The notes under the pieces: generated by a model
Seen by the model: only the letters and a program-made list of their open reading frames with translations
What the model was told of the DNA's origin: nothing
The model's database searches: none
Position numbers and translations under genes: made by a program
Virus record (IMG/VR): IMGVR_UViG_3300034101_000961
Location: 1-55,929 of that record
Length of the DNA stretch: 55,929 nt
Reading direction: 5' to 3' (one strand)
From: a virus
Part shown: positions 1 through 55,929 of the stretch, piece by piece
How positions within the stretch are numbered: the first letter of the stretch is position 1
Layout of the letters: each line of letters starts with the position of its first letter

Positions 1-704
1 GCTTGACCATCAACCCCATCTGATGTTTGATCTGTCTTCAATCTGAAATAGGTTGATAACAGCTTTTGAGATGTCAGTTCTAACACTTGCTTTTCTAAAT
101 AACCAGGGCAGCCATATTCTTTATCTAGAGGATTCATACAATAATCTTCTAAATTAATATTATCACCACACTGACAGTCAGCAAACATGATCTCATTAGG
201 AACATCTTCTTCAAAGAAAGCAGAAATTCTAACAGCTTGTAATAGAGGATTATTTACATATAAATATCCTCCATTAGCAATCCAGTAGTATTGCTCATTC
301 TTGATGATTGGAAGTTTTAAGAGATTTAAATATCTATTGATAGTAACCTCTTTTAACTTTTTGCCTTGCCCACTCATAGCGTTTATTGAATAAACACCTT
401 GAATGAGGTATTGATAATTACCCTCGCAGATACGAGGAAGTTTATATTTTGTTCTAGCTACAGTACAAGGATCAACAAAATCACAACATTCAGAAATAGG
501 AACTTCTACCAATTCCAAACAAGGAATGGTAGTAAACAAAGTATCAGTAGCCCAAAGCTTTCTGAGATTTGTCTCACGTTTTACTAATAAAAGTGTGTTG
601 TTCTTAATCTCAGATGCAACCACTCTATCAGTGATTAAGTTATCTGTTGATAACAATTTGTGCATTGCACGTACATCTGAAACTAATTTCCTTAAAGTTG
701 CCAT
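1..704 (-). CDS. Virion structural protein, probable neck/tail component (partial)
   Basis: Open reading frame from the ATG at 704 running off the left edge; about 234 residues are visible and the C-terminus is missing. It begins MATLRKLVSDVRAMHKLLS. It is Cys-containing (for example SECCDFVDPC near residue 75) and has no membrane segment. Its start overlaps the stop of the metallophosphoesterase gene by one base (TAATG), so it belongs to the same leftward operon. Position in the tail/connector part of the late operon suggests a structural role. I do not recognise a named family; the function is inferred from context only. Confidence 0.6.
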   Translation of the reverse strand, partial: MATLRKLVSDVRAMHKLLSTDNLITDRVVASEIKNNTLLLVKRETNLRKLWATDTLFTTIPCLELVEVPISECCDFVDPCTVARTKYKLPRICEGNYQYLIQGVYSINAMSGQGKKLKEVTINRYLNLLKLPIIKNEQYYWIANGGYLYVNNPLLQAVRISAFFEEDVPNEIMFADCQCGDNINLEDYCMNPLDKEYGCPGYLEKQVLELTSQKLLSTYFRLKTDQTSDGVDGQ

Positions 705-1954
705 TATAAATACTGTTTGAATATATTTGTCATTCCCTCAGCTTGATCGATTAGGAATGCTGTCACTTCAGCTTTAGACATTGTGTGACCATTCTTATCA
801 TCCCAAAGGCTCTTAGCATTTGAGAAAGCTGGAATTTGGTAAAATTTAATACCGTTAAAATCATGACTCACTTCATGGTGCTTATCTCCTGTGAATATAT
901 AGAAGTTATGGTGGAATGACCATTGGTCTCTATATTCTATTGGAAACAGTGCTGCAAGTTTAGCTGGCTTAATCGCATCCCCATGATTGAACATTAATGC
1001 TGAATTGCCATAACTTACATACTTTCTGTATTTAGGAGAGCTATCAATTGTAAGTCTGTCTATATTTCTAAAATACGTTTGTAACCAGTTAACCATATGC
1101 CATCCTACAAACTCATCGTGATTACCAGCTACATACACCACATTAACATGTTTAGCGTATTGTAATAACATTGTAATCATTAACACCTCATGGTCACATA
1201 TATATTCAAATGAAGTGTGATATGTATGTGTATTCTGTTGAGGAGTTCCTTTTGTAGTTGCATTGGTGTATTCACTATTAAACTCATCTGAGCCAATAAT
1301 GTATGTTATTTCTTCTAGGTTGTTTGAAAGTTGAGCTTGTGCAGCTATCACTTCCACCTTATACATAATCTTAGCTAGTCTATCCAGTACATTGTTATCA
1401 CCATCTACATCCCATTTGTTTAAATGAGAGTCTTGTTTGTTGATAACTAACATACCGTTTGGTCTCTCTGGGTCAAACTTAGGACTCATAACTTCCTGAC
1501 TAACAGGCTGATATGAAGCTAAAAAGTCCACAAAGCTATCTTGAAAAACTTGCTCTGCAGACTTCTTCGCTAGCCAGGCTTTAACCTGCCAATGGGGATT
1601 TCCACCATTCCCCCAGAAGTTCTGTACATATTTAGTTATTTCCCATTTATCTGTGTCTATGTGACACTTCTCAATTAGTTCATCTAAGCTCTTAACCTCT
1701 TCGCTAAAGTTAGCTACCACCTCACCAACACCTTTGCTGATGTCCTCTGTAAACTTAACTATTACATTCTCTAGTTCAGAAATGTAATTTCCAACCTCAG
1801 CATCTTCCTCACTCTTCTCTTGATTTCTTAATTCTTTTAATAACTCGTCAACCTCAAACTCTGTAATTCCAAGCTTATCAGCATAGAATTGTTTACTCTT
1901 TTTCCAATGTAGAATCTCTTCTAGCTGTTGTAGCAATGATTGGTTTTCAGACAT
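704..1954 (-). CDS. Calcineurin-like metallophosphoesterase
   Basis: A 416-residue protein with the ordered metal-binding motifs of the calcineurin-like phosphoesterase superfamily: D..H in KQDSHLNKWDVDGDN (about 173-187), SDEFN (about 222), the hallmark GNHDE (about 277), HGD (about 325) and a GDKHHE variant of GHxH (about 357). The first 60 residues look like a helix-turn-helix or coiled region with an acidic linker. Members cleave phosphodiester or phosphomonoester bonds using two metals; the substrate cannot be told here and could be DNA or nucleotides. It has its own promoter (1983-2014) and a terminator upstream, so it starts a new transcription unit inside the tail region. Superfamily is secure, role is not. 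Confidence 0.88.
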   Translation of the reverse strand: MSENQSLLQQLEEILHWKKSKQFYADKLGITEFEVDELLKELRNQEKSEEDAEVGNYISELENVIVKFTEDISKGVGEVVANFSEEVKSLDELIEKCHIDTDKWEITKYVQNFWGNGGNPHWQVKAWLAKKSAEQVFQDSFVDFLASYQPVSQEVMSPKFDPERPNGMLVINKQDSHLNKWDVDGDNNVLDRLAKIMYKVEVIAAQAQLSNNLEEITYIIGSDEFNSEYTNATTKGTPQQNTHTYHTSFEYICDHEVLMITMLLQYAKHVNVVYVAGNHDEFVGWHMVNWLQTYFRNIDRLTIDSSPKYRKYVSYGNSALMFNHGDAIKPAKLAALFPIEYRDQWSFHHNFYIFTGDKHHEVSHDFNGIKFYQIPAFSNAKSLWDDKNGHTMSKAEVTAFLIDQAEGMTNIFKQYL

Positions 1955-1982
1955 ATATGGTTTAATTTAGTTAAAATTGCTG

Positions 1983-2014
1983 TAAAGGTACGAACTAATT
2001 TTGACATTTACAAA
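1983..2014 (-). promoter_or_regulatory. Bacteroidota-type promoter for the metallophosphoesterase unit
   Basis: Reading the minus strand: TTTG (2014-2011), 20 bases, then TACCTTTA (1990-1983). This fits the -33 TTTG / -7 TAnnTTTG promoter of Bacteroidota with one mismatch at the last base. Transcription would start near 1976, about 20 bases before the ATG at 1954. Confidence 0.65.
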
Positions 2015-2069
2015 ATTTTATTAACCAATTTAATTATATAGATTAATCAATTTGATTAGAGTTTAAACA

Positions 2070-2098
2070 AAAACCCCCAGCCTAGAAAGGCCAGGGGA
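2070..2098 (-). terminator. Intrinsic terminator after the 177-aa Thr-tract protein
   Basis: On the minus strand CCCC-TG-GCCT-TTCT-AGGC-T-GGGG forms a two-part GC stem followed by GTTTTTG. It lies between the stop at 2139 and the promoter at 1983-2014, separating two leftward units. Confidence 0.7.
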
Positions 2099-2100
2099 TA

Positions 2101-2130
2101 CCTTGTAAAACCAACAAAACAAGGTTTTTG
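2101..2130 (+). terminator. Weak plus-strand hairpin with T-run
   Basis: CCTTGT (2101-2106) pairs with ACAAGG (2119-2124) across a 12-base A-rich loop, followed by TTTTTG on the plus strand. No rightward gene precedes it, so it may only stop antisense transcription, or be part of the 3' end of the leftward transcript. Confidence 0.3.
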
Positions 2131-2138
2131 TTATTATG

Positions 2139-2672
2139 TTAAGGACACGCTGTTGTAGCAACAATGAATCCACCATTATCTACTTGATAGCTATCTGCAC
2201 CAGCACCTTGAGAGTACCATTGGTTACCTCCCACTACAGGAGTTACTCCACATTCACCAGCTACCCATAACCTTGTAGGGGCTAGAGCATTATCAGTATC
2301 AAATAAAGTTAAGCTTCCTAAATGAGCACATGCAGTGGTATTAGAAGGATATAAATTTAATTGCTGACAAGGAGCAGCTGTAGTGGTTGTAGTTGTTGTA
2401 GATGTACTAGTACTAGTAGTTGTGGATGAACTAGTAGTTGTAGTTGTTGTACATGGCACTATAGATATATCTGTATAGTTTGTACATGTTCCTGTAGACA
2501 TAACACGAACGATTGTTGTGCTAGTTGGAACCACTGTAGATGTATATCCAGCCAATAGGCTAGATTTTGCCACACCTGTCTCAAATGGTGTAGAATAAGA
2601 ATCTACATTTGAATATAGACTAAATGATCCTGTTGAAGAACCAGCTGTCGTTAATGTAATTAATACCGTCAT
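2139..2672 (-). CDS. Virion protein with internal Thr/Ser-rich (mucin-like) tract
   Basis: 177 residues. The N-terminal 70 residues form a Thr/Ser/Val-rich beta domain (MTVLITLTTAGSSTGSFSLY). A run of about 28 Thr/Ser residues follows (about 74-100), ending in AAP. A second small domain with Cys residues then runs to the C-terminus (ends IVATTACP). No signal peptide or membrane segment. It is the last gene of a cluster of tail or fibre proteins and is followed by a terminator. Among the five Thr-tract proteins of the window this is the only one with a domain after the tract. Likely a fibre or decoration protein; exact role unknown. Confidence 0.7.
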   Translation of the reverse strand: MTVLITLTTAGSSTGSFSLYSNVDSYSTPFETGVAKSSLLAGYTSTVVPTSTTIVRVMSTGTCTNYTDISIVPCTTTTTTSSSTTTSTSTSTTTTTTTAAPCQQLNLYPSNTTACAHLGSLTLFDTDNALAPTRLWVAGECGVTPVVGGNQWYSQGAGADSYQVDNGGFIVATTACP

Positions 2673-2684
2673 ATTATAGGTTTA

Positions 2685-3095
2685 TTAAGGAATTGTAGTT
2701 GTAGTGGTTGTTGTTGAAGATGTACTAGTTGTTGTTGATGTAGAACTAGATGTTGTAGTTGTTGTTGTAGGAGGAATTGTTGTAGATGTAGTAGTTGTTG
2801 TGATTGGACAAGAGTTTACCAATGTACAGAACATCACCTTTAAAGATGGATTCTGATTGATTACAGTGATAAGAGTTTGTACTAATTCTACAGGATCAAT
2901 TGCATTATCTAGTTTCTGTAAAGCTAATGTCAATATATCCCCTGTATCAATTCCTGAATTAGGAAGACTTGGGCCATTATATTGAACGGCTGATGTAGGA
3001 ACAGGATAACCAGCGAATGCTCCATTATTACAATTCTGTGGATAATAGGCATTCACTGTATTCTCAAAGCAAGGTGTACCAGGTACGCAAGCCAT
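2685..3095 (-). CDS. Virion protein with C-terminal Thr/Ser-rich tract
   Basis: 136 residues. The N-terminal half is Cys-containing (MACVPGTPCFENTVNAYYPQ). A short module resembles the tail-collar protein encoded next door: a Y.GP.....I.TGD.L pattern at about 38-57. The last 37 residues are almost only Thr and Ser, ending TTTIP. It lies 12 bases from the next gene, in the same operon. Probably a tail or head-fibre adaptor; inferred from neighbours and composition. Confidence 0.68.
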   Translation of the reverse strand: MACVPGTPCFENTVNAYYPQNCNNGAFAGYPVPTSAVQYNGPSLPNSGIDTGDILTLALQKLDNAIDPVELVQTLITVINQNPSLKVMFCTLVNSCPITTTTTSTTIPPTTTTTTSSSTSTTTSTSSTTTTTTTIP

Positions 3096-3114
3096 TATAG
3101 TTTAATTTAATCGA

Positions 3115-4218
3115 TTAAGGAATGTACATGATATAGTAGCAAGCACGTACAGGTTGGATGTTAGCATGACCTAATCCACCACCTGTATTGCTAATTGATG
3201 CAGTTATACCTGTAGTAGCACTTGCTGTGTATTGAGGTCCTGTTAGTGCTGGATCACTATTTGATAATTGTGTAGCCACACATTGTGTTCCACCAGAGTC
3301 ATCTGTAGTTCTGTTACCTCTAAAGATAGAGCTACCAGGAGCATGTACGTGACCAGGGTCAGTAATTACAATAGGATGTGAGTGTGCAGGAATTTGTGTA
3401 CTGTTTAACGTTACAGTGTTAGCACCACCACCATCTCCAAGAGCATAGTTAGGATTACCAACATTAGCAGGATTAACAGCAGCATCTAGAGCTCCACCAC
3501 CTACACCAACAATAGCACCTACAGGAACACGTCCTCTTTTATCAGGAGTTCCGTTTAAGCCATTACATAGATAGATTTTCTCCCAATCAGTTCCAGTAAT
3601 ACCAGCACCTGTACTATCAAACTTACCTGTAAGACTACCGTAGTATTCTACAACAGAATAAGGAACCATACGGTTATAATACTTAGTGTTAGTTCCAACA
3701 CTGGCTAAATATGCAGCAATTAGAGAGTTTAGATCAGCAAGTTTTACGTAGTTTGTATTTACATTTAAACCTAATGCTGTTAAGTCTGCTGCTACTGTAC
3801 AAAGTTTTGTAATAACAGCTTGTAAAATAGCATGTGTGTCAGAAGAAGCAGTTACACCTGTAAGACAACCTATTGAGTAATCTGCATTCAATACAGCAAT
3901 ATCAGCAGCAACTGCAGTCACTTGAGTTTGTAAACTACAAACAGATTTAACTAGTGCTGTAAATAATTGAGTAGAATTAGGAGAAGTGATTCCTGTTAGG
4001 AATCCATTAATAAGAGCACATTTATCACCAGAAGCAATGGTTATAACATCACCTGTACCAACTAATAATGGAACAAGTTTGTCTGTAATCATTTCTTCTA
4101 CATGAGTTAATGTATCTCCTGTAGTAATATTTAGAGCAGAAATAGTTGGACCTGTATATCTAACACATTGATCAGATACAATCTCAACACATCCATTGAA
4201 GCAGTTTGTACAAGACAT
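3115..4218 (-). CDS. Tail fibre/tail collar domain protein
   Basis: 367 residues. The N-terminal part (about 25-50) shares a YTGPTISALNITTGDTL module with the 136-aa neighbour. The middle is helical. The C-terminal 190 residues form a phage tail-collar-like domain: a GxxTGKFD...GTDWEKIYLCNG opening, the Gly-rich DKRGRVPVGAIVGVGGG segment, the conserved IPAHSHPIVITDPGHVHAPG metal-binding-like His motif, and a GHANIQPVRACYYIMYIP ending. Such domains sit at the tip of tail fibres and take part in receptor binding. Tail-collar assignment rests on these motifs and is fairly secure. Confidence 0.85.
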   Translation of the reverse strand: MSCTNCFNGCVEIVSDQCVRYTGPTISALNITTGDTLTHVEEMITDKLVPLLVGTGDVITIASGDKCALINGFLTGITSPNSTQLFTALVKSVCSLQTQVTAVAADIAVLNADYSIGCLTGVTASSDTHAILQAVITKLCTVAADLTALGLNVNTNYVKLADLNSLIAAYLASVGTNTKYYNRMVPYSVVEYYGSLTGKFDSTGAGITGTDWEKIYLCNGLNGTPDKRGRVPVGAIVGVGGGALDAAVNPANVGNPNYALGDGGGANTVTLNSTQIPAHSHPIVITDPGHVHAPGSSIFRGNRTTDDSGGTQCVATQLSNSDPALTGPQYTASATTGITASISNTGGGLGHANIQPVRACYYIMYIP

Positions 4219-4226
4219 TTTATAAA

Positions 4227-4493
4227 TTATTTATGAATTAAGAGTTTTACTTTACTTGCTATCATCTTCACAGTAAAGTGACTAGCGTAGTCAGAGTTAC
4301 AGAACTTGTAAGTCAAGATCCTTTTATAATTTAGTAAGTCACCAATTACAACCCCTGGCACAGGATAGTTTAAAGAGAATACGATATTGTTATATTGATT
4401 GTTTGCTAAACTTGTTAACTTGCAATCAATATCAGCTAATAGTACAGGAATAGTTGTACAATCAATACAGTTTGTAAGCCTTGGTGATAACAT
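4227..4493 (-). CDS. Hypothetical protein in tail operon
   Basis: 88 residues beginning MLSPRLTNCIDCTTIPVLLAD. Contains CIDC near the N-terminus and a basic C-terminal end (KVKLLIHK). Eight bases separate it from the tail-collar gene. Not recognised; a small structural or assembly factor is plausible from position. Confidence 0.6.
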   Translation of the reverse strand: MLSPRLTNCIDCTTIPVLLADIDCKLTSLANNQYNNIVFSLNYPVPGVVIGDLLNYKRILTYKFCNSDYASHFTVKMIASKVKLLIHK

Positions 4494-4605
4494 TTTTTAT
4501 TTTTTGAGTTGCTTGCTTCAGCTTGTAGTTACATGCTGAACATAAGCCGTTAATTAATTGACATCCACATCCTACTTTGATGCCACAGTCTCTACAGTTT
4601 GCCAT
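4462..4605 (-). CDS. Small Cys-rich (zinc-ribbon-like) protein, 47 aa
   Basis: Translates from the ATG at 4605 to a 47-residue peptide beginning MANCRDCGIKVGCGCQLING. Cysteines at about 4, 7, 13, 15, 22 and 25 (CxxC, CxC, CxxC) suggest one bound zinc, followed by a Lys-rich tail. It starts one base after the stop of the 185-aa gene and overlaps the next gene by 32 bases, which fits the dense operon. Function unknown. Confidence 0.6.
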   Translation of the reverse strand: MANCRDCGIKVGCGCQLINGLCSACNYKLKQATQKIKNVITKAYKLY

Positions 4606-4606
4606 T

Positions 4607-5164
4607 TTATTGGAAATTAATTATGTAGTTATTTCCTGAACAACCACAATTGGTTTTAATAAAGTTATTAAGCATTCTATCTGCTTGTACATACAGTTTG
4701 TTAGAAGTATCTACAGCACAGTTGTTAGCTGCAGCAATAGAACCCTGAATCATGTAGTATACACTATTTAAGTCAACCTTAGCTTGTGTCTTGATAGCAA
4801 GATCACATTCCATCATATCAAGCTTCATGAAAGCATTGTCAAACTTCTCTTGTAATTGTTCAACACGAATGATGGTTTTGGTAACAAAGTTCAGATATGC
4901 AGGAGCAACAGAGTATGTTAATGTATAGATTCCATCAGGTAGAGGAATCAATGGAGCTCCTACAACACTAAGTCCTAATGATGCTGAATTAAGTATATTA
5001 AAGTCATTAACGTTGAATGGTACAAATACAGGTGCAAATCCAGGCATTGTTACTTCAAGAGTTGGAGAAGTAACAACAGGAGGATCTGTATCATAAGTTG
5101 ATGCATCAGCCACACCTAATGTTAATGTATTATAAGTTGGTACTACCAGTATATCTAAGGTCAT
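4607..5164 (-). CDS. Hypothetical virion protein
   Basis: 185 residues beginning MTLDILVVPTYNTLTLGVAD. The first 100 residues look like a beta-sandwich (alternating Val, Pro, Tyr, Thr). The C-terminal 85 residues are helical with Cys at about 119, and the end (CGCSGNNYIINFQ) has a CxC pair. Context is the tail/fibre operon. Not recognised; structural role inferred. Confidence 0.65.
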   Translation of the reverse strand: MTLDILVVPTYNTLTLGVADASTYDTDPPVVTSPTLEVTMPGFAPVFVPFNVNDFNILNSASLGLSVVGAPLIPLPDGIYTLTYSVAPAYLNFVTKTIIRVEQLQEKFDNAFMKLDMMECDLAIKTQAKVDLNSVYYMIQGSIAAANNCAVDTSNKLYVQADRMLNNFIKTNCGCSGNNYIINFQ

Positions 5165-5180
5165 GTCTTTAAAATAAATA

Positions 5181-5219
5181 TGCCAGAGGATTTGAGAAAT
5201 ATCCTCTCACCCTCTGGCA
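5181..5219 (-). terminator. Strong hairpin between structural genes
   Basis: TGCCAGAGG (5181-5189) pairs perfectly with CCTCTGGCA (5211-5219); an inner GAGGAT/ATCCTC stem competes with it. The minus-strand sequence after it is TATTTATTTTAAAG, only a broken T-run, so it may be a partial terminator, an attenuator or an RNA-stabilising element between the 379-aa and 185-aa genes. Confidence 0.5.
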
Positions 5220-5247
5220 TAGGTTATATGATTCTACTTGTATTCTA

Positions 5248-6387
5248 TTAAGGAATCAAAGTAGTTGTTGTTGAAGTACTAGGCCAAACAGTAGTTGTAG
5301 TAGAAGTTGTACTTGTGATAGGACCGCTATCATCAGTTACAGCACCTAAAGCAGCAACTAAGATTGCCTCGATTGTAGCAGTTGCACCACTAGGAATAGC
5401 AATGATAACAGTGCTATCTTCAATGATGTAATCACCCCACTTGTAAGCAGATTTGTCATACTCATTGAACTTAATGTAATAAGTGTCATAAGTAGTACCA
5501 TCAGTTACCCAAGACTCAAAGTTCTCGTTGTAACCAACCATTCTGTACAAATGCTTAAGGTAACCAGCTTGGTAGCTATAGAAGTTTTTCTCTAATTGCT
5601 TGATCTCATCTGAAGTACCAGATACATAAGAAGCACGTTGAGTAACTACAGCCTCAGCAACGATGTTACAATTGTCAGCAACAATGAAGTCAGCAGTTGT
5701 AGCTGGTCCACTGTATACGAAAGTACGGAAGTACATACGATCGTATTCCCAAGGGAATGCAGCAACATCACATGGTTGACCATACTTAGTTAATGGTTTA
5801 CCAGAGATAACTAGTTTAGCACTAGCATTGTTACCAACTCTTTGGAATTGATAGAAGGTATCAAAGCTAATATTGTCAGGGTTGTTACCTGGAGCCTCTT
5901 GTCTGAACTTTAAGATAGCTTGATCGATGAAAGCAGGAACATCAACATCTGCACATGGATCGCCACCACACTCTAAACAAGGAGCAACAACTGTAATAGA
6001 ACGGGTGAAACCGTTGAAATACAATGTGTCAATGTAAGAAGAATGAGCACGTAATGTGAATGTTACAACATCACCTGGTTTAACGTTAAAGTTACTAATT
6101 TCAGTTACTTGGTTAGCAGCAACTGGATTACCAACAACTTTATACCACTCACTAACTTGGGCAGAAGCAATCTTGTCAGAACGCTTAGAACCTTGTAAAT
6201 AAGTGTTTGTTCTACCTTGAGCTAAATAGAAATACGGTTTAGCAGCAATGTTACCTGCATTAGCTACAGTGTAATCGCTTCTAAAAATACCAAACTGACC
6301 TGCGGTCAAGTTTTGCGTAGAACCAGAGCTAGGTAGAGTGTTTCCTACTGGAACTACGAAGAGCGTAGTTAATGAAAAATCAGCCAT
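5248..6387 (-). CDS. Major structural/tail protein with C-terminal Thr tract
   Basis: 379 residues. An N-terminal beta domain (about 1-135; MADFSLTTLFVVPVGNTLPS) is joined by a Cys-rich linker (CLECGGDPCADVD, about 137-149) to an alpha/beta domain with many aromatic residues. The protein ends in a 25-residue Thr/Ser tract finishing TLIP. It follows the connector genes in the order capsid, two connector-like proteins, this protein. That is where a head-fibre, tail-tube or other abundant structural protein usually lies. I cannot name the family. Confidence 0.7.
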   Translation of the reverse strand: MADFSLTTLFVVPVGNTLPSSGSTQNLTAGQFGIFRSDYTVANAGNIAAKPYFYLAQGRTNTYLQGSKRSDKIASAQVSEWYKVVGNPVAANQVTEISNFNVKPGDVVTFTLRAHSSYIDTLYFNGFTRSITVVAPCLECGGDPCADVDVPAFIDQAILKFRQEAPGNNPDNISFDTFYQFQRVGNNASAKLVISGKPLTKYGQPCDVAAFPWEYDRMYFRTFVYSGPATTADFIVADNCNIVAEAVVTQRASYVSGTSDEIKQLEKNFYSYQAGYLKHLYRMVGYNENFESWVTDGTTYDTYYIKFNEYDKSAYKWGDYIIEDSTVIIAIPSGATATIEAILVAALGAVTDDSGPITSTTSTTTTVWPSTSTTTTLIP

Positions 6388-6416
6388 TTTTTGTTTTATT
6401 TAAATTGTGAAAATAA

Positions 6417-7148
6417 CTATTCGTTTGTCTGAATCCTAAACTGAGCACTTTGAACTGCAGATTGATTCTCTGTATACATCGCTAGGTTTTGAACTGTTAA
6501 GTCTAACAACTCATCTTCCAGGTATGTTTCTAGTTCACAGTCTTGATCGAAAGAGTCCTGTCCGTCTAACATAACATATCCAGTTTTATTAATATACTTA
6601 GGATATCTCATGTATGATATGTATATCTTCTTAGGTGTAAATGTACCGTCAGTAAATATAGAAATCTCATCAGAAGTTAGGAGGTTGAACGTTTCTTGAT
6701 ATTCAAACGATGGTTTGTAATGGGTATTGTTTAAGCAGAATTGCAAATCGCTATGCTTAGCCAAGTCTCTATTAATCCATATTTGTCTATCCTTACATCT
6801 ACCCTTATCTGCAAGTACATAACTATCTACATAGAACATGTACTTTGGATCGAGTTGATCTAGTCCAGCCGACCATTGATTTAATTCAGCATTCTTGATT
6901 GTTAAGTCAAGAGGTTGTTTATTGTAATCTACAACCAGATTTTGTAAGTCTTCATAACGCTTTTTGAAAGCATCGAGACCTAGACCAGAAATTGTGTTTT
7001 GACCGTCAACCTTCTGTTTAATCAACTTGATCTGAGCTTCATTCAAAGCTAAAATCTTATCTTCTAAGTTAATTTGTTGATGTTCGTTAGTTGATAGTTT
7101 ATTTAGTTTCTGGTCAATTTTATATAATAAACTATCTACGGGTATCAT
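6417..7148 (-). CDS. Head-tail connector/neck protein (putative)
   Basis: 243 residues. The N-terminal third is predicted coiled coil (KIDQKLNKLSTNEHQQINLE). The rest has mixed strands with a conserved-looking KKIYISYMRYPKYINKTGYV stretch (about 178-197) and an acidic region (CELETYLEDELLDL). Its start overlaps the stop of the 322-aa gene by four bases (ATGA), implying coupled translation. Position two genes after the capsid suggests a neck or head-completion role; the connector assignment is inference. Confidence 0.65.
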   Translation of the reverse strand: MIPVDSLLYKIDQKLNKLSTNEHQQINLEDKILALNEAQIKLIKQKVDGQNTISGLGLDAFKKRYEDLQNLVVDYNKQPLDLTIKNAELNQWSAGLDQLDPKYMFYVDSYVLADKGRCKDRQIWINRDLAKHSDLQFCLNNTHYKPSFEYQETFNLLTSDEISIFTDGTFTPKKIYISYMRYPKYINKTGYVMLDGQDSFDQDCELETYLEDELLDLTVQNLAMYTENQSAVQSAQFRIQTNE

Positions 7149-8113
7149 ACAGAAGCTATTTTCTTAGTTTTTAATTTTCCTTCCAAGGTTAATAATTCGT
7201 CTTGGTTATCTTCATCAGCAAGGAATTTAACTAAATCATCTTCATCCTTAGCAATCTCAAATTCACCTTCGTACACCTTACCATTAGGTTTTAAACGATA
7301 TACTGAGTGAGCGATAGCTTGCTTAACCAAGTCTTTAATATGGAGTAAGTTTTCCTTCATATCTGCAAATCTGCTGAACACCTCTACAGGGTTTAAACCA
7401 GCATGTTTACCATTCTTGAATTCTGTTTGTTTTAATAGGTTATCTACCTGATTGTATACAGATTCTTCTTTAGTGTCTTCTGTAACAGGTAATCCTAACA
7501 ATCTTGCCACTTTACGCTTCTTCTCTGGAGTCATTGCATCAAACTTGACAATAGCCTTGTTGATCAATTGTTTCTTCTTGAATATCACTGCATTCTCAAT
7601 TTCATCATCAGCAACGTAAAATTGTGTATCTGCAGGAACTTCACCACGCTCCCAAGCCTGATAGCTAGAGGCAATTGTTGGATGAACTCTCAACCAAGCA
7701 AATGCTAATTCCTGAAAAGGATTAGAGAAATCAAAGTAGTTATCACCATCCATTAACTTAACAGCTTGTACATGTAATGTATCATCTGTAGATGTAGACA
7801 ATCCATAGTTCCAGAAACTAGAACGAGGACTTAAATCAACATCACCTAACGCAGATTCAAGTTTTTTCTTAAGTGCTGTAACTCTTTCAACTTCCATTTC
7901 TCTTTCAAGACTGTCACCCATTCTACGAATGTATGCAGCATTTGGATCTAATCCAGTTCTGTACTGACCATCAAGTTCCTTGTAAGGATACTTAAATACA
8001 CCTGTTCCAGGGATCCTGGTTAAACCTTTTTGTGCAAGACCACCTTGCATGGTTTGCAACTGAGAGTTGTTGTAATCTTTCTTTAGTGTAGAGATTTTTC
8101 CTATCTTACCCAT
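7145..8113 (-). CDS. Head-associated structural protein (putative)
   Basis: 322 residues beginning MGKIGKISTLKKDYNNSQLQ. Mostly helical with charged stretches (EREMEVERVTALKKKLESAL, about 71-90) and an acidic C-terminal third ending in a basic KLKTKKIASV. No known catalytic motifs. It is the first gene after the major capsid gene, separated from it by a structured 160-base spacer (8114-8273). Its A-rich leader AACAAAAACAACTACAT precedes the ATG. Probably a virion protein. Confidence 0.65.
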   Translation of the reverse strand: MGKIGKISTLKKDYNNSQLQTMQGGLAQKGLTRIPGTGVFKYPYKELDGQYRTGLDPNAAYIRRMGDSLEREMEVERVTALKKKLESALGDVDLSPRSSFWNYGLSTSTDDTLHVQAVKLMDGDNYFDFSNPFQELAFAWLRVHPTIASSYQAWERGEVPADTQFYVADDEIENAVIFKKKQLINKAIVKFDAMTPEKKRKVARLLGLPVTEDTKEESVYNQVDNLLKQTEFKNGKHAGLNPVEVFSRFADMKENLLHIKDLVKQAIAHSVYRLKPNGKVYEGEFEIAKDEDDLVKFLADEDNQDELLTLEGKLKTKKIASV

Positions 8114-8145
8114 ATGTAGTTGTTTTTGTTTGGTTTATTTTTGCA

Positions 8146-8249
8146 GATGGGTTCTCAGCGAAGAGAGTGCGATACAGACACATAATCTGTACCCATCCAT
8201 CTGTGTGAGAAGACTCCCCCACTTGGAGCAGTGGGGGGGAATTCTTCTC
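8146..8249 (-). ncRNA. Structured spacer RNA downstream of the capsid gene
   Basis: Two stem-loops in tandem. GATGGGT (8146-8152) pairs with ACCCATC (8191-8197) and encloses a small ACAGA/TCTGT hairpin. GAGAAGA (8207-8213) pairs with TCTTCTC (8243-8249) and encloses CCCCCACT/AGTGGGGG. There is no T-run after either on the minus strand, so this is not a simple terminator. It may stabilise the capsid mRNA 3' end or set expression of the next gene. Confidence 0.5.
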
Positions 8250-8273
8250 GGTAGGTTATGCCTAATCGTTAGA

Positions 8274-9827
8274 TTAGAATTGTGGTATTTCTTCAATTAA
8301 CACTGTACGTGATAAATCTTCAATGAATACATCACAACGGTCTTTCATCCAAATCTCATAACCAGGGAATTTGTTCGCAGAACTCATACCTTGAGACTTA
8401 GCAAAACCTAAGTGGTGACGAGTTCCATCGATATAACCCCAAGTCATTGAAGGAGCACCCTTCATACGTACTTCACGGATGTTGTTAACCATTGAACCAT
8501 CGCTCATAGGAGATACATCAAACACCATGAATACAGGAGTAGATTTTTTGTTCTGACCGAATTCTAAGTTAGTTTGAGGAAGGTCTAATTCTTTTAAGTG
8601 AATTAGTTCAACACGACCTGTTTCACGTGTAACCATTGCATCGAATGCAAAGTTGTAAGTGATGTGTTGACCTTCTCCTTGCATGTAGCGATTACCAGAA
8701 TCAGCCATGAAAGTTAAACCAGAATTAAGTGCATCATTTTTAAGAGCTTGTTGGAACACATCGAAACCAGCTTCGTTAGTGTACATTTTAACTCTACGAT
8801 CCTTAACATCCACACGACGGTAGAATAAGTCACCAAACACTGAACGAATCAAGTTTGCAGTGAACTCACCACGGTTGTATTGTACTAAGTTACCGTTGTT
8901 ACGCATTCTGTGGTATACACCAGCAGATGTACGCTTTAATTCTTGCTTAGAACCATTAGTCTTCACGGTACCAGGCTTAGCCCAGATCATACGCTTAACT
9001 TTTAATTCTAACATAGATTTACGCATCCAGAACTCAATAAATGGTTCCCATTTAACATCGTTACGAGTTAAAGGTAATTGGTTACGTCTTTGTGGAGCAT
9101 ATACTAAGATGTCAAGAGGCTTACCAGAAGCATCACGCATCATTTTATCATCAGCCCATTCAGTGATCTTGTGCTCATAACCATATGCAGAACCTAAAGA
9201 TTCAAACATAGTGATTTGCTCACCTAAACGAGGAAGACCTAATAAGTCTTGATCGAATTCACCGATAGCAGCATCAACTAATTCTAGTTCGATACCAGTT
9301 TGTAAGAAAGTAGCACTTACGTAATCTACTTGAGGGTTGTCAGTCACAAGAGTGAAAGAGTACAAGAAACCAGCGTTCCAAGGAATAGGATCTTTGATAA
9401 CGTAGAAACGAGGACCATACTGACGAGTACCTACAGAAACAATAGCGTTCTTAGAGAACTCATTTGTGTCAATTACAAGAGAAAACTCTTGACCATCGAT
9501 ACCTGGCTTATCTAGAGCTAGAGTGCTATCAGGGATGTCAATGATTTTAGGGAATTTGTAAGGAACTTGTACTTGCCACTTCCAAGCATCACTGTTATTA
9601 TCGATATAGTAAGGAGTAGACTTGTTAATCATGTCTAGGAAGTCATTACTGTAAAGAGAACTCTGAGTGTACAAACTGATAATCTTCTTATCATAATCTG
9701 CTGGCTCAGTTGAGTGAAAGCTTTCCAAGTGGTTAGAATCTGTCAACTTACCTACTGCACGCTTGTCCATAGAAGCAACACGAGCATACGTAAAGCCAGT
9801 TAAACCTGGAATTGTTTGAATTGCCAT
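8274..9827 (-). CDS. Major capsid protein (HK97-fold, inferred)
   Basis: 517 residues beginning MAIQTIPGLTGFTYARVAS. No signal peptide, no low-complexity region, few Cys. It lies directly downstream of the acidic coiled-coil scaffold and in the same operon as terminase and portal, the standard place for the major capsid gene, and its length suits HK97-fold capsids of large tailed phages. The run of strands and helices (KDPIPWNAGFLYSFTLV; ELKVKRMIWAKPGTVKTNG) is compatible with that fold but I cannot show it. A structured RNA spacer follows the stop. Capsid identity rests on gene order and length. Confidence 0.78.
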   Translation of the reverse strand: MAIQTIPGLTGFTYARVASMDKRAVGKLTDSNHLESFHSTEPADYDKKIISLYTQSSLYSNDFLDMINKSTPYYIDNNSDAWKWQVQVPYKFPKIIDIPDSTLALDKPGIDGQEFSLVIDTNEFSKNAIVSVGTRQYGPRFYVIKDPIPWNAGFLYSFTLVTDNPQVDYVSATFLQTGIELELVDAAIGEFDQDLLGLPRLGEQITMFESLGSAYGYEHKITEWADDKMMRDASGKPLDILVYAPQRRNQLPLTRNDVKWEPFIEFWMRKSMLELKVKRMIWAKPGTVKTNGSKQELKRTSAGVYHRMRNNGNLVQYNRGEFTANLIRSVFGDLFYRRVDVKDRRVKMYTNEAGFDVFQQALKNDALNSGLTFMADSGNRYMQGEGQHITYNFAFDAMVTRETGRVELIHLKELDLPQTNLEFGQNKKSTPVFMVFDVSPMSDGSMVNNIREVRMKGAPSMTWGYIDGTRHHLGFAKSQGMSSANKFPGYEIWMKDRCDVFIEDLSRTVLIEEIPQF

Positions 9828-9861
9828 TTTGTTATTTTTTTAATTAATGTTTATAAATTGT

Positions 9862-11121
9862 TTATTGAAACCATGAAGTTGTAGGCTTGGGCTTATTTCC
9901 TGTTTTTGTAGAACTTTTGCTAACTTGTCTAGCAACTTCACCAAACAATTCATTTGACTTCTTGGTGATACCAGTCTTTTGTATTGTAGATAATGTAGGA
10001 TCCTTTTCTAAAATCTTTAATAAAAGTCCAAACTTAACCTTTGTTGCATGGTTTTCTGGACGCTTAAGTTCTAGAATAGTTTTGTCAAAATCTGTGAGAG
10101 TCTCACCAGATGCTGTCTTATACTTATCTACTAACAGGAAATCTTGTAGTTCACCAGCCAATTTAGGGTTCAGAGGAATACCGTCAAACTCTTTTGCTTT
10201 TAGTTTTTCTTGTAATACAGACTGAACGTTCTGAACATATTGTTGTTTAACAGCAGCTTGCTGTTGTAATCTCTTTTCATTCTCTTGCTCCATTTGTTGA
10301 AGCTTTGCAGCTTCCTTCTTAACCAACACTTTGTGGTGTTTTGTAGCAACAGTTTCCAAATCACCGTAATTCTTAAGTCTTTCAACTTCTGTTGTAACAT
10401 CCTCAGGATCAAATCCTTGATCAGCTAGGGCCTGTTTAATTACTGCAACTTGGTTAGTTTCGTCTGCTAAATCCATCTCAGCGAAACTCTTTATATTATT
10501 ATAAGTACCGAAATACTCTTTTGGATCTACTCCTTTTACAAATATGGCATCAAATGCTTGTTGATAGTCTTCTCCAAATTGACCAATGAAGTTGTTTACC
10601 ACCTCAATAGCTCCTTTCTTTTTCTCAGCTTGGAAACGCTCAAGGAATTCTTCTGGAGTGGAGATTGCAACTTCTTCTTCATCTTCATCTTGGGTAAATA
10701 CACCAAGTTTGAAAAGGTCTTTAGAAAGAGATGTGAATGGACTAGCTGGTTCATCACCCTCTGTTTCTTCATCATCTTCTGTATCTGCAGGAGCTTTTGC
10801 TTTAGGAGCTGGAGCAGGAGAATCTTCATCCTCTTCCTCTTCATCATCTCCACCTAGTAAAAAGTCCTGTAAAGACTTTGTCTTATCTTCTTTATCTTCC
10901 TCATCATTCTCTTCTGGAGCAGCAGCAGGAGCTGTTGTCTTCTTTGCAGGTTTAGCTGCAGGAGCAGGTTCATCTTTAATATCTTGAATATCATCAGGAT
11001 TGGTAGTAGAAGTCTCAGGAGCAAATAAGTCACTTAAAAGCTCTTGGTTTCCCATGCCCATTTCCATAGTATCTTGAATACTAAAGTTTCCCATTGATGG
11101 GTTGTCTAGATTTTCAGCCAT
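9862..11121 (-). CDS. Capsid scaffolding protein
   Basis: 419 residues and strongly acidic. Residues about 45-130 alternate Asp/Glu runs with Ala-Pro-Lys linkers (GGDDEEEEDEDSPAPAPKAK). The middle is helical, a Gln/Glu/Lys coiled coil covers about 245-310 (KKEAAKLQQMEQENEKRLQQ), and the C-terminal tail is basic (KSSTKTGNKPKPTTSWFQ). An acidic, helical protein with a basic C-terminal end immediately upstream of the capsid gene is the typical scaffold arrangement; no protease motif is seen. It has its own promoter candidate at 11154-11184, which would boost scaffold and capsid synthesis. Confidence 0.8.
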   Translation of the reverse strand: MAENLDNPSMGNFSIQDTMEMGMGNQELLSDLFAPETSTTNPDDIQDIKDEPAPAAKPAKKTTAPAAAPEENDEEDKEDKTKSLQDFLLGGDDEEEEDEDSPAPAPKAKAPADTEDDEETEGDEPASPFTSLSKDLFKLGVFTQDEDEEEVAISTPEEFLERFQAEKKKGAIEVVNNFIGQFGEDYQQAFDAIFVKGVDPKEYFGTYNNIKSFAEMDLADETNQVAVIKQALADQGFDPEDVTTEVERLKNYGDLETVATKHHKVLVKKEAAKLQQMEQENEKRLQQQAAVKQQYVQNVQSVLQEKLKAKEFDGIPLNPKLAGELQDFLLVDKYKTASGETLTDFDKTILELKRPENHATKVKFGLLLKILEKDPTLSTIQKTGITKKSNELFGEVARQVSKSSTKTGNKPKPTTSWFQ

Positions 11122-11153
11122 ATGTAGTTTGTTTTATTATTGGTTTTCAGGTG

Positions 11154-11184
11154 TAAAAGTATATTATTATAAATTAATACCAAA
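11154..11184 (-). promoter_or_regulatory. Promoter candidate for scaffold-capsid genes
   Basis: Minus strand TTTG (11184-11181), 19 bases, TACTTTTA (11161-11154): a near match to the Bacteroidota TTTG/TAnnTTTG promoter (last G replaced by A). It lies in the 121-base spacer before the scaffold start at 11121, where extra transcription of the most abundant virion protein would make sense. Confidence 0.5.
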
Positions 11185-11242
11185 GAGGTAGTGCATTATA
11201 CGAACCATTATTCACGATAATATAGCATTAATGTAATTCACT

Positions 11243-11773
11243 CTAATCAAGATTGTTTGTAATTGTGTCATTTATTAACCTAAAGCTCTTAATTGGAGCC
11301 AGATCAGTGAGTGTAACTTGTTGAATTTCAACACCCCACTTCCTTGCTTCAACCCTTACCTTCTTAGTTAATGTGTTATCAAGTTCTGCATCCGTACATT
11401 CTTCCAGGGACATAGACATGATTACATTTTTTATGACACTTTGTGACATGTCAGCTATTGCATCTTGGGCATCAAACACTTCTAACAGGAATGTTTTCAC
11501 ATCTGATATCTTGTATTTGATTACACCCTTGACAACAATGTTCTGTCTATCACTAGTATACAAAGATTGTGCTGGAAGACTTAGTGTTGTAATAACGACA
11601 TGTTGGTCAATCACCTCATCTACAAATGGTATCTTTGGGTGGAACCCAGGTTTTAACACCTTTTTAAATTTACCAAATCTTAGAAGGACTGCCTCCTCGT
11701 AATCCCTGATAATAATACCAGGGAGTACGTCTGAGCCAAATTGTAACACAACGTCAATCAGCCTATCTAACAT
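11243..11773 (-). CDS. SPFH/band 7 (stomatin-prohibitin-like) protein
   Basis: 176 residues. The SPFH pattern is clear: IIRDYEEAVLLRFGKFKKVL (about 21-40), KPGFHPKIPFVDEV (about 41-54), then SLPAQSLYTSDRQNIVVKGV (65-84), a helical segment, and KVRVEARKWGVEIQQVTLTD (138-157), which matches the end of the SPFH core. It lacks the long coiled-coil tail of most stomatins and has only a weak hydrophobic N-terminus. SPFH proteins form membrane-associated rings. It sits between portal and scaffold, three bases from the portal gene, an unusual place. Family assignment is firm; role in assembly is unknown. Confidence 0.88.
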   Translation of the reverse strand: MLDRLIDVVLQFGSDVLPGIIIRDYEEAVLLRFGKFKKVLKPGFHPKIPFVDEVIDQHVVITTLSLPAQSLYTSDRQNIVVKGVIKYKISDVKTFLLEVFDAQDAIADMSQSVIKNVIMSMSLEECTDAELDNTLTKKVRVEARKWGVEIQQVTLTDLAPIKSFRLINDTITNNLD

Positions 11774-11775
11774 AA

Positions 11776-14361
11776 TTACTTAGTTTTCTTACTCGCTCTG
11801 TTCTTAGCATTCTCTCTAGCAATAGCTAAATCATTTGCTTGGTTCTCTCTAGCCACTTGTAATTTCTCTCTTTCAACTTGTAGTTTCTGAGCAGCTAATG
11901 CATTTTTAGATTGAATATCATTCATCTTTGCCTCATAATCTTTAGCAGCTCTTGATTGCTCAAATGCTAACCTATTGATTTCCAACACATCAGGAGTTCC
12001 AGATTCGTCTATATCAGACAATGGACCTGATTTTGCTTCAGCAGCAATGAGTGCAATCTCTTTCTTATTGATTCTATCAAGTTCCTTCTGATAGTCATCA
12101 TGAGCCAATTGTTTCTCTTGAGCTTCTTGAGCTTGTTGGATTTGAGCCATAGCTTGTTGTTGCTGTTGCTCCATTTGTTGCTGTTGCATATCCAACTGTT
12201 GTTGTTGCATAGCATCTTGTTTATCCTTGAGGCTCTTGAACACCTTCTTCATCTTACGTACAGAATCAGTGCTGTAAAGTTCAATGATGTCATGTAATGA
12301 ACCACCATTTTGTATAACAGCTTGAGACAATCCACGTAATTCGTTAAACATCTTCTGATCTTCAGGACGATTGGTTAAGAACACCTTAAGGTCACGAAAT
12401 CTGAGATCAGTTCCATTTACCTGTACGAAAGCAGACTCTCCATCAGATGTAATGTATGATAGGGTGGATTGTGGTTTCTTAGATTCCACATATAAAGCAG
12501 CATCAATGATAGCTTGGTACAACTGACCAAGAACATACTCATGAGCTACGAATAAAGGTTCTGTTTGAGAATAAGACTGTGTGATAGCTGTGTTTGTACC
12601 TGTAGCACTCTCACTAGCTGATATAGATCCCATTCTTTGTTTAGACATACCTACAAGTTCCCAACACTCTTGCTTAAGCTGCATAGCTAATGTGTAACGA
12701 GATTGAATCTCCTGCGTACGTGTAAGGTCAATATCTCTGAACTGGTTGAAGCTAGAAGGACTCTTTAAGTTCTCAGGAGAGTCATCAATAAATACAACCC
12801 CTCTGTTACGAGCTTCTAGTTCCCACATATCTAAAGCATCTTGAGCATCACCGTCCTTAGGAACAGGAATATGTCTGATAGATGTTAGATACACCTTACC
12901 AACTTCCTTCTCAAGAAGTGTGTAAAGCTGGTTCATACATACATTATATAGCACCTGGAACGGTTTCATTAAGTCTACTAAGCTCTTAGCTTCTGTATTC
13001 TTCACCTCATGAACCAATCCAATGATAGGACAATAGCTTAATAATTTGTAAGGTTTGATGTGATAGATGTCTGGACCAATCTTAATACCCTGATACCATT
13101 GGTTAATCCAACCCCATTCTAGAGAAACTTCTGTAGGGATTGTCTTACTCTTATAGTTTTCATCAACAAGCATAGATTGCTCATTACCCATCTCATCTAA
13201 GTAGATTAGTTTACCAATCTTCTTCTTAGAGATCCAATAGGCTCTAACAACAACATACTTATAACCAAATGAGCTCACATTAGATGTAAGTCCTAAGAAG
13301 TCCTTAAGTCCATCATCGTTCTCTTTCATCTCTGATTCAATGATCATTCTTGTTTGTAGAACAAGAGGATCGTATGTATCATATTGTACTGAGTCAATAC
13401 CAGGTGTCGCATCTGGATTACCAAGATTTGACTCACGTACGTTGATCAAACCATAGTCTTGTAAAGAACTACGTAAGTGATCAATCTCTTCTTTAGTTAA
13501 GTCAGGGATAGCCTCGATGATTTCAGATAGTTCCATAACTTGTACAATACCAGCAGCATAAGCTCCTTGTGCTCTACCTGTAGGATCTGAAACATACTTT
13601 CTATCTGGTGTAGTGAGGAACCAAGTGTTCTTAGGGTTAGCCACCTCAATGTTAAATCCAAGTTTAGAGTTGTCCTCATATATATGATAGAACTCTCTAG
13701 CTGAAATTAACATATCTCTGAAGGCATCTTCTGATTTCTCCTTAAGATTAAACTCTGCCTTCTGACATGTAAGAATGTGGTTAGCCCATTTCTCAGCAAT
13801 AGATGTGTAGCTATCTAGCTCATCTTTCACTTGATCCATTGTCATTTGCTGAACCTCTTCTTCTTCTAACTCCTGTCCATTTAACTGAGCTTGATTTAAA
13901 ATCTTTTGTTTAGCCTGATTGATAACGTATTCCTGCAGAATACCAGTTTTGAATTCTAGTTCTTCAGCTTGACTATCATCATCAAATGCCTTCACACGGA
14001 AAGCATCTGGTCTCTTAGAGATCTCACCAACTAACTCATTAAGAGGAGTGGTGATGATAGAATACATCTTTACATATGAAGGAAGGTTTAAGTTAGCCTC
14101 AAGAGTTTGTGTAAAGCTACTTACAACAGGCTCTTGATAGAAGTCCTCCATACGCAAAATACCCTTGACAAGATCATAGTTCTTAACAAAGGTGTCTCTG
14201 TTCTTCACATACTCAGCGTATGATTTGTTGGCAAAATAGTCCATTGTGTTTTTAATCCAACTCTCATCTTGCTTCTCCTTCTCAGTTTTAAACTGATCTG
14301 GAAATATATTTAAATATGCATACCTAATTGTAGCATCTTTTGTATACCGTATAATTGCCAT
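11776..14361 (-). CDS. Portal protein
   Basis: 861 residues, very long for a portal but in the range seen in crAss-like and T7-type phages. It begins MAIIRYTKDATIRYAYLNIF. The N-terminal and central parts are the portal body, with features such as SYVKMYSIITTPLNELVGEI (about 94-113) and a Trp-rich middle (SLEWGWINQWYQGIKIGPDI). A Gln-rich stretch lies at about 715-742 (QQQQLDMQQQQMEQQQQQAM), followed by charged coiled coil to the C-terminus. Its start codon overlaps the terminase stop (TAATG). Identification rests on place next to terminase, size and helical C-terminal barrel-like region. Confidence 0.82.
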   Translation of the reverse strand: MAIIRYTKDATIRYAYLNIFPDQFKTEKEKQDESWIKNTMDYFANKSYAEYVKNRDTFVKNYDLVKGILRMEDFYQEPVVSSFTQTLEANLNLPSYVKMYSIITTPLNELVGEISKRPDAFRVKAFDDDSQAEELEFKTGILQEYVINQAKQKILNQAQLNGQELEEEEVQQMTMDQVKDELDSYTSIAEKWANHILTCQKAEFNLKEKSEDAFRDMLISAREFYHIYEDNSKLGFNIEVANPKNTWFLTTPDRKYVSDPTGRAQGAYAAGIVQVMELSEIIEAIPDLTKEEIDHLRSSLQDYGLINVRESNLGNPDATPGIDSVQYDTYDPLVLQTRMIIESEMKENDDGLKDFLGLTSNVSSFGYKYVVVRAYWISKKKIGKLIYLDEMGNEQSMLVDENYKSKTIPTEVSLEWGWINQWYQGIKIGPDIYHIKPYKLLSYCPIIGLVHEVKNTEAKSLVDLMKPFQVLYNVCMNQLYTLLEKEVGKVYLTSIRHIPVPKDGDAQDALDMWELEARNRGVVFIDDSPENLKSPSSFNQFRDIDLTRTQEIQSRYTLAMQLKQECWELVGMSKQRMGSISASESATGTNTAITQSYSQTEPLFVAHEYVLGQLYQAIIDAALYVESKKPQSTLSYITSDGESAFVQVNGTDLRFRDLKVFLTNRPEDQKMFNELRGLSQAVIQNGGSLHDIIELYSTDSVRKMKKVFKSLKDKQDAMQQQQLDMQQQQMEQQQQQAMAQIQQAQEAQEKQLAHDDYQKELDRINKKEIALIAAEAKSGPLSDIDESGTPDVLEINRLAFEQSRAAKDYEAKMNDIQSKNALAAQKLQVEREKLQVARENQANDLAIARENAKNRASKKTK

Positions 14362-16388
14362 TATGTAAAAAGTTTACGTTTTCTATTATTAAATATTCCT
14401 CTTGATGTAGAAAATAAAGGGTTCTTTGGTGTTCCTGCGTACATTGCTTTCAATCTATCATCACTAGACCCACCAATCTTTCCAAATATAGGATCCATCT
14501 TAAGTGCTTGAGCGATAGCTAGTTCTGCAGCAATGATACGGTCAAAGTTACCTGAGTCATTGTACTGAATAACTTCTTCAAGTAGTACAGGATCAAATAT
14601 CTTACTCACACCCAACACTTCTCTTACAGTCTCACCAGCTTCATTCGTCTCCTTATATATCGTTCCTTCCAAATACTTCTTCAAGCAGTTGTGAAGATAG
14701 TCAATTATCTTCTGACTTGAACGATGAATTCCATACTCACGTTTAACCGTTGTGTTTGGAACAATCTCCATAAGCCATTGAGGTTGCTTTTCTAAATAGT
14801 GAGCATCTCCTTTAGCTTTCATATATTCTATAAATGATATATCATCATTCTCACAAAGCGTTCTAGCATTGTAATATTTGATGAGTAAGCGAGCTTGTTC
14901 TTCCCAAGTTTCCTTCTTCTCAGGTCTAGCACAATACGAAGCTACGAACATATCTTGATATTTCTCACCTGTTAGGTCATGCATTCTTTTATAAATATAC
15001 ACAGATCCTAACGAGCTTGAATATGCAGATTGTCCTTGTCTATAAGGATCGACCCCAGCTACATATAATCCATATGGAGGATTATCAATAGGGAATTCAT
15101 ATATAACAACAGGAGCATCTTTCTGATCACTATTCTTAAGAGGGAAGTTAGATATAGGGAGCTTATCTGTAAACTCGTGACTTATCTTCTCTCCATCATT
15201 GAATAATATAATAGGTGTACCTGTTCTTTCTTGTTGTAATAGTTTGCTCTTCTGCCTTTTAGCAGCCTCAATGTCAAAGATGTTTGTATCTTCATTGAGG
15301 AATATGTCATCCACTTCCTGTGGGTAGTACATCTTTTCTTTTAGATAGGCAACTCTATCACCAGCTTTCTTAAGTCTTTCTAAGTTTTGCACAGTGATTT
15401 GGTCAGCCTTCTCTTGGTCACTTACCAGCATCTCAATCTTATGTAAGTCAGATGTGTAAGGTTCATTTAGGAAAGCTCCGAGTGTACTCTTATCCTTAGC
15501 CTCCATTCTATACTTATTAGATATAAAGAGTCCATGTATACGAGCTGTGTCTTTCTCATTATTATATGTAAGGAAATTGAAGTTGTCTACATCGAACATT
15601 AAGCTCTTTGCATCCATGAACTTCTTCATATCACCACCTGTACCTGTAAGGATTGGAGAACAACCCCAACCAAATGGTGTAGTGAAACCTGGAATTGCAG
15701 CTTGCAATCCACGTAAGAAACTTCCTTTACCTATCTCATCAATGATGAGCTTTCTAGGTTTTGTACCTGCGATAGCTTCCTCATTATTACCTTCATCAAG
15801 GTTACGAATTAGGATGGAAGAAAAAGGGATACGTTCTCCAGACTTAGTCTTGATACCAAGGGTCACTTGGTTTTTCCAGTTATCCTCAATTCTCTGCCAT
15901 CTCCAATATTCTGGAATGAAGTTAAGCCCCTTATCAATCTTATCTGTGATAAGCTTAATATCTGGAGCGTTCAAACCAGCAATAATGTTTTGTGAGTTTT
16001 CATCAAATGTTGCACCCCATGCAATATAAGATGCCTCAATAACGGACTTAGCAAAACGTCTAATACCTAGAATGACTAAGCCTTTTCTTTCTTTCTGTGC
16101 TCTGTCAATTTCGTTTGTTACCAGCCATTCGTTATCACGTAATAAAGGATTAGCATATTTCTGTGCAATCCTTCCATACTCATCAATAATATCCACCTCT
16201 GTATGCCATATGTTTAGGTGCCAATATAAAAAGGGGTTGATATATACACCCCCCATCATACAACCATTTAAACATAGGTCTTTGTGAAAATCATAGAATG
16301 CCTTATATTCCTCAGATGCTCTGTCTGGCAGACGCTTCTGATTAATAAACCAGTCTTTGTAATCTATACTCTGTACGTGTACACTCAT
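14361..16388 (-). CDS. terL: Terminase large subunit
   Basis: 675 residues from the ATG at 16388, which lies one base after the preceding gene's stop; an upstream in-frame ATG at 16424 would overlap that gene by 35 bases and is less likely. ATPase motifs: Walker A-like LGIRRFAKS (about 107-115) and Walker B KLIIDE (about 213-218). Nuclease motifs: GVDPYRQG (about 444), an acidic CENDD cluster and a late FDRIIAAELAIAQAL with the third metal-binding Asp. This is the packaging motor that cuts and pumps DNA through the portal. Strong assignment. Confidence 0.95.
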   Translation of the reverse strand: MSVHVQSIDYKDWFINQKRLPDRASEEYKAFYDFHKDLCLNGCMMGGVYINPFLYWHLNIWHTEVDIIDEYGRIAQKYANPLLRDNEWLVTNEIDRAQKERKGLVILGIRRFAKSVIEASYIAWGATFDENSQNIIAGLNAPDIKLITDKIDKGLNFIPEYWRWQRIEDNWKNQVTLGIKTKSGERIPFSSILIRNLDEGNNEEAIAGTKPRKLIIDEIGKGSFLRGLQAAIPGFTTPFGWGCSPILTGTGGDMKKFMDAKSLMFDVDNFNFLTYNNEKDTARIHGLFISNKYRMEAKDKSTLGAFLNEPYTSDLHKIEMLVSDQEKADQITVQNLERLKKAGDRVAYLKEKMYYPQEVDDIFLNEDTNIFDIEAAKRQKSKLLQQERTGTPIILFNDGEKISHEFTDKLPISNFPLKNSDQKDAPVVIYEFPIDNPPYGLYVAGVDPYRQGQSAYSSSLGSVYIYKRMHDLTGEKYQDMFVASYCARPEKKETWEEQARLLIKYYNARTLCENDDISFIEYMKAKGDAHYLEKQPQWLMEIVPNTTVKREYGIHRSSQKIIDYLHNCLKKYLEGTIYKETNEAGETVREVLGVSKIFDPVLLEEVIQYNDSGNFDRIIAAELAIAQALKMDPIFGKIGGSSDDRLKAMYAGTPKNPLFSTSRGIFNNRKRKLFT

Positions 16389-16389
16389 T

Positions 16390-16725
16390 CTATCTTCTGT
16401 TCTTAAGAAACTCTTCTGCAGCACCAGATAATTCCCCTTTACCTCTCACTTCCACCTTAGCCTCTTCAACACTTCTTAGCTTGTCTACCACCTCAATTAG
16501 AGCTAGGTAGTTCTTCATTGTCTCTTGTACAAACTTACCTTGTGCCTCGATAGATGCAATTACCATTGGTAACATGCCTCCCTTAGCTGTAGGTTTCCAC
16601 TCAATCCTATCTTTCAGTTCATGTAGTGGGTTTGCATCTACGTAAGCTTTCCACGATGTGAGTTGTGACTCAGCCCATTCAAGCTCTGTATTTATATATG
16701 TAGTTTTCTTAATAGTTGTCGCCAT
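16390..16725 (-). CDS. Putative terminase small subunit
   Basis: 111 residues beginning MATTIKKTTYINTELEWAES. Helical throughout with a Lys/Glu-rich C-terminal half (VVDKLRSVEEAKVEVRGKG) and a basic end. It lies immediately before terL and overlaps the next upstream gene, the usual position of terS. No recognisable helix-turn-helix, so this is inference from place and size only. Confidence 0.45.
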   Translation of the reverse strand: MATTIKKTTYINTELEWAESQLTSWKAYVDANPLHELKDRIEWKPTAKGGMLPMVIASIEAQGKFVQETMKNYLALIEVVDKLRSVEEAKVEVRGKGELSGAAEEFLKNRR

Positions 16726-16999
16726 AATCTTCGTCTTCTTCTTTTAAAATATTGTCCAGATCCATCCCTTCCTTGATAATCTTATCAATTTCAGACTCAT
16801 CTGTATGAGGAACATCCATTTCAAGCTTTGTCTTGTACTTATCCATTACAAAAGCTAGCTCCTTGTCTGTCATTCCCCATATATCTCCATATTCATCAAG
16901 AGCTGTAGCGATGTGTCTTCCCATATTATACTCTGGGAATTCCTTATGTAGTTCTTGAAGCGTATGAATTATACTATTATAATAATTCTTCTTACTCAC
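16709..16999 (-). CDS. Hypothetical acidic protein of packaging operon
   Basis: 96 residues beginning MSKKNYYNSIIHTLQELHKE. A helical N-terminal domain (YNMGRHIATALDEYGDIWGM; TDKELAFVMDKYKTKL) ends in a strongly acidic tail (LKEEDEDYGDNY). Overlaps the putative small terminase gene by 17 bases. No family recognised. Confidence 0.6.
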   Translation of the reverse strand: MSKKNYYNSIIHTLQELHKEFPEYNMGRHIATALDEYGDIWGMTDKELAFVMDKYKTKLEMDVPHTDESEIDKIIKEGMDLDNILKEEDEDYGDNY

Positions 17000-17004
17000 T
17001 GTAT

Positions 17005-17253
17005 TTATAATAATTGGTTTAAGTCCTCGTCGGACAGTTTTATGTTTATTTGTGATTCGTCTGGGTCTAAATCTGTGTCTTCCTCAGGAGACATGTATGA
17101 TGTGTTAAATGCAATACCTATTCTGTCCTGTTCCACACCATTAACACCAAGGATGTCAATGTAATCCACACCAGAATTGTATATTTCTGTTAGGTGGTCC
17201 AGTAAAACTGACAAAGGAATCTTTCTTAATATGACATCATGGTTATTCTCCAT
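17005..17253 (-). CDS. Hypothetical protein, 82 aa
   Basis: Begins MENNHDVILRKIPLSVLLDH. A short alpha/beta protein with an acidic C-terminal half (EEDTDLDPDESQINIKLSDE). Overlaps the Cys-rich gene by 11 bases. Unknown; part of the packaging operon. Confidence 0.6.
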   Translation of the reverse strand: MENNHDVILRKIPLSVLLDHLTEIYNSGVDYIDILGVNGVEQDRIGIAFNTSYMSPEEDTDLDPDESQINIKLSDEDLNQLL

Positions 17254-17536
17254 CGATAGCTTGTTTTATTTCATCATATTCATCATCTGTCATCATCTCT
17301 TTCCACTTACCAATAGGGCAAGCACATGACAGACATTTTGTTTTAGCCGATAGTGTACATCCACAATCTATGCAATGTACATCTGGTCTAATAGACTTAT
17401 GTTTTGTAGATATGTTCTCACAATCATTACAGATGGCCATTCTTTCCTCACTAACCTTAGCGATGAGGGCCTTCATTTCAGCTGGAGGAAACAGCTTGTT
17501 TCTCCATCCTTCATAAACCTTGGATAAATCAATCAT
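17243..17536 (-). CDS. Small zinc-ribbon protein
   Basis: 97 residues. Eight or so Cys in a tight cluster (MAICNDCENIS at about 34-44, VHCIDCGCTLSAKTKCLSCA at about 53-72, then CPIGKW) give CxxC, CxxCxC and CxxCxC, consistent with one or two zinc sites. Similar small CxxC...CPxxKW proteins are common in phages, function unknown. Overlaps both neighbours by about 8-11 bases. Confidence 0.75.
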   Translation of the reverse strand: MIDLSKVYEGWRNKLFPPAEMKALIAKVSEERMAICNDCENISTKHKSIRPDVHCIDCGCTLSAKTKCLSCACPIGKWKEMMTDDEYDEIKQAIDGE

Positions 17537-17879
17537 ATCTGAGCTTTGGTTTTAGTTGATTGATTGCTATGTGTGTGTTGGCTAGTGTCACTGTAGCAGC
17601 ATTTCTTCTCTGCTCTGTAATTGTGTCATCAGCCAGTATTTTTTCCATTGCCCCCACCTTAGCATGTAAGGCTTCTAGCTTCTTAATGGCCTTTTTGTTG
17701 TTAAAGAGGAACTTACCAAATCCAGATATCTCTACGCTGTGGTTGGTTTCAAGGGCCTCGTTGGCTGATTGGAACTGATGGTTGATAACAGCCTCGATTG
17801 TCTTCTCACTCGTAAGCATCTTAACAGCTAGCGTCCTAATCAAATAGTCCTTGACGGACATGCTTATTGGCTTATCCAT
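17529..17879 (-). CDS. IHF/HU-like DNA-binding protein
   Basis: 116 residues. The first 65 match the HU/IHF body: MSVKDYLIRTLAVKMLTSEK, then an amphipathic helix and the hallmark HSVEISGFGKFLFNNKKA (about 46-63). The second part is helical rather than the beta-arm of true IHF, so it is a divergent or shortened member. IHF-like subunits encoded in the structural or packaging block are a feature of crAss-like phages. It could bend DNA for packaging or late transcription. Confidence 0.72.
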   Translation of the reverse strand: MDKPISMSVKDYLIRTLAVKMLTSEKTIEAVINHQFQSANEALETNHSVEISGFGKFLFNNKKAIKKLEALHAKVGAMEKILADDTITEQRRNAATVTLANTHIAINQLKPKLRYD

Positions 17880-18234
17880 GGCTAAGGGTTATTTGTAAGA
17901 TTATATCGTTCTCGAAGTTTAGGATGATGAGGGGATTCACCTTCACCTTTGTCCCATCCTTTACAAACACACCTAGCTTCTTAAGCTTGGAGATGATGTT
18001 GTTTATTGTAGGAGCTGTACTGTCGTATTTCTCACAGAACTCTGTTCTGATGTTAGCATAACTAATGTTCCCCTTTATAGCTGTAAATGCCACGAGCTGT
18101 ATTTCCCTCTGTGTAAGCTTCAACCCATTCAATGCTGACAATAGAGAATAATACTTCTCAGCTGTAGCAAATTGATCCTCTACAGGCTTTTTAAGCTTCT
18201 GAACTATTGTCTTCTTGGTTGTTGGTTGTTCCAT
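17872..18234 (-). CDS. Winged-helix DNA-binding protein, first gene of packaging operon
   Basis: 120 residues beginning MEQPTTKKTIVQKLKKPVED. A helix-turn-helix pattern is visible in LTQREIQLVAFTAIKGNISY and the following KYDSTAPTINNIISKLKKLG, then a wing-like VFVKDGTKVKVNP. Candidates are a late-gene regulator or a terminase-associated DNA-recognition subunit. A perfect host-type promoter lies directly upstream (18247-18277) with an unusually short leader. Fold call is moderate, role unknown. Confidence 0.65.
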   Translation of the reverse strand: MEQPTTKKTIVQKLKKPVEDQFATAEKYYSLLSALNGLKLTQREIQLVAFTAIKGNISYANIRTEFCEKYDSTAPTINNIISKLKKLGVFVKDGTKVKVNPLIILNFENDIILQITLSHG

Positions 18235-18246
18235 ATATAATTAGGG

Positions 18247-18277
18247 CAAAGGTAATTGATTTACAATCATCTACAAA
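18247..18277 (-). promoter_or_regulatory. Consensus late promoter (TTTG-N19-TACCTTTG)
   Basis: Minus strand TTTG (18277-18274), 19 bases, TACCTTTGC (18254-18246): an exact match to the Bacteroidota -33/-7 promoter. It drives the leftward packaging/head operon. The predicted start lies only about 5-9 bases before the ATG at 18234, so the mRNA is nearly leaderless. Confidence 0.8.
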
Positions 18278-18313
18278 TAACTTAAATAGTTATTTATAAC
18301 ACCTAATGCTATA

Positions 18314-18556
18314 TTATGCATCATTTTCTTGGTTATCTATCCAGAACAGAACACTAATGTTTACGAAAAAGAAACCTATACGTAATTCTCTCTCTACACT
18401 CTTATCATCTAGGATGAATTCTGTATACGATAAGCCTATAAGGAAATAAGGACTTCTAAACAGGTTAATCTCTAGTGCAAAATCTATTTCGTTATACCTG
18501 GAGAAACCATGTACTAAGGAAGTGACAATCAGTAGTGTGGCTATTATATATATCAT
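18314..18556 (-). CDS. Small membrane protein
   Basis: 80 residues from the ATG at 18556; a longer in-frame start at 18604 would place the start codon upstream of the promoter's -7 element, so the shorter form is preferred. An N-terminal hydrophobic segment (MIYIIATLLIVTSLVHGF) and a second near the C-terminus (LRIGFFFVNISVLFWI) suggest two membrane passes. AAACAAC precedes the start. Function unknown; possibly an early host-membrane factor. Confidence 0.6.
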   Translation of the reverse strand: MIYIIATLLIVTSLVHGFSRYNEIDFALEINLFRSPYFLIGLSYTEFILDDKSVERELRIGFFFVNISVLFWIDNQENDA

Positions 18557-18585
18557 GTTGTTTGTTTTTAACCCACCCTCCACCC

Positions 18586-18618
18586 CAAAGGTAATGGGAG
18601 GCAATTCATATTAACAAA
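18586..18618 (-). promoter_or_regulatory. Consensus promoter for the small membrane protein
   Basis: Minus strand TTTG (18618-18615), 21 bases, TACCTTTG (18593-18586), an exact match to the Bacteroidota consensus. Start of transcription near 18578, about 22 bases before the ATG at 18556. Confidence 0.72.
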
Positions 18619-18631
18619 TTTATTTTCAAAT

Positions 18632-18765
18632 TGTGGATAACTTATTATATGCCTACAAATATAATGTGTCATAAAAGGGACATATTATATGTATATGCGT
18701 ATTATAAGACACATTATGTAAAGCAATAGCTTTACTATTATAGGGAGAAAGTAAAGCTATAGCTT
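18632..18765. other. Strand-switch region with DnaA box and inverted repeats (possible origin)
   Basis: TGTGGATAA (18632-18640) is the complement of TTATCCACA, the perfect bacterial DnaA box. ATAATGTGTC (18661-18670) is inverted at 18708-18717. AAGCAATAGCTTTACT (18721-18736) is inverted with one mismatch at 18750-18765, giving a long hairpin with a 13-base loop. The 250 bases between the two small leftward genes are AT-rich and otherwise hold only a promoter. Candidate replication origin or regulatory hub; not proven. Confidence 0.4.
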
Positions 18766-18805
18766 GCCAATCTAGGAAGTGAAACACAGCCAAACCTGGA
18801 AGTGT

Positions 18806-19024
18806 CTAGATGAATTCTACATCATCCCCCTTACCATTCATGGGATTGTCATACACCCTAATATCATCAGAGTAGAAATGTTTAACAACTCCTCCAGGTA
18901 GCCTAACCATCCACACCGTATTCACGTTTAGCCCATAATCCATAACTATCAGAGCTTCCCCTTCCCCATGTGCTTTACACCAAACGGGTATTGTTGGATT
19001 GAGCTGTAGCATCATGCCATACAT
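18806..19024 (-). CDS. Hypothetical protein, 72 aa
   Basis: Begins MYGMMLQLNPTIPVWCKAHG; a compact beta-rich small domain (GEALIVMDYGLNVNTVWMVR; LPGGVVKHFYSDDIRVYDNP), perhaps SH3-like. First leftward gene at the divergence point. A TATATTTG element lies upstream. Unknown function. Confidence 0.6.
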   Translation of the reverse strand: MYGMMLQLNPTIPVWCKAHGEGEALIVMDYGLNVNTVWMVRLPGGVVKHFYSDDIRVYDNPMNGKGDDVEFI

Positions 19025-19045
19025 ATATTACAATTTTATTTAATA

Positions 19046-19073
19046 CAAATATACGACAATATGGTGAGACAAA
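19046..19073 (-). promoter_or_regulatory. Probable promoter of the 72-aa gene
   Basis: TATATTTG (19053-19046 on the minus strand) matches the -7 element. The nearest TTTG (19073-19070) is only 16 bases away, inside a T-run that also offers TTTT at better spacing, so the -33 half is uncertain. Confidence 0.45.
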
Positions 19074-19135
19074 AAAATTTTTCTAAACCTAGGGGTCTAT
19101 TGTATGTATGGGGGAAGAGGGTACTTCCAACAACA

Positions 19136-19164
19136 ACCCCACGCATAAATTGCCAAGTTGGGGT
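19136..19164 (+). promoter_or_regulatory. Hairpin in leader of the first rightward gene
   Basis: ACCCCA (19136-19141) pairs with TGGGGT (19159-19164), 17-base loop, about 40 bases before the start at 19203. I see no TAnnTTTG promoter on the plus strand here, so how this first rightward gene is transcribed is unclear; the hairpin may lie in its 5' leader. Confidence 0.3.
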
Positions 19165-19202
19165 AGCCCCCACTAATTATTAACTAAAAAAACAAAATCA
19201 AA

Positions 19203-19601
19203 ATGGCACTGAATTTCAAAGCTTATCAAAGAGCAGACCGTACTGAATTAGGTACAATCGCATCAATCGTTGGAAAAGGTGGTTCTTTCAGACCAGCAAG
19301 TATTAACAATTGGACTGACGCTAACAAGCGTGTGGTGCTTGTGCTTGCAAAGAAGGATGGCACATCTGACCTTGTTACTTGTTCCACAGAAGTGAGCAAA
19401 CGCTTACGCTCGAAAGAGTTGAAGCTCTCTCAACTAATGGGCTTCACTGTTGTTGAACAGCTCACTGTTAGTGGTGATGTAATGAATGTTGTCGTGATGC
19501 CAAGCAGTGGTACAACACTACCAGCTGTTGAAATCACTGATAACATTGTGAGTTACGAGCCTGTTAGCACTTTCAACGCAGAAGAACTAATTGCATTCTA
19601 A
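19203..19601 (+). CDS. Hypothetical protein, monocistronic first rightward gene
   Basis: 132 residues beginning MALNFKAYQRADRTELGTIA, beta-rich with a conserved-looking SKRLRSKELKLSQLMGFTVV (about 65-84). No catalytic motif. Leader AAAAAAACAAAATCAAAATG is a strong A-rich start. A perfect UUCG-loop terminator follows directly, so it is its own transcription unit, which suggests a highly expressed product, perhaps an early regulator or DNA-binding protein. Confidence 0.7.
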   Translation: MALNFKAYQRADRTELGTIASIVGKGGSFRPASINNWTDANKRVVLVLAKKDGTSDLVTCSTEVSKRLRSKELKLSQLMGFTVVEQLTVSGDVMNVVVMPSSGTTLPAVEITDNIVSYEPVSTFNAEELIAF

Positions 19602-19607
19602 TGAAAC

Positions 19608-19633
19608 GAGAGCCCTTCGGGGCTCTCTTTCTT
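19608..19633 (+). terminator. UUCG tetraloop terminator
   Basis: GAGAGCCC-TTCG-GGGCTCTC followed by TTTCTT; perfect 8-bp stem directly after the stop at 19601. Confidence 0.92.
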
Positions 19634-19822
19634 ATATATAGGGTGGGAATTACATTCAATAGGGTGGGTTAATAGAAAACCTACACATAACACACTGATA
19701 TTCAATGTATTCTGTGTGTGTTGGAGAACAGCTGTGTAACCTCTCATGGATAAATAGCACATTTTTAACAACAGCTACATGTAAAACATAATACAATACA
19801 TATAGCATTAACGTACAATTAT

Positions 19823-20005
19823 ATGTTTATACTAATCAAAGGTAAAGATGCAGTTGGTGTCATTAGAGATATAAAGTTTATTCCTAGGATAGGAGAGAAT
19901 ATATCATTCTGGTATGAGGATAATATAGTTGAAGGTAAGGTTAGAGATATAGTCTATTTTATTGATACACATCAAACCATGCACAGAATAGAGATTTATA
20001 TATAA
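19823..20005 (+). CDS. Hypothetical protein, 60 aa
   Basis: Begins MFILIKGKDAVGVIRDIKFI; alternating strands typical of a small beta-barrel (ENISFWYEDNIVEGKVRDIV). Preceded by 189 bases without a gene that hold two direct copies of ATAGGGTGGG. Plausible but unsupported by other evidence. Confidence 0.5.
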   Translation: MFILIKGKDAVGVIRDIKFIPRIGENISFWYEDNIVEGKVRDIVYFIDTHQTMHRIEIYI

Positions 20006-20273
20006 TGTACCATTTCAGCTTCCCAAGGGCTGACAGATGTATTATCAGTTTACTGTAACAGAATACAGTTATTACATCTGAGTACAGAGGGATTTTAAAC
20101 ATCAGGGAACGTATGCTCTGATATTTGTAGGTATAGAATAACCTTCAGCTTCAACCTGCTAAACGGTACATATAAGGTAACCAGTCTTATTATCTTTGTT
20201 GCATATGACACACAATAGAATATACAGCTGAGGCAACATTAGGCTATATATTCGCTTTTTAAACACACATAAC
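20006..20273 (+). other. Noncoding region with stacked hairpins
   Basis: No convincing gene in 268 bases. CAGATGTA (20034-20041) pairs with TACATCTG (20073-20080) around an inner ACTGTA/TACAGT stem; an ATCAG/CTGAT hairpin follows. TATCTTTG near 20196 resembles a -7 promoter element without a TTTG at the right distance. Could be a small RNA or a leader for the membrane/lipoprotein genes downstream. Confidence 0.4.
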
Positions 20274-20468
20274 ATGAGAAAGATTGTAACATTCTTCCTT
20301 CTTACGCTTCTATTGCTTGTAGCATATAGGGCTTCTATTATTAGGGAATATCAATTTGATGTAAATGCTGATTCTATTCTTGTATATGATGGGGATAGAT
20401 ATGTTGGTTCATTAGCTTGTTCAGCTGTTCCTGCATTAGATAGTCTTATTATAGAGGACAATAGATAA
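20274..20468 (+). CDS. Small membrane-anchored protein
   Basis: 64 residues: basic MRK, hydrophobic VTFFLLTLLLLVAYRASII (signal anchor), then about 40 polar residues (REYQFDVNADSILVYDGDRY). Lies just before a tiny lipoprotein gene; the pair recalls two-component envelope proteins such as spanins or exclusion factors, but no coiled coil is present. Confidence 0.65.
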   Translation: MRKIVTFFLLTLLLLVAYRASIIREYQFDVNADSILVYDGDRYVGSLACSAVPALDSLIIEDNR

Positions 20469-20501
20469 CACACACATTATCAACCATTTAAACACATTCA
20501 C

Positions 20502-20636
20502 ATGAAGATTTTATTTAAAAGCTTTATATTTGTAATAGCATTAACCTCATTGTTCACCGCTTGTAGTGGTCCAAACAAGTTAAAATGTCCTAAGGACACA
20601 TCTTGGGAGACATCACGCAAACACAACCTTAGATAA
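20502..20636 (+). CDS. Tiny lipoprotein, 44 aa
   Basis: Reads MKILFKSFIFVIALTSLFTA then CSGPNKLKCPKDTSWETSRK: a classical lipoprotein signal peptide with lipobox LFTAC (Cys 21) and a mature part of only 24 residues. Leader AACACATTCAC precedes the ATG; the next gene starts three bases after its stop. Small phage lipoproteins act as outer spanins or as superinfection-exclusion factors; which one cannot be told. Confidence 0.72.
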   Translation: MKILFKSFIFVIALTSLFTACSGPNKLKCPKDTSWETSRKHNLR

Positions 20637-20639
20637 ATT

Positions 20640-21176
20640 ATGTTTATAGATTGCAAGCTCGTACTTAAATCCTACATACCTGAGAAATTAGAGAAGGGCA
20701 TGTGGTTCGTAAGAGTTAAAACAGAAGTGATATATGGAGATAAACAAGAATATCTCTGTGTAACTCAATTAGATATAGTTCCTAGGGATATGGAAACATA
20801 TCTCACATTTAATGGCTATCCTGTTAAGCCATACCTGGTATATCCAATGATTAATCCTGATGATACAGAGGTTATAGCAGCCTATCCTGAACAGATAGGT
20901 TGGTGGGATGAGGGAGAACATGTGGATGAACTAAGGGATATAACAGTGAAAGACATCAACAATATATTGGAATGGGACAATTCAATGGTACAAATAGAGG
21001 TGCTTGATGATGAGGAGGAAGAAGATGGTACACCAATTCCATTATTATATGATAACAAGGTGACTCTCAGAGATGTACATACAATAGATCATAATGAAGA
21101 TTGGGATGATGATGAGGACTATCTAGATGATGGAGATGATGATGTATGGGATCCTGAGGACCACAATACAGAATAA
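20640..21176 (+). CDS. Hypothetical protein with acidic C-terminus
   Basis: 178 residues beginning MFIDCKLVLKSYIPEKLEKG. The first 115 residues look beta-rich; the last 60 are strongly acidic (EDWDDDEDYLDDGDDDVWDP). Such tails can mimic DNA or bind basic proteins. Unknown function, early region. Confidence 0.62.
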   Translation: MFIDCKLVLKSYIPEKLEKGMWFVRVKTEVIYGDKQEYLCVTQLDIVPRDMETYLTFNGYPVKPYLVYPMINPDDTEVIAAYPEQIGWWDEGEHVDELRDITVKDINNILEWDNSMVQIEVLDDEEEEDGTPIPLLYDNKVTLRDVHTIDHNEDWDDDEDYLDDGDDDVWDPEDHNTE

Positions 21177-21201
21177 TATTTATTAACCAACACACACGAA
21201 C

Positions 21202-21375
21202 ATGCAAGAATTACTAAACTTATTATCAGAGGTGGTTAAAAACCAAGAACAGCCACCTAAGATTGAAATCAAATTTAAAACAACAGAACCAGACACCAGA
21301 CCACAATTTGAAGAATGGTGTCAGGAATACAATGTTGGAATGCTTTGGGATCGCTCTGCGGTCCATCTTGGTTAG
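21202..21375 (+). CDS. Hypothetical protein, 57 aa
   Basis: Reads MQELLNLLSEVVKNQEQPPK and ends SAVHLG. An N-terminal amphipathic helix and a Pro/Glu-rich middle. A strong terminator (21395-21426) follows. Start preceded by ACACACGAAC. Moderate support from position between the acidic gene and the terminator. Confidence 0.6.
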   Translation: MQELLNLLSEVVKNQEQPPKIEIKFKTTEPDTRPQFEEWCQEYNVGMLWDRSAVHLG

Positions 21376-21394
21376 TGTTATGTGGTGGATAAGA

Positions 21395-21426
21395 GAGCTC
21401 TCAATTAAGTTTGAGGGCTCTTTTTA
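21395..21426 (+). terminator. Intrinsic terminator
   Basis: GAGCTCTCAA pairs with TTGAGGGCTC (one G-T pair) across a 6-base loop, then TTTTTATTT. Confidence 0.88.
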
Positions 21427-21465
21427 TTTATTGTCAATTATTTACTCATTATAAAAAACAAACAA

Positions 21466-21780
21466 GTGAAAAACCGTAAGAATTACACACAGACAGAACT
21501 TCAGTTCATTGAAACAGCTTCTCAATCAAGAGGTACAGCTAAACGAATAGCTAGAAGAGTAGCTAAAGAGTTAAAACGCTCAGAGATTGGTGTTTACATC
21601 CAAGTTATGAAGTATCGTAGAATGCAAAAGGCTGCAAATGGTACAACAACAACAGCTGTTGATGCTCCAATTGTTGCACAACCAGCAAAACCAGCTGTTA
21701 AAACAACAAAGAATTTTGTACTCAACTTCACACCAAAGAAAACAGAGGTGTTCCAAGATCACGTTAGACTTTATTTCTAG
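21466..21780 (+). CDS. Basic DNA-binding-like protein (GTG start)
   Basis: 104 residues, starting at a GTG after AAAAAACAAACAA. The N-terminal 60 residues are basic and helical (ELQFIETASQSRGTAKRIAR; RVAKELKRSEIGVYIQVMKY), consistent with a helix-turn-helix. A Thr/Ala/Pro linker follows (about 60-85). Possibly a regulator; the use of GTG rather than ATG may keep expression low. Confidence 0.6.
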   Translation: MKNRKNYTQTELQFIETASQSRGTAKRIARRVAKELKRSEIGVYIQVMKYRRMQKAANGTTTTAVDAPIVAQPAKPAVKTTKNFVLNFTPKKTEVFQDHVRLYF

Positions 21781-21799
21781 TCACCAAAAACCAATACAT

Positions 21800-22003
21800 A
21801 TGCCACAAGCAACATTAGTCTATTCATCAAGACTACATCCAAGAAATCACATTACAGTGTATTATGCAAGTAGTACAAACTGGAATGCTACAAAGCTTAT
21901 TGATGCTATTATAGCTGCATCAAAACAACGTAGAGTTGTTCCCAAGAATAATACATTTGTATTTATGGGTAAGGTTGTACGCAAAAAAAATGTTGGGCAG
22001 TAA
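21800..22003 (+). CDS. Hypothetical basic protein, 67 aa
   Basis: Reads MPQATLVYSSRLHPRNHITV, with a helical middle (ATKLIDAIIAASKQRR) and a basic end (FMGKVVRKKNVGQ). It starts 19 bases after the previous stop and is followed by a very strong terminator. A longer overlapping reading frame that begins at 21638 is out of frame with the upstream gene and is not needed. Confidence 0.62.
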   Translation: MPQATLVYSSRLHPRNHITVYYASSTNWNATKLIDAIIAASKQRRVVPKNNTFVFMGKVVRKKNVGQ

Positions 22004-22014
22004 GTAAAACAATG

Positions 22015-22052
22015 AGCCCTGTGTACTATCTTTGTACATGGGGCTTATTTTT
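22015..22052 (+). terminator. Strong terminator with TATCTTT loop
   Basis: AGCCCTGTGTAC pairs with GTACATGGGGCT (12 bp, two wobbles) around the 7-base loop TATCTTT, then TATTTTT. The loop plus the next G reads TATCTTTG, the -7 promoter element. Confidence 0.9.
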
Positions 22053-22070
22053 AACATTAAATAGACTAAT

Positions 22071-22382
22071 ATGAGCGTAGAATGCGTATGTATCAATGAT
22101 GGTGGTAGACCAAAAGAAATACCAGCAAACAAATGGGTTAAGAAGGATAACACATACACAGTGATATTCACTGTCACTGTATTACCACAGAAGGAGTTAG
22201 GTGTACAGCTAGCTGAAATAGAGCTAACAGACAGAGAATTACCATATGAATACTTCTTAGCCAATAGATTTGCATTTACAGAGGAGAATTTAAAGAAACT
22301 AATTGAATTAATTAAAGACTGTTCTAATATAACGTTCTCAATGGATGAGCTATTGAAACAAACAGAATTAGTTGAAGCATAA
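22071..22382 (+). CDS. Hypothetical early protein, 103 aa
   Basis: Begins MSVECVCINDGGRPKEIPAN. The N-terminal half is an SH3-like beta domain (PANKWVKKDNTYTVIFTVTV) and the C-terminal half is helical (NLKKLIELIKDCSNITFSMD). Small proteins of this layout are common in Bacteroidota phages; function unknown. First of a string of tightly spaced small genes leading to the polymerase. Confidence 0.65.
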   Translation: MSVECVCINDGGRPKEIPANKWVKKDNTYTVIFTVTVLPQKELGVQLAEIELTDRELPYEYFLANRFAFTEENLKKLIELIKDCSNITFSMDELLKQTELVEA

Positions 22383-22391
22383 ACATATTAT

Positions 22392-22598
22392 ATGCAAACA
22401 GCGTTACAAGATTTCATTGAACGTCTAAATTATGCTAGAGACTTCAATACAATGATACCTGGAATAATAAAAGTAGCAGAGAGTCTATTGGAAAAAGAAA
22501 AAGAGCAGATAATAGATGCTTACAATAATGGTCAACAGATTCCACCATTTGAATATGCAGAACAATACTACAACCAAACCTATAACCAAAACAAATAA
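22392..22598 (+). CDS. Hypothetical protein, 68 aa
   Basis: Helical, begins MQTALQDFIERLNYARDFNT, ends YNQTYNQNK. The last codons AACCAAAACAAA also form the A-rich leader of the next gene three bases on. Confidence 0.6.
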   Translation: MQTALQDFIERLNYARDFNTMIPGIIKVAESLLEKEKEQIIDAYNNGQQIPPFEYAEQYYNQTYNQNK

Positions 22599-22601
22599 CC
22601 T

Positions 22602-22793
22602 ATGAAAACAGAAAATGAATCAGTTAATTTAGTTCCAGAAAACAGCATCTACTTTACTTTAAAAAATGAAGTAGAGCCTATAATGAAAATAAGCAATGGC
22701 AAATTCTATTGGAAAGAAGAAGAAATAGATGACATACATAATGTTTATGAAAGATTTAATGAATGGCTAACAAAAGCTAACCAAAACAAATAA
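22602..22793 (+). CDS. Hypothetical protein, 63 aa
   Basis: Begins MKTENESVNLVPENSIYFTL, contains KISNGKFYWKEEEIDDIHNV, ends TKANQNK. As in its neighbour the terminal NQNK codons double as the next gene's A-rich start signal. Confidence 0.6.
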   Translation: MKTENESVNLVPENSIYFTLKNEVEPIMKISNGKFYWKEEEIDDIHNVYERFNEWLTKANQNK

Positions 22794-22795
22794 CC

Positions 22796-22984
22796 ATGGA
22801 AGCTAAAATACTAATACACATTACAGACAAAAAGGTGGCACTTGATGTTGAAGGAGAAAACACATCATTAATAGCAGGTCTTGCCACTGTATTACTGTCA
22901 GAAGAGGGTGGTCAGTTTAGAGAACTATTAATATCAGCATTTGAATTAGCAGACAGTGAAGTTGAAAAACTAAAAAAGCAATAG
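22796..22984 (+). CDS. Hypothetical protein, 62 aa
   Basis: Begins MEAKILIHITDKKVALDVEG, a beta-alpha mini-domain with acidic C-terminal helix (FELADSEVEKLKKQ). Two bases separate it from both neighbours. Not recognised. Confidence 0.6.
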   Translation: MEAKILIHITDKKVALDVEGENTSLIAGLATVLLSEEGGQFRELLISAFELADSEVEKLKKQ

Positions 22985-22986
22985 CC

Positions 22987-23175
22987 ATGGATCCACTATA
23001 TGACTATCTATTCCATTATAACCATTACCAAGGGTTATGGAATGCAATACCAAGAGCAAAATATTTAGACTATTGGACTAATGATAACATAGAAGGTGTA
23101 TTAAAAGCAAAAGAAATACATGTTCTAATTGATTTAATTAGTCGTGGTCAAGAGTTTATTGACACTATTAACTAA
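22987..23175 (+). CDS. Hypothetical protein, 62 aa
   Basis: Begins MDPLYDYLFHYNHYQGLWNA, rich in Tyr/Trp/His; helical C-terminus. This aromatic pattern recurs in small phage proteins next to polymerase genes, with no known role. Confidence 0.6.
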   Translation: MDPLYDYLFHYNHYQGLWNAIPRAKYLDYWTNDNIEGVLKAKEIHVLIDLISRGQEFIDTIN

Positions 23176-23221
23176 TTTAGTTATGACAGTTATAGGTAAA
23201 ATAATACAGAAACGATCCATA

Positions 23222-23389
23222 ATGAATCAGAATGATTTCGATACATGGATATTAGAGAATTTAAATATATTATTTGAAGAAGAGAAACAAATGTTAACAG
23301 ATGCTATGATGTACGCTTTTGATGAAGATGGACACACAGGCACATGGAAACATGATGTAATTAATAAATATTATGATAAAATCAAATGA
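23222..23389 (+). CDS. Hypothetical acidic protein, 55 aa
   Basis: Begins MNQNDFDTWILENLNILFEE from the ATG at 23222; an alternative in-frame ATG at 23183 lies closer to the previous stop (23175) and would add 13 mainly basic residues. The stop overlaps the next ATG (ATGA). Confidence 0.55.
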   Translation: MNQNDFDTWILENLNILFEEEKQMLTDAMMYAFDEDGHTGTWKHDVINKYYDKIK

Positions 23390-23475
23390 AAACAGTAATA
23401 ATAACAATCATAGTGTGGGAGATACTAAGAAGACTAGTAGGAAGATTAATCCTGTGGTACATGAACGGAAGATGA
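23386..23475 (+). CDS. Tiny membrane peptide, 29 aa
   Basis: Reads MKTVIITIIVWEILRRLVGR then LILWYMNGR. It starts in an ATGA overlap with the upstream stop and ends in an ATGA overlap with the next start, the pattern of translational coupling. A competing longer frame (from 23373) covers the same bases but its first 33 residues are low-complexity Asn/Ser/Lys, so this frame is preferred. Confidence 0.45.
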   Translation: MKTVIITIIVWEILRRLVGRLILWYMNGR

Positions 23476-23570
23476 AAATAGCTTTCTTCACCCTTGGTAT
23501 TATAGCATACATAGGATTGTTTGTAATGGGTGTATTTCAGAAGATTATAGAACTATTTAAAAGGGATTAA
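23472..23570 (+). CDS. Tiny membrane peptide, 32 aa
   Basis: Reads MKIAFFTLGIIAYIGLFVMG then VFQKIIELFKRD: one transmembrane helix and an amphipathic basic tail. ATGA overlap with the preceding peptide. It could instead be the C-terminal part of a 65-aa protein starting at 23373. Possible holin-like or signalling peptide, untested. Confidence 0.5.
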   Translation: MKIAFFTLGIIAYIGLFVMGVFQKIIELFKRD

Positions 23571-23571
23571 T

Positions 23572-23778
23572 ATGAAATCAAAGAAAAAAGAAGAAGAAAA
23601 ACAATATGTTGTAATGTACGAAGTTACAGAAGTATGGCTAGTAGGTACAAAACAAGACATCATTAATGATTTTAATGAAGATCCTGATGCATATTTACGT
23701 GCTGATGGCAAGATTGAAATTTATGAATTAGGTGAGCCTATACAATTTGGATTTGTTACACCTTCAATACTATTTTAA
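23572..23778 (+). CDS. Hypothetical protein, 68 aa
   Basis: Begins MKSKKKEEEKQYVVMYEVTE; a charged start and a short alpha/beta domain (VWLVGTKQDIINDFNEDPDA). Ends two bases before the polymerase gene. Unknown. Confidence 0.6.
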   Translation: MKSKKKEEEKQYVVMYEVTEVWLVGTKQDIINDFNEDPDAYLRADGKIEIYELGEPIQFGFVTPSILF

Positions 23779-23780
23779 TT

Positions 23781-25733
23781 ATGAATATACTCATCTATGA
23801 CATAGAAACCATGCAGGAGCTGTTTCTAATAGGTATATACAATCCTGATACACAGCAGTGGTATGAATTCCAGGTGAGTAGAAATCTTAACCAGTTAGAT
23901 GCATTCACTAGGTTTACAGAGGAACATGCTGATTACTATTGGGTTGGGTATAACAATCTACGCTTTGATAGTCAGGTGGTTGAGTGGGTGCTACGTAATC
24001 ATGGTGATTGGTATGATCTAAGTGCATTAGAAGTGTGTGCTAAAATAGCACAGAAAGCAGCTGATGTGATACATGATGCTAACTATGATGTATTTCCTGA
24101 GTATAGAGAAGAATGGCTAACCCTCAAACAAATAGACCTATTCAGAGTGAATCACTATGATAATAAGAATCGTAGAGTTAGCTTGAAGAGATTAGAGTTT
24201 GAGATGGATCTTCCAAACATTGAAGAGATGCCTATTCATCATACTAAAACTGATATGACTGATGAGGAGATACAGCTCACTATTGACTATTGTCGTAATG
24301 ATATATATGCTACATATGAATTCTATTTGGTAACCATTGGTCAGACAGACCATCCTTTATATAAGGGTAATAATCAAATAGAGCTCAGACAGGATATATA
24401 CAATGAGTTTGGTATTCCTTGCTTAAACTATTCTGACAGTAAGATAGGTGATGAGATGATTAAGAAGTATTACTGCCAAGAAAAGAATGTGTCTTACAGT
24501 GACTTACCGAAGAAGGGTTATTTCAGAAAGCAAGTGAGAGCTAAAGATTGTATTGCTCACTATGTGGATTTCCAGACACCAGAGCTAAAAGACTTCCTAA
24601 AGCATGTAAAGAAGCAGATATTCACACTCACTGATGAATTTAAAGAATCATTAGAGTTTTATGGCAACACTTATACATTTGCAAAGGGTGGGCTACACAC
24701 AGAGAACAAGCCCAAGATATTTGAGGCTGATGAAGATAACATCATAGTTGACTGGGATGTTAGTTCATACTATCCAGCTATCATCATTAACAATGGTAAA
24801 TATCCACAGCATTTGGGTAAAGAGTTTCTTAGAGGATACAAACAGATGTTTGAAAAGAGACTAGAACTTAAACCCTTGGCTAAGAAGGATAAGAAGATTA
24901 AAGGTATTGTTGGTGCATTGAAGCTTGCAGTTAACTCTGTTTATGGTAAGAGTTCTGATATGCAGTCGTGGATTTATGATAGACAATTAACTATGTTTAC
25001 CACTATTACAGGTGAGTTGAGCTTACTAATGCTTATTGAGGCATATGAATTAGCTGGCATACGTGTAATATCTGCTAATACAGACGGAGTGACAATACTT
25101 GTAAAAAATGCAAGTTTTGATACTATGACTGCTATCAACAAATGGTGGATGGACGTAACTCAGTATGAATTAGAGCGTACTGATTATGCAAAGATTATAT
25201 TCTCTACAGTAAATGACTATTTAGCAATTAAAACCGATGGAGAAATTAAGAAGAAGGGTGACTTCCTCACTGATTTTGAGCTACACAAGAATAAGTCAGC
25301 TAGGATTGTACCTATTGCTCTCGAGCATTATTTTGTTAATGATGTGCCTGTGGCTGATACCATTCATAATTGTACAAATATATATGACTTTTGTCTCAGA
25401 CAAAAAGCAAGTAAAGACTTCCATTATGAAGGAATAGCCAATGGTAAGAAAACAGTGTACAATAAGCTAATCAGGTATTATGTGTCTAATAAGGGTGAGA
25501 AGCTGTTAAAGGTGAAGAACCCTGAATGTCAATCTAATGCTGCAGATGTATCACAAGTGGAAGCAGGTGATTGGGTAATGCATGTATGTAATTATCTACC
25601 ACCAGACCATCCTCTTGATAACATCAATTATGCTTATTACATAGAACGTGCTGAACGTATTATCAGCAAAATACAGTTAGAAGGTAAAAAGAGAAAGATA
25701 ACAATTAATCCTAATCAATTAAGTTTATTCTAA
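23781..25733 (+). CDS. DNA polymerase, family B
   Basis: 650 residues. 3'-5' exonuclease motifs: YDIET (D7, E9), NNLRFD (58-63) and YCRND (170-174). Polymerase motif A DVSSYYPAIII (326-336), motif B GALKLAVNSVYGK (378-390) and motif C SANTDGVTI (431-439), where the usual first Asp of DTD is Asn but the second Asp is kept. The C-terminus is NPNQLSLF, a perfect bacterial sliding-clamp motif. No terminal-protein (TPR1/2) insertion is obvious, so this replicates from RNA or other primers, as the primase gene downstream implies. Replicative polymerase of the phage; family-B polymerases occur in many crAss-like phages. Confidence 0.95.
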   Translation: MNILIYDIETMQELFLIGIYNPDTQQWYEFQVSRNLNQLDAFTRFTEEHADYYWVGYNNLRFDSQVVEWVLRNHGDWYDLSALEVCAKIAQKAADVIHDANYDVFPEYREEWLTLKQIDLFRVNHYDNKNRRVSLKRLEFEMDLPNIEEMPIHHTKTDMTDEEIQLTIDYCRNDIYATYEFYLVTIGQTDHPLYKGNNQIELRQDIYNEFGIPCLNYSDSKIGDEMIKKYYCQEKNVSYSDLPKKGYFRKQVRAKDCIAHYVDFQTPELKDFLKHVKKQIFTLTDEFKESLEFYGNTYTFAKGGLHTENKPKIFEADEDNIIVDWDVSSYYPAIIINNGKYPQHLGKEFLRGYKQMFEKRLELKPLAKKDKKIKGIVGALKLAVNSVYGKSSDMQSWIYDRQLTMFTTITGELSLLMLIEAYELAGIRVISANTDGVTILVKNASFDTMTAINKWWMDVTQYELERTDYAKIIFSTVNDYLAIKTDGEIKKKGDFLTDFELHKNKSARIVPIALEHYFVNDVPVADTIHNCTNIYDFCLRQKASKDFHYEGIANGKKTVYNKLIRYYVSNKGEKLLKVKNPECQSNAADVSQVEAGDWVMHVCNYLPPDHPLDNINYAYYIERAERIISKIQLEGKKRKITINPNQLSLF

Positions 25734-25909
25734 TGGGAAAATCACAATTTAAAATAGCAGCAGACCTAGTAGTAGAAGATTGTAAAGAGAATGGATACAT
25801 ATATCCTACAGCATCAGATTACTATTGGGCTTATAAGAAGTTCTTTGAAGTTGCAGAAGTGAACTTTGATATAGATAAGTTCAATGATTACATAATAAAG
25901 AGAATGTAA
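25733..25909 (+). CDS. Hypothetical protein, 58 aa
   Basis: Reads MGKSQFKIAADLVVEDCKEN and ends IIKRM; helical and aromatic. TAATG overlaps at both ends (with the polymerase stop and with the next start) support translation. Not recognised. Confidence 0.65.
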   Translation: MGKSQFKIAADLVVEDCKENGYIYPTASDYYWAYKKFFEVAEVNFDIDKFNDYIIKRM

Positions 25910-26160
25910 TGAAGATTAATAGAGAAAATGTGGCTGACCACTTGTTAGACTACCAGTTAGGAATGATTGGTAAGTCTACACAAGAGGCTCACATGACAAA
26001 AGAATGGTACAACAAATGGACCATGACACAAGAGCAACACGATCAGTTCAAAGCTTATGCATTACCACTATTAAAGAAGGTGTTTAAATGTAATAAGTCA
26101 AGAGCTGAGAGTACATTTGATTTTTTTGATTTACAATTTGGATTACGTATTAAAAATTAA
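25909..26160 (+). CDS. Hypothetical protein, 83 aa
   Basis: Begins MKINRENVADHLLDYQLGMI; a helical protein with YNKWTMTQEQHDQFKAYALP and an aromatic end (FDFFDLQFGLRIKN). Not recognised; coupled to the preceding gene. Confidence 0.62.
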   Translation: MKINRENVADHLLDYQLGMIGKSTQEAHMTKEWYNKWTMTQEQHDQFKAYALPLLKKVFKCNKSRAESTFDFFDLQFGLRIKN

Positions 26161-26164
26161 AATT

Positions 26165-26260
26165 ATGGAAAAGCAATTATTTGTTATCGATGGTTATAAG
26201 ATTTGGGCTCATACAATGGAAGAAGCTCAAAAACATTACGAAATGATAAAAAACTTTTAA
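26165..26260 (+). CDS. Tiny hypothetical protein, 31 aa
   Basis: Reads MEKQLFVIDGYKIWAHTMEE then AQKHYEMIKNF. The WAHTMEEAQKHYEMI stretch looks like a real small domain often seen in phages. The next gene starts two bases after the stop. Confidence 0.55.
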   Translation: MEKQLFVIDGYKIWAHTMEEAQKHYEMIKNF

Positions 26261-26262
26261 TT

Positions 26263-26817
26263 ATGGGAGCAAGTTGGTTTCAACAAGTAGGATATGGTAA
26301 AACATTAGACGATGCATACAAGAGTGCTTGTGAAGAAGCAGAAGTTGAATATGGACATCAGGAAGGATATAATGGTACAATCAGCACCACACATGGTGTT
26401 AGAGATATTACAGAGGAGTATAAGAGAAGTAAACTAGACTTAGAACAATTTGTACGTTCTAAGGTGGAAATATTAAACAAAAGAGACTGTTGTTCGATTT
26501 GCTTACAAGAGCCTGTTGGAAATAAGAACAAAACTAAGTCTCAAGTGGAGCACATATTTACACCAGGTACTAAGAAATGGATACTTAAATATGAGGTGAT
26601 TAATGACTGGGGAGGTAAATTTATTGGTTCTTATCTAACTAAAGGTGATGCTGTTAAAAAGGCTAGAGAATATACAGAGAAGCATCAAGTAACTACTAAA
26701 ATTACAATGAAGAAAGAATTAGATAAAAGTAGTCCAACAGTAGCTATGATAAAATACAAGAAATCACCAACAGAAAGACCAGGTAAATGGATGTTCTTTG
26801 GTTGGGCTGCAGAATAG
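26263..26817 (+). CDS. Hypothetical protein, 184 aa
   Basis: Starts at the ATG at 26263 (MGASWFQQVGYGKTLDDAYK). An upstream in-frame ATG at 26203 would overlap the 31-aa gene and is rejected. The first 60 residues follow a known phage pattern (GASWFQ...AF..A...A...YGH..YNGTIS) seen in small host-takeover proteins. A second domain includes VEHIFTPGTKKWILKYEVIN and basic tail. Contains CCSICL near residue 80. Function unknown. Confidence 0.68.
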   Translation: MGASWFQQVGYGKTLDDAYKSACEEAEVEYGHQEGYNGTISTTHGVRDITEEYKRSKLDLEQFVRSKVEILNKRDCCSICLQEPVGNKNKTKSQVEHIFTPGTKKWILKYEVINDWGGKFIGSYLTKGDAVKKAREYTEKHQVTTKITMKKELDKSSPTVAMIKYKKSPTERPGKWMFFGWAAE

Positions 26818-26862
26818 ATACGTAAATATACGTATATATACGATAACATAACCAAAACAAAA

Positions 26863-27171
26863 ATGAATAAAGAGTTTATCCCTTATGAACAAGCATTAGA
26901 ACTTAAAGAATTAGGTTTTAAAAAAGATAATGATTTTGGACTTCTTTACAAAGGGAAGGATATTCCTGCAATACTCTATCAACAAGCATTTAGATTTTTT
27001 AGAGATAAGTATGAACTTTCAAGCTGGATATACAACAGTGACCTTAAAAAGTATTTTTTCACAATACTTCAAAATGGTAGAATAATAAAAGCTCACGAAG
27101 AACTACTTACTTACGAAGAAGCAGAACTTGCTTGTCTTAAAAAATTAATTGAAATAGTTAAAAACAAATAA
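26863..27171 (+). CDS. Hypothetical protein, 102 aa
   Basis: Begins MNKEFIPYEQALELKELGFK, a pattern (FIPYEQALELKELGF) common in phage proteins. It looks like a two-part alpha/beta domain ending in a helix (ELACLKKLIEIVKNK). The leader CCAAAACAAAAATG is a strong A-rich start. Three near-copies of ATACGTA lie in the spacer before it. Confidence 0.68.
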   Translation: MNKEFIPYEQALELKELGFKKDNDFGLLYKGKDIPAILYQQAFRFFRDKYELSSWIYNSDLKKYFFTILQNGRIIKAHEELLTYEEAELACLKKLIEIVKNK

Positions 27172-27172
27172 T

Positions 27173-27394
27173 ATGGACATAACAATGTGTGAAGGTGGTC
27201 ATTGTATGCTAAGACTTAGCTGCCACAGATATACAGCAAAAGCTGATGAATTAGCTCAATCCTACTTTACTGAACCTCCATATAAGGTGAACATGATGTT
27301 AGATGATGTTGAGAAATCATTAGGTGTCGTAACATTAAGTTGTGCTTATTTTTGGAACAATGCAGAAGAAAGAGATGAAAAACCTAAAGATTAA
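27173..27394 (+). CDS. Small Cys/His protein, 73 aa
   Basis: Begins MDITMCEGGHCMLRLSCHRY. CxxxxCxxxxxC plus a later Cys (LSCAYF) form a conserved pattern (C....C......RYTAKADE.QSYF..PP) seen in many phage proteins, probably zinc binding. Function unknown. Confidence 0.72.
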   Translation: MDITMCEGGHCMLRLSCHRYTAKADELAQSYFTEPPYKVNMMLDDVEKSLGVVTLSCAYFWNNAEERDEKPKD

Positions 27395-27575
27395 CGAAGA
27401 TTTCGAGAGAGAATTTCTTAAAGATTTAGTATATTTGCAAGAGGAGAGCCATGAGCTTGATAAACAAATCCAAGAGGAGACAAACAAGTTTAGAAAGCCT
27501 GCAGCTATATTTATTGTAGATACAGATAAAATCTTAGAGAGAGATGAAGTTAGACATAACGTACTTCCATTTTGA
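27375..27575 (+). CDS. Hypothetical protein, 66 aa
   Basis: Begins MKNLKINEDFEREFLKDLVY. Acidic helical protein (EESHELDKQIQEETNKF). Overlaps the upstream gene by 20 bases and the downstream gene by 32; an earlier in-frame ATG (27342) would overlap more. Confidence 0.55.
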   Translation: MKNLKINEDFEREFLKDLVYLQEESHELDKQIQEETNKFRKPAAIFIVDTDKILERDEVRHNVLPF

Positions 27576-28167
27576 GGAACTACTTAAGAAAGGATACAAC
27601 CTAGATGTTGTATTTCTATTAAAGCTTATAGAGGAGAATTATGATGTTCGTGCATTGAGAGATGATAACATTAAGATAGAAGCTCTTTATCAGACGTTAG
27701 TTAGGAAAGGATTGATAACAGAAAAGGGACTAACGCTCACAGGTAAAGAGCTTCTAAAATTTATTAACATCAAAGAACCAACTGTCAGGATACAGAAGAA
27801 GGTTGACATCACATCAGAGTTTGAAGAGTGGTGGAAAGCTTTTCCAGGTACAGATTCATTTACACACAAAGGGAAGAAGTTCTCAGGTGGTAGAACATTG
27901 AAGAGAACCAAAGAAGACTGTCAGTTGAAATTTGATAAGATATTAGAGGAAGGAGAATATACAGCAAAAGACCTAATAGATTCGTTGAATCTAGATGTGT
28001 TACAAAAGAAAGAGAATTCTGTAAAGACAGGGACTAATAGGCTAACATATATGCAAAACAGTCTCACTTATTTAAACCAGCGTTCTTTTGAACCATTTAT
28101 AGAGCTCTTAAAAGAGGGCTATAATGTGGAAGATAAAGCACCTACAAATGGAGGAACTGATATATGA
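27544..28167 (+). CDS. Replication initiator/helicase-loader-like protein
   Basis: 207 residues. N-terminal helix-turn-helix-like part (FEELLKKGYNLDVVFLLKLI; VRKGLITEKGLTLTGKELLK), then FEEWWKAFPGTDSFTHKGK (about 93-111) and a helical C-terminal part (NRLTYMQNSLTYLNQRSFEP) that recalls the C-terminal domain of phage and plasmid replication proteins related to DnaD. It lies before the DnaB-like helicase, fitting a loader or initiator. Moderate confidence. Confidence 0.6.
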   Translation: MKLDITYFHFEELLKKGYNLDVVFLLKLIEENYDVRALRDDNIKIEALYQTLVRKGLITEKGLTLTGKELLKFINIKEPTVRIQKKVDITSEFEEWWKAFPGTDSFTHKGKKFSGGRTLKRTKEDCQLKFDKILEEGEYTAKDLIDSLNLDVLQKKENSVKTGTNRLTYMQNSLTYLNQRSFEPFIELLKEGYNVEDKAPTNGGTDI

Positions 28168-28373
28168 CACCAAAAGAAAAAGCACAAGAATTATTTGGAA
28201 AATATGCAATGTATCTAAGGGCAAATTTAATGTATGATGAGGAAGCTAATGAAGATGCTAAACAATGTGCATTAATAGCAGTAGACGAGATATTAGATAC
28301 CATAAAGTGGTGCATTGGTGATAGCCAAGTTGAATATTGGCAAGAAGTTAAAAAAGAAATAGAACTACTATGA
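28164..28373 (+). CDS. Hypothetical protein, 69 aa
   Basis: Begins MTPKEKAQELFGKYAMYLRA. Pattern KAQELF.KY......A.QCALIAVDEIL.....W..VK.EIE.L is widespread in small phage proteins, always helical, function unknown. ATGA overlaps with both neighbours. Confidence 0.72.
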   Translation: MTPKEKAQELFGKYAMYLRANLMYDEEANEDAKQCALIAVDEILDTIKWCIGDSQVEYWQEVKKEIELL

Positions 28374-29434
28374 GTTTTGAAGACTTAAAAAAACAGGTAC
28401 AGGCAGGCTTAGAGGGTAGGAATGGTGGTATACCTATGGGTTTTGATAGACTTAATAGATATATTGGTATTAGAAAGTCCATATATACACTTGTAGGTGG
28501 TCTCACGGGTTCTGGTAAGACTAGCTTTATTGATGATGCATACGTGCTTAATCCATTTGATTGGTATATAAGCAAAGCAAATAAAACAAACATCAAGCTA
28601 AGGATTATATACAGATCCATGGAGAGAAGTAGAACCTATAAGATGGCTAAATGGGTAGGTAGGAGAATATTCATCGATCATGGTGTAACTATCACAGTTA
28701 ACAAACTGTTGGGCTGGAATGATAGAATGACCAAAGATGAGCATGATCTATTTCTAATGTATGAAGACTATATAGGAGAGATGAGCGAAGTGATTACAAT
28801 CATTGATGGTCCAGAGAATGCTGTAGGTATAGCCAAAGAGTTAAAGGCACATGCTTTACAGAATGGAACCATTGAGCAGGTGGATGAATACAATAAGAAG
28901 TATTTCCCCACAAATGAGAATGAAATCACTATGGTTGTTATCGATCATATAGGCTTATTAAAAACTACACAAGCCCAGCCTACAAAGAAAGATGCTATTG
29001 ATAAGATGAGTGACGAGCTCAGATATGCTAGAGACTTCTATGGATATAGTCCTGTTGTTGTTAGTCAGTTCAATAGGAGCATTTCTAACATGGCAAGATT
29101 AAAGAGTGGTGATGTAGAACCACAACTAGAAGACTTTGCAGAGAGTTCAAGCACGCAGAATGATGCTGATGTTGTACTAGGATTGTTTGACCCAATGAGA
29201 TATAAAGTGGCTGATCCATCAGGCTATGAATTAGATAAGCTGAAGGATAACTTTGGTGCCAAGTATTTTAGATCTCTCAGGCTAATTAAGAATAGCTATG
29301 GTGAAGATGATGTTAGAATAGGCTTAGGCTTCTTAGGAAGCATTGGTATGTTCAAAGAACTGCCTAGAGTGAAAGACATTACAGAGGCGGATTACACAGC
29401 AGTGGTGAATAAATCATTTTTCCTAAACAAATAA
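28370..29434 (+). CDS. DnaB-like replicative helicase
   Basis: 354 residues. RecA-fold ATPase with Walker A GGLTGSGKTS (about 43-52), a Walker B MVVIDHIGLL (about 188-197), and the helicase motif VVVSQFNRS (about 224-232) that in DnaB carries the Gln-Arg sensor. An N-terminal DnaB domain is missing, so it is the C-terminal motor only. It starts four bases inside the previous gene (ATGA). Unwinds the fork ahead of the family-B polymerase. Confidence 0.9.
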   Translation: MSFEDLKKQVQAGLEGRNGGIPMGFDRLNRYIGIRKSIYTLVGGLTGSGKTSFIDDAYVLNPFDWYISKANKTNIKLRIIYRSMERSRTYKMAKWVGRRIFIDHGVTITVNKLLGWNDRMTKDEHDLFLMYEDYIGEMSEVITIIDGPENAVGIAKELKAHALQNGTIEQVDEYNKKYFPTNENEITMVVIDHIGLLKTTQAQPTKKDAIDKMSDELRYARDFYGYSPVVVSQFNRSISNMARLKSGDVEPQLEDFAESSSTQNDADVVLGLFDPMRYKVADPSGYELDKLKDNFGAKYFRSLRLIKNSYGEDDVRIGLGFLGSIGMFKELPRVKDITEADYTAVVNKSFFLNK

Positions 29435-29436
29435 AC

Positions 29437-29637
29437 ATGAGTATAAAAACAAACGTATATAACACGCTACCAAGTAAAAAAGATCATTGGTGGCAGATTG
29501 TAGTATTGCCTACAGTTAGTATTATGAACAACATACAAAAATATGATCCATACGTGGCTGTCAATTTTGAATGGTTATTTTGGTCATTTACTACAATATT
29601 AAGCTATGGCAAAAAAGGAAATCTCTCTACGAGATAA
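29437..29637 (+). CDS. Small Trp-rich protein
   Basis: 66 residues: MSIKTNVYNTLPSKKDHWWQ, IVVLPTVSI and EWLFWSFTTI. The pattern VLPT..I...Y..V..EWLFWS is repeated in many phage small proteins, suggesting a conserved but unknown membrane-proximal factor. Overlaps the helicase gene by 32 bases. Confidence 0.6.
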   Translation: MSIKTNVYNTLPSKKDHWWQIVVLPTVSIMNNIQKYDPYVAVNFEWLFWSFTTILSYGKKGNLSTR

Positions 29638-30694
29638 GAGGCAACAAGAGTTTGCTGAGGTGTTTCTAAAACATGGAGAGTTTGGTATTCTAAACTTATG
29701 TCCTAGATTTGGGAAGATCTATACAACTATCAACATATTAGAGAAACTAGACAAAGATATCAACATCCTGATAGCCTATCCAGATCTTAAGATTAAGGAA
29801 GCTTGGGAAGCTGATTTCAAGACTAGAAAATACAAGAATCCCCATATAACGTACACTACGCACCTATCTATTAAAAAGCACACAGGAGGTGTATTTGACC
29901 TAGTAATACTAGATGAGATACATTTACTGTCAGAAGCACAAATAGAGGCTGTAAAGGAGCTAAAATGCATAAGTGTGCTTGGTCTTACAGGAACATTAGC
30001 TAGTAGTACAGAAAGGACCCTCAATGAGGAGCTTGGACTGAATGTATTAGCTACCTATCCAATAGAACAAGCTATTGCAGAAGGGGTTATTACAGACTAT
30101 GAAATCACTGTGATAAAGGTTCCTTTGGATGATAAGCGTATTAACGATTATAAGGGGAAGAAGCGTACAGAGAAGAAACAATTTGATAGCTATGCCTGGG
30201 TGATTGACCAGCTAGAAAGACAAGGAAAAGCAACAATGTTCCTACGTCTAGCTAGAATGAGAATCATACAGAACAGTGTAGCTAAAATGGAGAAGACAAG
30301 AGAAATCTTAGCTAAATACAAGCAAGATAGAATCTTGGTATTTTGTGGTGTTACTAAAATAGCTGACACACTTGGTATTCCTTCCTATCACAGTAAATCT
30401 ACAGAGAAAGAAATCTTTACAGATTTTGCTGCAGGTAAAGGAAATCATTTGGCTGTTGTTAAGATAGGTAACACAGGTGTAACTTACAAACCACTTAACA
30501 AGGTGATTATCAATTACTTCGATAGTAATGCAGAAAACCTTGCTCAGAAAATTAATAGATGTATGGCTATGGAATACAACACTCCAGATAAGAAAGCCCA
30601 TATATACATCATATCTTCTAATGAGGAAGTGGAATTAAAATGGCTCAAGAAAGCTCTTGAGTTCTTTGACAAATCAAAAATTAAATACGTATGA
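29606..30694 (+). CDS. SF2 DEAH/H-box helicase with degenerate Walker A
   Basis: 362 residues. Motif I region CPRFGKIYTTIN (about 31-42) has Ile where Thr/Ser is expected after GK. Motif II LDEIH (about 100), motif III GLTGTLAS (about 130) and C-terminal helicase features (ILVFCGVTKIADTL; INRCMAMEYN) are intact. The family (UvsW, SNF2 relatives) remodels branched DNA. Placement between DnaB and recombination ATPase suggests fork or recombination work. The Walker A change may lower ATPase activity. Confidence 0.8.
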   Translation: MAKKEISLRDKRQQEFAEVFLKHGEFGILNLCPRFGKIYTTINILEKLDKDINILIAYPDLKIKEAWEADFKTRKYKNPHITYTTHLSIKKHTGGVFDLVILDEIHLLSEAQIEAVKELKCISVLGLTGTLASSTERTLNEELGLNVLATYPIEQAIAEGVITDYEITVIKVPLDDKRINDYKGKKRTEKKQFDSYAWVIDQLERQGKATMFLRLARMRIIQNSVAKMEKTREILAKYKQDRILVFCGVTKIADTLGIPSYHSKSTEKEIFTDFAAGKGNHLAVVKIGNTGVTYKPLNKVIINYFDSNAENLAQKINRCMAMEYNTPDKKAHIYIISSNEEVELKWLKKALEFFDKSKIKYV

Positions 30695-30903
30695 ATTTAG
30701 AATTATTAGAAGAAACAATGCCAGGATCTGGTACAATGTATGTAGTTAGATTAGATGGTTCAGCAATTAAATGGTTTGCTCGCAAAGAAGAAGGAGAGAA
30801 GTATTACAATGAAATTATTGCTAATCCAGACCTACTAAAACCTGTAAAAAATATTTTGAAATCTCAGGAAATTACCTTATCTTTGGAGGAAACAAATAAC
30901 TAA
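30691..30903 (+). CDS. Hypothetical protein, 70 aa
   Basis: Begins MNLELLEETMPGSGTMYVVR; an alpha/beta mini-domain (LDGSAIKWFARKEEGEKYYN). ATGA overlap with the helicase stop. Not recognised. Confidence 0.6.
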   Translation: MNLELLEETMPGSGTMYVVRLDGSAIKWFARKEEGEKYYNEIIANPDLLKPVKNILKSQEITLSLEETNN

Positions 30904-30912
30904 ATATTAAAC

Positions 30913-31584
30913 ATGGCAAGCAAATTAATTGGTATTGTTGGTCCAACTGGTACAGGTAAATCAACGTCTATCAAACACTTAGATCCAAAGGAAACGTACA
31001 TCATCAATGTTGCTAAAAAGGAACTACCTTTTAAAGGAGCAGAGAAGCTGTACAATTCAGAAAACAAGAATTACAAAGAGGTAGATGATGCAATTGAAAT
31101 CACTCGATTGCTCAAGACTATCTCAGAGAAAGCACCTCACATCAAGAACATCATCATTGAAGACTCTAATTACATTATGGGATTCAATATGATAGCAAAA
31201 GCTACAGAAACTGGCTTTACTAAGTTTACACTTATGGCTAGAGATATGGTAGAGCTATTTAGAGAAGCAAGAAGATTGCGTGATGATTTAAAAGTGTTCT
31301 ATTTCACACACCCTGAAACTATTGAAGATGGTGGTGAGATTATAGGATACAAAATCAAAACTGCAGGTAAATTGATTGATAATCAGATTGTCCTTGAAGG
31401 TTTACTAACTGTGTGTCTATATACACATGTAGAAGATAGCAAGGATGGTTCTGCTAATTATCAGTTCTTAACAAATCGCTTTAGAAAGTATCCAGCCAAG
31501 AGTCCAGATGGTATGTTTGCAGATATTAAAATCCCAAACAACTTACAGCTTGTAGTAGACACAATTGACGAATATTATAAATAA
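30913..31584 (+). CDS. RecA-like ATPase (Sak4/AAA_24 type)
   Basis: 223 residues with Walker A GIVGPTGTGKSTSI (about 7-20), a Walker B IIIEDSNYIM (about 78-87) and a sensor segment VFYFTHPE (about 137). This layout fits Sak4-type single-strand-annealing ATPases, which in phages are encoded next to SSB, as here. Likely role: strand annealing or exchange with the SSB. Pairing with its neighbour raises confidence. Confidence 0.78.
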   Translation: MASKLIGIVGPTGTGKSTSIKHLDPKETYIINVAKKELPFKGAEKLYNSENKNYKEVDDAIEITRLLKTISEKAPHIKNIIIEDSNYIMGFNMIAKATETGFTKFTLMARDMVELFREARRLRDDLKVFYFTHPETIEDGGEIIGYKIKTAGKLIDNQIVLEGLLTVCLYTHVEDSKDGSANYQFLTNRFRKYPAKSPDGMFADIKIPNNLQLVVDTIDEYYK

Positions 31585-31603
31585 CAATTAAAACTAGAAA
31601 AAC

Positions 31604-32479
31604 ATGTCAGGAATCGGTGGAAACAAAAGACAGCAATCAAGTGGTAACGAATCTAACTTCTCGAAGAAGGTAGGTTTATTTGAAGCTAATGTGATTGCAA
31701 TTAACCCAACAATTGAAGAGTTCAAAGACAAATTAGGTATTGAACTTAAAGAAGACAGCAAGGCGGCTGATTACTTAGGAATGAGTCAAGATGGTAACAA
31801 AACACTACGTGTAGACATCTGGCTTGAAGAAGTTAAGAGTAAGGATAAGTTTAAGGCTGTATTCTTCCTTGAGAACAAAGAAAGAGAGAATAAAGATGGC
31901 AGCAAGAAGCAATATATCAACTCTGTTGGTACATGTTCTTGGGCTGATGATGAAAATAATCTCCCTAAATGGTTTACAGAGCGTGAAGTTCGTGTAGCTA
32001 ATGTAGGTGAAGAAGACTTTTATAGTTTCTTACGCACATGGTTAGGTAACCTAGACTTACGTGATGCTGAATCTACATTACAGTTAGATTGGAGCAAGCT
32101 TATGAAAGGTAATGTAAAAGACCTAAGAGACCAAATCAACGGTGAATGGTGTACAAATGTTGTTGCTTTAGCTACAGTGAAGACTGTTGAGAAAGATGGT
32201 GACATTAAAGAATATCAAGGTGTATATACTAAGGGATTCCTACCTGCTTATACATTGAAGCAATTTAGACTAGTAGATTTCAGTAGCTCTGCAATCCTTA
32301 AAGGATTACGTGAGAAGAAGTCTAAAGATCTAAAACCTCATGAGCGTTTTGTATTAAACGTTACAGGTGAGTATGGATGTAAAGAGTTCTATACATTCAA
32401 AGACTTAGCAGAGTATAACGCAGATGATAATCTTGTAGCCTCGGATAGAGTGCTAGAAGAAGATGATAGCGACTTTTAA
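31604..32479 (+). CDS. Single-stranded DNA-binding protein
   Basis: 291 residues with an OB-like central part (TLRVDIWLEEVKSKDKFKAV; FFLENKERENKDGSKKQYIN), a helical insert, and an acidic C-terminal tail ending EEDDSDF, the hallmark that lets SSBs recruit replication partners. T4 gp32-like in size. Follows the Sak4-like gene; a terminator follows its stop. Good functional fit, distant in sequence. Confidence 0.8.
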   Translation: MSGIGGNKRQQSSGNESNFSKKVGLFEANVIAINPTIEEFKDKLGIELKEDSKAADYLGMSQDGNKTLRVDIWLEEVKSKDKFKAVFFLENKERENKDGSKKQYINSVGTCSWADDENNLPKWFTEREVRVANVGEEDFYSFLRTWLGNLDLRDAESTLQLDWSKLMKGNVKDLRDQINGEWCTNVVALATVKTVEKDGDIKEYQGVYTKGFLPAYTLKQFRLVDFSSSAILKGLREKKSKDLKPHERFVLNVTGEYGCKEFYTFKDLAEYNADDNLVASDRVLEEDDSDF

Positions 32480-32500
32480 TTTTGTCCCCTCCCCCTATAA

Positions 32501-32533
32501 AAGCCCCTCATCTGTAAAAAGGTGGGGGGTTTT
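32501..32533 (+). terminator. Intrinsic terminator after SSB
   Basis: AAGCCCCTCA pairs with TGGGGGGTTTT (G-T wobbles) across a 12-base loop, followed by TTTTAAC. Splits the recombination genes from the primase; TAATTTTG just before it resembles a -7 promoter element. Confidence 0.75.
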
Positions 32534-32549
32534 AACTTTATATATATAT

Positions 32550-33548
32550 ATGATAAACGGAAAAAGAAAAACAAAACTTACACCAGAGTCCGTACTAGAC
32601 AAGATAACTGATTATGATATATTTAGGTTCTATATGCCTGATAAGACATGGAAGCTCAATAGAGTGACCTTCTCTCCATTTAGGAATGAGAACAATCCTT
32701 CCTTTGTAATAGGGAATAAAAGGGGCTTTATATCATTTATTGACTTTGCTGATACCAGTAAAAGAGGTGATTGTTTTGAGTTTGTTAAGCTCCTTCACAA
32801 TCTATCTAGTATGAATGATGTGTTAAAGCTTATAGACAGAGATTTTGGATTAGGAATAGTTACCAAGGGTACAGATGAATACAAAAGAATTACAGCACAG
32901 TATAAACAACCTGAAGCTGTTAAGAGGTATTCTCTCATCCAGGTGGTAACAAAGAAGTTTACACAAGAGGAATTAGCCTATTGGAATCAATATCATATAG
33001 ATATAGAGGATCTAAAGAGTAACAACGTCTATTCTGTTAAGAAGGTGTATTTGAACAAGAGTTTGTTCTACACCAACGATCAGGAAATGAGGTTTGGTTA
33101 TTTCTATGATGGACATTGGAAGATTTATACACCGTTTGGAGATAAGAAGACTAAATGGTTACCCAATAATGTTCCTATCACCGCTATGGATGGTAAAGAG
33201 GACATAGTTAATTGCAAGGTGGCATTCATCAATAAGAGTAAGAAAGACTATATGGTTATGAAGAAGATATTTCCATGTAGCTGTGCTGTACAGAATGAAG
33301 GTGTTGGATGTTTCTCTCCAGAGAACCTAGAATATCTTAAAGCTAATTCTGACAGACAAATCCTCAGCTTTGATAGCGATGTTACAGGTGTAACTAACTC
33401 ACAACAGATTACCAAGCTATTTGATTTTGATTATGCTAATGTCCCACGTAAGTATCTAGCAGAAGGTATAAAGGACTGGGCTGATCTAGCAAAAGCTCAT
33501 GGTTTGGAATCAATAGAATCTTATTTAAAACAAAAGCACATTTTATGA
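32550..33548 (+). CDS. DnaG-like primase
   Basis: 332 residues from the ATG at 32550 (MINGKRKTKLTPESVLDKIT). A frame-compatible ATG at 32463 would run through the terminator hairpin and overlap SSB, so it is rejected. The N-terminal zinc-finger region keeps its shape (FSPFRNENNPSFVI; DTSKRGDCFEFVKLL) but has lost the Cys/His zinc ligands. A Toprim-like segment follows with LSFDSDVTGV (about 271-280), supplying the metal-binding Asp residues, and WADLAKAHG near the end. Makes primers for the polymerase. DnaG-type is firm, zinc loss is an oddity. Confidence 0.85.
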   Translation: MINGKRKTKLTPESVLDKITDYDIFRFYMPDKTWKLNRVTFSPFRNENNPSFVIGNKRGFISFIDFADTSKRGDCFEFVKLLHNLSSMNDVLKLIDRDFGLGIVTKGTDEYKRITAQYKQPEAVKRYSLIQVVTKKFTQEELAYWNQYHIDIEDLKSNNVYSVKKVYLNKSLFYTNDQEMRFGYFYDGHWKIYTPFGDKKTKWLPNNVPITAMDGKEDIVNCKVAFINKSKKDYMVMKKIFPCSCAVQNEGVGCFSPENLEYLKANSDRQILSFDSDVTGVTNSQQITKLFDFDYANVPRKYLAEGIKDWADLAKAHGLESIESYLKQKHIL

Positions 33549-33706
33549 CACTGCATGAATTAAAAGAAGCTATTCAAAACGAAATAGAATGGTTTGAAAC
33601 TACTGAAGGAGATGATCTAGAATGTATAGGCATAGAAAATCTAGAAGGTATATTATCAAAATATTTTAACACAGAAATCAAATTAACAGAAGATTATGAC
33701 TACTGA
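33545..33706 (+). CDS. Small acidic protein, 53 aa
   Basis: Reads MTLHELKEAIQNEIEWFETT and ends KLTEDYDY; helical and acidic. ATGA overlap with the primase stop and 11-base overlap with the next start. Unknown. Confidence 0.62.
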   Translation: MTLHELKEAIQNEIEWFETTEGDDLECIGIENLEGILSKYFNTEIKLTEDYDY

Positions 33707-34502
33707 GAACTACAATACAACGAAAGAATTGATTCTTGCAGCAGATGTTCCTGCACAGACAAGAACCTACAAACCAGTTAGCCACGGTCAATTGATTGAT
33801 CTTACAATGGATGGTATTCAGAAGGCTGGATTTGTATTAGATAAAGAAACATACACAGCTAGCACAAATGGTCAGATTGCTAATGGTAGATTTACTATCA
33901 AGAACGTAATGGATAGTGAGATGCAATTAGAGATTGGCTGGCAGAATAGCTACAACAAGCAACTTACATTAAAGTTTGCCCTAGGTACACGCATTATGAT
34001 TTGTCAGAATGGTTGTGTATCAGGTGATTATGGTGCATTTAAGAAGAAACACGTTGGTGAAATACAATCATTTACACCAAATGCTATTAGTGAATACATC
34101 AAGGCTGCAGGAGAAAGCTTTAGAACTATTCAGTTACAAAGAGATGAGATGAAGCAGATTGAAGTTACTAAGCGTGTTAAAGCTGAATTGATTGGTAGAA
34201 TGATGATTGAAGAGCAGTTTATTACATCTACACAATTGAACATCATTACCAGAGAATTAACTAGCCCTACACATGATTATGGTGCACCTGATAGCTTATG
34301 GGAGTTGTACAATTATACAACATTTGCTATGAAGGAAACACATCCTGCAAACTGGATGAGTAGTCACATTAAAGCACATTCATTCTTTGTTAACAACAGT
34401 GGTATATTAGTTCCCCCTGTAGCTACAGCAGAATCAATCATGGCTATGAGTGGAGATACACAAGAGGAAATAGAGCAGTTTAGACAATTATCAATATTTT
34501 AA
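33696..34502 (+). CDS. DUF932-type phage protein with C-terminal clamp motif
   Basis: 268 residues. Conserved DUF932 features: IMICQNGCVSGDYGAFKKKH (about 106-125), and a C-terminal DSLWELYNYTTFAMKETHP region (about 200-218). The family is found in many phages and plasmids; function unknown. It ends in RQLSIF, a bacterial sliding-clamp motif, as does the polymerase. That suggests it acts at the replication fork or on nascent DNA. Confidence 0.78.
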   Translation: MTTENYNTTKELILAADVPAQTRTYKPVSHGQLIDLTMDGIQKAGFVLDKETYTASTNGQIANGRFTIKNVMDSEMQLEIGWQNSYNKQLTLKFALGTRIMICQNGCVSGDYGAFKKKHVGEIQSFTPNAISEYIKAAGESFRTIQLQRDEMKQIEVTKRVKAELIGRMMIEEQFITSTQLNIITRELTSPTHDYGAPDSLWELYNYTTFAMKETHPANWMSSHIKAHSFFVNNSGILVPPVATAESIMAMSGDTQEEIEQFRQLSIF

Positions 34503-34503
34503 T

Positions 34504-35220
34504 ATGAATTGGAATAAGTTTGAATCACAATTTCACCCATCATGGCATAGACTTATGCAACCCTTTATTGAAAGTGAAGCTTGTGACAACATCTATAAAT
34601 TCCTAAAATCAGAGAGTCAGAGGGGCAAGAAGATTGCTCCTCTTTCTCCTAATGTTTATAGATGCTTTTTAGAGACTTCACTAGATGACCTAAAGATGGT
34701 TATGGTGGGTATGTGTCCCTACCACACATTAAAGAATGGTAGTCCTATAGCAGAAGGTTTACTAATGGGCTGTTCTACAACAGGCATATTACAACCTTCT
34801 CTAGCAAAGTTCTATGATGGTATAGAAAAAGAGTTGTATCAGGGATTAAACCTCACTATACTAAAGAATCCAGATGTTACCTATTTGGCTAAACAAGGAG
34901 TTCTTATGTATAACGCAGCTTTAACCACAGAAATCAACAAAGCAGGTTCACATATTGACATCTGGGAACCTTTTACTAAGTATTTATTTGAAGATGTGCT
35001 ATCCTATACAGGAGTGCCTATTCTATTCTTAGGGAAAGATGCTTCCAAGTATGAGAGATATGTACCACCGTTTAGTTGGTCATTCACTGTAAGTCATCCA
35101 GCCAGTGCTTCTTACAAGCAAACTGATTGGGATACAGAAGGTGTATTCACCAAGCTAAACAAGATACTAAAAGAAAACAATAATACAGAAATCGATTGGC
35201 TAGAAAAAGTGCCATTCTAA
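34504..35220 (+). CDS. Uracil-DNA glycosylase-fold protein with Asp-to-Cys active site
   Basis: 238 residues matching family-1 UDG throughout. The water-activating loop reads GMCPYHT instead of GQDPYHG, so the catalytic Asp is Cys (codon TGT in frame, near residue 72). Other landmarks are kept: the uracil-binding YNAALTTEINKAGSH (about 136-150), ILFLGKDASKYE (about 176-187) and the SHPASASY leucine-loop region with its His (about 198). Either a weak or altered glycosylase or a non-catalytic DNA-binding factor. In poxviruses a UDG serves as polymerase processivity factor, an analogy only. Confidence 0.85.
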   Translation: MNWNKFESQFHPSWHRLMQPFIESEACDNIYKFLKSESQRGKKIAPLSPNVYRCFLETSLDDLKMVMVGMCPYHTLKNGSPIAEGLLMGCSTTGILQPSLAKFYDGIEKELYQGLNLTILKNPDVTYLAKQGVLMYNAALTTEINKAGSHIDIWEPFTKYLFEDVLSYTGVPILFLGKDASKYERYVPPFSWSFTVSHPASASYKQTDWDTEGVFTKLNKILKENNNTEIDWLEKVPF

Positions 35221-35233
35221 AAACACACACATT

Positions 35234-35599
35234 ATGTACAAAGTTAGATTCGGAGAAACAATTGAAAAGGGAGACCTCATTGCTGTTGCTAATGGTAATG
35301 ATTTCTCATTAGGTATTTATTATGGAAGAGGAATGGGAGGAACTGTTCAGTATTACATGCCTTCTGGTGTTAAACATGCTATGAAGTATTTTAACGATAC
35401 TACGGCAAAATTAGCTGCTGAAGGAAAACCTACAGAACCTCTTAAGTTAAATAGATTTTGGAAATGTTATGTTAACACACCAAGAGATACACGAATAATG
35501 AAATTGAACAGAGAAAACATTACAAACCCAACAGACATAGAAGACATCAGAGAAGCAAAAGAAGCACTAAAAAACTTTAACATCGACGTAAACTACTAA
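35234..35599 (+). CDS. Hypothetical protein, 121 aa
   Basis: Begins MYKVRFGETIEKGDLIAVAN. The N-terminal half is beta-rich (GIYYGRGMGGTVQYYMPSGV), with a basic middle and a C-terminal acidic helix (REAKEALKNFNIDVNY). Follows the UDG-like gene by 13 bases and leads into RIIA. Not recognised. Confidence 0.65.
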   Translation: MYKVRFGETIEKGDLIAVANGNDFSLGIYYGRGMGGTVQYYMPSGVKHAMKYFNDTTAKLAAEGKPTEPLKLNRFWKCYVNTPRDTRIMKLNRENITNPTDIEDIREAKEALKNFNIDVNY

Positions 35600-35601
35600 T
35601 C

Positions 35602-37920
35602 ATGATACTAGAAAAACAGACAGAAGCAACTATCCTCCAAGAAGGAGAATCACAAGAATCAATTGGAATGTCATTAGACCTGGACTCAGCTCAGGTGCTA
35701 ATGCAAATGTTAAGTAAGAATTTATATTCAGATGCAATAGGTTCCACTATTCGTGAGTGTGCCTCTAATGCATTAGATAGTCACAGAAGAGCAGGCATTG
35801 ATAAACCAATCATTGTTAGCCTCAACAGGAATAACCATGATAACTATGAATTCTCTGTAGAGGATTTTGGTATTGGTCTAGATGCAGATGATGTAGTTAA
35901 TATCATCAGTAAGTATGGTAAGAGTACAAAACGTAATAGCAACACAGAATTAGGCATGATGGGTCTTGGTTTTAAGGCCCCACTAGCATACACATCTACC
36001 TTCTATTTTACTGCAAGGAAAAATGGAATGGAAAGAAAATACATGATGTATGAGGGAGAAGAAGTGAATTCAATTGATTTACTCAATGAGACTCCCACAG
36101 ATCAGCCAAACGGTGTTAAGATAACAATACCAGTCAACTATTACGACAGACATGATTTTGTACGTAAGATTAAAGAGCAATTAGCTTATTTTGAGAACGT
36201 GTATTTCAATGTACTAGATGGTGAGGTGAGCAATGATTTCACCATCCATAGATCTGAACACTATCAATCTTCTAGCCTATCCAGAGATAGTTATTTACAT
36301 GTTTGTTTAGATAACGTGTATTATCCATTGGATTTCAGCAGATTAGGTATTGATAGAATAAGCATTCCTGTAGGTTTGAGATTTAGTCTTACAGATGGTT
36401 TGTTCCCTACACCAAACAGAGAATCCATCAGATATACCAAGGAAGCTAAAGATATCATCCTAGCTAAGATTGGTAAGATGGTTGATCATTTTATTACCAA
36501 ATACAATGAAACTGTTGCCGATTCTGATGATTTCATGGCTGTATTGAAATACCATGCTACGAACAGAAGATATGTTAATGTTCCTGGTAGAAACAACAGT
36601 ACCTTCGACCTCACTGATGTAGTTAAACATGGCACTGTTCTAATCGCTTCTCCTAAGGTGAGCAGTCTAAAGAAGCTTGACTTACAAAAACTTGTCAGAA
36701 ACAGAGAATACATTCTTGGTGAGTATGATAAGAAGTTTGAGCTTTATAATGATAGAATGTCTCAGGTGAAGAGTTATTGGAGAACTGGTGTTGATATTAT
36801 AAGTAGAAACGATGAACAACACTATTTATATTCTGAGAAGATAAGTGGTGCTATGAAAGATTATATGAAAAGTATAATCCCAAAGAGCAAACATGTATAT
36901 TTTATTAGAAAGGTGAAGACATTCAAACTGGGTAGTCTTACAAAGATAAATGATTATGACACTTACATGAAGCTTCTTGACTTACCGAATTATCCAAGAA
37001 CTCAGTGGAGAGAAATTATTGCAGAGTTTCAAACTGTGTTAGCTTCTCTTACAAAGACATTCATCAACCTTGATGAAGTGGTAATACCACAAGCTTTCCT
37101 AGATTCTAGGAAGAAGCAAAAGGGAATCACTGTTACTGTTGGTGGAACAAAGGTGAGACGTATTAAGTTGGAAGGTGAAGTGATTGGTAGATATGCTGTG
37201 GACTTAGAGAGGTATGTAGATGGTAAGAATTCTAAACTGGTTAGCAAGATTTATAGTCTTGCTGAAATGCATAAGTATAACAAGCTTGTTATCTATGGTT
37301 CCCAGGCAGATATCTCCACTATGGACAAACTATTTTCAATTGTTAATAAGTGTAGAGTAGAACTAGCTGTATTCTCTGAGAGAGAGCTTAAGACACTATC
37401 TACTATTGACGTACACAATCTAATCCCTTTAAGCAAGTTTATGGAAGGTAAAAACAAACCATTCAAGAGAATTATAACAGCCTATCTAATTCAAAAGTTA
37501 CATGCTAACTTCAGTAGGTCGTTTATTAGAAAGGAGAAAATTGGTCTCATCTCTACAGATTTGTATGAAAAGATGCAAAGACTAAATGACTACAAGAATG
37601 AACACTATCATAGTGGTAATGATGTAATCTATAATTCTATGCTAGAGGTAGCCCAAACACACAACTTATTTGATATGGAGATATATCATGAGTATGTAGA
37701 AGTAAAGAACCTTCTAGAAAGATTACCATTCATTGAAGCTATGGCAGATAAACTCCAGAGCTATGATAATGATAACTCTCCGATAATCAGTGCATTCCGT
37801 GATCTATTTAAGTATCATGGACATAAAATTGACTGGAAACACTACAACATTCGTATCAATGAAGAGGTGGTGGAAGAGTTAACAGAGAATTCTGTTGAAG
37901 AGTTAGTAGAGAACATTTAA
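35602..37920 (+). CDS. RIIA-like protein (GHKL ATPase)
   Basis: 772 residues. The N-terminal 250 form a GHKL ATPase (Hsp90/MutL type): N-box IRECASNALDSHR (about 48-60), G1 VEDFGIGLD (about 90-98) and G2 GMMGLGFKAPLA (about 119-130). Long helical C-terminal region, as in T4 RIIA, which works at the host membrane with RIIB against exclusion systems. A RIIB-like gene follows after a spacer with a huge palindrome. Assignment is good at domain level; role by analogy. Confidence 0.85.
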   Translation: MILEKQTEATILQEGESQESIGMSLDLDSAQVLMQMLSKNLYSDAIGSTIRECASNALDSHRRAGIDKPIIVSLNRNNHDNYEFSVEDFGIGLDADDVVNIISKYGKSTKRNSNTELGMMGLGFKAPLAYTSTFYFTARKNGMERKYMMYEGEEVNSIDLLNETPTDQPNGVKITIPVNYYDRHDFVRKIKEQLAYFENVYFNVLDGEVSNDFTIHRSEHYQSSSLSRDSYLHVCLDNVYYPLDFSRLGIDRISIPVGLRFSLTDGLFPTPNRESIRYTKEAKDIILAKIGKMVDHFITKYNETVADSDDFMAVLKYHATNRRYVNVPGRNNSTFDLTDVVKHGTVLIASPKVSSLKKLDLQKLVRNREYILGEYDKKFELYNDRMSQVKSYWRTGVDIISRNDEQHYLYSEKISGAMKDYMKSIIPKSKHVYFIRKVKTFKLGSLTKINDYDTYMKLLDLPNYPRTQWREIIAEFQTVLASLTKTFINLDEVVIPQAFLDSRKKQKGITVTVGGTKVRRIKLEGEVIGRYAVDLERYVDGKNSKLVSKIYSLAEMHKYNKLVIYGSQADISTMDKLFSIVNKCRVELAVFSERELKTLSTIDVHNLIPLSKFMEGKNKPFKRIITAYLIQKLHANFSRSFIRKEKIGLISTDLYEKMQRLNDYKNEHYHSGNDVIYNSMLEVAQTHNLFDMEIYHEYVEVKNLLERLPFIEAMADKLQSYDNDNSPIISAFRDLFKYHGHKIDWKHYNIRINEEVVEELTENSVEELVENI

Positions 37921-37923
37921 ACA

Positions 37924-38015
37924 AAGTGCAATAAATTACACATATATTTCTAATTGTTTAATCTTTTATGCATAATATGTATTAAACGTTAAACAATTGG
38001 AAATATATTGCACTT
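37924..38015. repeat. Large imperfect palindrome between RIIA and RIIB genes
   Basis: AAGTGCAAT (37924-37932) is inverted at 38007-38015. The inner 20-mer at 37942-37961 is inverted at 37989-38008 with 19 of 20 matches, loop of 27 AT-rich bases containing ATGCAT. The left arm has nine extra bases. Too AT-rich for a normal terminator and no T-run beyond TTTT. Candidate origin, protein-binding site or RNA element. Confidence 0.7.
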
Positions 38016-38051
38016 TTAACTAGATTTATTTTAAAACAAAAACAAAACAAA

Positions 38052-39653
38052 ATGGGACTATTCAGTTTAAGCTGGTTCAAAAGCCAGAAACAAAAGCAAT
38101 TAGATGAATTACAACATGAGATTGAACTTAAAAGATTAGAGAAGACACTAGAAAGATTAGATCAACAAGAGAAACCTTCTACTTACACAATAGGGATTAG
38201 TAATCCATGGACACCCACTGCACCAGTTTGTGTACCTGCTCCTAAACCTTATTCTAACATTAAGATTGTGAATGATGTGCTTACAGTGGTGCTTAATGAT
38301 GGTTCTATCATCACTAAGTCTAAAGCTACAGCAGAAGACTTTAATAATGCCAGAGAATGTAAGACAGAAGCTTGTTTGTTGGCTCTTGTAGGTTCTCCAG
38401 ATATACTAAAGGAGAAGCAAGAAGCACAGGCTAAATATGAGAAAGCTAAGGCTATTCAGAAAGGTGCTGAGTATCTAGCTAAGTTTGATGATTTTGAGAT
38501 GAAAGACGGTAGTCTTTATATCAAGGGAATCAACAGAAGCATCCCACCTTTGATGGTAGATGAGTTCTTAAAGATCATTGGTAATCACAGTTACAACTCT
38601 ATGGACAATGTAACAGATAGAGAAATAGATGAGGTGAATGAACTTATACAAGAAGACGAAGAGTATCAATCTCTTAAGCGTTTCTTTATGTGGTGTTGCT
38701 TAAATCCTAGAGCTGAGGTGGCTGACAAGCTATACAACTTCTTGAAAAAGAATAGCTTCCGCATTACCAAACAAGGATTCTTTGTAGCATTACGTAACGT
38801 TGTAACATTACATGGATCTACAGAACTGGTACAATTCATCAGCAATGCTTACAACAAGACTAAAGCTGTATGGAAGAAGAACCCATCTGATTATTTAGTG
38901 TTCTTAAAAGACGGTGAATACAGGATGGTTGCTAAATCTATATTTGAAGAGCTAGAACCATGTACATTCTGTGATGGATCAGGAACTGTTCCTTGTGAGG
39001 CTGATGAATATGATGAAGATAATGATTGTTATTATGATGATAGCTGTGATTGTCCAGAGTGTAATGGTTCTGGTACAGTGTACAAACATTGTGAAGCTCA
39101 GTATGGTGAATTGATTGGTAACTTAACAGAACTATATCTTGATTTGCCTAATAGAGCAGAGAATAGATTTACAGATGCTCACACAAAGACATTTGACATC
39201 AGAATAGGTAGACCAGTGAACATGCCTATGGAACAGTGTAGATGGAATACTGATGATTGTGGTGCTGAAGGTCTTCACTTCACATCTGATGAGATTCATT
39301 ATGTAGGTTGTGGTGATACATCTGTGCTTGTACTTATCAATCCAATGAAGGTTGTAGGTATTGGTGAGTCTAAGGGTAGATGTTATGAGTATTTACCAAT
39401 CATGACTGTTCCTCGTGAAGAAGCAACAGAAATCTTACATGATCTAGACTTTGATACAATGGAGCTTGATGAGAGCTATGCAATTCGCGAATTGGAAAAT
39501 TTAGGTACAAAAGCTAGAGAAGGTTTTATTGCAGAAGCTAAGAAGTATGAGTTCAATCTCCCTGCTTTATCTGCTGTAGAAGTACTTAAGATTGTTAAGA
39601 GTCTTGACGAAATAAGACAAGAAATCTCTAAGAGAATCGTAAATATTGATTAA
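38052..39653 (+). CDS. RIIB-like protein with inserted DnaJ-type zinc module
   Basis: 533 residues. An N-terminal coiled coil (KQKQLDELQHEIELKRLEKT) is followed by a region like RIIB core (VNELIQEDEEYQSLKRFFMW; ITKQGFFVALRNV). Residues about 303-340 hold CTFCDGSG and CPECNGSG, two CxxCxGxG repeats of the DnaJ zinc-finger kind, plus further Cys. The C-terminal part returns to the RIIB pattern (FTDAHTKTFDIRIGRPVNMP; GLHFTSDEIHYVG). RIIA and RIIB are usually adjacent, as here. The zinc module is an insertion not known to me in T4 RIIB. Confidence 0.78.
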   Translation: MGLFSLSWFKSQKQKQLDELQHEIELKRLEKTLERLDQQEKPSTYTIGISNPWTPTAPVCVPAPKPYSNIKIVNDVLTVVLNDGSIITKSKATAEDFNNARECKTEACLLALVGSPDILKEKQEAQAKYEKAKAIQKGAEYLAKFDDFEMKDGSLYIKGINRSIPPLMVDEFLKIIGNHSYNSMDNVTDREIDEVNELIQEDEEYQSLKRFFMWCCLNPRAEVADKLYNFLKKNSFRITKQGFFVALRNVVTLHGSTELVQFISNAYNKTKAVWKKNPSDYLVFLKDGEYRMVAKSIFEELEPCTFCDGSGTVPCEADEYDEDNDCYYDDSCDCPECNGSGTVYKHCEAQYGELIGNLTELYLDLPNRAENRFTDAHTKTFDIRIGRPVNMPMEQCRWNTDDCGAEGLHFTSDEIHYVGCGDTSVLVLINPMKVVGIGESKGRCYEYLPIMTVPREEATEILHDLDFDTMELDESYAIRELENLGTKAREGFIAEAKKYEFNLPALSAVEVLKIVKSLDEIRQEISKRIVNID

Positions 39654-39661
39654 CTTTGTAG

Positions 39662-39692
39662 GACCAGGGGCTAAAATCCCTGGTCTTATATT
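39662..39692 (+). terminator. Hairpin terminator after RIIB-like gene
   Basis: GACCAGGG (39662-39669) pairs perfectly with CCCTGGTC (39678-39685), loop GCTAAAAT, then TTATATT, a weak T-run. TAACTTTG overlaps the stop codon just upstream. Confidence 0.65.
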
Positions 39693-39698
39693 AAGCTT

Positions 39699-40100
39699 AT
39701 GAAAAAGAACGCAACAAAGAGAAGAGCGAAGATACCTAGAGCCAAAAGTCCAAAGATGAGAAATGCTGGTACTATGACAGAATCAGCTTTCTGGAGCTTC
39801 ATCAGGAGTGCTTTGAGACAGAAGTCTAGATGGTGGAAACCTATTACAGAATGCAAGATGAAAGCTCGTAGGGCATATAAAGGTCCCAGTAAGAGACAAA
39901 AGTTTGAATATCAATGCAATAGCTGTAAAGCATGGTTTCCAGAGAAACAAATTAACGTAGATCACATTAAGCCTGCAGGTAGTCTTAACTGTAAAGAAGA
40001 CTTAGCAGGATTTGTAGAGCGTCTGTTCTGTGAACTAGATAATCTACAGGTGTTATGTGAATCATGTCATGATGTAAAAACTAAATTAGAGAAAAAATGA
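39699..40100 (+). CDS. HNH endonuclease
   Basis: 133 residues. Basic N-terminus (KKNATKRRAKIPRAKSPKMR). HNH core: YQCNSCKAWFPEKQINVDHI (about 69-88) with the catalytic His in VDHI, then LQVLCESCHDVKTKLEKK, giving two CxxC zinc knuckles. Free-standing phage HNH enzymes act as homing endonucleases or in packaging. It lies between RIIB and nuclease genes, far from terminase, so a homing or degradation role is more likely. Confidence 0.85.
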   Translation: MKKNATKRRAKIPRAKSPKMRNAGTMTESAFWSFIRSALRQKSRWWKPITECKMKARRAYKGPSKRQKFEYQCNSCKAWFPEKQINVDHIKPAGSLNCKEDLAGFVERLFCELDNLQVLCESCHDVKTKLEKK

Positions 40101-40366
40101 GTGACTTAGAGATAACAATCAATAAAGAACCGTCGTTCACAGAGATATGGCATGAGGGATATATTACGTATAACTCAGAGAAGCACTATTTCTGGTTAAT
40201 CCACCCACAGAATATAGATGATAAGGGAGACCCTTATGAACTAGAGGTTAGATGGTTCTTTCAGAGGGTACCAAGAGAAGTGAGGGCAATGCACCCTTAC
40301 ATTATAGAATCTTTTAAACAAACACTAAATGATACAAGGACCAAACAGAACAGAAGCAGCTTATAG
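40097..40366 (+). CDS. Hypothetical protein, 89 aa
   Basis: Begins MSDLEITINKEPSFTEIWHE. Beta-rich with aromatic residues (YLVRWFF-like). ATGA overlap with the HNH gene. Not recognised. Confidence 0.62.
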   Translation: MSDLEITINKEPSFTEIWHEGYITYNSEKHYFWLIHPQNIDDKGDPYELEVRWFFQRVPREVRAMHPYIIESFKQTLNDTRTKQNRSSL

Positions 40367-41372
40367 GGCTGTAGTAATGGATAGTTCCTCCAGCTTGAAG
40401 GACTTCTCTGTGGACAGAAAGAAATACCACAAGAAGTATGTCCTAAATGAGAAGGTGGAGGATAAAGACACAGCAGCATCAGTTATTGGTAGACTAGTAG
40501 AGACACAACTTATGGAACCAGAACTCTTTGATGAGAGGTTTTATATGTCAACTGTTGTTAGTGCACCAACCAATCTTATGCTAGAATTCGTAGAAGCATT
40601 GTATAGACACACAACTGCAGCTACAAATGAAGATGGTGTAGTTACAAGAGAGATGGAAGACATCATGAAAGATGCATATGTAGATTCTGGATTCAAGATT
40701 AAGATTGATGCTGTTCTTGCTAAATTCATAGGATCTGATGCAGAAATCTATTACAAAGAAATCCGTGAGGTGAGAAGCAAGGGCTTAACCGTTGTTACTA
40801 CACAGGATATAACTAATGCAGAGAAGATTGTAGAAGAGCTTAAGACTAATGACTTTACAGCACCAATTGTAAACCTAGTTAATAGTGCACGCTACAATGT
40901 ATATAATCAGCTCCAGGTGGAAGGATATGTTGTGTTTGGACATATGTTCAAGAGCATGATGGATAAGGTGATTGTTGACCATACAGAGAAGACAATCCAG
41001 GTATATGATCTTAAATGTACGTGGTCTGTAGAAAACTTCTATGAAGAGTATTATCTCTATCGTAGAGCTTATATACAGGGCTATTTGTATTTCTTTGCAG
41101 CAAAGCACATGTTTGATGAGCTAGTAGCTGTAGGATATGAGATATTACCTCCTAGATTTATTGTATGTGACAGCACAAACTATGCATGTCCATTAGTATT
41201 TACAATGGATGATAAATCATTCCAAGATGCTGAACAAGGATTTGAGCACAAGGGTAGAAAGTATCCTGGTGTTAAGAGTCTTATCACTGACCTTAAATGG
41301 GCTATCAATAATGATAAGTGGAACATTTCAAGAGAGAATTATTTAAATAACGGGTTAGTAAAATTAGGCTAA
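40329..41372 (+). CDS. PD-(D/E)XK nuclease (Cas4/RecB-like)
   Basis: 347 residues. Motifs: SSSSLKDFSVDRKKYHKKYV (about 18-37), an ASVIGRLVET helix (about 49-58), then MMDKVIVDHTEKTIQVYDLK (about 208-227), which carries the metal-binding D...D.K, and RRAYIQGYLYFFAA (about 241-254) with the conserved Q...Y. These match the RecB/Cas4 exonuclease fold found in many phage recombination modules. An alternative start at 40377 would drop 16 residues; the longer form is kept because the preceding residues fit the family pattern. Confidence 0.85.
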   Translation: MIQGPNRTEAAYRAVVMDSSSSLKDFSVDRKKYHKKYVLNEKVEDKDTAASVIGRLVETQLMEPELFDERFYMSTVVSAPTNLMLEFVEALYRHTTAATNEDGVVTREMEDIMKDAYVDSGFKIKIDAVLAKFIGSDAEIYYKEIREVRSKGLTVVTTQDITNAEKIVEELKTNDFTAPIVNLVNSARYNVYNQLQVEGYVVFGHMFKSMMDKVIVDHTEKTIQVYDLKCTWSVENFYEEYYLYRRAYIQGYLYFFAAKHMFDELVAVGYEILPPRFIVCDSTNYACPLVFTMDDKSFQDAEQGFEHKGRKYPGVKSLITDLKWAINNDKWNISRENYLNNGLVKLG

Positions 41373-41923
41373 TGGAGACAACAAAGACAATCACCACTAT
41401 ATTCATTGTACCAATATTTAGTATTGGTAAAGAAAAGCTAACAAATAATGGGTTTGTCAATGGTTTTATAAAAGATAGCAGAAGAGATGTACAATACAAG
41501 GATTCTGTCTATCTTTTATTTAAGCCTGAAGACCTAGATAAGTTTAAGGTGTTTCTAGATAGTGAGTATGAAAAGACTAAGTCTATTATAGATGATTATG
41601 ATTATGAAGAGGGGTATGTTGTTGTAGTTTATCAAATCAGTCCAAGGCTAATGCCTGACATAGAATTGGTAAAACAGGGCAAATATTCCAAAACTTCTAG
41701 CAAATTCCAGCAGATTTTCCCTAAAATTGTCACAATAAAGAAAAATGGCTTTCAAAAAGATGAGCTTTCTCTTCAATATCGAGTGTTCAACAAGACAGAA
41801 GATTTAAAGCAGTTTTGGGAAGATAAGTTTGATGTAGTATTTGATGATGATATGGAAGTTTGGTCTGGTTTTTCAGAAGACTATGAAACTCTTGATCTAG
41901 ATAAAATTAAACAACATGTATAA
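41372..41923 (+). CDS. Hypothetical protein, 183 aa
   Basis: Begins METTKTITTIFIVPIFSIGK. Alpha/beta with acidic C-terminal third (DDDMEVWSGFSEDYETLDLD). TAATG overlap with the nuclease stop and 8-base overlap with the next gene. No family recognised. Confidence 0.65.
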   Translation: METTKTITTIFIVPIFSIGKEKLTNNGFVNGFIKDSRRDVQYKDSVYLLFKPEDLDKFKVFLDSEYEKTKSIIDDYDYEEGYVVVVYQISPRLMPDIELVKQGKYSKTSSKFQQIFPKIVTIKKNGFQKDELSLQYRVFNKTEDLKQFWEDKFDVVFDDDMEVWSGFSEDYETLDLDKIKQHV

Positions 41924-42128
41924 TAAAGAAGTGCTAGAAGAACTAGTAAAGAAGTTTGGTATAGAAAATACCATTCTGTTCTGTAAAATGGAAGCTCTCA
42001 AGAATTCTATTCTATACGAGGATTGTATTAAGAATAATCAAAATACAACAGATTGTGTAGAGTTTGATTTTGAGAGGGACTGGTGGCAGAACAAATATGA
42101 AGAACTAAATAAAACAAAATCGCTATGA
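41916..42128 (+). CDS. Hypothetical protein, 70 aa
   Basis: Begins MYNKEVLEELVKKFGIENTI. Helical, acidic; ends YEELNKTKSL. The pattern FE..W...Y..L in the tail recurs in phage small proteins. Coupled to both neighbours. Confidence 0.6.
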   Translation: MYNKEVLEELVKKFGIENTILFCKMEALKNSILYEDCIKNNQNTTDCVEFDFERDWWQNKYEELNKTKSL

Positions 42129-42505
42129 CAGGATTAGAACTATTAGAAAAGTATGACAAAGCAGCTATTGTTATCAAGCAATTCTACTTAAATGCTATGT
42201 TAGAGTCTCTAAAGGATGAGGAACTTCCAGAGAACTTCAAAGAATACGCTCGTCAAACAACTATTGATAATGATAAGATAGGTAAGCTCATAGATGTACA
42301 GCCTAGAGGATTGTTTGATGTGTTTGATAACAACAAGGTGTATATAGAGATGTTAGTAGATTACAAAAAACTTGATGCAACATTTGCTTATACTGTTATA
42401 GATGATGATACAATGTATTCAAACCCATTTCATTATAATAATAGAAAAGAAGCTGAGAAAAAAGCTGTTGAACAAGCATTTGAAATCTTAAACAATAAGT
42501 TATGA
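42125..42505 (+). CDS. Hypothetical protein, 126 aa
   Basis: Begins MTGLELLEKYDKAAIVIKQF. The N-terminal half is helical and the C-terminal half is alpha/beta (VYIEMLVDYKKLDATFAYTV). ATGA overlaps at both ends. Not recognised. Confidence 0.62.
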   Translation: MTGLELLEKYDKAAIVIKQFYLNAMLESLKDEELPENFKEYARQTTIDNDKIGKLIDVQPRGLFDVFDNNKVYIEMLVDYKKLDATFAYTVIDDDTMYSNPFHYNNRKEAEKKAVEQAFEILNNKL

Positions 42506-42753
42506 CAGATAGTATAGTTGACCAAGTTGTCCGTAAGTATGGAATTAGAAGTGCTGTAGGCATTGATAAGTATGGTACTACACTAGAAACTAACAATAAG
42601 GATAACTTTCTCAAGCACTTACAGGAAGAACTAATGGATGCAACGCTCTATATAGAGAAACTCATGACCCTTGAAAAGGAAATAACTAAATTAGTTAGAG
42701 ACCATTCTAATGATGCAGAACTTGGTTACAAAATAAGAAATTTAGTTAGATAG
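42502..42753 (+). CDS. MazG-like/phage small protein, 83 aa
   Basis: Begins MTDSIVDQVVRKYGIRSAVG; the pattern R...G..KYGTTLETN....L.HLQEELMDATLYIEKL is a common phage family related in look to nucleotide pyrophosphohydrolases. Its place just before ribonucleotide reductase fits a nucleotide-pool role. Low confidence in the enzyme call. Confidence 0.65.
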   Translation: MTDSIVDQVVRKYGIRSAVGIDKYGTTLETNNKDNFLKHLQEELMDATLYIEKLMTLEKEITKLVRDHSNDAELGYKIRNLVR

Positions 42754-42782
42754 AATTTTTGAAATGTCTTGGTTTATAAAAA

Positions 42783-42814
42783 GGGCGGTTGTACATTTGC
42801 AACCCCCTTTTTTT
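42783..42814 (+). terminator. Terminator with promoter-like loop before RNR gene
   Basis: GGGCGGTTG pairs with CAACCCCC (one bulge) around the loop TACATTTG (42792-42799), followed by TTTTTTT. The loop is a perfect -7 TAnnTTTG element and TTG lies about 20 bases upstream, so terminator and promoter overlap here. Confidence 0.85.
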
Positions 42815-42837
42815 AACCAATTAAAACAAAACAAAAC

Positions 42838-44772
42838 ATGGATTTAGGATTAGATGCGTTAAGTAAAATAACGATTTTTAGTAAGTATGCGAAGTATGTC
42901 CCAGAACTAAAAAGAAGAGAAACCTGGGATGAGATAGTGGATAGGTATGAAACAATGATGATCAAGAAATATCCTAAATTAAAAGATGCTATTGTAGAGA
43001 GTGCCAAGTTTATCAGAGATAAGAAGGTGTTACCATCTATGAGGGCTCTACAGTTTGCTGGTCCAGCTATGGAAGTGAATAATGCTAGGGGTTACAACTG
43101 TGCTTATCTGCCAGTGGATAGCTTATATAGCTTCAGTGAGACTATGTTCTTATTATTAGGTGGTTCAGGTGTAGGTTTTTCTGTTCAAAAGCATCATGTA
43201 GCTCAATTACCACCTATTAAGAAACAAGAGTCTTATAAGCATAAGAACTATCTTATTGAGGATAGCATTATGGGATGGGCTGATGCTGTGAAGGTATTAG
43301 TTAAGTTCTATTTTGAAGGTGGTTATAAACCTAAGTTTGACTTTAGAGCTATCCGTGAGAAAGGAGCTAGACTTGTAACAGCTGGTGGTAAAGCACCTGG
43401 TCCAGAACCATTAAAGATTGCATTAGCTCACATTGATGCTATTATGGAACGTAAAGAAGATGGTAGTAAACTATCTCCTCTAGAATGCCATGATATTATG
43501 TGTCATATTGCTAATAGTGTTCTTGCAGGTGGTATTAGAAGAAGTGCTATGATTAGCCTATTCAGCCATGATGATGAGGAAATGATTACATGTAAGTATG
43601 GCAACTGGTGGGAGCTTAATGAACAACGTGGTAGAAGTAATAACTCAGCTGTCCTTAAAAGAGGTGAGGTGAGTGAAGAAGAATTCATGTCTCTATGGAA
43701 AAGAATTGAAGCATCAGGAAGTGGTGAACCAGGTATCTATTGGTCTAACGACTTAGATTGGGGAACTAATCCTTGTTGTGAAATTGGCTTACGTCCATTC
43801 CAATTCTGTAACCTATGTGAGGTGAATGTATCTGATATTAAGGATCAAGACGATCTTAATGAAAGAGTGGCAATTGCTTCATTCTTTGGTACATTACAGG
43901 CAGGATTCTTTGACTTTCATTACTTACGTCCTATCTGGCAAAAGACTACACAGAAAGATGCTCTGTTGGGTATTGGTATGACTGGTATTGGTTCAGGAGA
44001 AATCTTGAAGTATGACCTAGAATTAGTAGCTAACACAGCCAAAACTATGAATAGGGACTTATCAGCTCTTATTGGTACCAATGAAGCAGCTCGTATTACA
44101 TGTATTAAACCTTCTGGTACAACTAGCCTTGTGTTAGGAACAGCTAGTGGTATACATGCTTGGCATGCTCCTCACTATCTAAGAACTATGAGATTTAACA
44201 AGAATGAAGACATTGCTATGTACTTAGAGATTAACCATCCTGAACTATGTGAAGATGATGTGTTACGTCCTAAGGATACAGTGTGTGTAAGAATTCCTGT
44301 TAAAGCCCCTGAAGGATCTATTCTACGTACAGAGACAGCTATTCAAACATTAAATCGTGTTAAGAAGTTCTCTACAGAATGGGTTAAAGCAGGTCATAAC
44401 AATGGAGCTAACACACATAATGTAAGTGCTACTATCTCTATCGATAATAATAGAAAATACATATCAGTTAACATGAGTGATGGTCAAGGTAGTAGATACA
44501 CACAAACTGATGATGGTTTCTTAAATGAATGGCAAGCTGTAGGTAATTGGATGTGGACCAATCAAGATGTATACAATGGTTTGTCAGTGCTGCCTTATTT
44601 TGGAGGTAGTTATTCTCAAGCTCCTTTTGAAGACATCACAGAAGAGGAATATAACAACCGCATTAAATCATTAAAATCTATTGACTTAACAAAGGTGATG
44701 GAGATGGATGACACTGTAGACTTTGGTGCTATCCAAGCTTGCGGAGGTGGTGCTTGTGAAGTAAACATCTAA
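42838..44772 (+). CDS. Ribonucleotide reductase, class II (B12-dependent)
   Basis: 644 residues, length of monomeric adenosylcobalamin-dependent reductases. It begins MDLGLDALSKITIFSKYAKY and has RRETWDEIVDRY near the N-terminus. The active-site region NPCCEIGL (about 303-310) provides Cys and Glu. The C-terminus CGGGACEV carries the redox Cys pair that is re-reduced by thioredoxin. Makes deoxyribonucleotides for phage replication without oxygen dependence. Leader AAAACAAAACAAAACATG gives a strong start. Class assignment from length and motifs; no NrdB gene is present, which fits class II. Confidence 0.9.
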   Translation: MDLGLDALSKITIFSKYAKYVPELKRRETWDEIVDRYETMMIKKYPKLKDAIVESAKFIRDKKVLPSMRALQFAGPAMEVNNARGYNCAYLPVDSLYSFSETMFLLLGGSGVGFSVQKHHVAQLPPIKKQESYKHKNYLIEDSIMGWADAVKVLVKFYFEGGYKPKFDFRAIREKGARLVTAGGKAPGPEPLKIALAHIDAIMERKEDGSKLSPLECHDIMCHIANSVLAGGIRRSAMISLFSHDDEEMITCKYGNWWELNEQRGRSNNSAVLKRGEVSEEEFMSLWKRIEASGSGEPGIYWSNDLDWGTNPCCEIGLRPFQFCNLCEVNVSDIKDQDDLNERVAIASFFGTLQAGFFDFHYLRPIWQKTTQKDALLGIGMTGIGSGEILKYDLELVANTAKTMNRDLSALIGTNEAARITCIKPSGTTSLVLGTASGIHAWHAPHYLRTMRFNKNEDIAMYLEINHPELCEDDVLRPKDTVCVRIPVKAPEGSILRTETAIQTLNRVKKFSTEWVKAGHNNGANTHNVSATISIDNNRKYISVNMSDGQGSRYTQTDDGFLNEWQAVGNWMWTNQDVYNGLSVLPYFGGSYSQAPFEDITEEEYNNRIKSLKSIDLTKVMEMDDTVDFGAIQACGGGACEVNI

Positions 44773-44951
44773 TGGAAAAGAAAGAATTTATAAAAGATAA
44801 ACATTACTACTTGGATGGGGATAGAGTTGTATTTACAGCTCTGTTCCTCACCCAACGTGGTGAATGTTGTGCAAACGGGTGTAAGAACTGCCCATATACC
44901 AAACCAAGAAAAAAAGGTAATACTCTTCTAGAAGAAGAGAAAAAAATATAG
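44772..44951 (+). CDS. DUF5522-like Cys-rich protein, 59 aa
   Basis: Reads MEKKEFIKDKHYYLDGDRVV, then TALFLTQRGECCANGCKNCP. The CC..GC.NCPY pattern after an RG is that of DUF5522, small proteins common in Bacteroidota. Its start overlaps the RNR stop (TAATG). Probably acquired from the host lineage; function unknown. Possible metal binding through five Cys. Confidence 0.75.
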   Translation: MEKKEFIKDKHYYLDGDRVVFTALFLTQRGECCANGCKNCPYTKPRKKGNTLLEEEKKI

Positions 44952-44978
44952 TGTTCTGTGTTCTGTTTTGATTATGAA

Positions 44979-45012
44979 AGCCCTGGTATATCTATACTGG
45001 GGCTATTTTTTT
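44979..45012 (+). terminator. Intrinsic terminator
   Basis: AGCCC...GGGCT encloses a GTATA/TATAC stem, followed by TATTTTTTTATTTTTTATTTT. Ends the RNR unit. Confidence 0.88.
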
Positions 45013-45013
45013 A

Positions 45014-45045
45014 TTTTTTATTTTGTAAAGTTATTCGTAAATTTG
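45014..45045 (+). promoter_or_regulatory. Promoter candidate for recA
   Basis: TAAATTTG (45038-45045) matches the -7 element; T-rich sequence (TTTT at about 45014-45017) sits about 20 bases upstream as a weak -33. Start would lie near 45052, about 14 bases before the recA ATG at 45066. Confidence 0.5.
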
Positions 45046-45065
45046 TATCTATAAAACCAACAATT

Positions 45066-46100
45066 ATGGCAAAAGCAAAGGAAACCTCAGAGGGCAAAAG
45101 TAAATATCAAGAAGCCCTTGAGAAATTAAACAAAGCTTATGGTGTAGGAACAATCCTAACACTAGAAAGCAAAACAGATGGTGCATATGAAATTATCAGT
45201 ACGGGGAGTATTGGTTTTGATTACATCACATTGGGAACTGGAGGATTTGTAAAAGGTAAGATGTATGAACTAATGGGTTGGGAAGGCTCAGGTAAGTCTA
45301 CAATCTGTGGACATGCTGTAGCAGAATGTCAAAAGAAGGGAGGCACTGTATTATATATAGATGGCGAGCATGCTGTTGATAAGCAATACTTCCAAGCTCT
45401 AGGTGTAGATACTACCAAGATGTTAATTGCTCAACCATCATGTGGTGAGGAAGGTTTTAACATTGCTATGGAAATGATTCAAACAGGAGATGTTGATCTT
45501 GTTATTATTGACTCAGATAGCTCATTGATTCCTAAGAAACAATTAGATGGTGATGTAGGTGATAGCACTATCGGTTACAAAGCTAGATTGAATAGCAATG
45601 CATATCCAAAACTAAAAGGTGCCCTATCACAACACAATGTATGTGTTATTGTCGTAAGTCAATATCGTGAGAAGATTGGTGTTATGTTTGGTAACCCTAC
45701 CACAACTCAAGGTGGTCATGCATTGAAGTTCTACACTGATGTAAGAATAGAGGTGAGCAAGAGCTTAGCTAAGGAAGGTGATGTAAACTACGGTAATATT
45801 ACCAAGGTGAAAGCTGTAAAGAACAAGATGAGTTCTCCTTATAAGCTACATGCATTTGATATTGTGTATGGTGAGGGTATTGATAAGGTGGGTGAGATTA
45901 TGGAACTTCTTAATGAGTTTGAACTTGGTAGGAAGTATGGTAAGACATTCACATTCAATGAAACAAAGTATGATCTTGAAGAGTTTAAAGCTATGTTGTT
46001 AGACAACGAAGAGTTTTACAATGAAATCAAGACTAGTATTATTAACAAGATTAACCAAACTGAAATTAAAACTGAAGAAGATGTTACAAGTGAAATTTAA
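45066..46100 (+). CDS. recA: RecA-like recombinase
   Basis: 344 residues from the ATG at 45066 (MAKAKETSEGKSKYQEALEK); an earlier in-frame ATG at 44958 would run through the terminator. Walker A LMGWEGSGKST (about 67-77), Walker B LVIIDSDSS (about 142-150), VVSQYREKIGVMFGNP (about 196-211) and GGHALKFYTDVRIEV (about 217-231), which match the DNA-binding loops and core of bacterial RecA. Shorter C-terminus than bacterial RecA. Pairs with Sak4-like ATPase and SSB in recombination. Confidence 0.95.
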   Translation: MAKAKETSEGKSKYQEALEKLNKAYGVGTILTLESKTDGAYEIISTGSIGFDYITLGTGGFVKGKMYELMGWEGSGKSTICGHAVAECQKKGGTVLYIDGEHAVDKQYFQALGVDTTKMLIAQPSCGEEGFNIAMEMIQTGDVDLVIIDSDSSLIPKKQLDGDVGDSTIGYKARLNSNAYPKLKGALSQHNVCVIVVSQYREKIGVMFGNPTTTQGGHALKFYTDVRIEVSKSLAKEGDVNYGNITKVKAVKNKMSSPYKLHAFDIVYGEGIDKVGEIMELLNEFELGRKYGKTFTFNETKYDLEEFKAMLLDNEEFYNEIKTSIINKINQTEIKTEEDVTSEI

Positions 46101-46512
46101 AAAGATCTCTGACAACACGATTGTTCCTTCTAGAGGAAGTTTAGATGCAGCATGTTATGATGTATATGCACATTCTATTGTGCATAAAGATGACGGTAAG
46201 GTTGTTGTTGGTTTAGGGTTTAAAACAGAAATCCCTGTAGGTTACAAAGCTGTGTTAGTACCTCGTAGTAACTTAACTAAGCACCACTGGGTAATGAATA
46301 ACTCTATAGGTATTATTGACTCTGATTATAGAGGAGAGTGGATGTGTGTATTCACCGCTATCAAAGAAGGTCAAGACTTTCCTTACTCTGTAGGTGATAG
46401 AGTGGCACAGTTCTATCTAGATGAGGTGTATAACATTGCATTTTTAGAAGTGAAAGCCCTATCAGATACAAATAGAGGTGAAGGTGGATTTGGTTCTACA
46501 GGATTAAAATAA
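46081..46512 (+). CDS. dut: dUTPase
   Basis: 143 residues, trimeric dUTPase type. The five motifs are in order: SLDAACYDVYA (motif I), VPRSNLTKHH (II), GIIDSDYRGEWMC (III), GDRVAQFYL (IV) and GEGGFGSTG (V). Starts at 46081, overlapping recA by 20 bases; an earlier in-frame ATG at 46021 is rejected. Removes dUTP so uracil stays out of phage DNA, which makes the altered UDG of the same phage more intriguing. Confidence 0.95.
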   Translation: MLQVKFKKISDNTIVPSRGSLDAACYDVYAHSIVHKDDGKVVVGLGFKTEIPVGYKAVLVPRSNLTKHHWVMNNSIGIIDSDYRGEWMCVFTAIKEGQDFPYSVGDRVAQFYLDEVYNIAFLEVKALSDTNRGEGGFGSTGLK

Positions 46513-46524
46513 CATAAAATTAAA

Positions 46525-46878
46525 ATGATGACTCCAAGAGAATTAGCAGTGATTAAAGGTTACCAACGTGAGTTCCAAAGAACGTTTGGAAAGAGACTTG
46601 AGATAGACTTTGCAGAAATGAAAGATTTAAAGTTTATGGCAGATGAAGGACAGACGCTTGAGCAAGCTCTTTTGGAATGTGTTGAAAGACATGGTGCAGA
46701 TATTAAGGTGGTTAAAGATACCAATGTAAGACTTAATAGAAGCACCACTAGAAAAGAGAGGGCAGCCATTGTTGATTTCTCTAGATTTGTTATAGGTAAT
46801 AACCTTTGTGTTAAAGATGCATCAGAGCTTATTAGAAGAGATAGAAGTAACATTTATCACTATGCAGGATGTAGATAA
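46525..46878 (+). CDS. Helix-turn-helix protein
   Basis: 117 residues beginning MMTPRELAVIKGYQREFQRT. The C-terminal 40 residues look like a DnaA-type or regulator helix-turn-helix (KDASELIRRDRSNIYHYAGC). No ATPase part. Follows dUTPase by 12 bases. Regulator or replication accessory; weak assignment. Confidence 0.6.
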   Translation: MMTPRELAVIKGYQREFQRTFGKRLEIDFAEMKDLKFMADEGQTLEQALLECVERHGADIKVVKDTNVRLNRSTTRKERAAIVDFSRFVIGNNLCVKDASELIRRDRSNIYHYAGCR

Positions 46879-46880
46879 TT

Positions 46881-47282
46881 ATGAAAACACAATGTAAAAC
46901 ATGTGGTAAAAACTGTGATGGAGAATACTGTTTTATACACAAGCCTAGAAAATCTTTATCCTCTGCGAAAGGATTTAAGGTGAAGGTCCCTGACAAACAT
47001 CCTATTACAGAGATTAATCCTATGAAGGATTTGTTTCTAAAGATATGGAAAACTAGACCTAGACTGTCAGAAGTTAGTGGGGACTATTTAATAGGTGGTG
47101 TGTCAACAGCATTCTTTCATCACATTTTACCAAAAGAAAAATACCCTGAAGCTGCGTTAGATGAAGAAAATATCATACTTTTGACATTGAATGAACACAA
47201 TCAGGTGGAGAGTGATATTTATAGGTTTGAGGAAGTGAATAAGAGACGTGAATATTTAAAACAAAAGTATGAGATTAGCTGA
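46881..47282 (+). CDS. HNH/NinG-like recombination endonuclease
   Basis: 133 residues. Starts MKTQCKTCGKNCDGEYCFIH, CxxC....CxxxC zinc-type N-terminus. A conserved FFHHILPKEKYPEAALDEEN (about 73-92), IILLTLNEHNQVESDIYRFE gives an HNH-like ending. The pattern resembles NinG/Rap-type Holliday-junction nucleases. Common in Bacteroidota phages; function inferred. Confidence 0.68.
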   Translation: MKTQCKTCGKNCDGEYCFIHKPRKSLSSAKGFKVKVPDKHPITEINPMKDLFLKIWKTRPRLSEVSGDYLIGGVSTAFFHHILPKEKYPEAALDEENIILLTLNEHNQVESDIYRFEEVNKRREYLKQKYEIS

Positions 47283-47718
47283 GGGAATAATAATAGGTGT
47301 ATCCTTGGTAGCTATGATAGCTACATCTATCTGGGTGACAGATGAGAAAGCTCCAAAGCCTAATTACAAAGTGTATACAATACCTGCTGGAACATTTGAT
47401 TTAGAAGTACAAGTCATTGTTACAGAGGATACAGCATTTGCTGCTAAGTATATAGCTAAGAACTTTGATAGCACTATCAAAGCTCCTGATTTAGATGCTA
47501 GAGCTGTAACATTTGGTACAGCTGATGGTAAACCTCCTATTGTATGGTTCTCAGACATTGAGGACTCTGCTGTTGTACAACATGAATTACTCCATGTAAC
47601 AATAGATATGATGAAATGGGCAGGCATTGAGCTAAATGAGCACACTGAGGAAGTATACACCTATCAGCTACAGTATTTAACAAAACAATTTTATAAACAA
47701 GTAAACCAAAACAAATGA
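47269..47718 (+). CDS. Membrane-anchored metallopeptidase-like protein
   Basis: 149 residues. An N-terminal hydrophobic anchor (GIIIGVSLVAMIATSIWV) precedes a domain with HELLH (about 104-108), a zinc-peptidase HExxH motif, and a downstream ELNEHTEEVYTYQLQYL that could give the third ligand. It ends NQNK, whose codons double as the next gene's A-rich start signal. Possible periplasmic peptidase acting at the wall; catalytic activity unproven. Confidence 0.7.
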   Translation: MRLAEGIIIGVSLVAMIATSIWVTDEKAPKPNYKVYTIPAGTFDLEVQVIVTEDTAFAAKYIAKNFDSTIKAPDLDARAVTFGTADGKPPIVWFSDIEDSAVVQHELLHVTIDMMKWAGIELNEHTEEVYTYQLQYLTKQFYKQVNQNK

Positions 47719-47984
47719 GCAATTTATTCTTTTACACAAGAAAGGACGGTGATAAAGTTTACACCGACAGCTTTAACCTGAACAAGGTGATTAGATCAGT
47801 TCAAATAGAAGATAACAAAGTGTTAGTCTTATTAGATGATGCACATGACCGTTCAGAAGATGTTCCAGATATTGATCCTAAGACTGGTAAACAAAGAGGG
47901 GTTAAAAGGCAACGCAATACATATTCAACAGAGATTAGCTTAGTTGATGAAGATGTAACTAGATTTAACAATTTAAATAATTAA
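47715..47984 (+). CDS. Hypothetical protein, 89 aa
   Basis: Begins MSNLFFYTRKDGDKVYTDSF. Beta-rich start, acidic/basic middle, no motifs. ATGA overlap with the peptidase gene. Conserved look (NLNKVIRSVQIEDNKVLVLL). Confidence 0.62.
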   Translation: MSNLFFYTRKDGDKVYTDSFNLNKVIRSVQIEDNKVLVLLDDAHDRSEDVPDIDPKTGKQRGVKRQRNTYSTEISLVDEDVTRFNNLNN

Positions 47985-47986
47985 TC

Positions 47987-48274
47987 ATGGCAAAGTTATT
48001 AGGAAACAGAGTGTTATTACAATTACCTCCACAAGAAGAGGAAAGTAAGATTGTTGTAGATGAAAACACTAAAGAAGCATTACAAAGAGAATTGCTTAAC
48101 AAGATGTCTAAACTAAAGGTGTTACAAGTTGGTACTATTGTTACAGAGATTAAAGCAGGAGACTGGGTGTTGGTAGATCCAGCAGCTTTAAACAAAGCTA
48201 CATTGGTTCCAATCAATGAAAATGATGAACGTGCAATATTAGTATCACCATTTGACATAATCCAAATTTGGTAA
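47987..48274 (+). CDS. GroES-like co-chaperonin
   Basis: 95 residues. Follows the Cpn10 fold pattern: LLGNRVLLQLPPQEEESKIV (about 4-23), a long mobile-loop replacement (VDENTKEALQRELLNKMSKL), then VLQVGTIVTEIKAGDWVLVD (about 45-64) and SPFDIIQIW at the end. Phage co-chaperonins such as T4 gp31 replace host GroES to fold capsid proteins. Mobile loop lacks a clear GGI motif. Fold likely, function inferred. Confidence 0.72.
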   Translation: MAKLLGNRVLLQLPPQEEESKIVVDENTKEALQRELLNKMSKLKVLQVGTIVTEIKAGDWVLVDPAALNKATLVPINENDERAILVSPFDIIQIW

Positions 48275-48275
48275 T

Positions 48276-49031
48276 ATGGAATATCCATTTATATCATGTA
48301 AATGTATAACTTATGGTAGAGTGTCCACGCTTGAGGAGAGTATTGAATCTTTCCTCAAGCAGGACTACCCTGCAGATAAGTGTGAGCTTATAATAGTGAA
48401 CGACTATCCTTTACAGACTCTTGTATACGATCATCCACAAATTAAGATAGTTAACCTAGATAAAACTTTTGACACCATTGGTGAGAAAGAAAACTTTGCT
48501 ACAGAATTATGCCAGGGAGATATAATATGTCAATGGGATGATGATGATGTAGCTTTACCAAATCACTTACAAAATGTAGCTAAATACATGACTGATAAGG
48601 TGAACATCCTTCACTGGGAAACAGGAGTGTTATGTCACATTACAGGTATTGAACAAGTTGGTTGGATAGGTAACTCTGGTATTGTGTTTAGAAAGTCAGC
48701 TTGGAAAGCTATAGGAGGACATCCTCTTCAAAATGCTGGATATGATATGACATTCATTGAAGCAATCAATGCATATGGAGGAAGACTATTTGCTAAACCT
48801 CCTAAGGAAGAAGCAAGTTGGTTCTATATGTGGGGTGGTAGAGGTTATCACATGAGTGGAGAAGGTACTGACCATCCTGGAAAGCTCAACGCTATACAAA
48901 GACATAGTGCTTACATTGAATCACAAAGAGTTATAGGAAGAATTCCTACAGGAGATGTACATTTAGCTCCCAATTGGAAAAATGATTATTCACAAATGTT
49001 AAAAAATTATATTAATGATACATCTAGATAA
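48276..49031 (+). CDS. Glycosyltransferase, GT2/GT-A
   Basis: 251 residues. The N-terminal part is typical GT2: ISCKCITYGRVSTLEESIES (about 6-25), IIVNDYPLQT (about 39), then CQWDDDDVALP (about 89-99) with the DxD-type metal site, and a helical C-terminus with YMWGGRGYHMSGEG. First of three sugar-related genes at the end of the rightward arm. Transfers a sugar from a nucleotide donor; target unknown, may be virion or host surface. Confidence 0.88.
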   Translation: MEYPFISCKCITYGRVSTLEESIESFLKQDYPADKCELIIVNDYPLQTLVYDHPQIKIVNLDKTFDTIGEKENFATELCQGDIICQWDDDDVALPNHLQNVAKYMTDKVNILHWETGVLCHITGIEQVGWIGNSGIVFRKSAWKAIGGHPLQNAGYDMTFIEAINAYGGRLFAKPPKEEASWFYMWGGRGYHMSGEGTDHPGKLNAIQRHSAYIESQRVIGRIPTGDVHLAPNWKNDYSQMLKNYINDTSR

Positions 49032-49494
49032 AACAGCTATAATTGGTAAAAATGTTATTATAGAAGATGATGTTTATATAGGTCCTTATTGTATTATAGG
49101 AATGCCTCCTGAATGGAAAGGAAGAGAAAATGAAGATAAAGGTGTTTTAATTAAAAAAGGATCAAGACTGACAGGACTTGTTACAGTTGATTCTGGAGCG
49201 GATAAACAAACGATAATAGGTGAGAATTGCTATCTCATGAAACATTCACATGTTGGACATGATGCAACCCTAGAAAATAATGTAACACTATCTTGTGGAG
49301 CAAAGATAGGAGGTCATTCTATTATTGGAGAATACACAAATATTGGACTGAATGCTGTAATTCATCAAAAGATATCTATACCAAGAGGTTGTATGATTGG
49401 AGCCAGTGCGTTTGTTGGAAAGAAATCATTATTAAAACCAAATTATAAATATGCTGGAGTTCCAGTTAAAGAGATAGGGAAAAATGAACGCTAG
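49015..49494 (+). CDS. Left-handed beta-helix acyltransferase (LpxA/hexapeptide type)
   Basis: 159 residues built of hexapeptide repeats: IGKNVIIEDDVYIGPYCIIG, IIGENCYLMKHSHVGHDATL and IGGHSIIGEYTNIGLNAVIH, with two candidate His residues (KHSHVGHD). Hexapeptide enzymes acetylate sugars or lipid A precursors. Sits inside a glycosyltransferase pair with overlaps on both sides, so it likely modifies the same glycan. Confidence 0.85.
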   Translation: MIHLDKTAIIGKNVIIEDDVYIGPYCIIGMPPEWKGRENEDKGVLIKKGSRLTGLVTVDSGADKQTIIGENCYLMKHSHVGHDATLENNVTLSCGAKIGGHSIIGEYTNIGLNAVIHQKISIPRGCMIGASAFVGKKSLLKPNYKYAGVPVKEIGKNER

Positions 49495-50116
49495 GATAAC
49501 TGTTAGTCTACCTTGTTTTGGTAGACCTTTAAGAACAAAAAGGTCTATTGAATGTATTATTAATCAAAACATTAATAACTGGGAAGCATTTATTATGGGC
49601 GATCATTGTCCACATTTTCAAGAACTAATAGATAGTGGTTATCTTGAAACTATAAAACAAGAGCAAGCACTTAAAGGAAACATCATTCATTATTTTAATG
49701 CTGAAGTTAATGGAGGAGGTTGTGGATATAAGCTTACAAACTATGCTATTCAAAATGCTACAGGAAAATATTTTATATTTTATGCTAATGACGATATCAT
49801 TTTTGAAGATCATTTTAGCAATTATTTAGAAATAGAAAACACAGACTTAGATTATATGTTTTTTAATTCTTGGATAGATCCTATTGGTAAAGCTAGAAAT
49901 TCAACAATGGCTCCATCTCAGATAGGTCATAGTGAGATAGTATTAACAACAGAGCTAGCAAAACAATTACCAGAACATTTACCAATATATGGACATGATT
50001 GGGAATTTATAAGTGCTATGTTAAAACAAGGAAAAGGCGAAAAATCAAAAAGTAACACTCTATCTTATAGAGTCATGCATGTACCAAGTTTTGGAACAAA
50101 AGATGAGATAAACTAA
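49484..50116 (+). CDS. Glycosyltransferase, GT2/GT-A
   Basis: 210 residues. Starts MNARITVSLPCFGRPLRTKR with the GT2 N-terminal strand, RSIECIINQN helix, then IFYANDDIIFEDHF (about 104-117) with the metal-binding DD. Ends before the bidirectional terminator. Works with its neighbours; substrate unknown. Confidence 0.85.
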   Translation: MNARITVSLPCFGRPLRTKRSIECIINQNINNWEAFIMGDHCPHFQELIDSGYLETIKQEQALKGNIIHYFNAEVNGGGCGYKLTNYAIQNATGKYFIFYANDDIIFEDHFSNYLEIENTDLDYMFFNSWIDPIGKARNSTMAPSQIGHSEIVLTTELAKQLPEHLPIYGHDWEFISAMLKQGKGEKSKSNTLSYRVMHVPSFGTKDEIN

Positions 50117-50117
50117 T

Positions 50118-50150
50118 AAAAAAAGCCCTCCATTTCTGGGGGGGCTTTTT
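50118..50150. terminator. Bidirectional terminator between convergent operons
   Basis: AAAAAGCCCTCC and GGGGGGGCTTTTT pair around ATTTCT with A- and T-runs on both sides, so both strands have a hairpin followed by T residues. It ends the rightward arm and the leftward small-protein operon. Confidence 0.93.
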
Positions 50151-50151
50151 A

Positions 50152-50292
50152 TTATTTTGATAATTTCTTACCAGTCATAGGAGCCATAGGGCTCTTACCT
50201 TTATTTCTAGTATTATCTGATTCCTTCATATAAGGCTTGTTGGGCTTAGGGTTTTTAACCTTAGGAGCTAAACGTGGTTTACCTGATTTCAT
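50152..50292 (-). CDS. Small basic protein, 46 aa
   Basis: Reads MKSGKPRLAPKVKNPKPNKP and ends MAPMTGKKLSK; Lys/Pro-rich, no fold visible. Its start overlaps the stop of the 173-aa gene (TAATG). Probably a small virion- or DNA-associated peptide; inferred from composition and neighbours. Confidence 0.62.
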   Translation of the reverse strand: MKSGKPRLAPKVKNPKPNKPYMKESDNTRNKGKSPMAPMTGKKLSK

Positions 50293-50813
50293 TAGCAACC
50301 ATATTTACATTTTCCCATAGACTTACCCATCTTAGCTTTACCACCAGATTTCTTCTTTTCAATTTTTTTCTTCAACTTATCTAAAGAAGGCACCTTGTCA
50401 AAACTCTTTTTGTCAAAGTTCATTCCTTTTGGTCTTGCCTTAGATACTGAATCACTAGGTGCAATATAGTTTTTACCAAGAACAGAAGCTTTGTCTAAAG
50501 ACTTAGCCATATCATCAGTACGTTTGTTTTGAGCAGCTTTTGTCATCTTTGTACCAGATTGTGCTTTCTTAACTTTCATACCATGCTTAGCTGCAGGAGC
50601 AGATTTAGCAGCTTTCTTTTCAGCTCTTTCAGCTTGACGTTCTTCACGACCAGCTACTCTCACAGCTTTTTTATAATCACGTTCAGCCACTCTAGCTTCT
50701 TTGCGTTCAGCACGATCAGCACCTGATGTAGTTGCAGCACAACCACCACGGTACCCACCTTTTTTTATAGGAGCTCCAAATTGAGCCTTTTTAACTTTTT
50801 TAACAGTTGCCAT
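50292..50813 (-). CDS. Lys/Ala-rich KKAQxG protein
   Basis: 173 residues, rich in Lys, Ala and Arg. N-terminal MATVKKVKKAQFG and internal MKVKKAQSG carry the KKAQxG motif shared with two neighbours. Contains a long charged helix (RAERKEARVAERDYKKAVRV) and a Cys pair at the very end (GKCKYGC). Histone-like composition fits DNA binding or capsid interior. The motif may be a packaging or cleavage signal; function unknown. Confidence 0.65.
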   Translation of the reverse strand: MATVKKVKKAQFGAPIKKGGYRGGCAATTSGADRAERKEARVAERDYKKAVRVAGREERQAERAEKKAAKSAPAAKHGMKVKKAQSGTKMTKAAQNKRTDDMAKSLDKASVLGKNYIAPSDSVSKARPKGMNFDKKSFDKVPSLDKLKKKIEKKKSGGKAKMGKSMGKCKYGC

Positions 50814-50831
50814 TTTTATAATTTTAAATTG

Positions 50832-51362
50832 TTAGCATTTCCATTTACGCAAAGACTTATTAATCCTACTGTTAGGGTCATTTGCTGTCTTAGAACTTGT
50901 GAGTTTCTTTTTCATACCTGACATCCTAGCACAGAATGATTTCTTTCTAGGACCACCTTCAGGTTGAGGAGCTTTAAGACCAGGCTTGCCTGGATTAGCT
51001 CTATTATATGAGGCTCTTCCTTTAGCGTTTAAACCACCAGAAGGATTTTTACCTTCTTTTCTTTGCCATGCTGGTGTAGAACCACCATTCTTTTGTTTCT
51101 TTAGTCTATTTTCTCTACCTTCTCTAACACCTTCAATCTCTTGCCAATTATCAAAAACACTAGCGTTACCTCCTTTTACACCTCTTTTATATCCACTTCT
51201 ATATAGTGCTGAATCTATAGAACTAGGTTTTTTACCACTTGGTACAGGTCTATCTATATATTTATATTTTGTAGGGGTGGTACGTACAGGATCTATAATA
51301 GGTTTTTTAACTCTAGTATTATCAACTTTACTACCACCTTGAGCTTTTTTAATCCTAGCCAT
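50832..51362 (-). CDS. Lys/Gly-rich KKAQxG protein
   Basis: 176 residues from the ATG at 51362 (MARIKKAQGGSKVDNTRVKK); an in-frame upstream ATG at 51458 would overlap the next gene by about 95 bases and is rejected. Basic and Gly/Lys/Asn-rich, with a repeated RKEGKNPSGGLNAKGRASYN stretch (PSGGLNAKGR is common in such phage proteins). Ends with Lys/Arg. Part of a series of unordered basic proteins; likely a DNA-binding virion component. Confidence 0.65.
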   Translation of the reverse strand: MARIKKAQGGSKVDNTRVKKPIIDPVRTTPTKYKYIDRPVPSGKKPSSIDSALYRSGYKRGVKGGNASVFDNWQEIEGVREGRENRLKKQKNGGSTPAWQRKEGKNPSGGLNAKGRASYNRANPGKPGLKAPQPEGGPRKKSFCARMSGMKKKLTSSKTANDPNSRINKSLRKWKC

Positions 51363-51363
51363 C

Positions 51364-51762
51364 TTATTTCTTTTTACCTTTGTACTTGTAATCAGGGTTG
51401 TCTTTGTGCCACTTCTTTGTAGAAGCAACACCTTGTTTAACAGTCTTTGCTCTACCAATCTTAGTGAGATTGATTGTATCCCATTTACCTTTATCTTTAG
51501 TAGGGTGGTTTACAACTATGTCTCCAGGTTTAGCTTTAGCTGTTTTCTTTGTGGCTTTATAAACTACATGTTTTTCTCCACCAGCTGTAACCTTCACCTT
51601 ACCACCATCTTTTAATGTAGAGCCTTTAAACTCTCCCTTCTTTTTAACAAGAGGACCATTAGGAACAGGAGTGATTTTACCACCAGCTCTAAGAACTCCC
51701 TTACCTACATAAGCTTCTGCTTTCTGTGGGTTATACACCTTGGTCTTAGGAATTCTAGGCAT
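51364..51762 (-). CDS. Basic protein, 132 aa
   Basis: Begins MPRIPKTKVYNPQKAEAYVG. Lys/Gly-rich with KTAKAKPGDIVVNHPTKDKG near the middle and a tail ending DYKYKGKKK. Located between two KKAQ-type genes, one base from the next. Structure unknown; probable virion basic protein. Confidence 0.62.
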   Translation of the reverse strand: MPRIPKTKVYNPQKAEAYVGKGVLRAGGKITPVPNGPLVKKKGEFKGSTLKDGGKVKVTAGGEKHVVYKATKKTAKAKPGDIVVNHPTKDKGKWDTINLTKIGRAKTVKQGVASTKKWHKDNPDYKYKGKKK

Positions 51763-51763
51763 G

Positions 51764-51925
51764 TTATTTACCTTTACGCTTTGCAGTTATTTTCTTGAAT
51801 GTTTTAGCAAGAGCTTTAGCCTTACCTGTACAACCAGGCTTAGTAATAGGAGTGCATTTGCCTTCTGTACCTCTAGCCTTAATAGACTTAGATACCTTCT
51901 GCATCCACTTTTTATCTGTAGCCAT
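51764..51925 (-). CDS. Small basic protein, 53 aa
   Basis: Reads MATDKKWMQKVSKSIKARGT, then EGKCTPITKPGCTGKAKALA and ends with Lys/Arg. The two Cys and pattern KWMQKVSKSIK...KC.PITK.GC are found in related phages. It starts on the stop of the upstream gene (TAATG). Function unknown. Confidence 0.65.
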   Translation of the reverse strand: MATDKKWMQKVSKSIKARGTEGKCTPITKPGCTGKAKALAKTFKKITAKRKGK

Positions 51926-52443
51926 TATTTTTTCTTTTTCATTTTACCACCAGATTTCATCTTTGTAGCACCTAACTGCTTGTCCTTCTTAAGACTTACA
52001 GAAGTTTTAACATTACGAGGAGGTAAGTTCATTTCTTGAACCTTAGTCCAAGCACCTTTAGGATCAACAGGTCCTACACGCTTGTTAGAAGCTTTTAATC
52101 CAGCCTGAGCTTTCTTAATCTTGCCACCATTCTTAATAACACCACGTCCTTTAAGGATGTCAGCTTTAGTAATCTTACCATCCTTGTTTAAGTCTGGGAA
52201 TGATTTACCGTTTTTAGCACTCTTAGCTTCTGCCATAGTTCTAGCTTTAAATGCAGGTAGGTCTTCCTTAGGTGAAAGAGAATCATAAATTTCACTACCA
52301 CGTTTTCTACGTGTAGCTCTTAACTTCATGCGTTCTGCTACTTCTTTAGCTCTTTCAGGATTTTTCTCTGCAATTCTACCAAGTCTTTTCTTTTGTCTAC
52401 CTGTAATACGATCACCGTATTGGGCTTTTTTAATAGTTGCCAT
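51925..52443 (-). CDS. KKAQxG protein with EF-hand-like loop
   Basis: 172 residues beginning MATIKKAQYGDRITGRQKKR. KKAQYG at the N-terminus and KKAQAG at about 113. Residues about 84-95 read DLNKDGKITKAD, a textbook EF-hand/dockerin calcium loop (D, N, D, G, I, D at 1, 3, 5, 6, 8, 12). Ends GGKMKKKK. A calcium-binding, basic protein in a virion-type operon; role unknown. Confidence 0.68.
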   Translation of the reverse strand: MATIKKAQYGDRITGRQKKRLGRIAEKNPERAKEVAERMKLRATRRKRGSEIYDSLSPKEDLPAFKARTMAEAKSAKNGKSFPDLNKDGKITKADILKGRGVIKNGGKIKKAQAGLKASNKRVGPVDPKGAWTKVQEMNLPPRNVKTSVSLKKDKQLGATKMKSGGKMKKKK

Positions 52444-52448
52444 TTTAT

Positions 52449-52529
52449 TTATATATTAGATTGTTCTAGACATTTAGGACATTGTCCTTCCTCAAGAGCT
52501 ATTTCATGTATGGAGCAATGATCGTTCAT
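52449..52529 (-). CDS. Tiny Cys protein, 26 aa
   Basis: Reads MNDHCSIHEIALEEGQCPKC then LEQSNI; C.....H and CPxC could bind a metal ion. Its ATG shares bases with the stop of the upstream 55-aa gene (TAATG), which argues for translation despite the size. Confidence 0.45.
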   Translation of the reverse strand: MNDHCSIHEIALEEGQCPKCLEQSNI

Positions 52530-52696
52530 TACTTGCTCTTAGCCTTGATTTTCTTTTCCTGCTTAAGCATAGCAGACGTAGGTTTCTTACCAGGTTTACC
52601 AGCAGCTTTATTCTTTTTAGCTGCAGCACGGATGTTATCCCATAATCCTCTTTGAGAGGTGGAACCATCAGCACGTTTTATCATTTCTTTTGCCAT
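52529..52696 (-). CDS. Small basic protein, 55 aa
   Basis: Reads MAKEMIKRADGSTSQRGLWD, then NIRAAAKKNKAAGKPGKKPT and ends KIKAKSK. The pattern GLWDNIRA...GKKPT..MLKQEKKIK is one I associate with phages of Bacteroidota. Lies next to the 95-aa gene. Confidence 0.65.
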   Translation of the reverse strand: MAKEMIKRADGSTSQRGLWDNIRAAAKKNKAAGKPGKKPTSAMLKQEKKIKAKSK

Positions 52697-52699
52697 AAT

Positions 52700-52987
52700 C
52701 TATTGATTTTCAGCTTCTTTAACAACACCAGATTCTACTGATCTAGCTAGCACTTGCTCAATTGTATTGTTAGCTCTGTTAGCTAATAAAATACGAGCAG
52801 CTTCTTCTGTAGCTAACTGTGAACGTAGTGAGTTAAGGATTACACCAAACTCAGAACCATTGATAACAAAAATATCATCTGTATTCCAGGTGTATTTCTT
52901 GTTAGGATCATACTTTACAGGCTCTTGAACAGGCTCTTGAATATTTACTTCTTCTTGAACTGGAGTTACTTCTAATTCTTGTGACAT
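52700..52987 (-). CDS. Hypothetical protein, 95 aa
   Basis: Begins MSQELEVTPVQEEVNIQEPV, a Glu/Pro/Val-rich head, then a small domain (YTWNTDDIFVINGSEFGVIL; LRSQLATEEAARILLANRAN). Has its own perfect-match promoter (53013-53044), so it is the first gene of the small-protein operon reading left. Unknown. Confidence 0.65.
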   Translation of the reverse strand: MSQELEVTPVQEEVNIQEPVQEPVKYDPNKKYTWNTDDIFVINGSEFGVILNSLRSQLATEEAARILLANRANNTIEQVLARSVESGVVKEAENQ

Positions 52988-53012
52988 ATTATATATTTTT
53001 TGGTTTTATGAA

Positions 53013-53044
53013 CAAAGATATGTATTTCTGCAATATCTACCAAA
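53013..53044 (-). promoter_or_regulatory. Consensus promoter for the small-protein operon
   Basis: Minus strand TTTG (53044-53041), 20 bases, TATCTTTG (53020-53013): exact Bacteroidota consensus. Transcription starts near 53006, about 19 bases before the ATG at 52987. Confidence 0.8.
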
Positions 53045-53050
53045 TTTATT

Positions 53051-53332
53051 TTACATGGTGATATCAAACACTATTGTGGCAGAACTCTTTATACTTTTAG
53101 ACAGATCTAAATGGATCTGTAAGAGGTTATGAAACTTCAATAACTCTTCTAGCAGCATGTCATTATACCTGGGTATAGATGGTGCTAGTCTAAAGTGATA
53201 GGAATTGGGATTCCTAGTAATTTCTAATGTGGCTAACTCATCCACAGATGATATAATTCCCTCAAGGTGTGCAAAATAAGCTATTTCATTATCTTGCATC
53301 ACCTGAGGAAAGAATTTCTTGTTAATCTGCAT
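53051..53332 (-). CDS. Hypothetical protein, 93 aa
   Basis: Begins MQINKKFFPQVMQDNEIAYF. The pattern FRLAPSIPRYNDMLLEELLKFHNLLQIHLDLSKSIKSSATIVFD (here given in parts: NSYHFRLAPSIPRYNDML, LQIHLDLSKSIKSSA) recurs in phages. Overlaps the Dps-like gene by one base. Unknown. Confidence 0.62.
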   Translation of the reverse strand: MQINKKFFPQVMQDNEIAYFAHLEGIISSVDELATLEITRNPNSYHFRLAPSIPRYNDMLLEELLKFHNLLQIHLDLSKSIKSSATIVFDITM

Positions 53333-53736
53333 TAAGACAAGGTTAATAAGTATTTAGTTTTTGCTGCTTCTCCAGATAATGCATCTGCTAAATTAGCTAT
53401 ATCGTGATAGCTGTTTGCTTCACCATAGCTTTTTAATGAAGATGCAAAAGATAAAAGATTTGAAACACACTCATTCCCTGTACAATTTATAAGAGGTTCT
53501 ATCTTATATGGAGCAGGACGTTTACCTGTATACCCCATGATCTTCTCAATTACACCATCTTTAAAGTCTTGTACATATTCATATAGTTTCCCAAGAGCTT
53601 TGTGTTCAGCATAACTAGTTGTTTGCCAATGAGTTAAATGTAATTGCTCATGAAAATACGTAAGCTTTCCAGCTATTGTTTCTAAATTTAGTTCTCCTGA
53701 TTTCATCATCTCATCAGGGAATAATGATTTTGCCAT
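53332..53736 (-). CDS. Dps/ferritin-like protein
   Basis: 134 residues. The first helix pair follows the Dps pattern: LTYFHEQLHLTHWQTTSYAE (about 25-44), HKALGKLYEYVQDFKDGVIE (about 45-64), with His, Asp and Glu residues that could bind iron at the subunit interface. A later Cys pair (CTGNEC) and a C-terminal helical part. Related to the phage family DUF5856. Might protect DNA from oxidants or be part of the particle. Fold likely, function inferred. Confidence 0.78.
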   Translation of the reverse strand: MAKSLFPDEMMKSGELNLETIAGKLTYFHEQLHLTHWQTTSYAEHKALGKLYEYVQDFKDGVIEKIMGYTGKRPAPYKIEPLINCTGNECVSNLLSFASSLKSYGEANSYHDIANLADALSGEAAKTKYLLTLS

Positions 53737-53747
53737 TTAGTTTTATT

Positions 53748-54227
53748 TTAAGGAGCTGCAGTAGTTGTAGTAGTGGTTGTACTAGTACTAGTAGAAGTAG
53801 TAGTTGTTGTACTAGTAGATGATGTAGTGGTAGTAGTTGTATTACTAAAACTTACTTCAGGACTTAAACCAGAACACTCACAACCAGCTCCTGCTGTAAT
53901 AACTGTTGTAGTTCCTGATGCATCTACTGCAGATACAGAACCAGTTACAGCACATATAGTAGTTACTAATAAATTAGTACCAACTAAATTTACAGTTTGT
54001 GTGCTGTTGTCAACACCAGATCTGTAAGTGATAACACTTGATAGAGCACCTGAAGCAGTTGCTACAACTTGATAAGAGGTACCGCCACTGTTGCACTCAT
54101 ACCCTTGTACTTGTTGCCAGTTGCCTACCTTTGGTTTGTTTCTACGCAGTATTAAGCTACCTGCAACTACTCTGCCACTACCATCATAGCGGACATAAGC
54201 TTTAAGATCACGATTGTTACTTCCCAT
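53748..54227 (-). CDS. Virion protein with C-terminal Thr/Ser tract
   Basis: 159 residues. Starts MGSNNRDLKAYVRYDGSGRV; the first 125 residues look beta-rich (RVVAGSLILRRNKPKVGNWQ; NNLVTTICAVTGS-like) with scattered Cys. The final 30 are Thr/Ser, ending TTTAAP, nearly the same as in the tail-region proteins. Directly next to a glycosyltransferase gene. Confidence 0.72.
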   Translation of the reverse strand: MGSNNRDLKAYVRYDGSGRVVAGSLILRRNKPKVGNWQQVQGYECNSGGTSYQVVATASGALSSVITYRSGVDNSTQTVNLVGTNLLVTTICAVTGSVSAVDASGTTTVITAGAGCECSGLSPEVSFSNTTTTTTSSTSTTTTTSTSTSTTTTTTTAAP

Positions 54228-54244
54228 TTTTTAAATTTTTATGG

Positions 54245-55261
54245 TTAATAGTTAAGGTTATATTTGTTTTTTAATTCTATTAGTTGTGATGTATAATAGT
54301 GAGTGCAATACTTCTGACTGTTCTCATTATTCATAACTGTTTGTAAATGAGGATCGTCGAAAGGATCTTGTCCTGTGTGATACTTTCCTTTATAGAAAGC
54401 AGGGTACCCATTGGCTTCATCACCAACAATTCCTGCGTTATGTAAGAGTCCTGTTCTCTCTAGTTTCTGAATTGGATCAGAAGACCAAGCAAAATCCATT
54501 TCAGGAATAATCTTCGCTTTTTGATTCCTATACCAAATAGCCCAGAGAACAGCCCACATATCAGCACACCAACTTTGAAAGCCTTTATTTTCATTCTCGA
54601 AGAATTCTCTGTTTATGTTTAGTAAATGTGTTCTAATTACCAAACAGTCTTGCAACACCTTGTCCCAGAAATCACTATCGATGTTCTTTAATAGGTATTG
54701 TGCTCCTCCTGAATGCTCATTGTTAGCTTCAGCTATCTCTCTAGTTATGCCTGTAAGTTCTGCTGTTTCAGCTAGAATGTCTCTAGTCTTATACAACTCA
54801 AGCTTTTCAGGCTTTACATCCTTCACTTTACTATCAAAATATGAAGCGTTGATATAACTGTTTGTATCAGATACATAGTTTACATCATCATCCAGATAAG
54901 CATCTATATTTAGATTCTCTGTAAACACTACGTCTGAATCACAATACATAACAGCTTTATCTTTCATCCCTGGATTCTCTGCAAAATATCTTTTCAAACA
55001 ATAAGGACGCAACACAGGAATGTAAACTCCTAACATGTTACTAATCTTGTGCTCATCTTTGTAGAATACAAATTCAGCTTCTGGATAGAGATCTATCACT
55101 TGCTGCCACTTGGTATTCTTTTCCCTATAACTAGGAATGAATATAAGCACAATTGCTTTGTCTGAATGTCCAATTTTCTTTAAGCTCTCTATCCATAAAT
55201 GTACCTGCCATGTGTAATAGGTATCATCTGGTTGAGCACAGATAAATCTGAGATCCTTCAT
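54245..55261 (-). CDS. Glycosyltransferase between two Thr-tract genes
   Basis: 338 residues beginning MKDLRFICAQPDDTYYTWQV. Features: an N-terminal YTWQVHLWIESLKKIG, DKAVMYCDSDVVFTEN (about 102-117) with a DxD metal motif, and later WCADMWAVLWAIWYRNQK. The layout recalls glycosyltransferases that act on protein hydroxyl residues (peptidyl serine galactosyl/hydroxyproline arabinosyl type), though similarity is weak. It lies between the 159-aa and 58-aa Thr-tract genes, in the same direction. Leader CAAAACTACATATATG. Best candidate for modifying those tracts. Confidence 0.78.
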   Translation of the reverse strand: MKDLRFICAQPDDTYYTWQVHLWIESLKKIGHSDKAIVLIFIPSYREKNTKWQQVIDLYPEAEFVFYKDEHKISNMLGVYIPVLRPYCLKRYFAENPGMKDKAVMYCDSDVVFTENLNIDAYLDDDVNYVSDTNSYINASYFDSKVKDVKPEKLELYKTRDILAETAELTGITREIAEANNEHSGGAQYLLKNIDSDFWDKVLQDCLVIRTHLLNINREFFENENKGFQSWCADMWAVLWAIWYRNQKAKIIPEMDFAWSSDPIQKLERTGLLHNAGIVGDEANGYPAFYKGKYHTGQDPFDDPHLQTVMNNENSQKYCTHYYTSQLIELKNKYNLNY

Positions 55262-55289
55262 ATATGTAGTTTTGTTGGTTTTGTTTTAT

Positions 55290-55466
55290 TTACGGTGTAG
55301 CAGTTGTAGTTGTAGTTGTAGTACTACTACTGCTACTAGTGGTTGTAGTAGTGGTAGCAGGAATATTCCTACCCATCACTCCTGTAAGCCTTTCTAATTG
55401 CTTAGATATGTTCCAAAGTAGTTTAGCCTTTTGGCTCCAGCCTATTTGTTGAGAAGGTATTGCCAT
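55290..55466 (-). CDS. Small Thr-tract virion protein, 58 aa
   Basis: Reads MAIPSQQIGWSQKAKLLWNI, SKQLERLTGVMGRNIPA, then about 20 Thr/Ser ending TTTATP. The IGWSQKAKLLWNISKQLERL motif is a common N-terminal module of Bacteroidota-phage virion proteins. It lies between the glycosyltransferase gene and the jelly-roll fibre gene. Fifth Thr-tract protein in the window. Confidence 0.7.
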   Translation of the reverse strand: MAIPSQQIGWSQKAKLLWNISKQLERLTGVMGRNIPATTTTTTSSSSSTTTTTTTATP

Positions 55467-55468
55467 AA

Positions 55469-55929
55469 TTATCCTATGTTAAATATATTAAAATTAACAG
55501 ATGGTGATAAAGGTCTAGTTGGGTTACTACCAGCAGCAGTTGCTAAAAGTTTCATACCTGTAGCTGGTGACCACCAGTAAAACTTAATATATTGTCCAGC
55601 AGTTAATGCAATTGTATCAGCTATACGTGCTAGCGTTTGATCATTTTGTGCACTACTAGTAGTGAATGTAAATGCTGAATTAGGCACAATTGCATCATTT
55701 ATTGTATACCAAACAGTTACATTATAGTTTGATGCTCCTCCAGTAAAAGTAAGTTGAAGGCTAAGATCTAAATAATAAGTTCCTGCATTTACAACAGTGA
55801 CTGTATTACTAGCTAATGTAAATCCATTAGCAGCTTGTGTTGACGCTATTAATACTTGGTTAGCTGTAGTTGCACCACCACTGTTTTGAGTGGTAGTGTC
55901 AAAAAAAGTTGCTGAATAAAGAGATAGTG
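55469..55929 (-). CDS. Fibre protein with C1q/TNF-like jelly roll (partial)
   Basis: Open to the right edge; the N-terminus is outside the window. The last about 153 residues form a beta-sandwich: GTYYLDLSLQLTFTGGASNY, WYTINDAIVPNSAF, LARIADTIALTAGQYIKFYW and PSVNFNIFNIG, the pattern of C1q/TNF-like domains used at fibre tips. A GTG inside has been considered as a start, but the frame continues upstream without a stop. Receptor-binding or decoration protein. Confidence 0.72.
   Translation of the reverse strand, partial: LSLYSATFFDTTTQNSGGATTANQVLIASTQAANGFTLASNTVTVVNAGTYYLDLSLQLTFTGGASNYNVTVWYTINDAIVPNSAFTFTTSSAQNDQTLARIADTIALTAGQYIKFYWWSPATGMKLLATAAGSNPTRPLSPSVNFNIFNIG

Follow-up and report, generated by a model that had tools for sequence, protein, structure and literature searches.

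Several phages carry proteins in their heads under a shared sequence mark. The internal proteins IPI to IPIII of T4 ride in the phage head and are then ejected (PMC9026906). The ejection proteins of SPN3US and phiKZ-type phages are a set of unlike internal head proteins that have propeptides and one common motif, which is a processing site cut by a known prohead protease (PMC10052503). The head and tail of crAss001 hold several megadaltons of protein, and the cargo protein C1 (gp45) is packaged in both; residues 425 to 552 of gp45 form a domain bound to the portal in the capsid interior, and a further part of the protein lines the tail barrel (PMC10172136). In this study, we describe a motif, KKAQxG, that resembles the capsid targeting sequence (CTS) of the T4 internal proteins in being a short common N-terminal peptide on unlike, small, basic proteins and that also occurs in a large protein resembling gp45. 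To our knowledge, no sorting signal is known for the cargo of crAss001, and a literature search for KKAQ together with phage returned nothing relevant and no description of the motif.

The window, i.e., the whole stretch of DNA that was analyzed, is a 55.9-kb IMG/VR virus record that probably represents about half of a crAss-like phage genome. The close relative G006 has 114,588 bases and is 96% identical across 96% of the window; therefore, the phage probably has a genome of ~115 kb, roughly half of which, including the tail-tip and cargo genes, is missing here. Structural genes lie at 2 to 16 kb on the minus strand, and replication genes are on the plus strand; the genes of the small basic proteins that are the subject of this work (Table 1) share the strand of the structural genes, and a terminator-like hairpin divides their cluster from convergent plus-strand genes. 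The structural genes include those of a major capsid protein of the crAss type, of a large terminase (phrog_6681), and of a portal for which tblastn returned mainly crassvirus relatives; the ring 3/4 tail ring protein of the window scored below the curated cut-off, and CrAss_Ring_1 in G006 scored above it. Judged by the sequences of its capsid, portal, terminase, and tail ring proteins, the phage belongs to the order Crassvirales.

Table 1. Features of the small-protein cluster and the major capsid protein gene in the window
Feature	Position	Strand	Description
Major capsid protein, crAss type	8274-9827	-	PF23898 Crass_capsid, E = 6e-28
Terminator-like hairpin	50120-50150	.	consensus match only
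Basic ORF	50152-50292	-	46 aa (MKSGKPRLAP..); last cluster gene, without KKAQxG
ORF A	50292-50813	-	173 aa, net charge +33; KKAQFG at residue 8, KKAQSG at residue 82
KKAQSG, internal in A	50553-50570	-	
KKAQFG, head of A	50775-50792	-	
ORF B	50832-51362	-	176 aa; MARIKKAQGG head, KKAQGG at residue 5; C-terminal DUF6321
DUF6321 payload module of B	50841-51053	-	PF19846, E = 3.9e-19
KKAQGG, head of B	51333-51350	-	
ORF C	51364-51762	-	132 aa, basic, without KKAQxG
ORF D	51764-51925	-	53 aa, stand-alone KWMQK..KPGCTG module, without KKAQxG
ORF E	51925-52443	-	172 aa, net charge +34; KKAQYG at residue 5, KKAQAG at residue 110
KKAQAG, internal in E	52099-52116	-	
KKAQYG, head of E	52414-52431	-	
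ORF F	52529-52696	-	55 aa, stand-alone SQRGLWDNIRA module, without KKAQxG

Several other genes of the window deserve mention. An SPFH/Band 7 protein (PF01145, E = 6e-27; 11243-11773, minus strand) is encoded between the portal gene and a scaffold-like gene, an interval that is the usual place of the prohead protease in many phages; the SPFH gene of crAss001 is found at another place (gp91). The protein at the scaffold position (9862-11121, minus strand) has a very acidic N-terminal third with D/E runs and is a plausible electrostatic partner of basic cargo. Near the basic cluster lies the gene of a Dps/ferritin-like protein (phrog_858, DUF5856; 53332-53736, minus strand), and crAss001 gp7 is likewise annotated as DpsA. 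A low-complexity element, a long Ser/Thr tract (STTTTSTSTTTT..), is common to four proteins of the window (2139-2672, 2685-3095, 5248-6387, and 53748-54227, all on the minus strand); three of the four are encoded in the structural block, and in three the tract is at the extreme C terminus.

The preliminary description of this DNA reported three basic proteins that open with KKAQxG and internal copies in two, and all five copies were confirmed, on the minus strand. In A, the head is offset (MATVKKVKKAQFG). The true start codon of B is the ATG at position 51362, not the TTG at 51458. A degenerate DNA pattern gave five matches in the window (reversed control, 0), and residue shuffling gave 0.004 expected copies compared with 4 observed, a conservative figure since the count omitted the copy in B, which was misframed there. 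The AlphaFold model of E has a mean pLDDT of 58, with values below 50 around both copies of the motif, which are predicted to lie, probably, in disordered segments.

Outside the window, the pattern MAx[IV]KKAQxG matched 97 stretches of IMG/VR. KKAQxG was present in 30/30 long relatives, at 1 to 7 copies each (reversed-pattern control, 0), and in 29 of these genomes the cluster and C1 matches lay on one single strand. These relatives had been selected via matches to the motif or to the cluster proteins; therefore, a second sample was drawn using the C1 domain (see below) alone, and 14 of its 16 long records contained KKAQxG. With two records common to both samples, the motif occurs in 42 of 44 distinct related records of >80 kb (reversed control, 0). 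The searched genomes of named phages did not carry the motif: it was not found in crAss001 or eleven further Crassvirales references (including crAss002 and Carjivirus communis [p-crAssphage]), nor in Leptolyngbya phage Lbo-JY46, phage phi38:1, or Cellulophaga phage phi14:2, whose virion proteins have MS/MS annotation. Bacterial genome contigs gave nine matches, which were unclustered. A bacterial occurrence was dismissed as chance, the four matches that read in an open reading frame being two long rRNA methyltransferase-like proteins and two tiny ORFs. Its presence in the relatives, its absence from the named phages, and the unclustered bacterial matches mark KKAQxG, at the level of sequence, as a feature of an uncultured crAss-like phage group.

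Most genomes also had one or a few matches well away from the small-protein cluster. Of 20 such distant regions that were examined, 19 had their matches in a protein of mostly 900 to 1,600 aa. The gene of this large protein lies between the muzzle gene and the C2/RNAP-type genes, which is the C1 position. When profiles of 20 large proteins and six gp45-type proteins were aligned with hhalign, gp45 residues 425 to 509 were matched at 97% probability (E = 1e-10) with a score of 98, and no shuffled, reversed, or other crAss001 profile scored above 28; there was also a weak collinear match at the C terminus, and the cr8_1 protein QOR58845 was matched from both sides. HMMER with the C1 profile did not find gp45 in crAss001 or in the PDB; only profile-profile comparison did so. 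A Foldseek search with the modeled C1 domain also missed gp45 in the PDB, returning only weak matches to the DnaK substrate domain. A fold search of a viral library returned NIOZ-UU157 and, weakly, the cr8_1 protein, and PHROGs held no name for the domain. Because Foldseek and HMMER missed gp45, the homology rests on profile comparison and gene position, and these support the identification of the large protein as a putative crassvirus cargo protein C1 with a portal-bound domain, although gp45 and the other named crassviruses searched lack KKAQxG.

For the phage represented here, the C1 gene lies outside the window and is inferred from G006. Among 70 distinct C1 proteins retrieved independently of the motif, 50 carry the strict motif and 62 a generalized form. 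The copies are at residue 35 or deeper, to over 1,200, and the motif usually follows a conserved N-terminal piece of 35 to 38 residues; a few C1 proteins begin with another N-terminal piece and have KAQNG in place of the motif, and N-terminal pieces of 35 to 45 aa were seen only in this lineage. In the C1-type protein of G009 (L211:12605-16195, minus strand), a resemblance to M15-like peptidases begins at residue ~665, directly after IPKAQRG (phrog_894 endolysin, weak), which suggests a putative peptidoglycan-cutting payload within an ejection protein. Near the C1 position, phi14:2 gp081 (L319:9942-11723, minus strand), which is MS/MS annotated as structural, has two HExxH zincin-like motifs; HExxH was also seen in the giant RNAP-region protein of G009 and in a tail-region protein of G019.

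The core of the motif is [IVLMF]-x-[KR]-A-Q-x-G. In three complete proteomes, this generalized form occurred 20 times, compared with 0.56 in shuffles, always in the small-protein cluster or in the protein at the C1 position; it was absent from the capsid, portal, scaffold-like, C2, and giant RNAP proteins. Across 336 distinct sites, every synonymous codon was used and the fifth residue was free, and copies within one locus agreed in their synonymous codons no more than independent draws. Since the synonymous codons are randomized, the motif is conserved by selection on the protein and not on the DNA, and a DNA-level repeat or recombination signal was ruled out on the same grounds. A translation-start effect of A-rich first codons was rejected as the main cause, given the C1 copies at residue 35 to >1,200.

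The remainders of the motif proteins had been described as unlike one another, which is true within the window; across phages, however, they proved to be recurring modules. The small proteins are mosaics, "head plus payload" chimeras of exchangeable modules, of which DUF6321, RGLWDNIRA, DLNKDGKITKADIL, KWxQK.., and VDPKGAWTKVQ are conserved. These modules either come first in the protein, immediately after its start, or follow an extension, which often opens with KKAQxG and often ends in a GG[KS] joint, and the same payload modules recur with different heads across phages. The module of ORF C (NPQKAxAYVGKGVL / ITPVPNGPLVKKKG) occurs as an alternative head too, the D module is fused behind another extension in G006, and the internal KKAQAG of E opens an independent protein in other phages. 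Three payload modules were bare at the N terminus, without the motif, in 6/29, 14/56, and 25/71 cases; therefore, these modules do not require the head. For modules D and F, isolates offered no informative relatives. Comparison of positions 50315 to 52539 of the window with positions 86298 to 88987 of G006 placed the cluster among the most mosaic parts of these otherwise 96%-identical phages, with heads kept and modules swapped.

Protein B matches PF19846 (DUF6321) at 69.5 bits, compared with a curated cut-off of 28.5. This domain of ~75 residues is highly conserved in crAss-like phages, T4-like cyanophages, and pelagiphages, and protein B matched 547 phage records; in the best matches among the T4-like cyanophages and pelagiphages, the domain is C-terminal, as in B, with 64 to 83% identity. 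The DUF6321 genes of P-RSM1 and Syn9 lie near head-tail and terminase genes, and the domain is fused there to a longer N-terminal region. DUF6321 is single copy in 16/16 long records of the lineage and occurs in 2/5 others (18/21 in total). The KKAQxG pattern was absent from three DUF6321-bearing cyanophage and pelagiphage genomes searched and from G042, which has DUF6321. A literature search found no paper on the domain.

We ranked a docking or sorting mark first among the readings of these data, followed by a cleavage site and then by a joint without a reader. The first, which we favor tentatively and judge to be close to an even call, is that KKAQxG is a short linear motif of virion-cargo proteins, bound by a common partner. 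The small KKAQxG proteins would be packaged along with the DNA, and during head filling the motif may be bound by one partner: the portal, the scaffold, or C1 itself. A single mark would gather very different payloads into the head, with an effect similar to that of the T4 internal-protein CTS, but the mark would be repeatable, also within chains. The preliminary description had proposed a targeting or processing signal, perhaps for entry into the capsid; protein-level selection, the occurrence of the motif in the C1-position homologue of gp45, and the location of the cluster on the structural strand all support the capsid-cargo part of this idea. As an N-terminal signal, the motif does open A, B, and E, but it also lies inside small proteins and at residue 35 or deeper in C1, and a head confined to the N terminus was too narrow a view; identical payloads also occur without one. 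Against an obligatory tag stand these bare payloads, the absence of the motif from C2 and RNAP, which are expected cargo too, and G042, which has no copy; against a cargo mark in general, crAss001 packages C1 yet has no KKAQxG.

Cleavage at or close to AQxG by a protease of the phage or its host, which would free the heads, the 35- to 45-residue C1 piece, and the fused modules, seems unlikely to us, although unlike N-terminal extensions do reach the same site: the MxxI start of the small proteins, the 35- to 38-residue piece of C1, and the piece preceding KAQNG in a few C1 proteins. Cleavage would also suit the observation that 23 of 78 distinct internal copies precede sequence that opens an independent KKAQxG-headed protein in another phage (shuffles, 0), as well as the probable disorder predicted around the copies in E. 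The motif is nonetheless missing from the capsid, portal, and scaffold-like proteins, unlike known head-maturation sites, and the search for a recognized prohead protease that could process it gave no candidate: Peptidase_S78 and ClpP families were detected in 0/16 genomes with working controls, S77 was detected in 0/16 but its control gave no signal, and Pfam named no protease among the scanned head-region genes of the window.

Somewhat more doubtful still is a basic, flexible cassette at module fusions that spread by duplication and has no dedicated reader. Module exchange is clear, a Lys/Ala/Gln/Gly composition fits linkers, and degenerate forms (KAKDG, KKAKxG, KKAAMG, and IPKAQxG) and GG[KS] joints are found at similar places; however, exact AQxG is preserved despite randomized synonymous codons, the motif is restricted to just two protein groups of a linker-rich proteome, and copies at the extreme N terminus have nothing there to join. 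Nucleic acid contact by a repeated basic element of small, histone-like, DNA-condensing proteins is very improbable, since neither charge nor DNA binding explains, respectively, the conserved A, Q, and G or the placement near residue 5, even though the small proteins are strongly basic, C1 adjoins packaged DNA in crAss001, and a Dps-like gene is nearby.

KKAQxG differs from the T4 CTS in several ways: it has internal copies, it is present in a large cargo protein, and its payloads can exist without it; the two show no sequence relation, and no S78 protease was found in the KKAQxG phages. Because the motif is not confined to N termini and no such protease was found, we do not file it as a member of the T4-type CTS class. 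The SPN3US/phiKZ type differs in its known protease, for which the KKAQxG lineage has no recognized counterpart. A narrower proposal is that KKAQxG serves this crassvirus lineage as a repeatable cargo mark that needs no protease and that, whether N-terminal or internal, would gather many interchangeable small payloads and the ejection protein C1 into the head; we put it forward as speculative and rather improbable in this full form.

The conservation of DUF6321 between this lineage and cyanophages points to a widespread unknown function. A motif common to C1 and a set of interchangeable small proteins provides a concrete candidate for a sorting signal. If the docking or sorting reading is true, KKAQxG would provide a means of discovering injected proteins that are as yet unknown and might also serve as a tag with which such particles could be loaded with protein.

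Follow-up and report, generated by a model that had tools for sequence, protein, structure and literature searches.

The closest described counterpart of the locus reported here is the glycosylation of mycobacteriophage virions. Specifically, glycans are reported at the C-termini of capsid and tail-tube subunits of these phages (Freeman et al. 2023, cited in PMC12619734). The likeness lies in phage-encoded glycosyltransferases and in C-terminal glycans, which are reported there and would be expected here. In addition, Corndog and other cluster O mycobacteriophages carry glycosyltransferase genes within the structural operon, and the authors suggest capsid modification (PMC4351075). Those genes sit between the portal and protease genes, unlike the gene considered here.

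Che8, presumably one of the glycosylated mycobacteriophages, permits a comparison of sequences. Its major capsid protein (MCP) and major tail protein (MTP) end in NKTGS and YSDGS, without Thr runs, and are thus unlike the poly-Thr tags described below. Of its three annotated glycosyltransferases, two match the Pfam GT2 model, one of them below cut-off, and the third matches GT25, whereas the enzyme here belongs to an unrelated, predicted GT-A family whose PHROG 4417-family profile hits none of the three (Che8 1-16000 and 50000-59471 were covered). GT8-type enzymes, such as glycogenin, LgtC and the UGGT catalytic domain, are similar to this enzyme in their GT-A fold and DxD motif, but differ in sharing only ~10% identity with it and in that it has no Pfam or NCBIfam match. 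GT8 enzymes are retaining and use UDP-sugars, and glycogenin, too, attaches sugar to a hydroxyl group of a protein.

Within the CC-licensed PMC literature, we recognised nothing on poly-Thr tails of phage proteins or on the PHROG 4417 enzyme; PMC6821194 treats low-complexity regions in general, and a passage on poly-threonine in it concerns polysaccharide-binding proteins. An earlier, sequence-only reading of the locus had named it as a candidate for an undescribed system. This claim was too wide, since phage virion glycosylation is published (cited in PMC12619734), and what was not found described is the enzyme family together with the poly-Thr tail. We propose that the purpose is the same as in mycobacteriophage virion glycosylation, and that the different enzyme family and the portable homopolymer acceptor are the new part.

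A predicted glycosyltransferase among Thr/Ser-tailed proteins

The stretch of DNA analysed, hereafter the window, is a 55.9-kb virus record in which the tract genes and the enzyme gene lie on the minus strand. The gene order given by the sequence-only reading, a 58-aa tract protein, a glycosyltransferase with a DxD motif and a 159-aa tract protein, corresponds to ORFs that lie exactly there. In the direction of transcription, the 58-aa ORF (55290-55466) is followed by the gene for a 338-aa protein (54245-55261), the 159-aa ORF (53748-54227) and an adjoining DUF5856 gene (53332-53736; Pfam PF19174, E 5.4e-15) that was used as a synteny anchor. The 58-aa protein has an N-terminal module and a C-terminal Thr/Ser tail (55293-55355) composed of T6 S5 T7 ATP, and it ends ATTTTTTSSSSSTTTTTTTATP. 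The 159-aa protein carries a 30-aa C-terminal Thr/Ser tail (53751-53840) that ends T7 AAP.

Three more Thr-tract proteins had been placed at 2139-6387, and all are present on the minus strand, two with C-terminal tracts and one with an internal tract. A 379-aa protein (5248-6387) flanked by two virion-protein homologs has a C-terminal Thr/Ser tail (5251-5322) ending TSTTTTLIP, and a 136-aa protein (2685-3095) has a 40-aa C-terminal tail (2688-2807) ending T7 IP. In the 177-aa protein (2139-2672) the tract is internal (2370-2450), includes T7 AAP and is followed by a Cys-containing C-terminal domain. Among window ORFs of at least 50 aa, real or not, homopolymer runs with a length of exactly seven number four, and all are Thr; two Ser runs (8 and 9) exceed them. 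The Thr codons of the tracts are mixed (ACA, ACT and ACC), much like those of seven other window genes, and in the 5248-6387 tract they are ACA and ACT only. This mixed codon usage indicates that the window tracts are a protein feature rather than a DNA repeat or microsatellite. Elsewhere in the window, positions 50292-52696 hold a row of small Lys-rich ORFs with alike N-termini (MATVKKVKKAQFG, MATIKKAQYG).

The 338-aa protein matches PHROG 4417 over residues 5-320 (E 4.3e-56). This family is listed as of unknown function, and we propose one here. Searches of Pfam and NCBIfam with the protein gave no match, and among 30 PHROG 4417 members none matched a Pfam glycosyltransferase model at E<=1, GT8 included. 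The acidic pair of a DSD motif at residues 108-110 (VMYCDSDVVF) is conserved: D108 and D110, together with H274, G277 and K291, do not vary across 21 aligned sequences (that of the window and 20 others, down to 25% identity), and D108 and D110 are likewise invariant in a 30-sequence alignment.

The structure prediction that the sequence-only reading had called for gave a GT-A fold (AlphaFold2 with 30 aligned sequences; mean pLDDT 94.8, pTM 0.92). The closest fold to the model is that of glycogenin (Z 14.7, rmsd 3.6 over 232 residues; VIA-align), and the next neighbours are the UGGT catalytic domain (Z 14.0) and LgtC (Z 13.9). Foldseek neighbours are mostly GT-A enzymes as well, the best neighbours among viral models are an uncultured Caudovirales protein and Lactobacillus phage LP65 Orf49, and a sequence search of solved structures with the enzyme returned nothing useful. 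By its predicted model, then, the 338-aa protein has a glycosyltransferase fold of the GT-A, GT8-like type. Because no GT8 sequence profile matches it, we describe the enzyme as one that would work like GT8 rather than as a GT8 member; its GT8-like fold suggests that it is probably retaining and alpha-linking. The hydroxyproline/serine class suggested by the sequence-only reading (HPAT/SERGT, GT95/GT96) is not supported: no such sequence match was seen in Pfam or NCBIfam, the 30 family members match no Pfam glycosyltransferase, the nearest folds are GT8-type, and no HPAT or SERGT name is among the 50 best fold neighbours listed.

A second, unrelated glycosyltransferase of family 2 type (210 aa; 49484-50116, plus strand; Pfam PF00535, E 3.2e-05) lies ~4 kb from the cassette. 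It is a possible partner that could lengthen the glycan. One related record (G017) has a 97% homolog, and none was seen in the stretches examined of two others (G861 and G862).

Enzyme and tails in the window lineage and other phages

The terminase large subunit (TerL) of the window phage shares 40% identity with its counterpart in Leptolyngbya phage Lbo-JY46, 32% with the one in Cellulophaga phage phi4:1 and 29% with the one in csAssE-Sib. For its portal, terminase and head protein the PHROG matches are 6547, 6681 and 11589, and its MCP matched Lbo-JY46 only, at 1e-5. We take phi4:1 and csAssE-Sib to be crAss-like phages, and on these sequence similarities the window phage is tentatively placed with them. 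Its host may be a bacteroidete or a cyanobacterium.

Relatives were defined as the 21 records of at least 80 kb among the best 80 of 497 TerL loci. The enzyme is encoded in 19 of these 21, and 18 of the 19 have an (ACN)7 tract; in the remaining one, G861, the homolog of the 5248-6387 protein carries a T6 tail. One relative, G862 (115 kb), has neither the enzyme nor an (ACN)7 tract, and retains the DUF5856 neighbour and a homolog of the 159-aa protein. This homolog is 139 aa long and lacks the tract. Furthermore, the G862 homolog of the 5248-6387 protein (68% identical) stops at GALGTVTTI, where the window protein continues into its tract. The other enzyme-less relative, the 91-kb record G865, has 19 tract sites and no DUF5856 gene, and the absence of this neighbour suggests that the enzyme region is probably missing from the fragment. 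Two relatives at a greater distance are in line with this pairing: neither the enzyme nor a T5 run was found in the whole genome of Lbo-JY46 (three stretches) or in 50 kb of phi4:1.

The tract genes had been read as virion genes. This holds best for the 5248-6387 protein, which is flanked by homologs (4607-5164 and 6417-7148) of two phi4:1 proteins that are on record as structural from MS/MS, and it agrees with the tagged proteins of Bacillota phages, some of which are annotated as capsid or tail proteins. For the 58-aa and 159-aa proteins, a place on the particle is what we infer. In G861, a module like the N-terminus of the 58-aa protein (52% identity) heads a tail-less protein of 422 aa, and the N-terminal module of the 159-aa protein is followed by other sequence, without a tail, in a protein of 245 aa in all. 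Such modules with other sequence in place of tails are what a particle anchor whose outer ends can be exchanged would be expected to show.

Contigs were also picked solely by the DNA of a T7-x-x-P-stop tail, and the 43 tested were the records of at least 19 kb among the best 80 of 119 matches listed. The PHROG 4417 enzyme is encoded in 29 of these 43 contigs, which are partly related to each other, versus 0 of 50 control records, which are unmatched for lineage. The controls were chosen by seven-codon runs from 160 rows listed, and comprise every one of the 39 poly-Asn records that reach 19 kb, with 11 poly-Ala records. By eye, 8 of the 14 tract contigs without the enzyme resemble fragments of the window lineage and 6 do not. 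These six (L155, L169, L182, L196, L205 and L207) may have another partner enzyme or none. In L169 the tailed ORF is 182 aa long and has a tape-measure-like ORF of 1059 aa nearby, and no PHROG 4417 enzyme was found there. Among 17 enzyme-free control records, three contain (ACN)7: that of G073 is mostly inside a simple repeat, G055 has one single-codon site, and G045 has three mixed-codon sites, which makes it a tract-bearing record without the enzyme and a candidate for another partner enzyme.

The same major tail protein can be compared with and without the enzyme. A search with only the body sequence of a Bacillota MTP, in 398 and 397 genomes, yielded 63 regions in which tail and enzyme were scored separately. 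Five regions are enzyme-positive (the query's own, L530, L579, L580 and L587), and all five are tailed on the MTP or MCP; L587, for example, has TTTSTTSA on its MTP and TTTTTTAAV on its MCP. A T5 run at the MTP end occurs in none of the 58 enzyme-negative regions (45 + 13), among them L529, whose body is 72% identical to the query and which has neither enzyme nor tail.

A tree of MTP bodies was built from 41 rows of at least 140 bits, one per distinct body sequence, with the enzyme loci of bacterial genomes added. Enzyme-positive rows came mostly from the enzyme search and negative rows from the MTP search, and the tail was used for neither choice. A poly-Thr MTP end is present in 19 of 21 enzyme-positive rows versus 0 of 20 enzyme-negative rows, the rows being related to each other. 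The two enzyme-positive exceptions carry the tail elsewhere, on the MCP (L123) or on a small gene beside the enzyme (L103). The enzyme state changes 10 times on this tree, and at least four of the changes are forced by supported branches. Among the few independent pairs on supported branches, the tail goes with the enzyme in 2 of 4 and never in the opposite direction (p 0.5); when long branches are left out, it goes with the enzyme in about 4 of 5, again never the opposite (p 0.125). The co-occurrence of enzyme and tracts in relatives that the sequence-only reading had anticipated is thus borne out in the tract-picked contigs, the MTP homologs and the window lineage, with the exceptions given.

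Named phages, prophages and bacterial loci

By tblastn, the enzyme occurs in 74 of 50,697 phage records, mostly of phages of Lactobacillus, Enterococcus, Staphylococcus and Lactococcus, and also in Chryseobacterium phage MA9V-3. It is further encoded in 270 viral stretches and at 49 loci of bacterial genomes. The enzyme together with long Thr tails on particle proteins is also found in many unrelated phages of other bacteria, and its gene adjoins a tagged gene in many genomes, whether viral loci, named phages or prophages. Among the best 80 of the 270 IMG/VR loci, 40 lack a strict tract gene that lies on their strand and no more than 1.5 kb away; some of these 40 are short fragments, and for most the surroundings of the locus only were covered. 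A search of four whole genomes (enzyme-negative or pattern hits) with alignment A2, run without a positive control, gave no match.

The gene ends of 14 of the 74 enzyme-bearing phage records were examined. In 11 of them, a capsid, tail or small protein encoded near the enzyme bears a run of at least five Thr, either at its C-terminus or close to it. As for the other three, MA9V-3 has internal runs, the Planchet tail protein ends TTTDPVTTTSTTRQ, and ENFP1 (L090) has TTV repeats only. Within one phage, alike tails are found on unrelated proteins. For example, a putative capsid protein of Lactococcus phage 1706 ends TTTTTTTTTHHD and its major structural protein TTTTTTTTTTHHD; the annotated capsid and tail proteins of iLp84 both end TTTTTTTSK; and the R9.1 proteins that match this pair, which are not named in that record, end TTTTTTTSHV. 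In 14 of 14 records the enzyme gene is next to a capsid, tail or tract gene (in ENFP1, the TTV-repeat gene), and where the neighbour is the capsid gene, the tagged gene is sometimes another one. In Enterococcus phage phiFL2B (GQ478085.1, L083), gp49 is the enzyme and is named 'major tail protein', and the tagged gp48 is called 'hypothetical'; gp48 may be the real tail protein, with the two labels swapped.

At 39 of the 49 bacterial-genome loci there is an ORF with a run of at least five Thr. In typical Bacillota prophages the tail is on genes -6 (capsid), often -5 (small) and -1 (major tail protein), counted from the enzyme. The other 10 loci lack a T5 run, and at seven of them (L098, L105, L106, L108, L109, L114 and L126) the enzyme is a longer relative of 479-829 aa; the remaining three (L096, L099 and L143) are not such longer relatives. 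The longer relatives come from Bacteroidota-titled records. A scan of neighbours at L098, L100, L109, L114 and L126 found LANC-like proteins (L098, L109 and L114), C39-peptidase ABC transporters (L098 and L100), an ABC transporter (L114) and thioredoxin-like proteins (L109 and L126). Neighbours of these kinds suggest peptide-modification clusters, whose products are possibly glycosylated secreted peptides. At L100 (Sphingobacterium), an 81-aa ORF that ends T13-KAPAVIL lies five ORFs from the enzyme relative.

A stricter pattern, T6-xx-stop, has 8 sites in the 398 Bacilli genomes, and a single ORF of at least 40 aa ends in this way (L688). With no phage genes around it, this ORF looks spurious by eye. 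Since the pattern misses known tags such as TTTTGGA, it is too strict and says little.

Proposed sugar-coating of particles and its alternatives

The tails tend to accompany the enzyme and to be lacking in its absence, which suggests that these phages probably sugar-coat their own particles through the tails. Specifically, we consider it likely that a phage-encoded O-glycosyltransferase glycosylates virion proteins of the same phage on their poly-Thr tails. O-glycosylation of the phage's own Thr tracts had been the central claim of the sequence-only reading; co-occurrence, with its exceptions, and the predicted fold speak for it. The sequences show the genes and tags, the conserved motif, the predicted fold, and the association and joint absence of enzyme and tails, whereas catalysis, acceptor, sugar, exposure on the particle and benefit are parts that we infer. 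The enzyme would be a nucleotide-sugar-dependent GT-A glycosyltransferase active in the host cytosol during infection, and its acceptors would be the hydroxyls of Thr (and Ser) in C-terminal runs or linkers of particle proteins. The tract would serve as a portable tag appended to unrelated proteins: in Bacillota phages to the MCP, the MTP and small proteins, and in the lineage of the window to small and possibly fibre-like proteins, some of them encoded beside head genes. The outcome would be a particle with many short mucin-like sugar brushes, which may shield it from binding or from proteases, keep it soluble, or make it stick to surfaces.

An alternative is that the enzyme targets another substrate, such as a host surface glycan or phage DNA, and that the Thr tracts are independent flexible linkers that are common in the same genomes by chance. 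Phage glycosyltransferases for DNA and for host glycans are known (PMC12619734), some tracts are indeed internal linkers (2139-2672 and L082), and some tract-bearing records lack the enzyme. However, this explanation does not predict that the tail tracks the enzyme among homologs of one tail protein and within the window lineage, that the pairing recurs in Bacillota phages and the window lineage on unrelated proteins, or that the enzyme gene is next to a tagged gene in many genomes. We therefore regard it as unlikely.

It is less probable still that the tail is a docking site from which sugar is placed elsewhere on the same tagged protein. Two tagged proteins of one genome share a short genome-specific suffix, exactly in 18 of 30 cases versus 2.0 expected by shuffling, which resembles a recognition mark. 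Against docking, the long, variable make-up of Thr and Ser only suggests an acceptor rather than a docking motif, and suffix sharing is present in enzyme-negative prophages too and so is not specific to the enzyme. For this reason the use of suffix sharing as proof of enzyme specificity was dropped. In the enzyme-negative Bacillota prophages L575-L590, the capsid protein and major tail protein often end alike (PEGA/PAGA, EGV/AGV, PEV/PAV), and there something besides the enzyme is keeping the two ends alike. Finally, repeat slippage without a partner enzyme, to which the difference in tract length between relatives might point, is highly improbable given the mixed codons of the window tracts, which form no DNA repeat, and the absence of tracts from enzyme-negative homologs.

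Returning to glycosylation of the tails, we lean towards a broader formulation as well, in which the PHROG 4417 enzyme and a C-terminal poly-Thr tail would form a self-contained tagging cassette. Such a tail could be placed on any protein and glycosylated in the bacterial cytosol without a lipid carrier or secretion. The cassette would be common to several Bacillota phage types and to the tentatively crAss-like lineage of the window, and bacterial cousins of the enzyme would modify small secreted peptides, the Sphingobacterium T13 protein being a candidate.

These proposals assign a function and a substrate to a phage protein family that had none, and they predict that cultured phages such as Lactococcus phages 1706 and bIL285 bear sugar on particle proteins. 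Sugar-coated particles bear on phage persistence, clearance and engineering, and a short O-glycosylation tag that can be transplanted would have uses of its own. If true, the pairing described here would represent a general route by which phages arrive at sugar-coated particles, and would provide a ready-made glycosylation tag.
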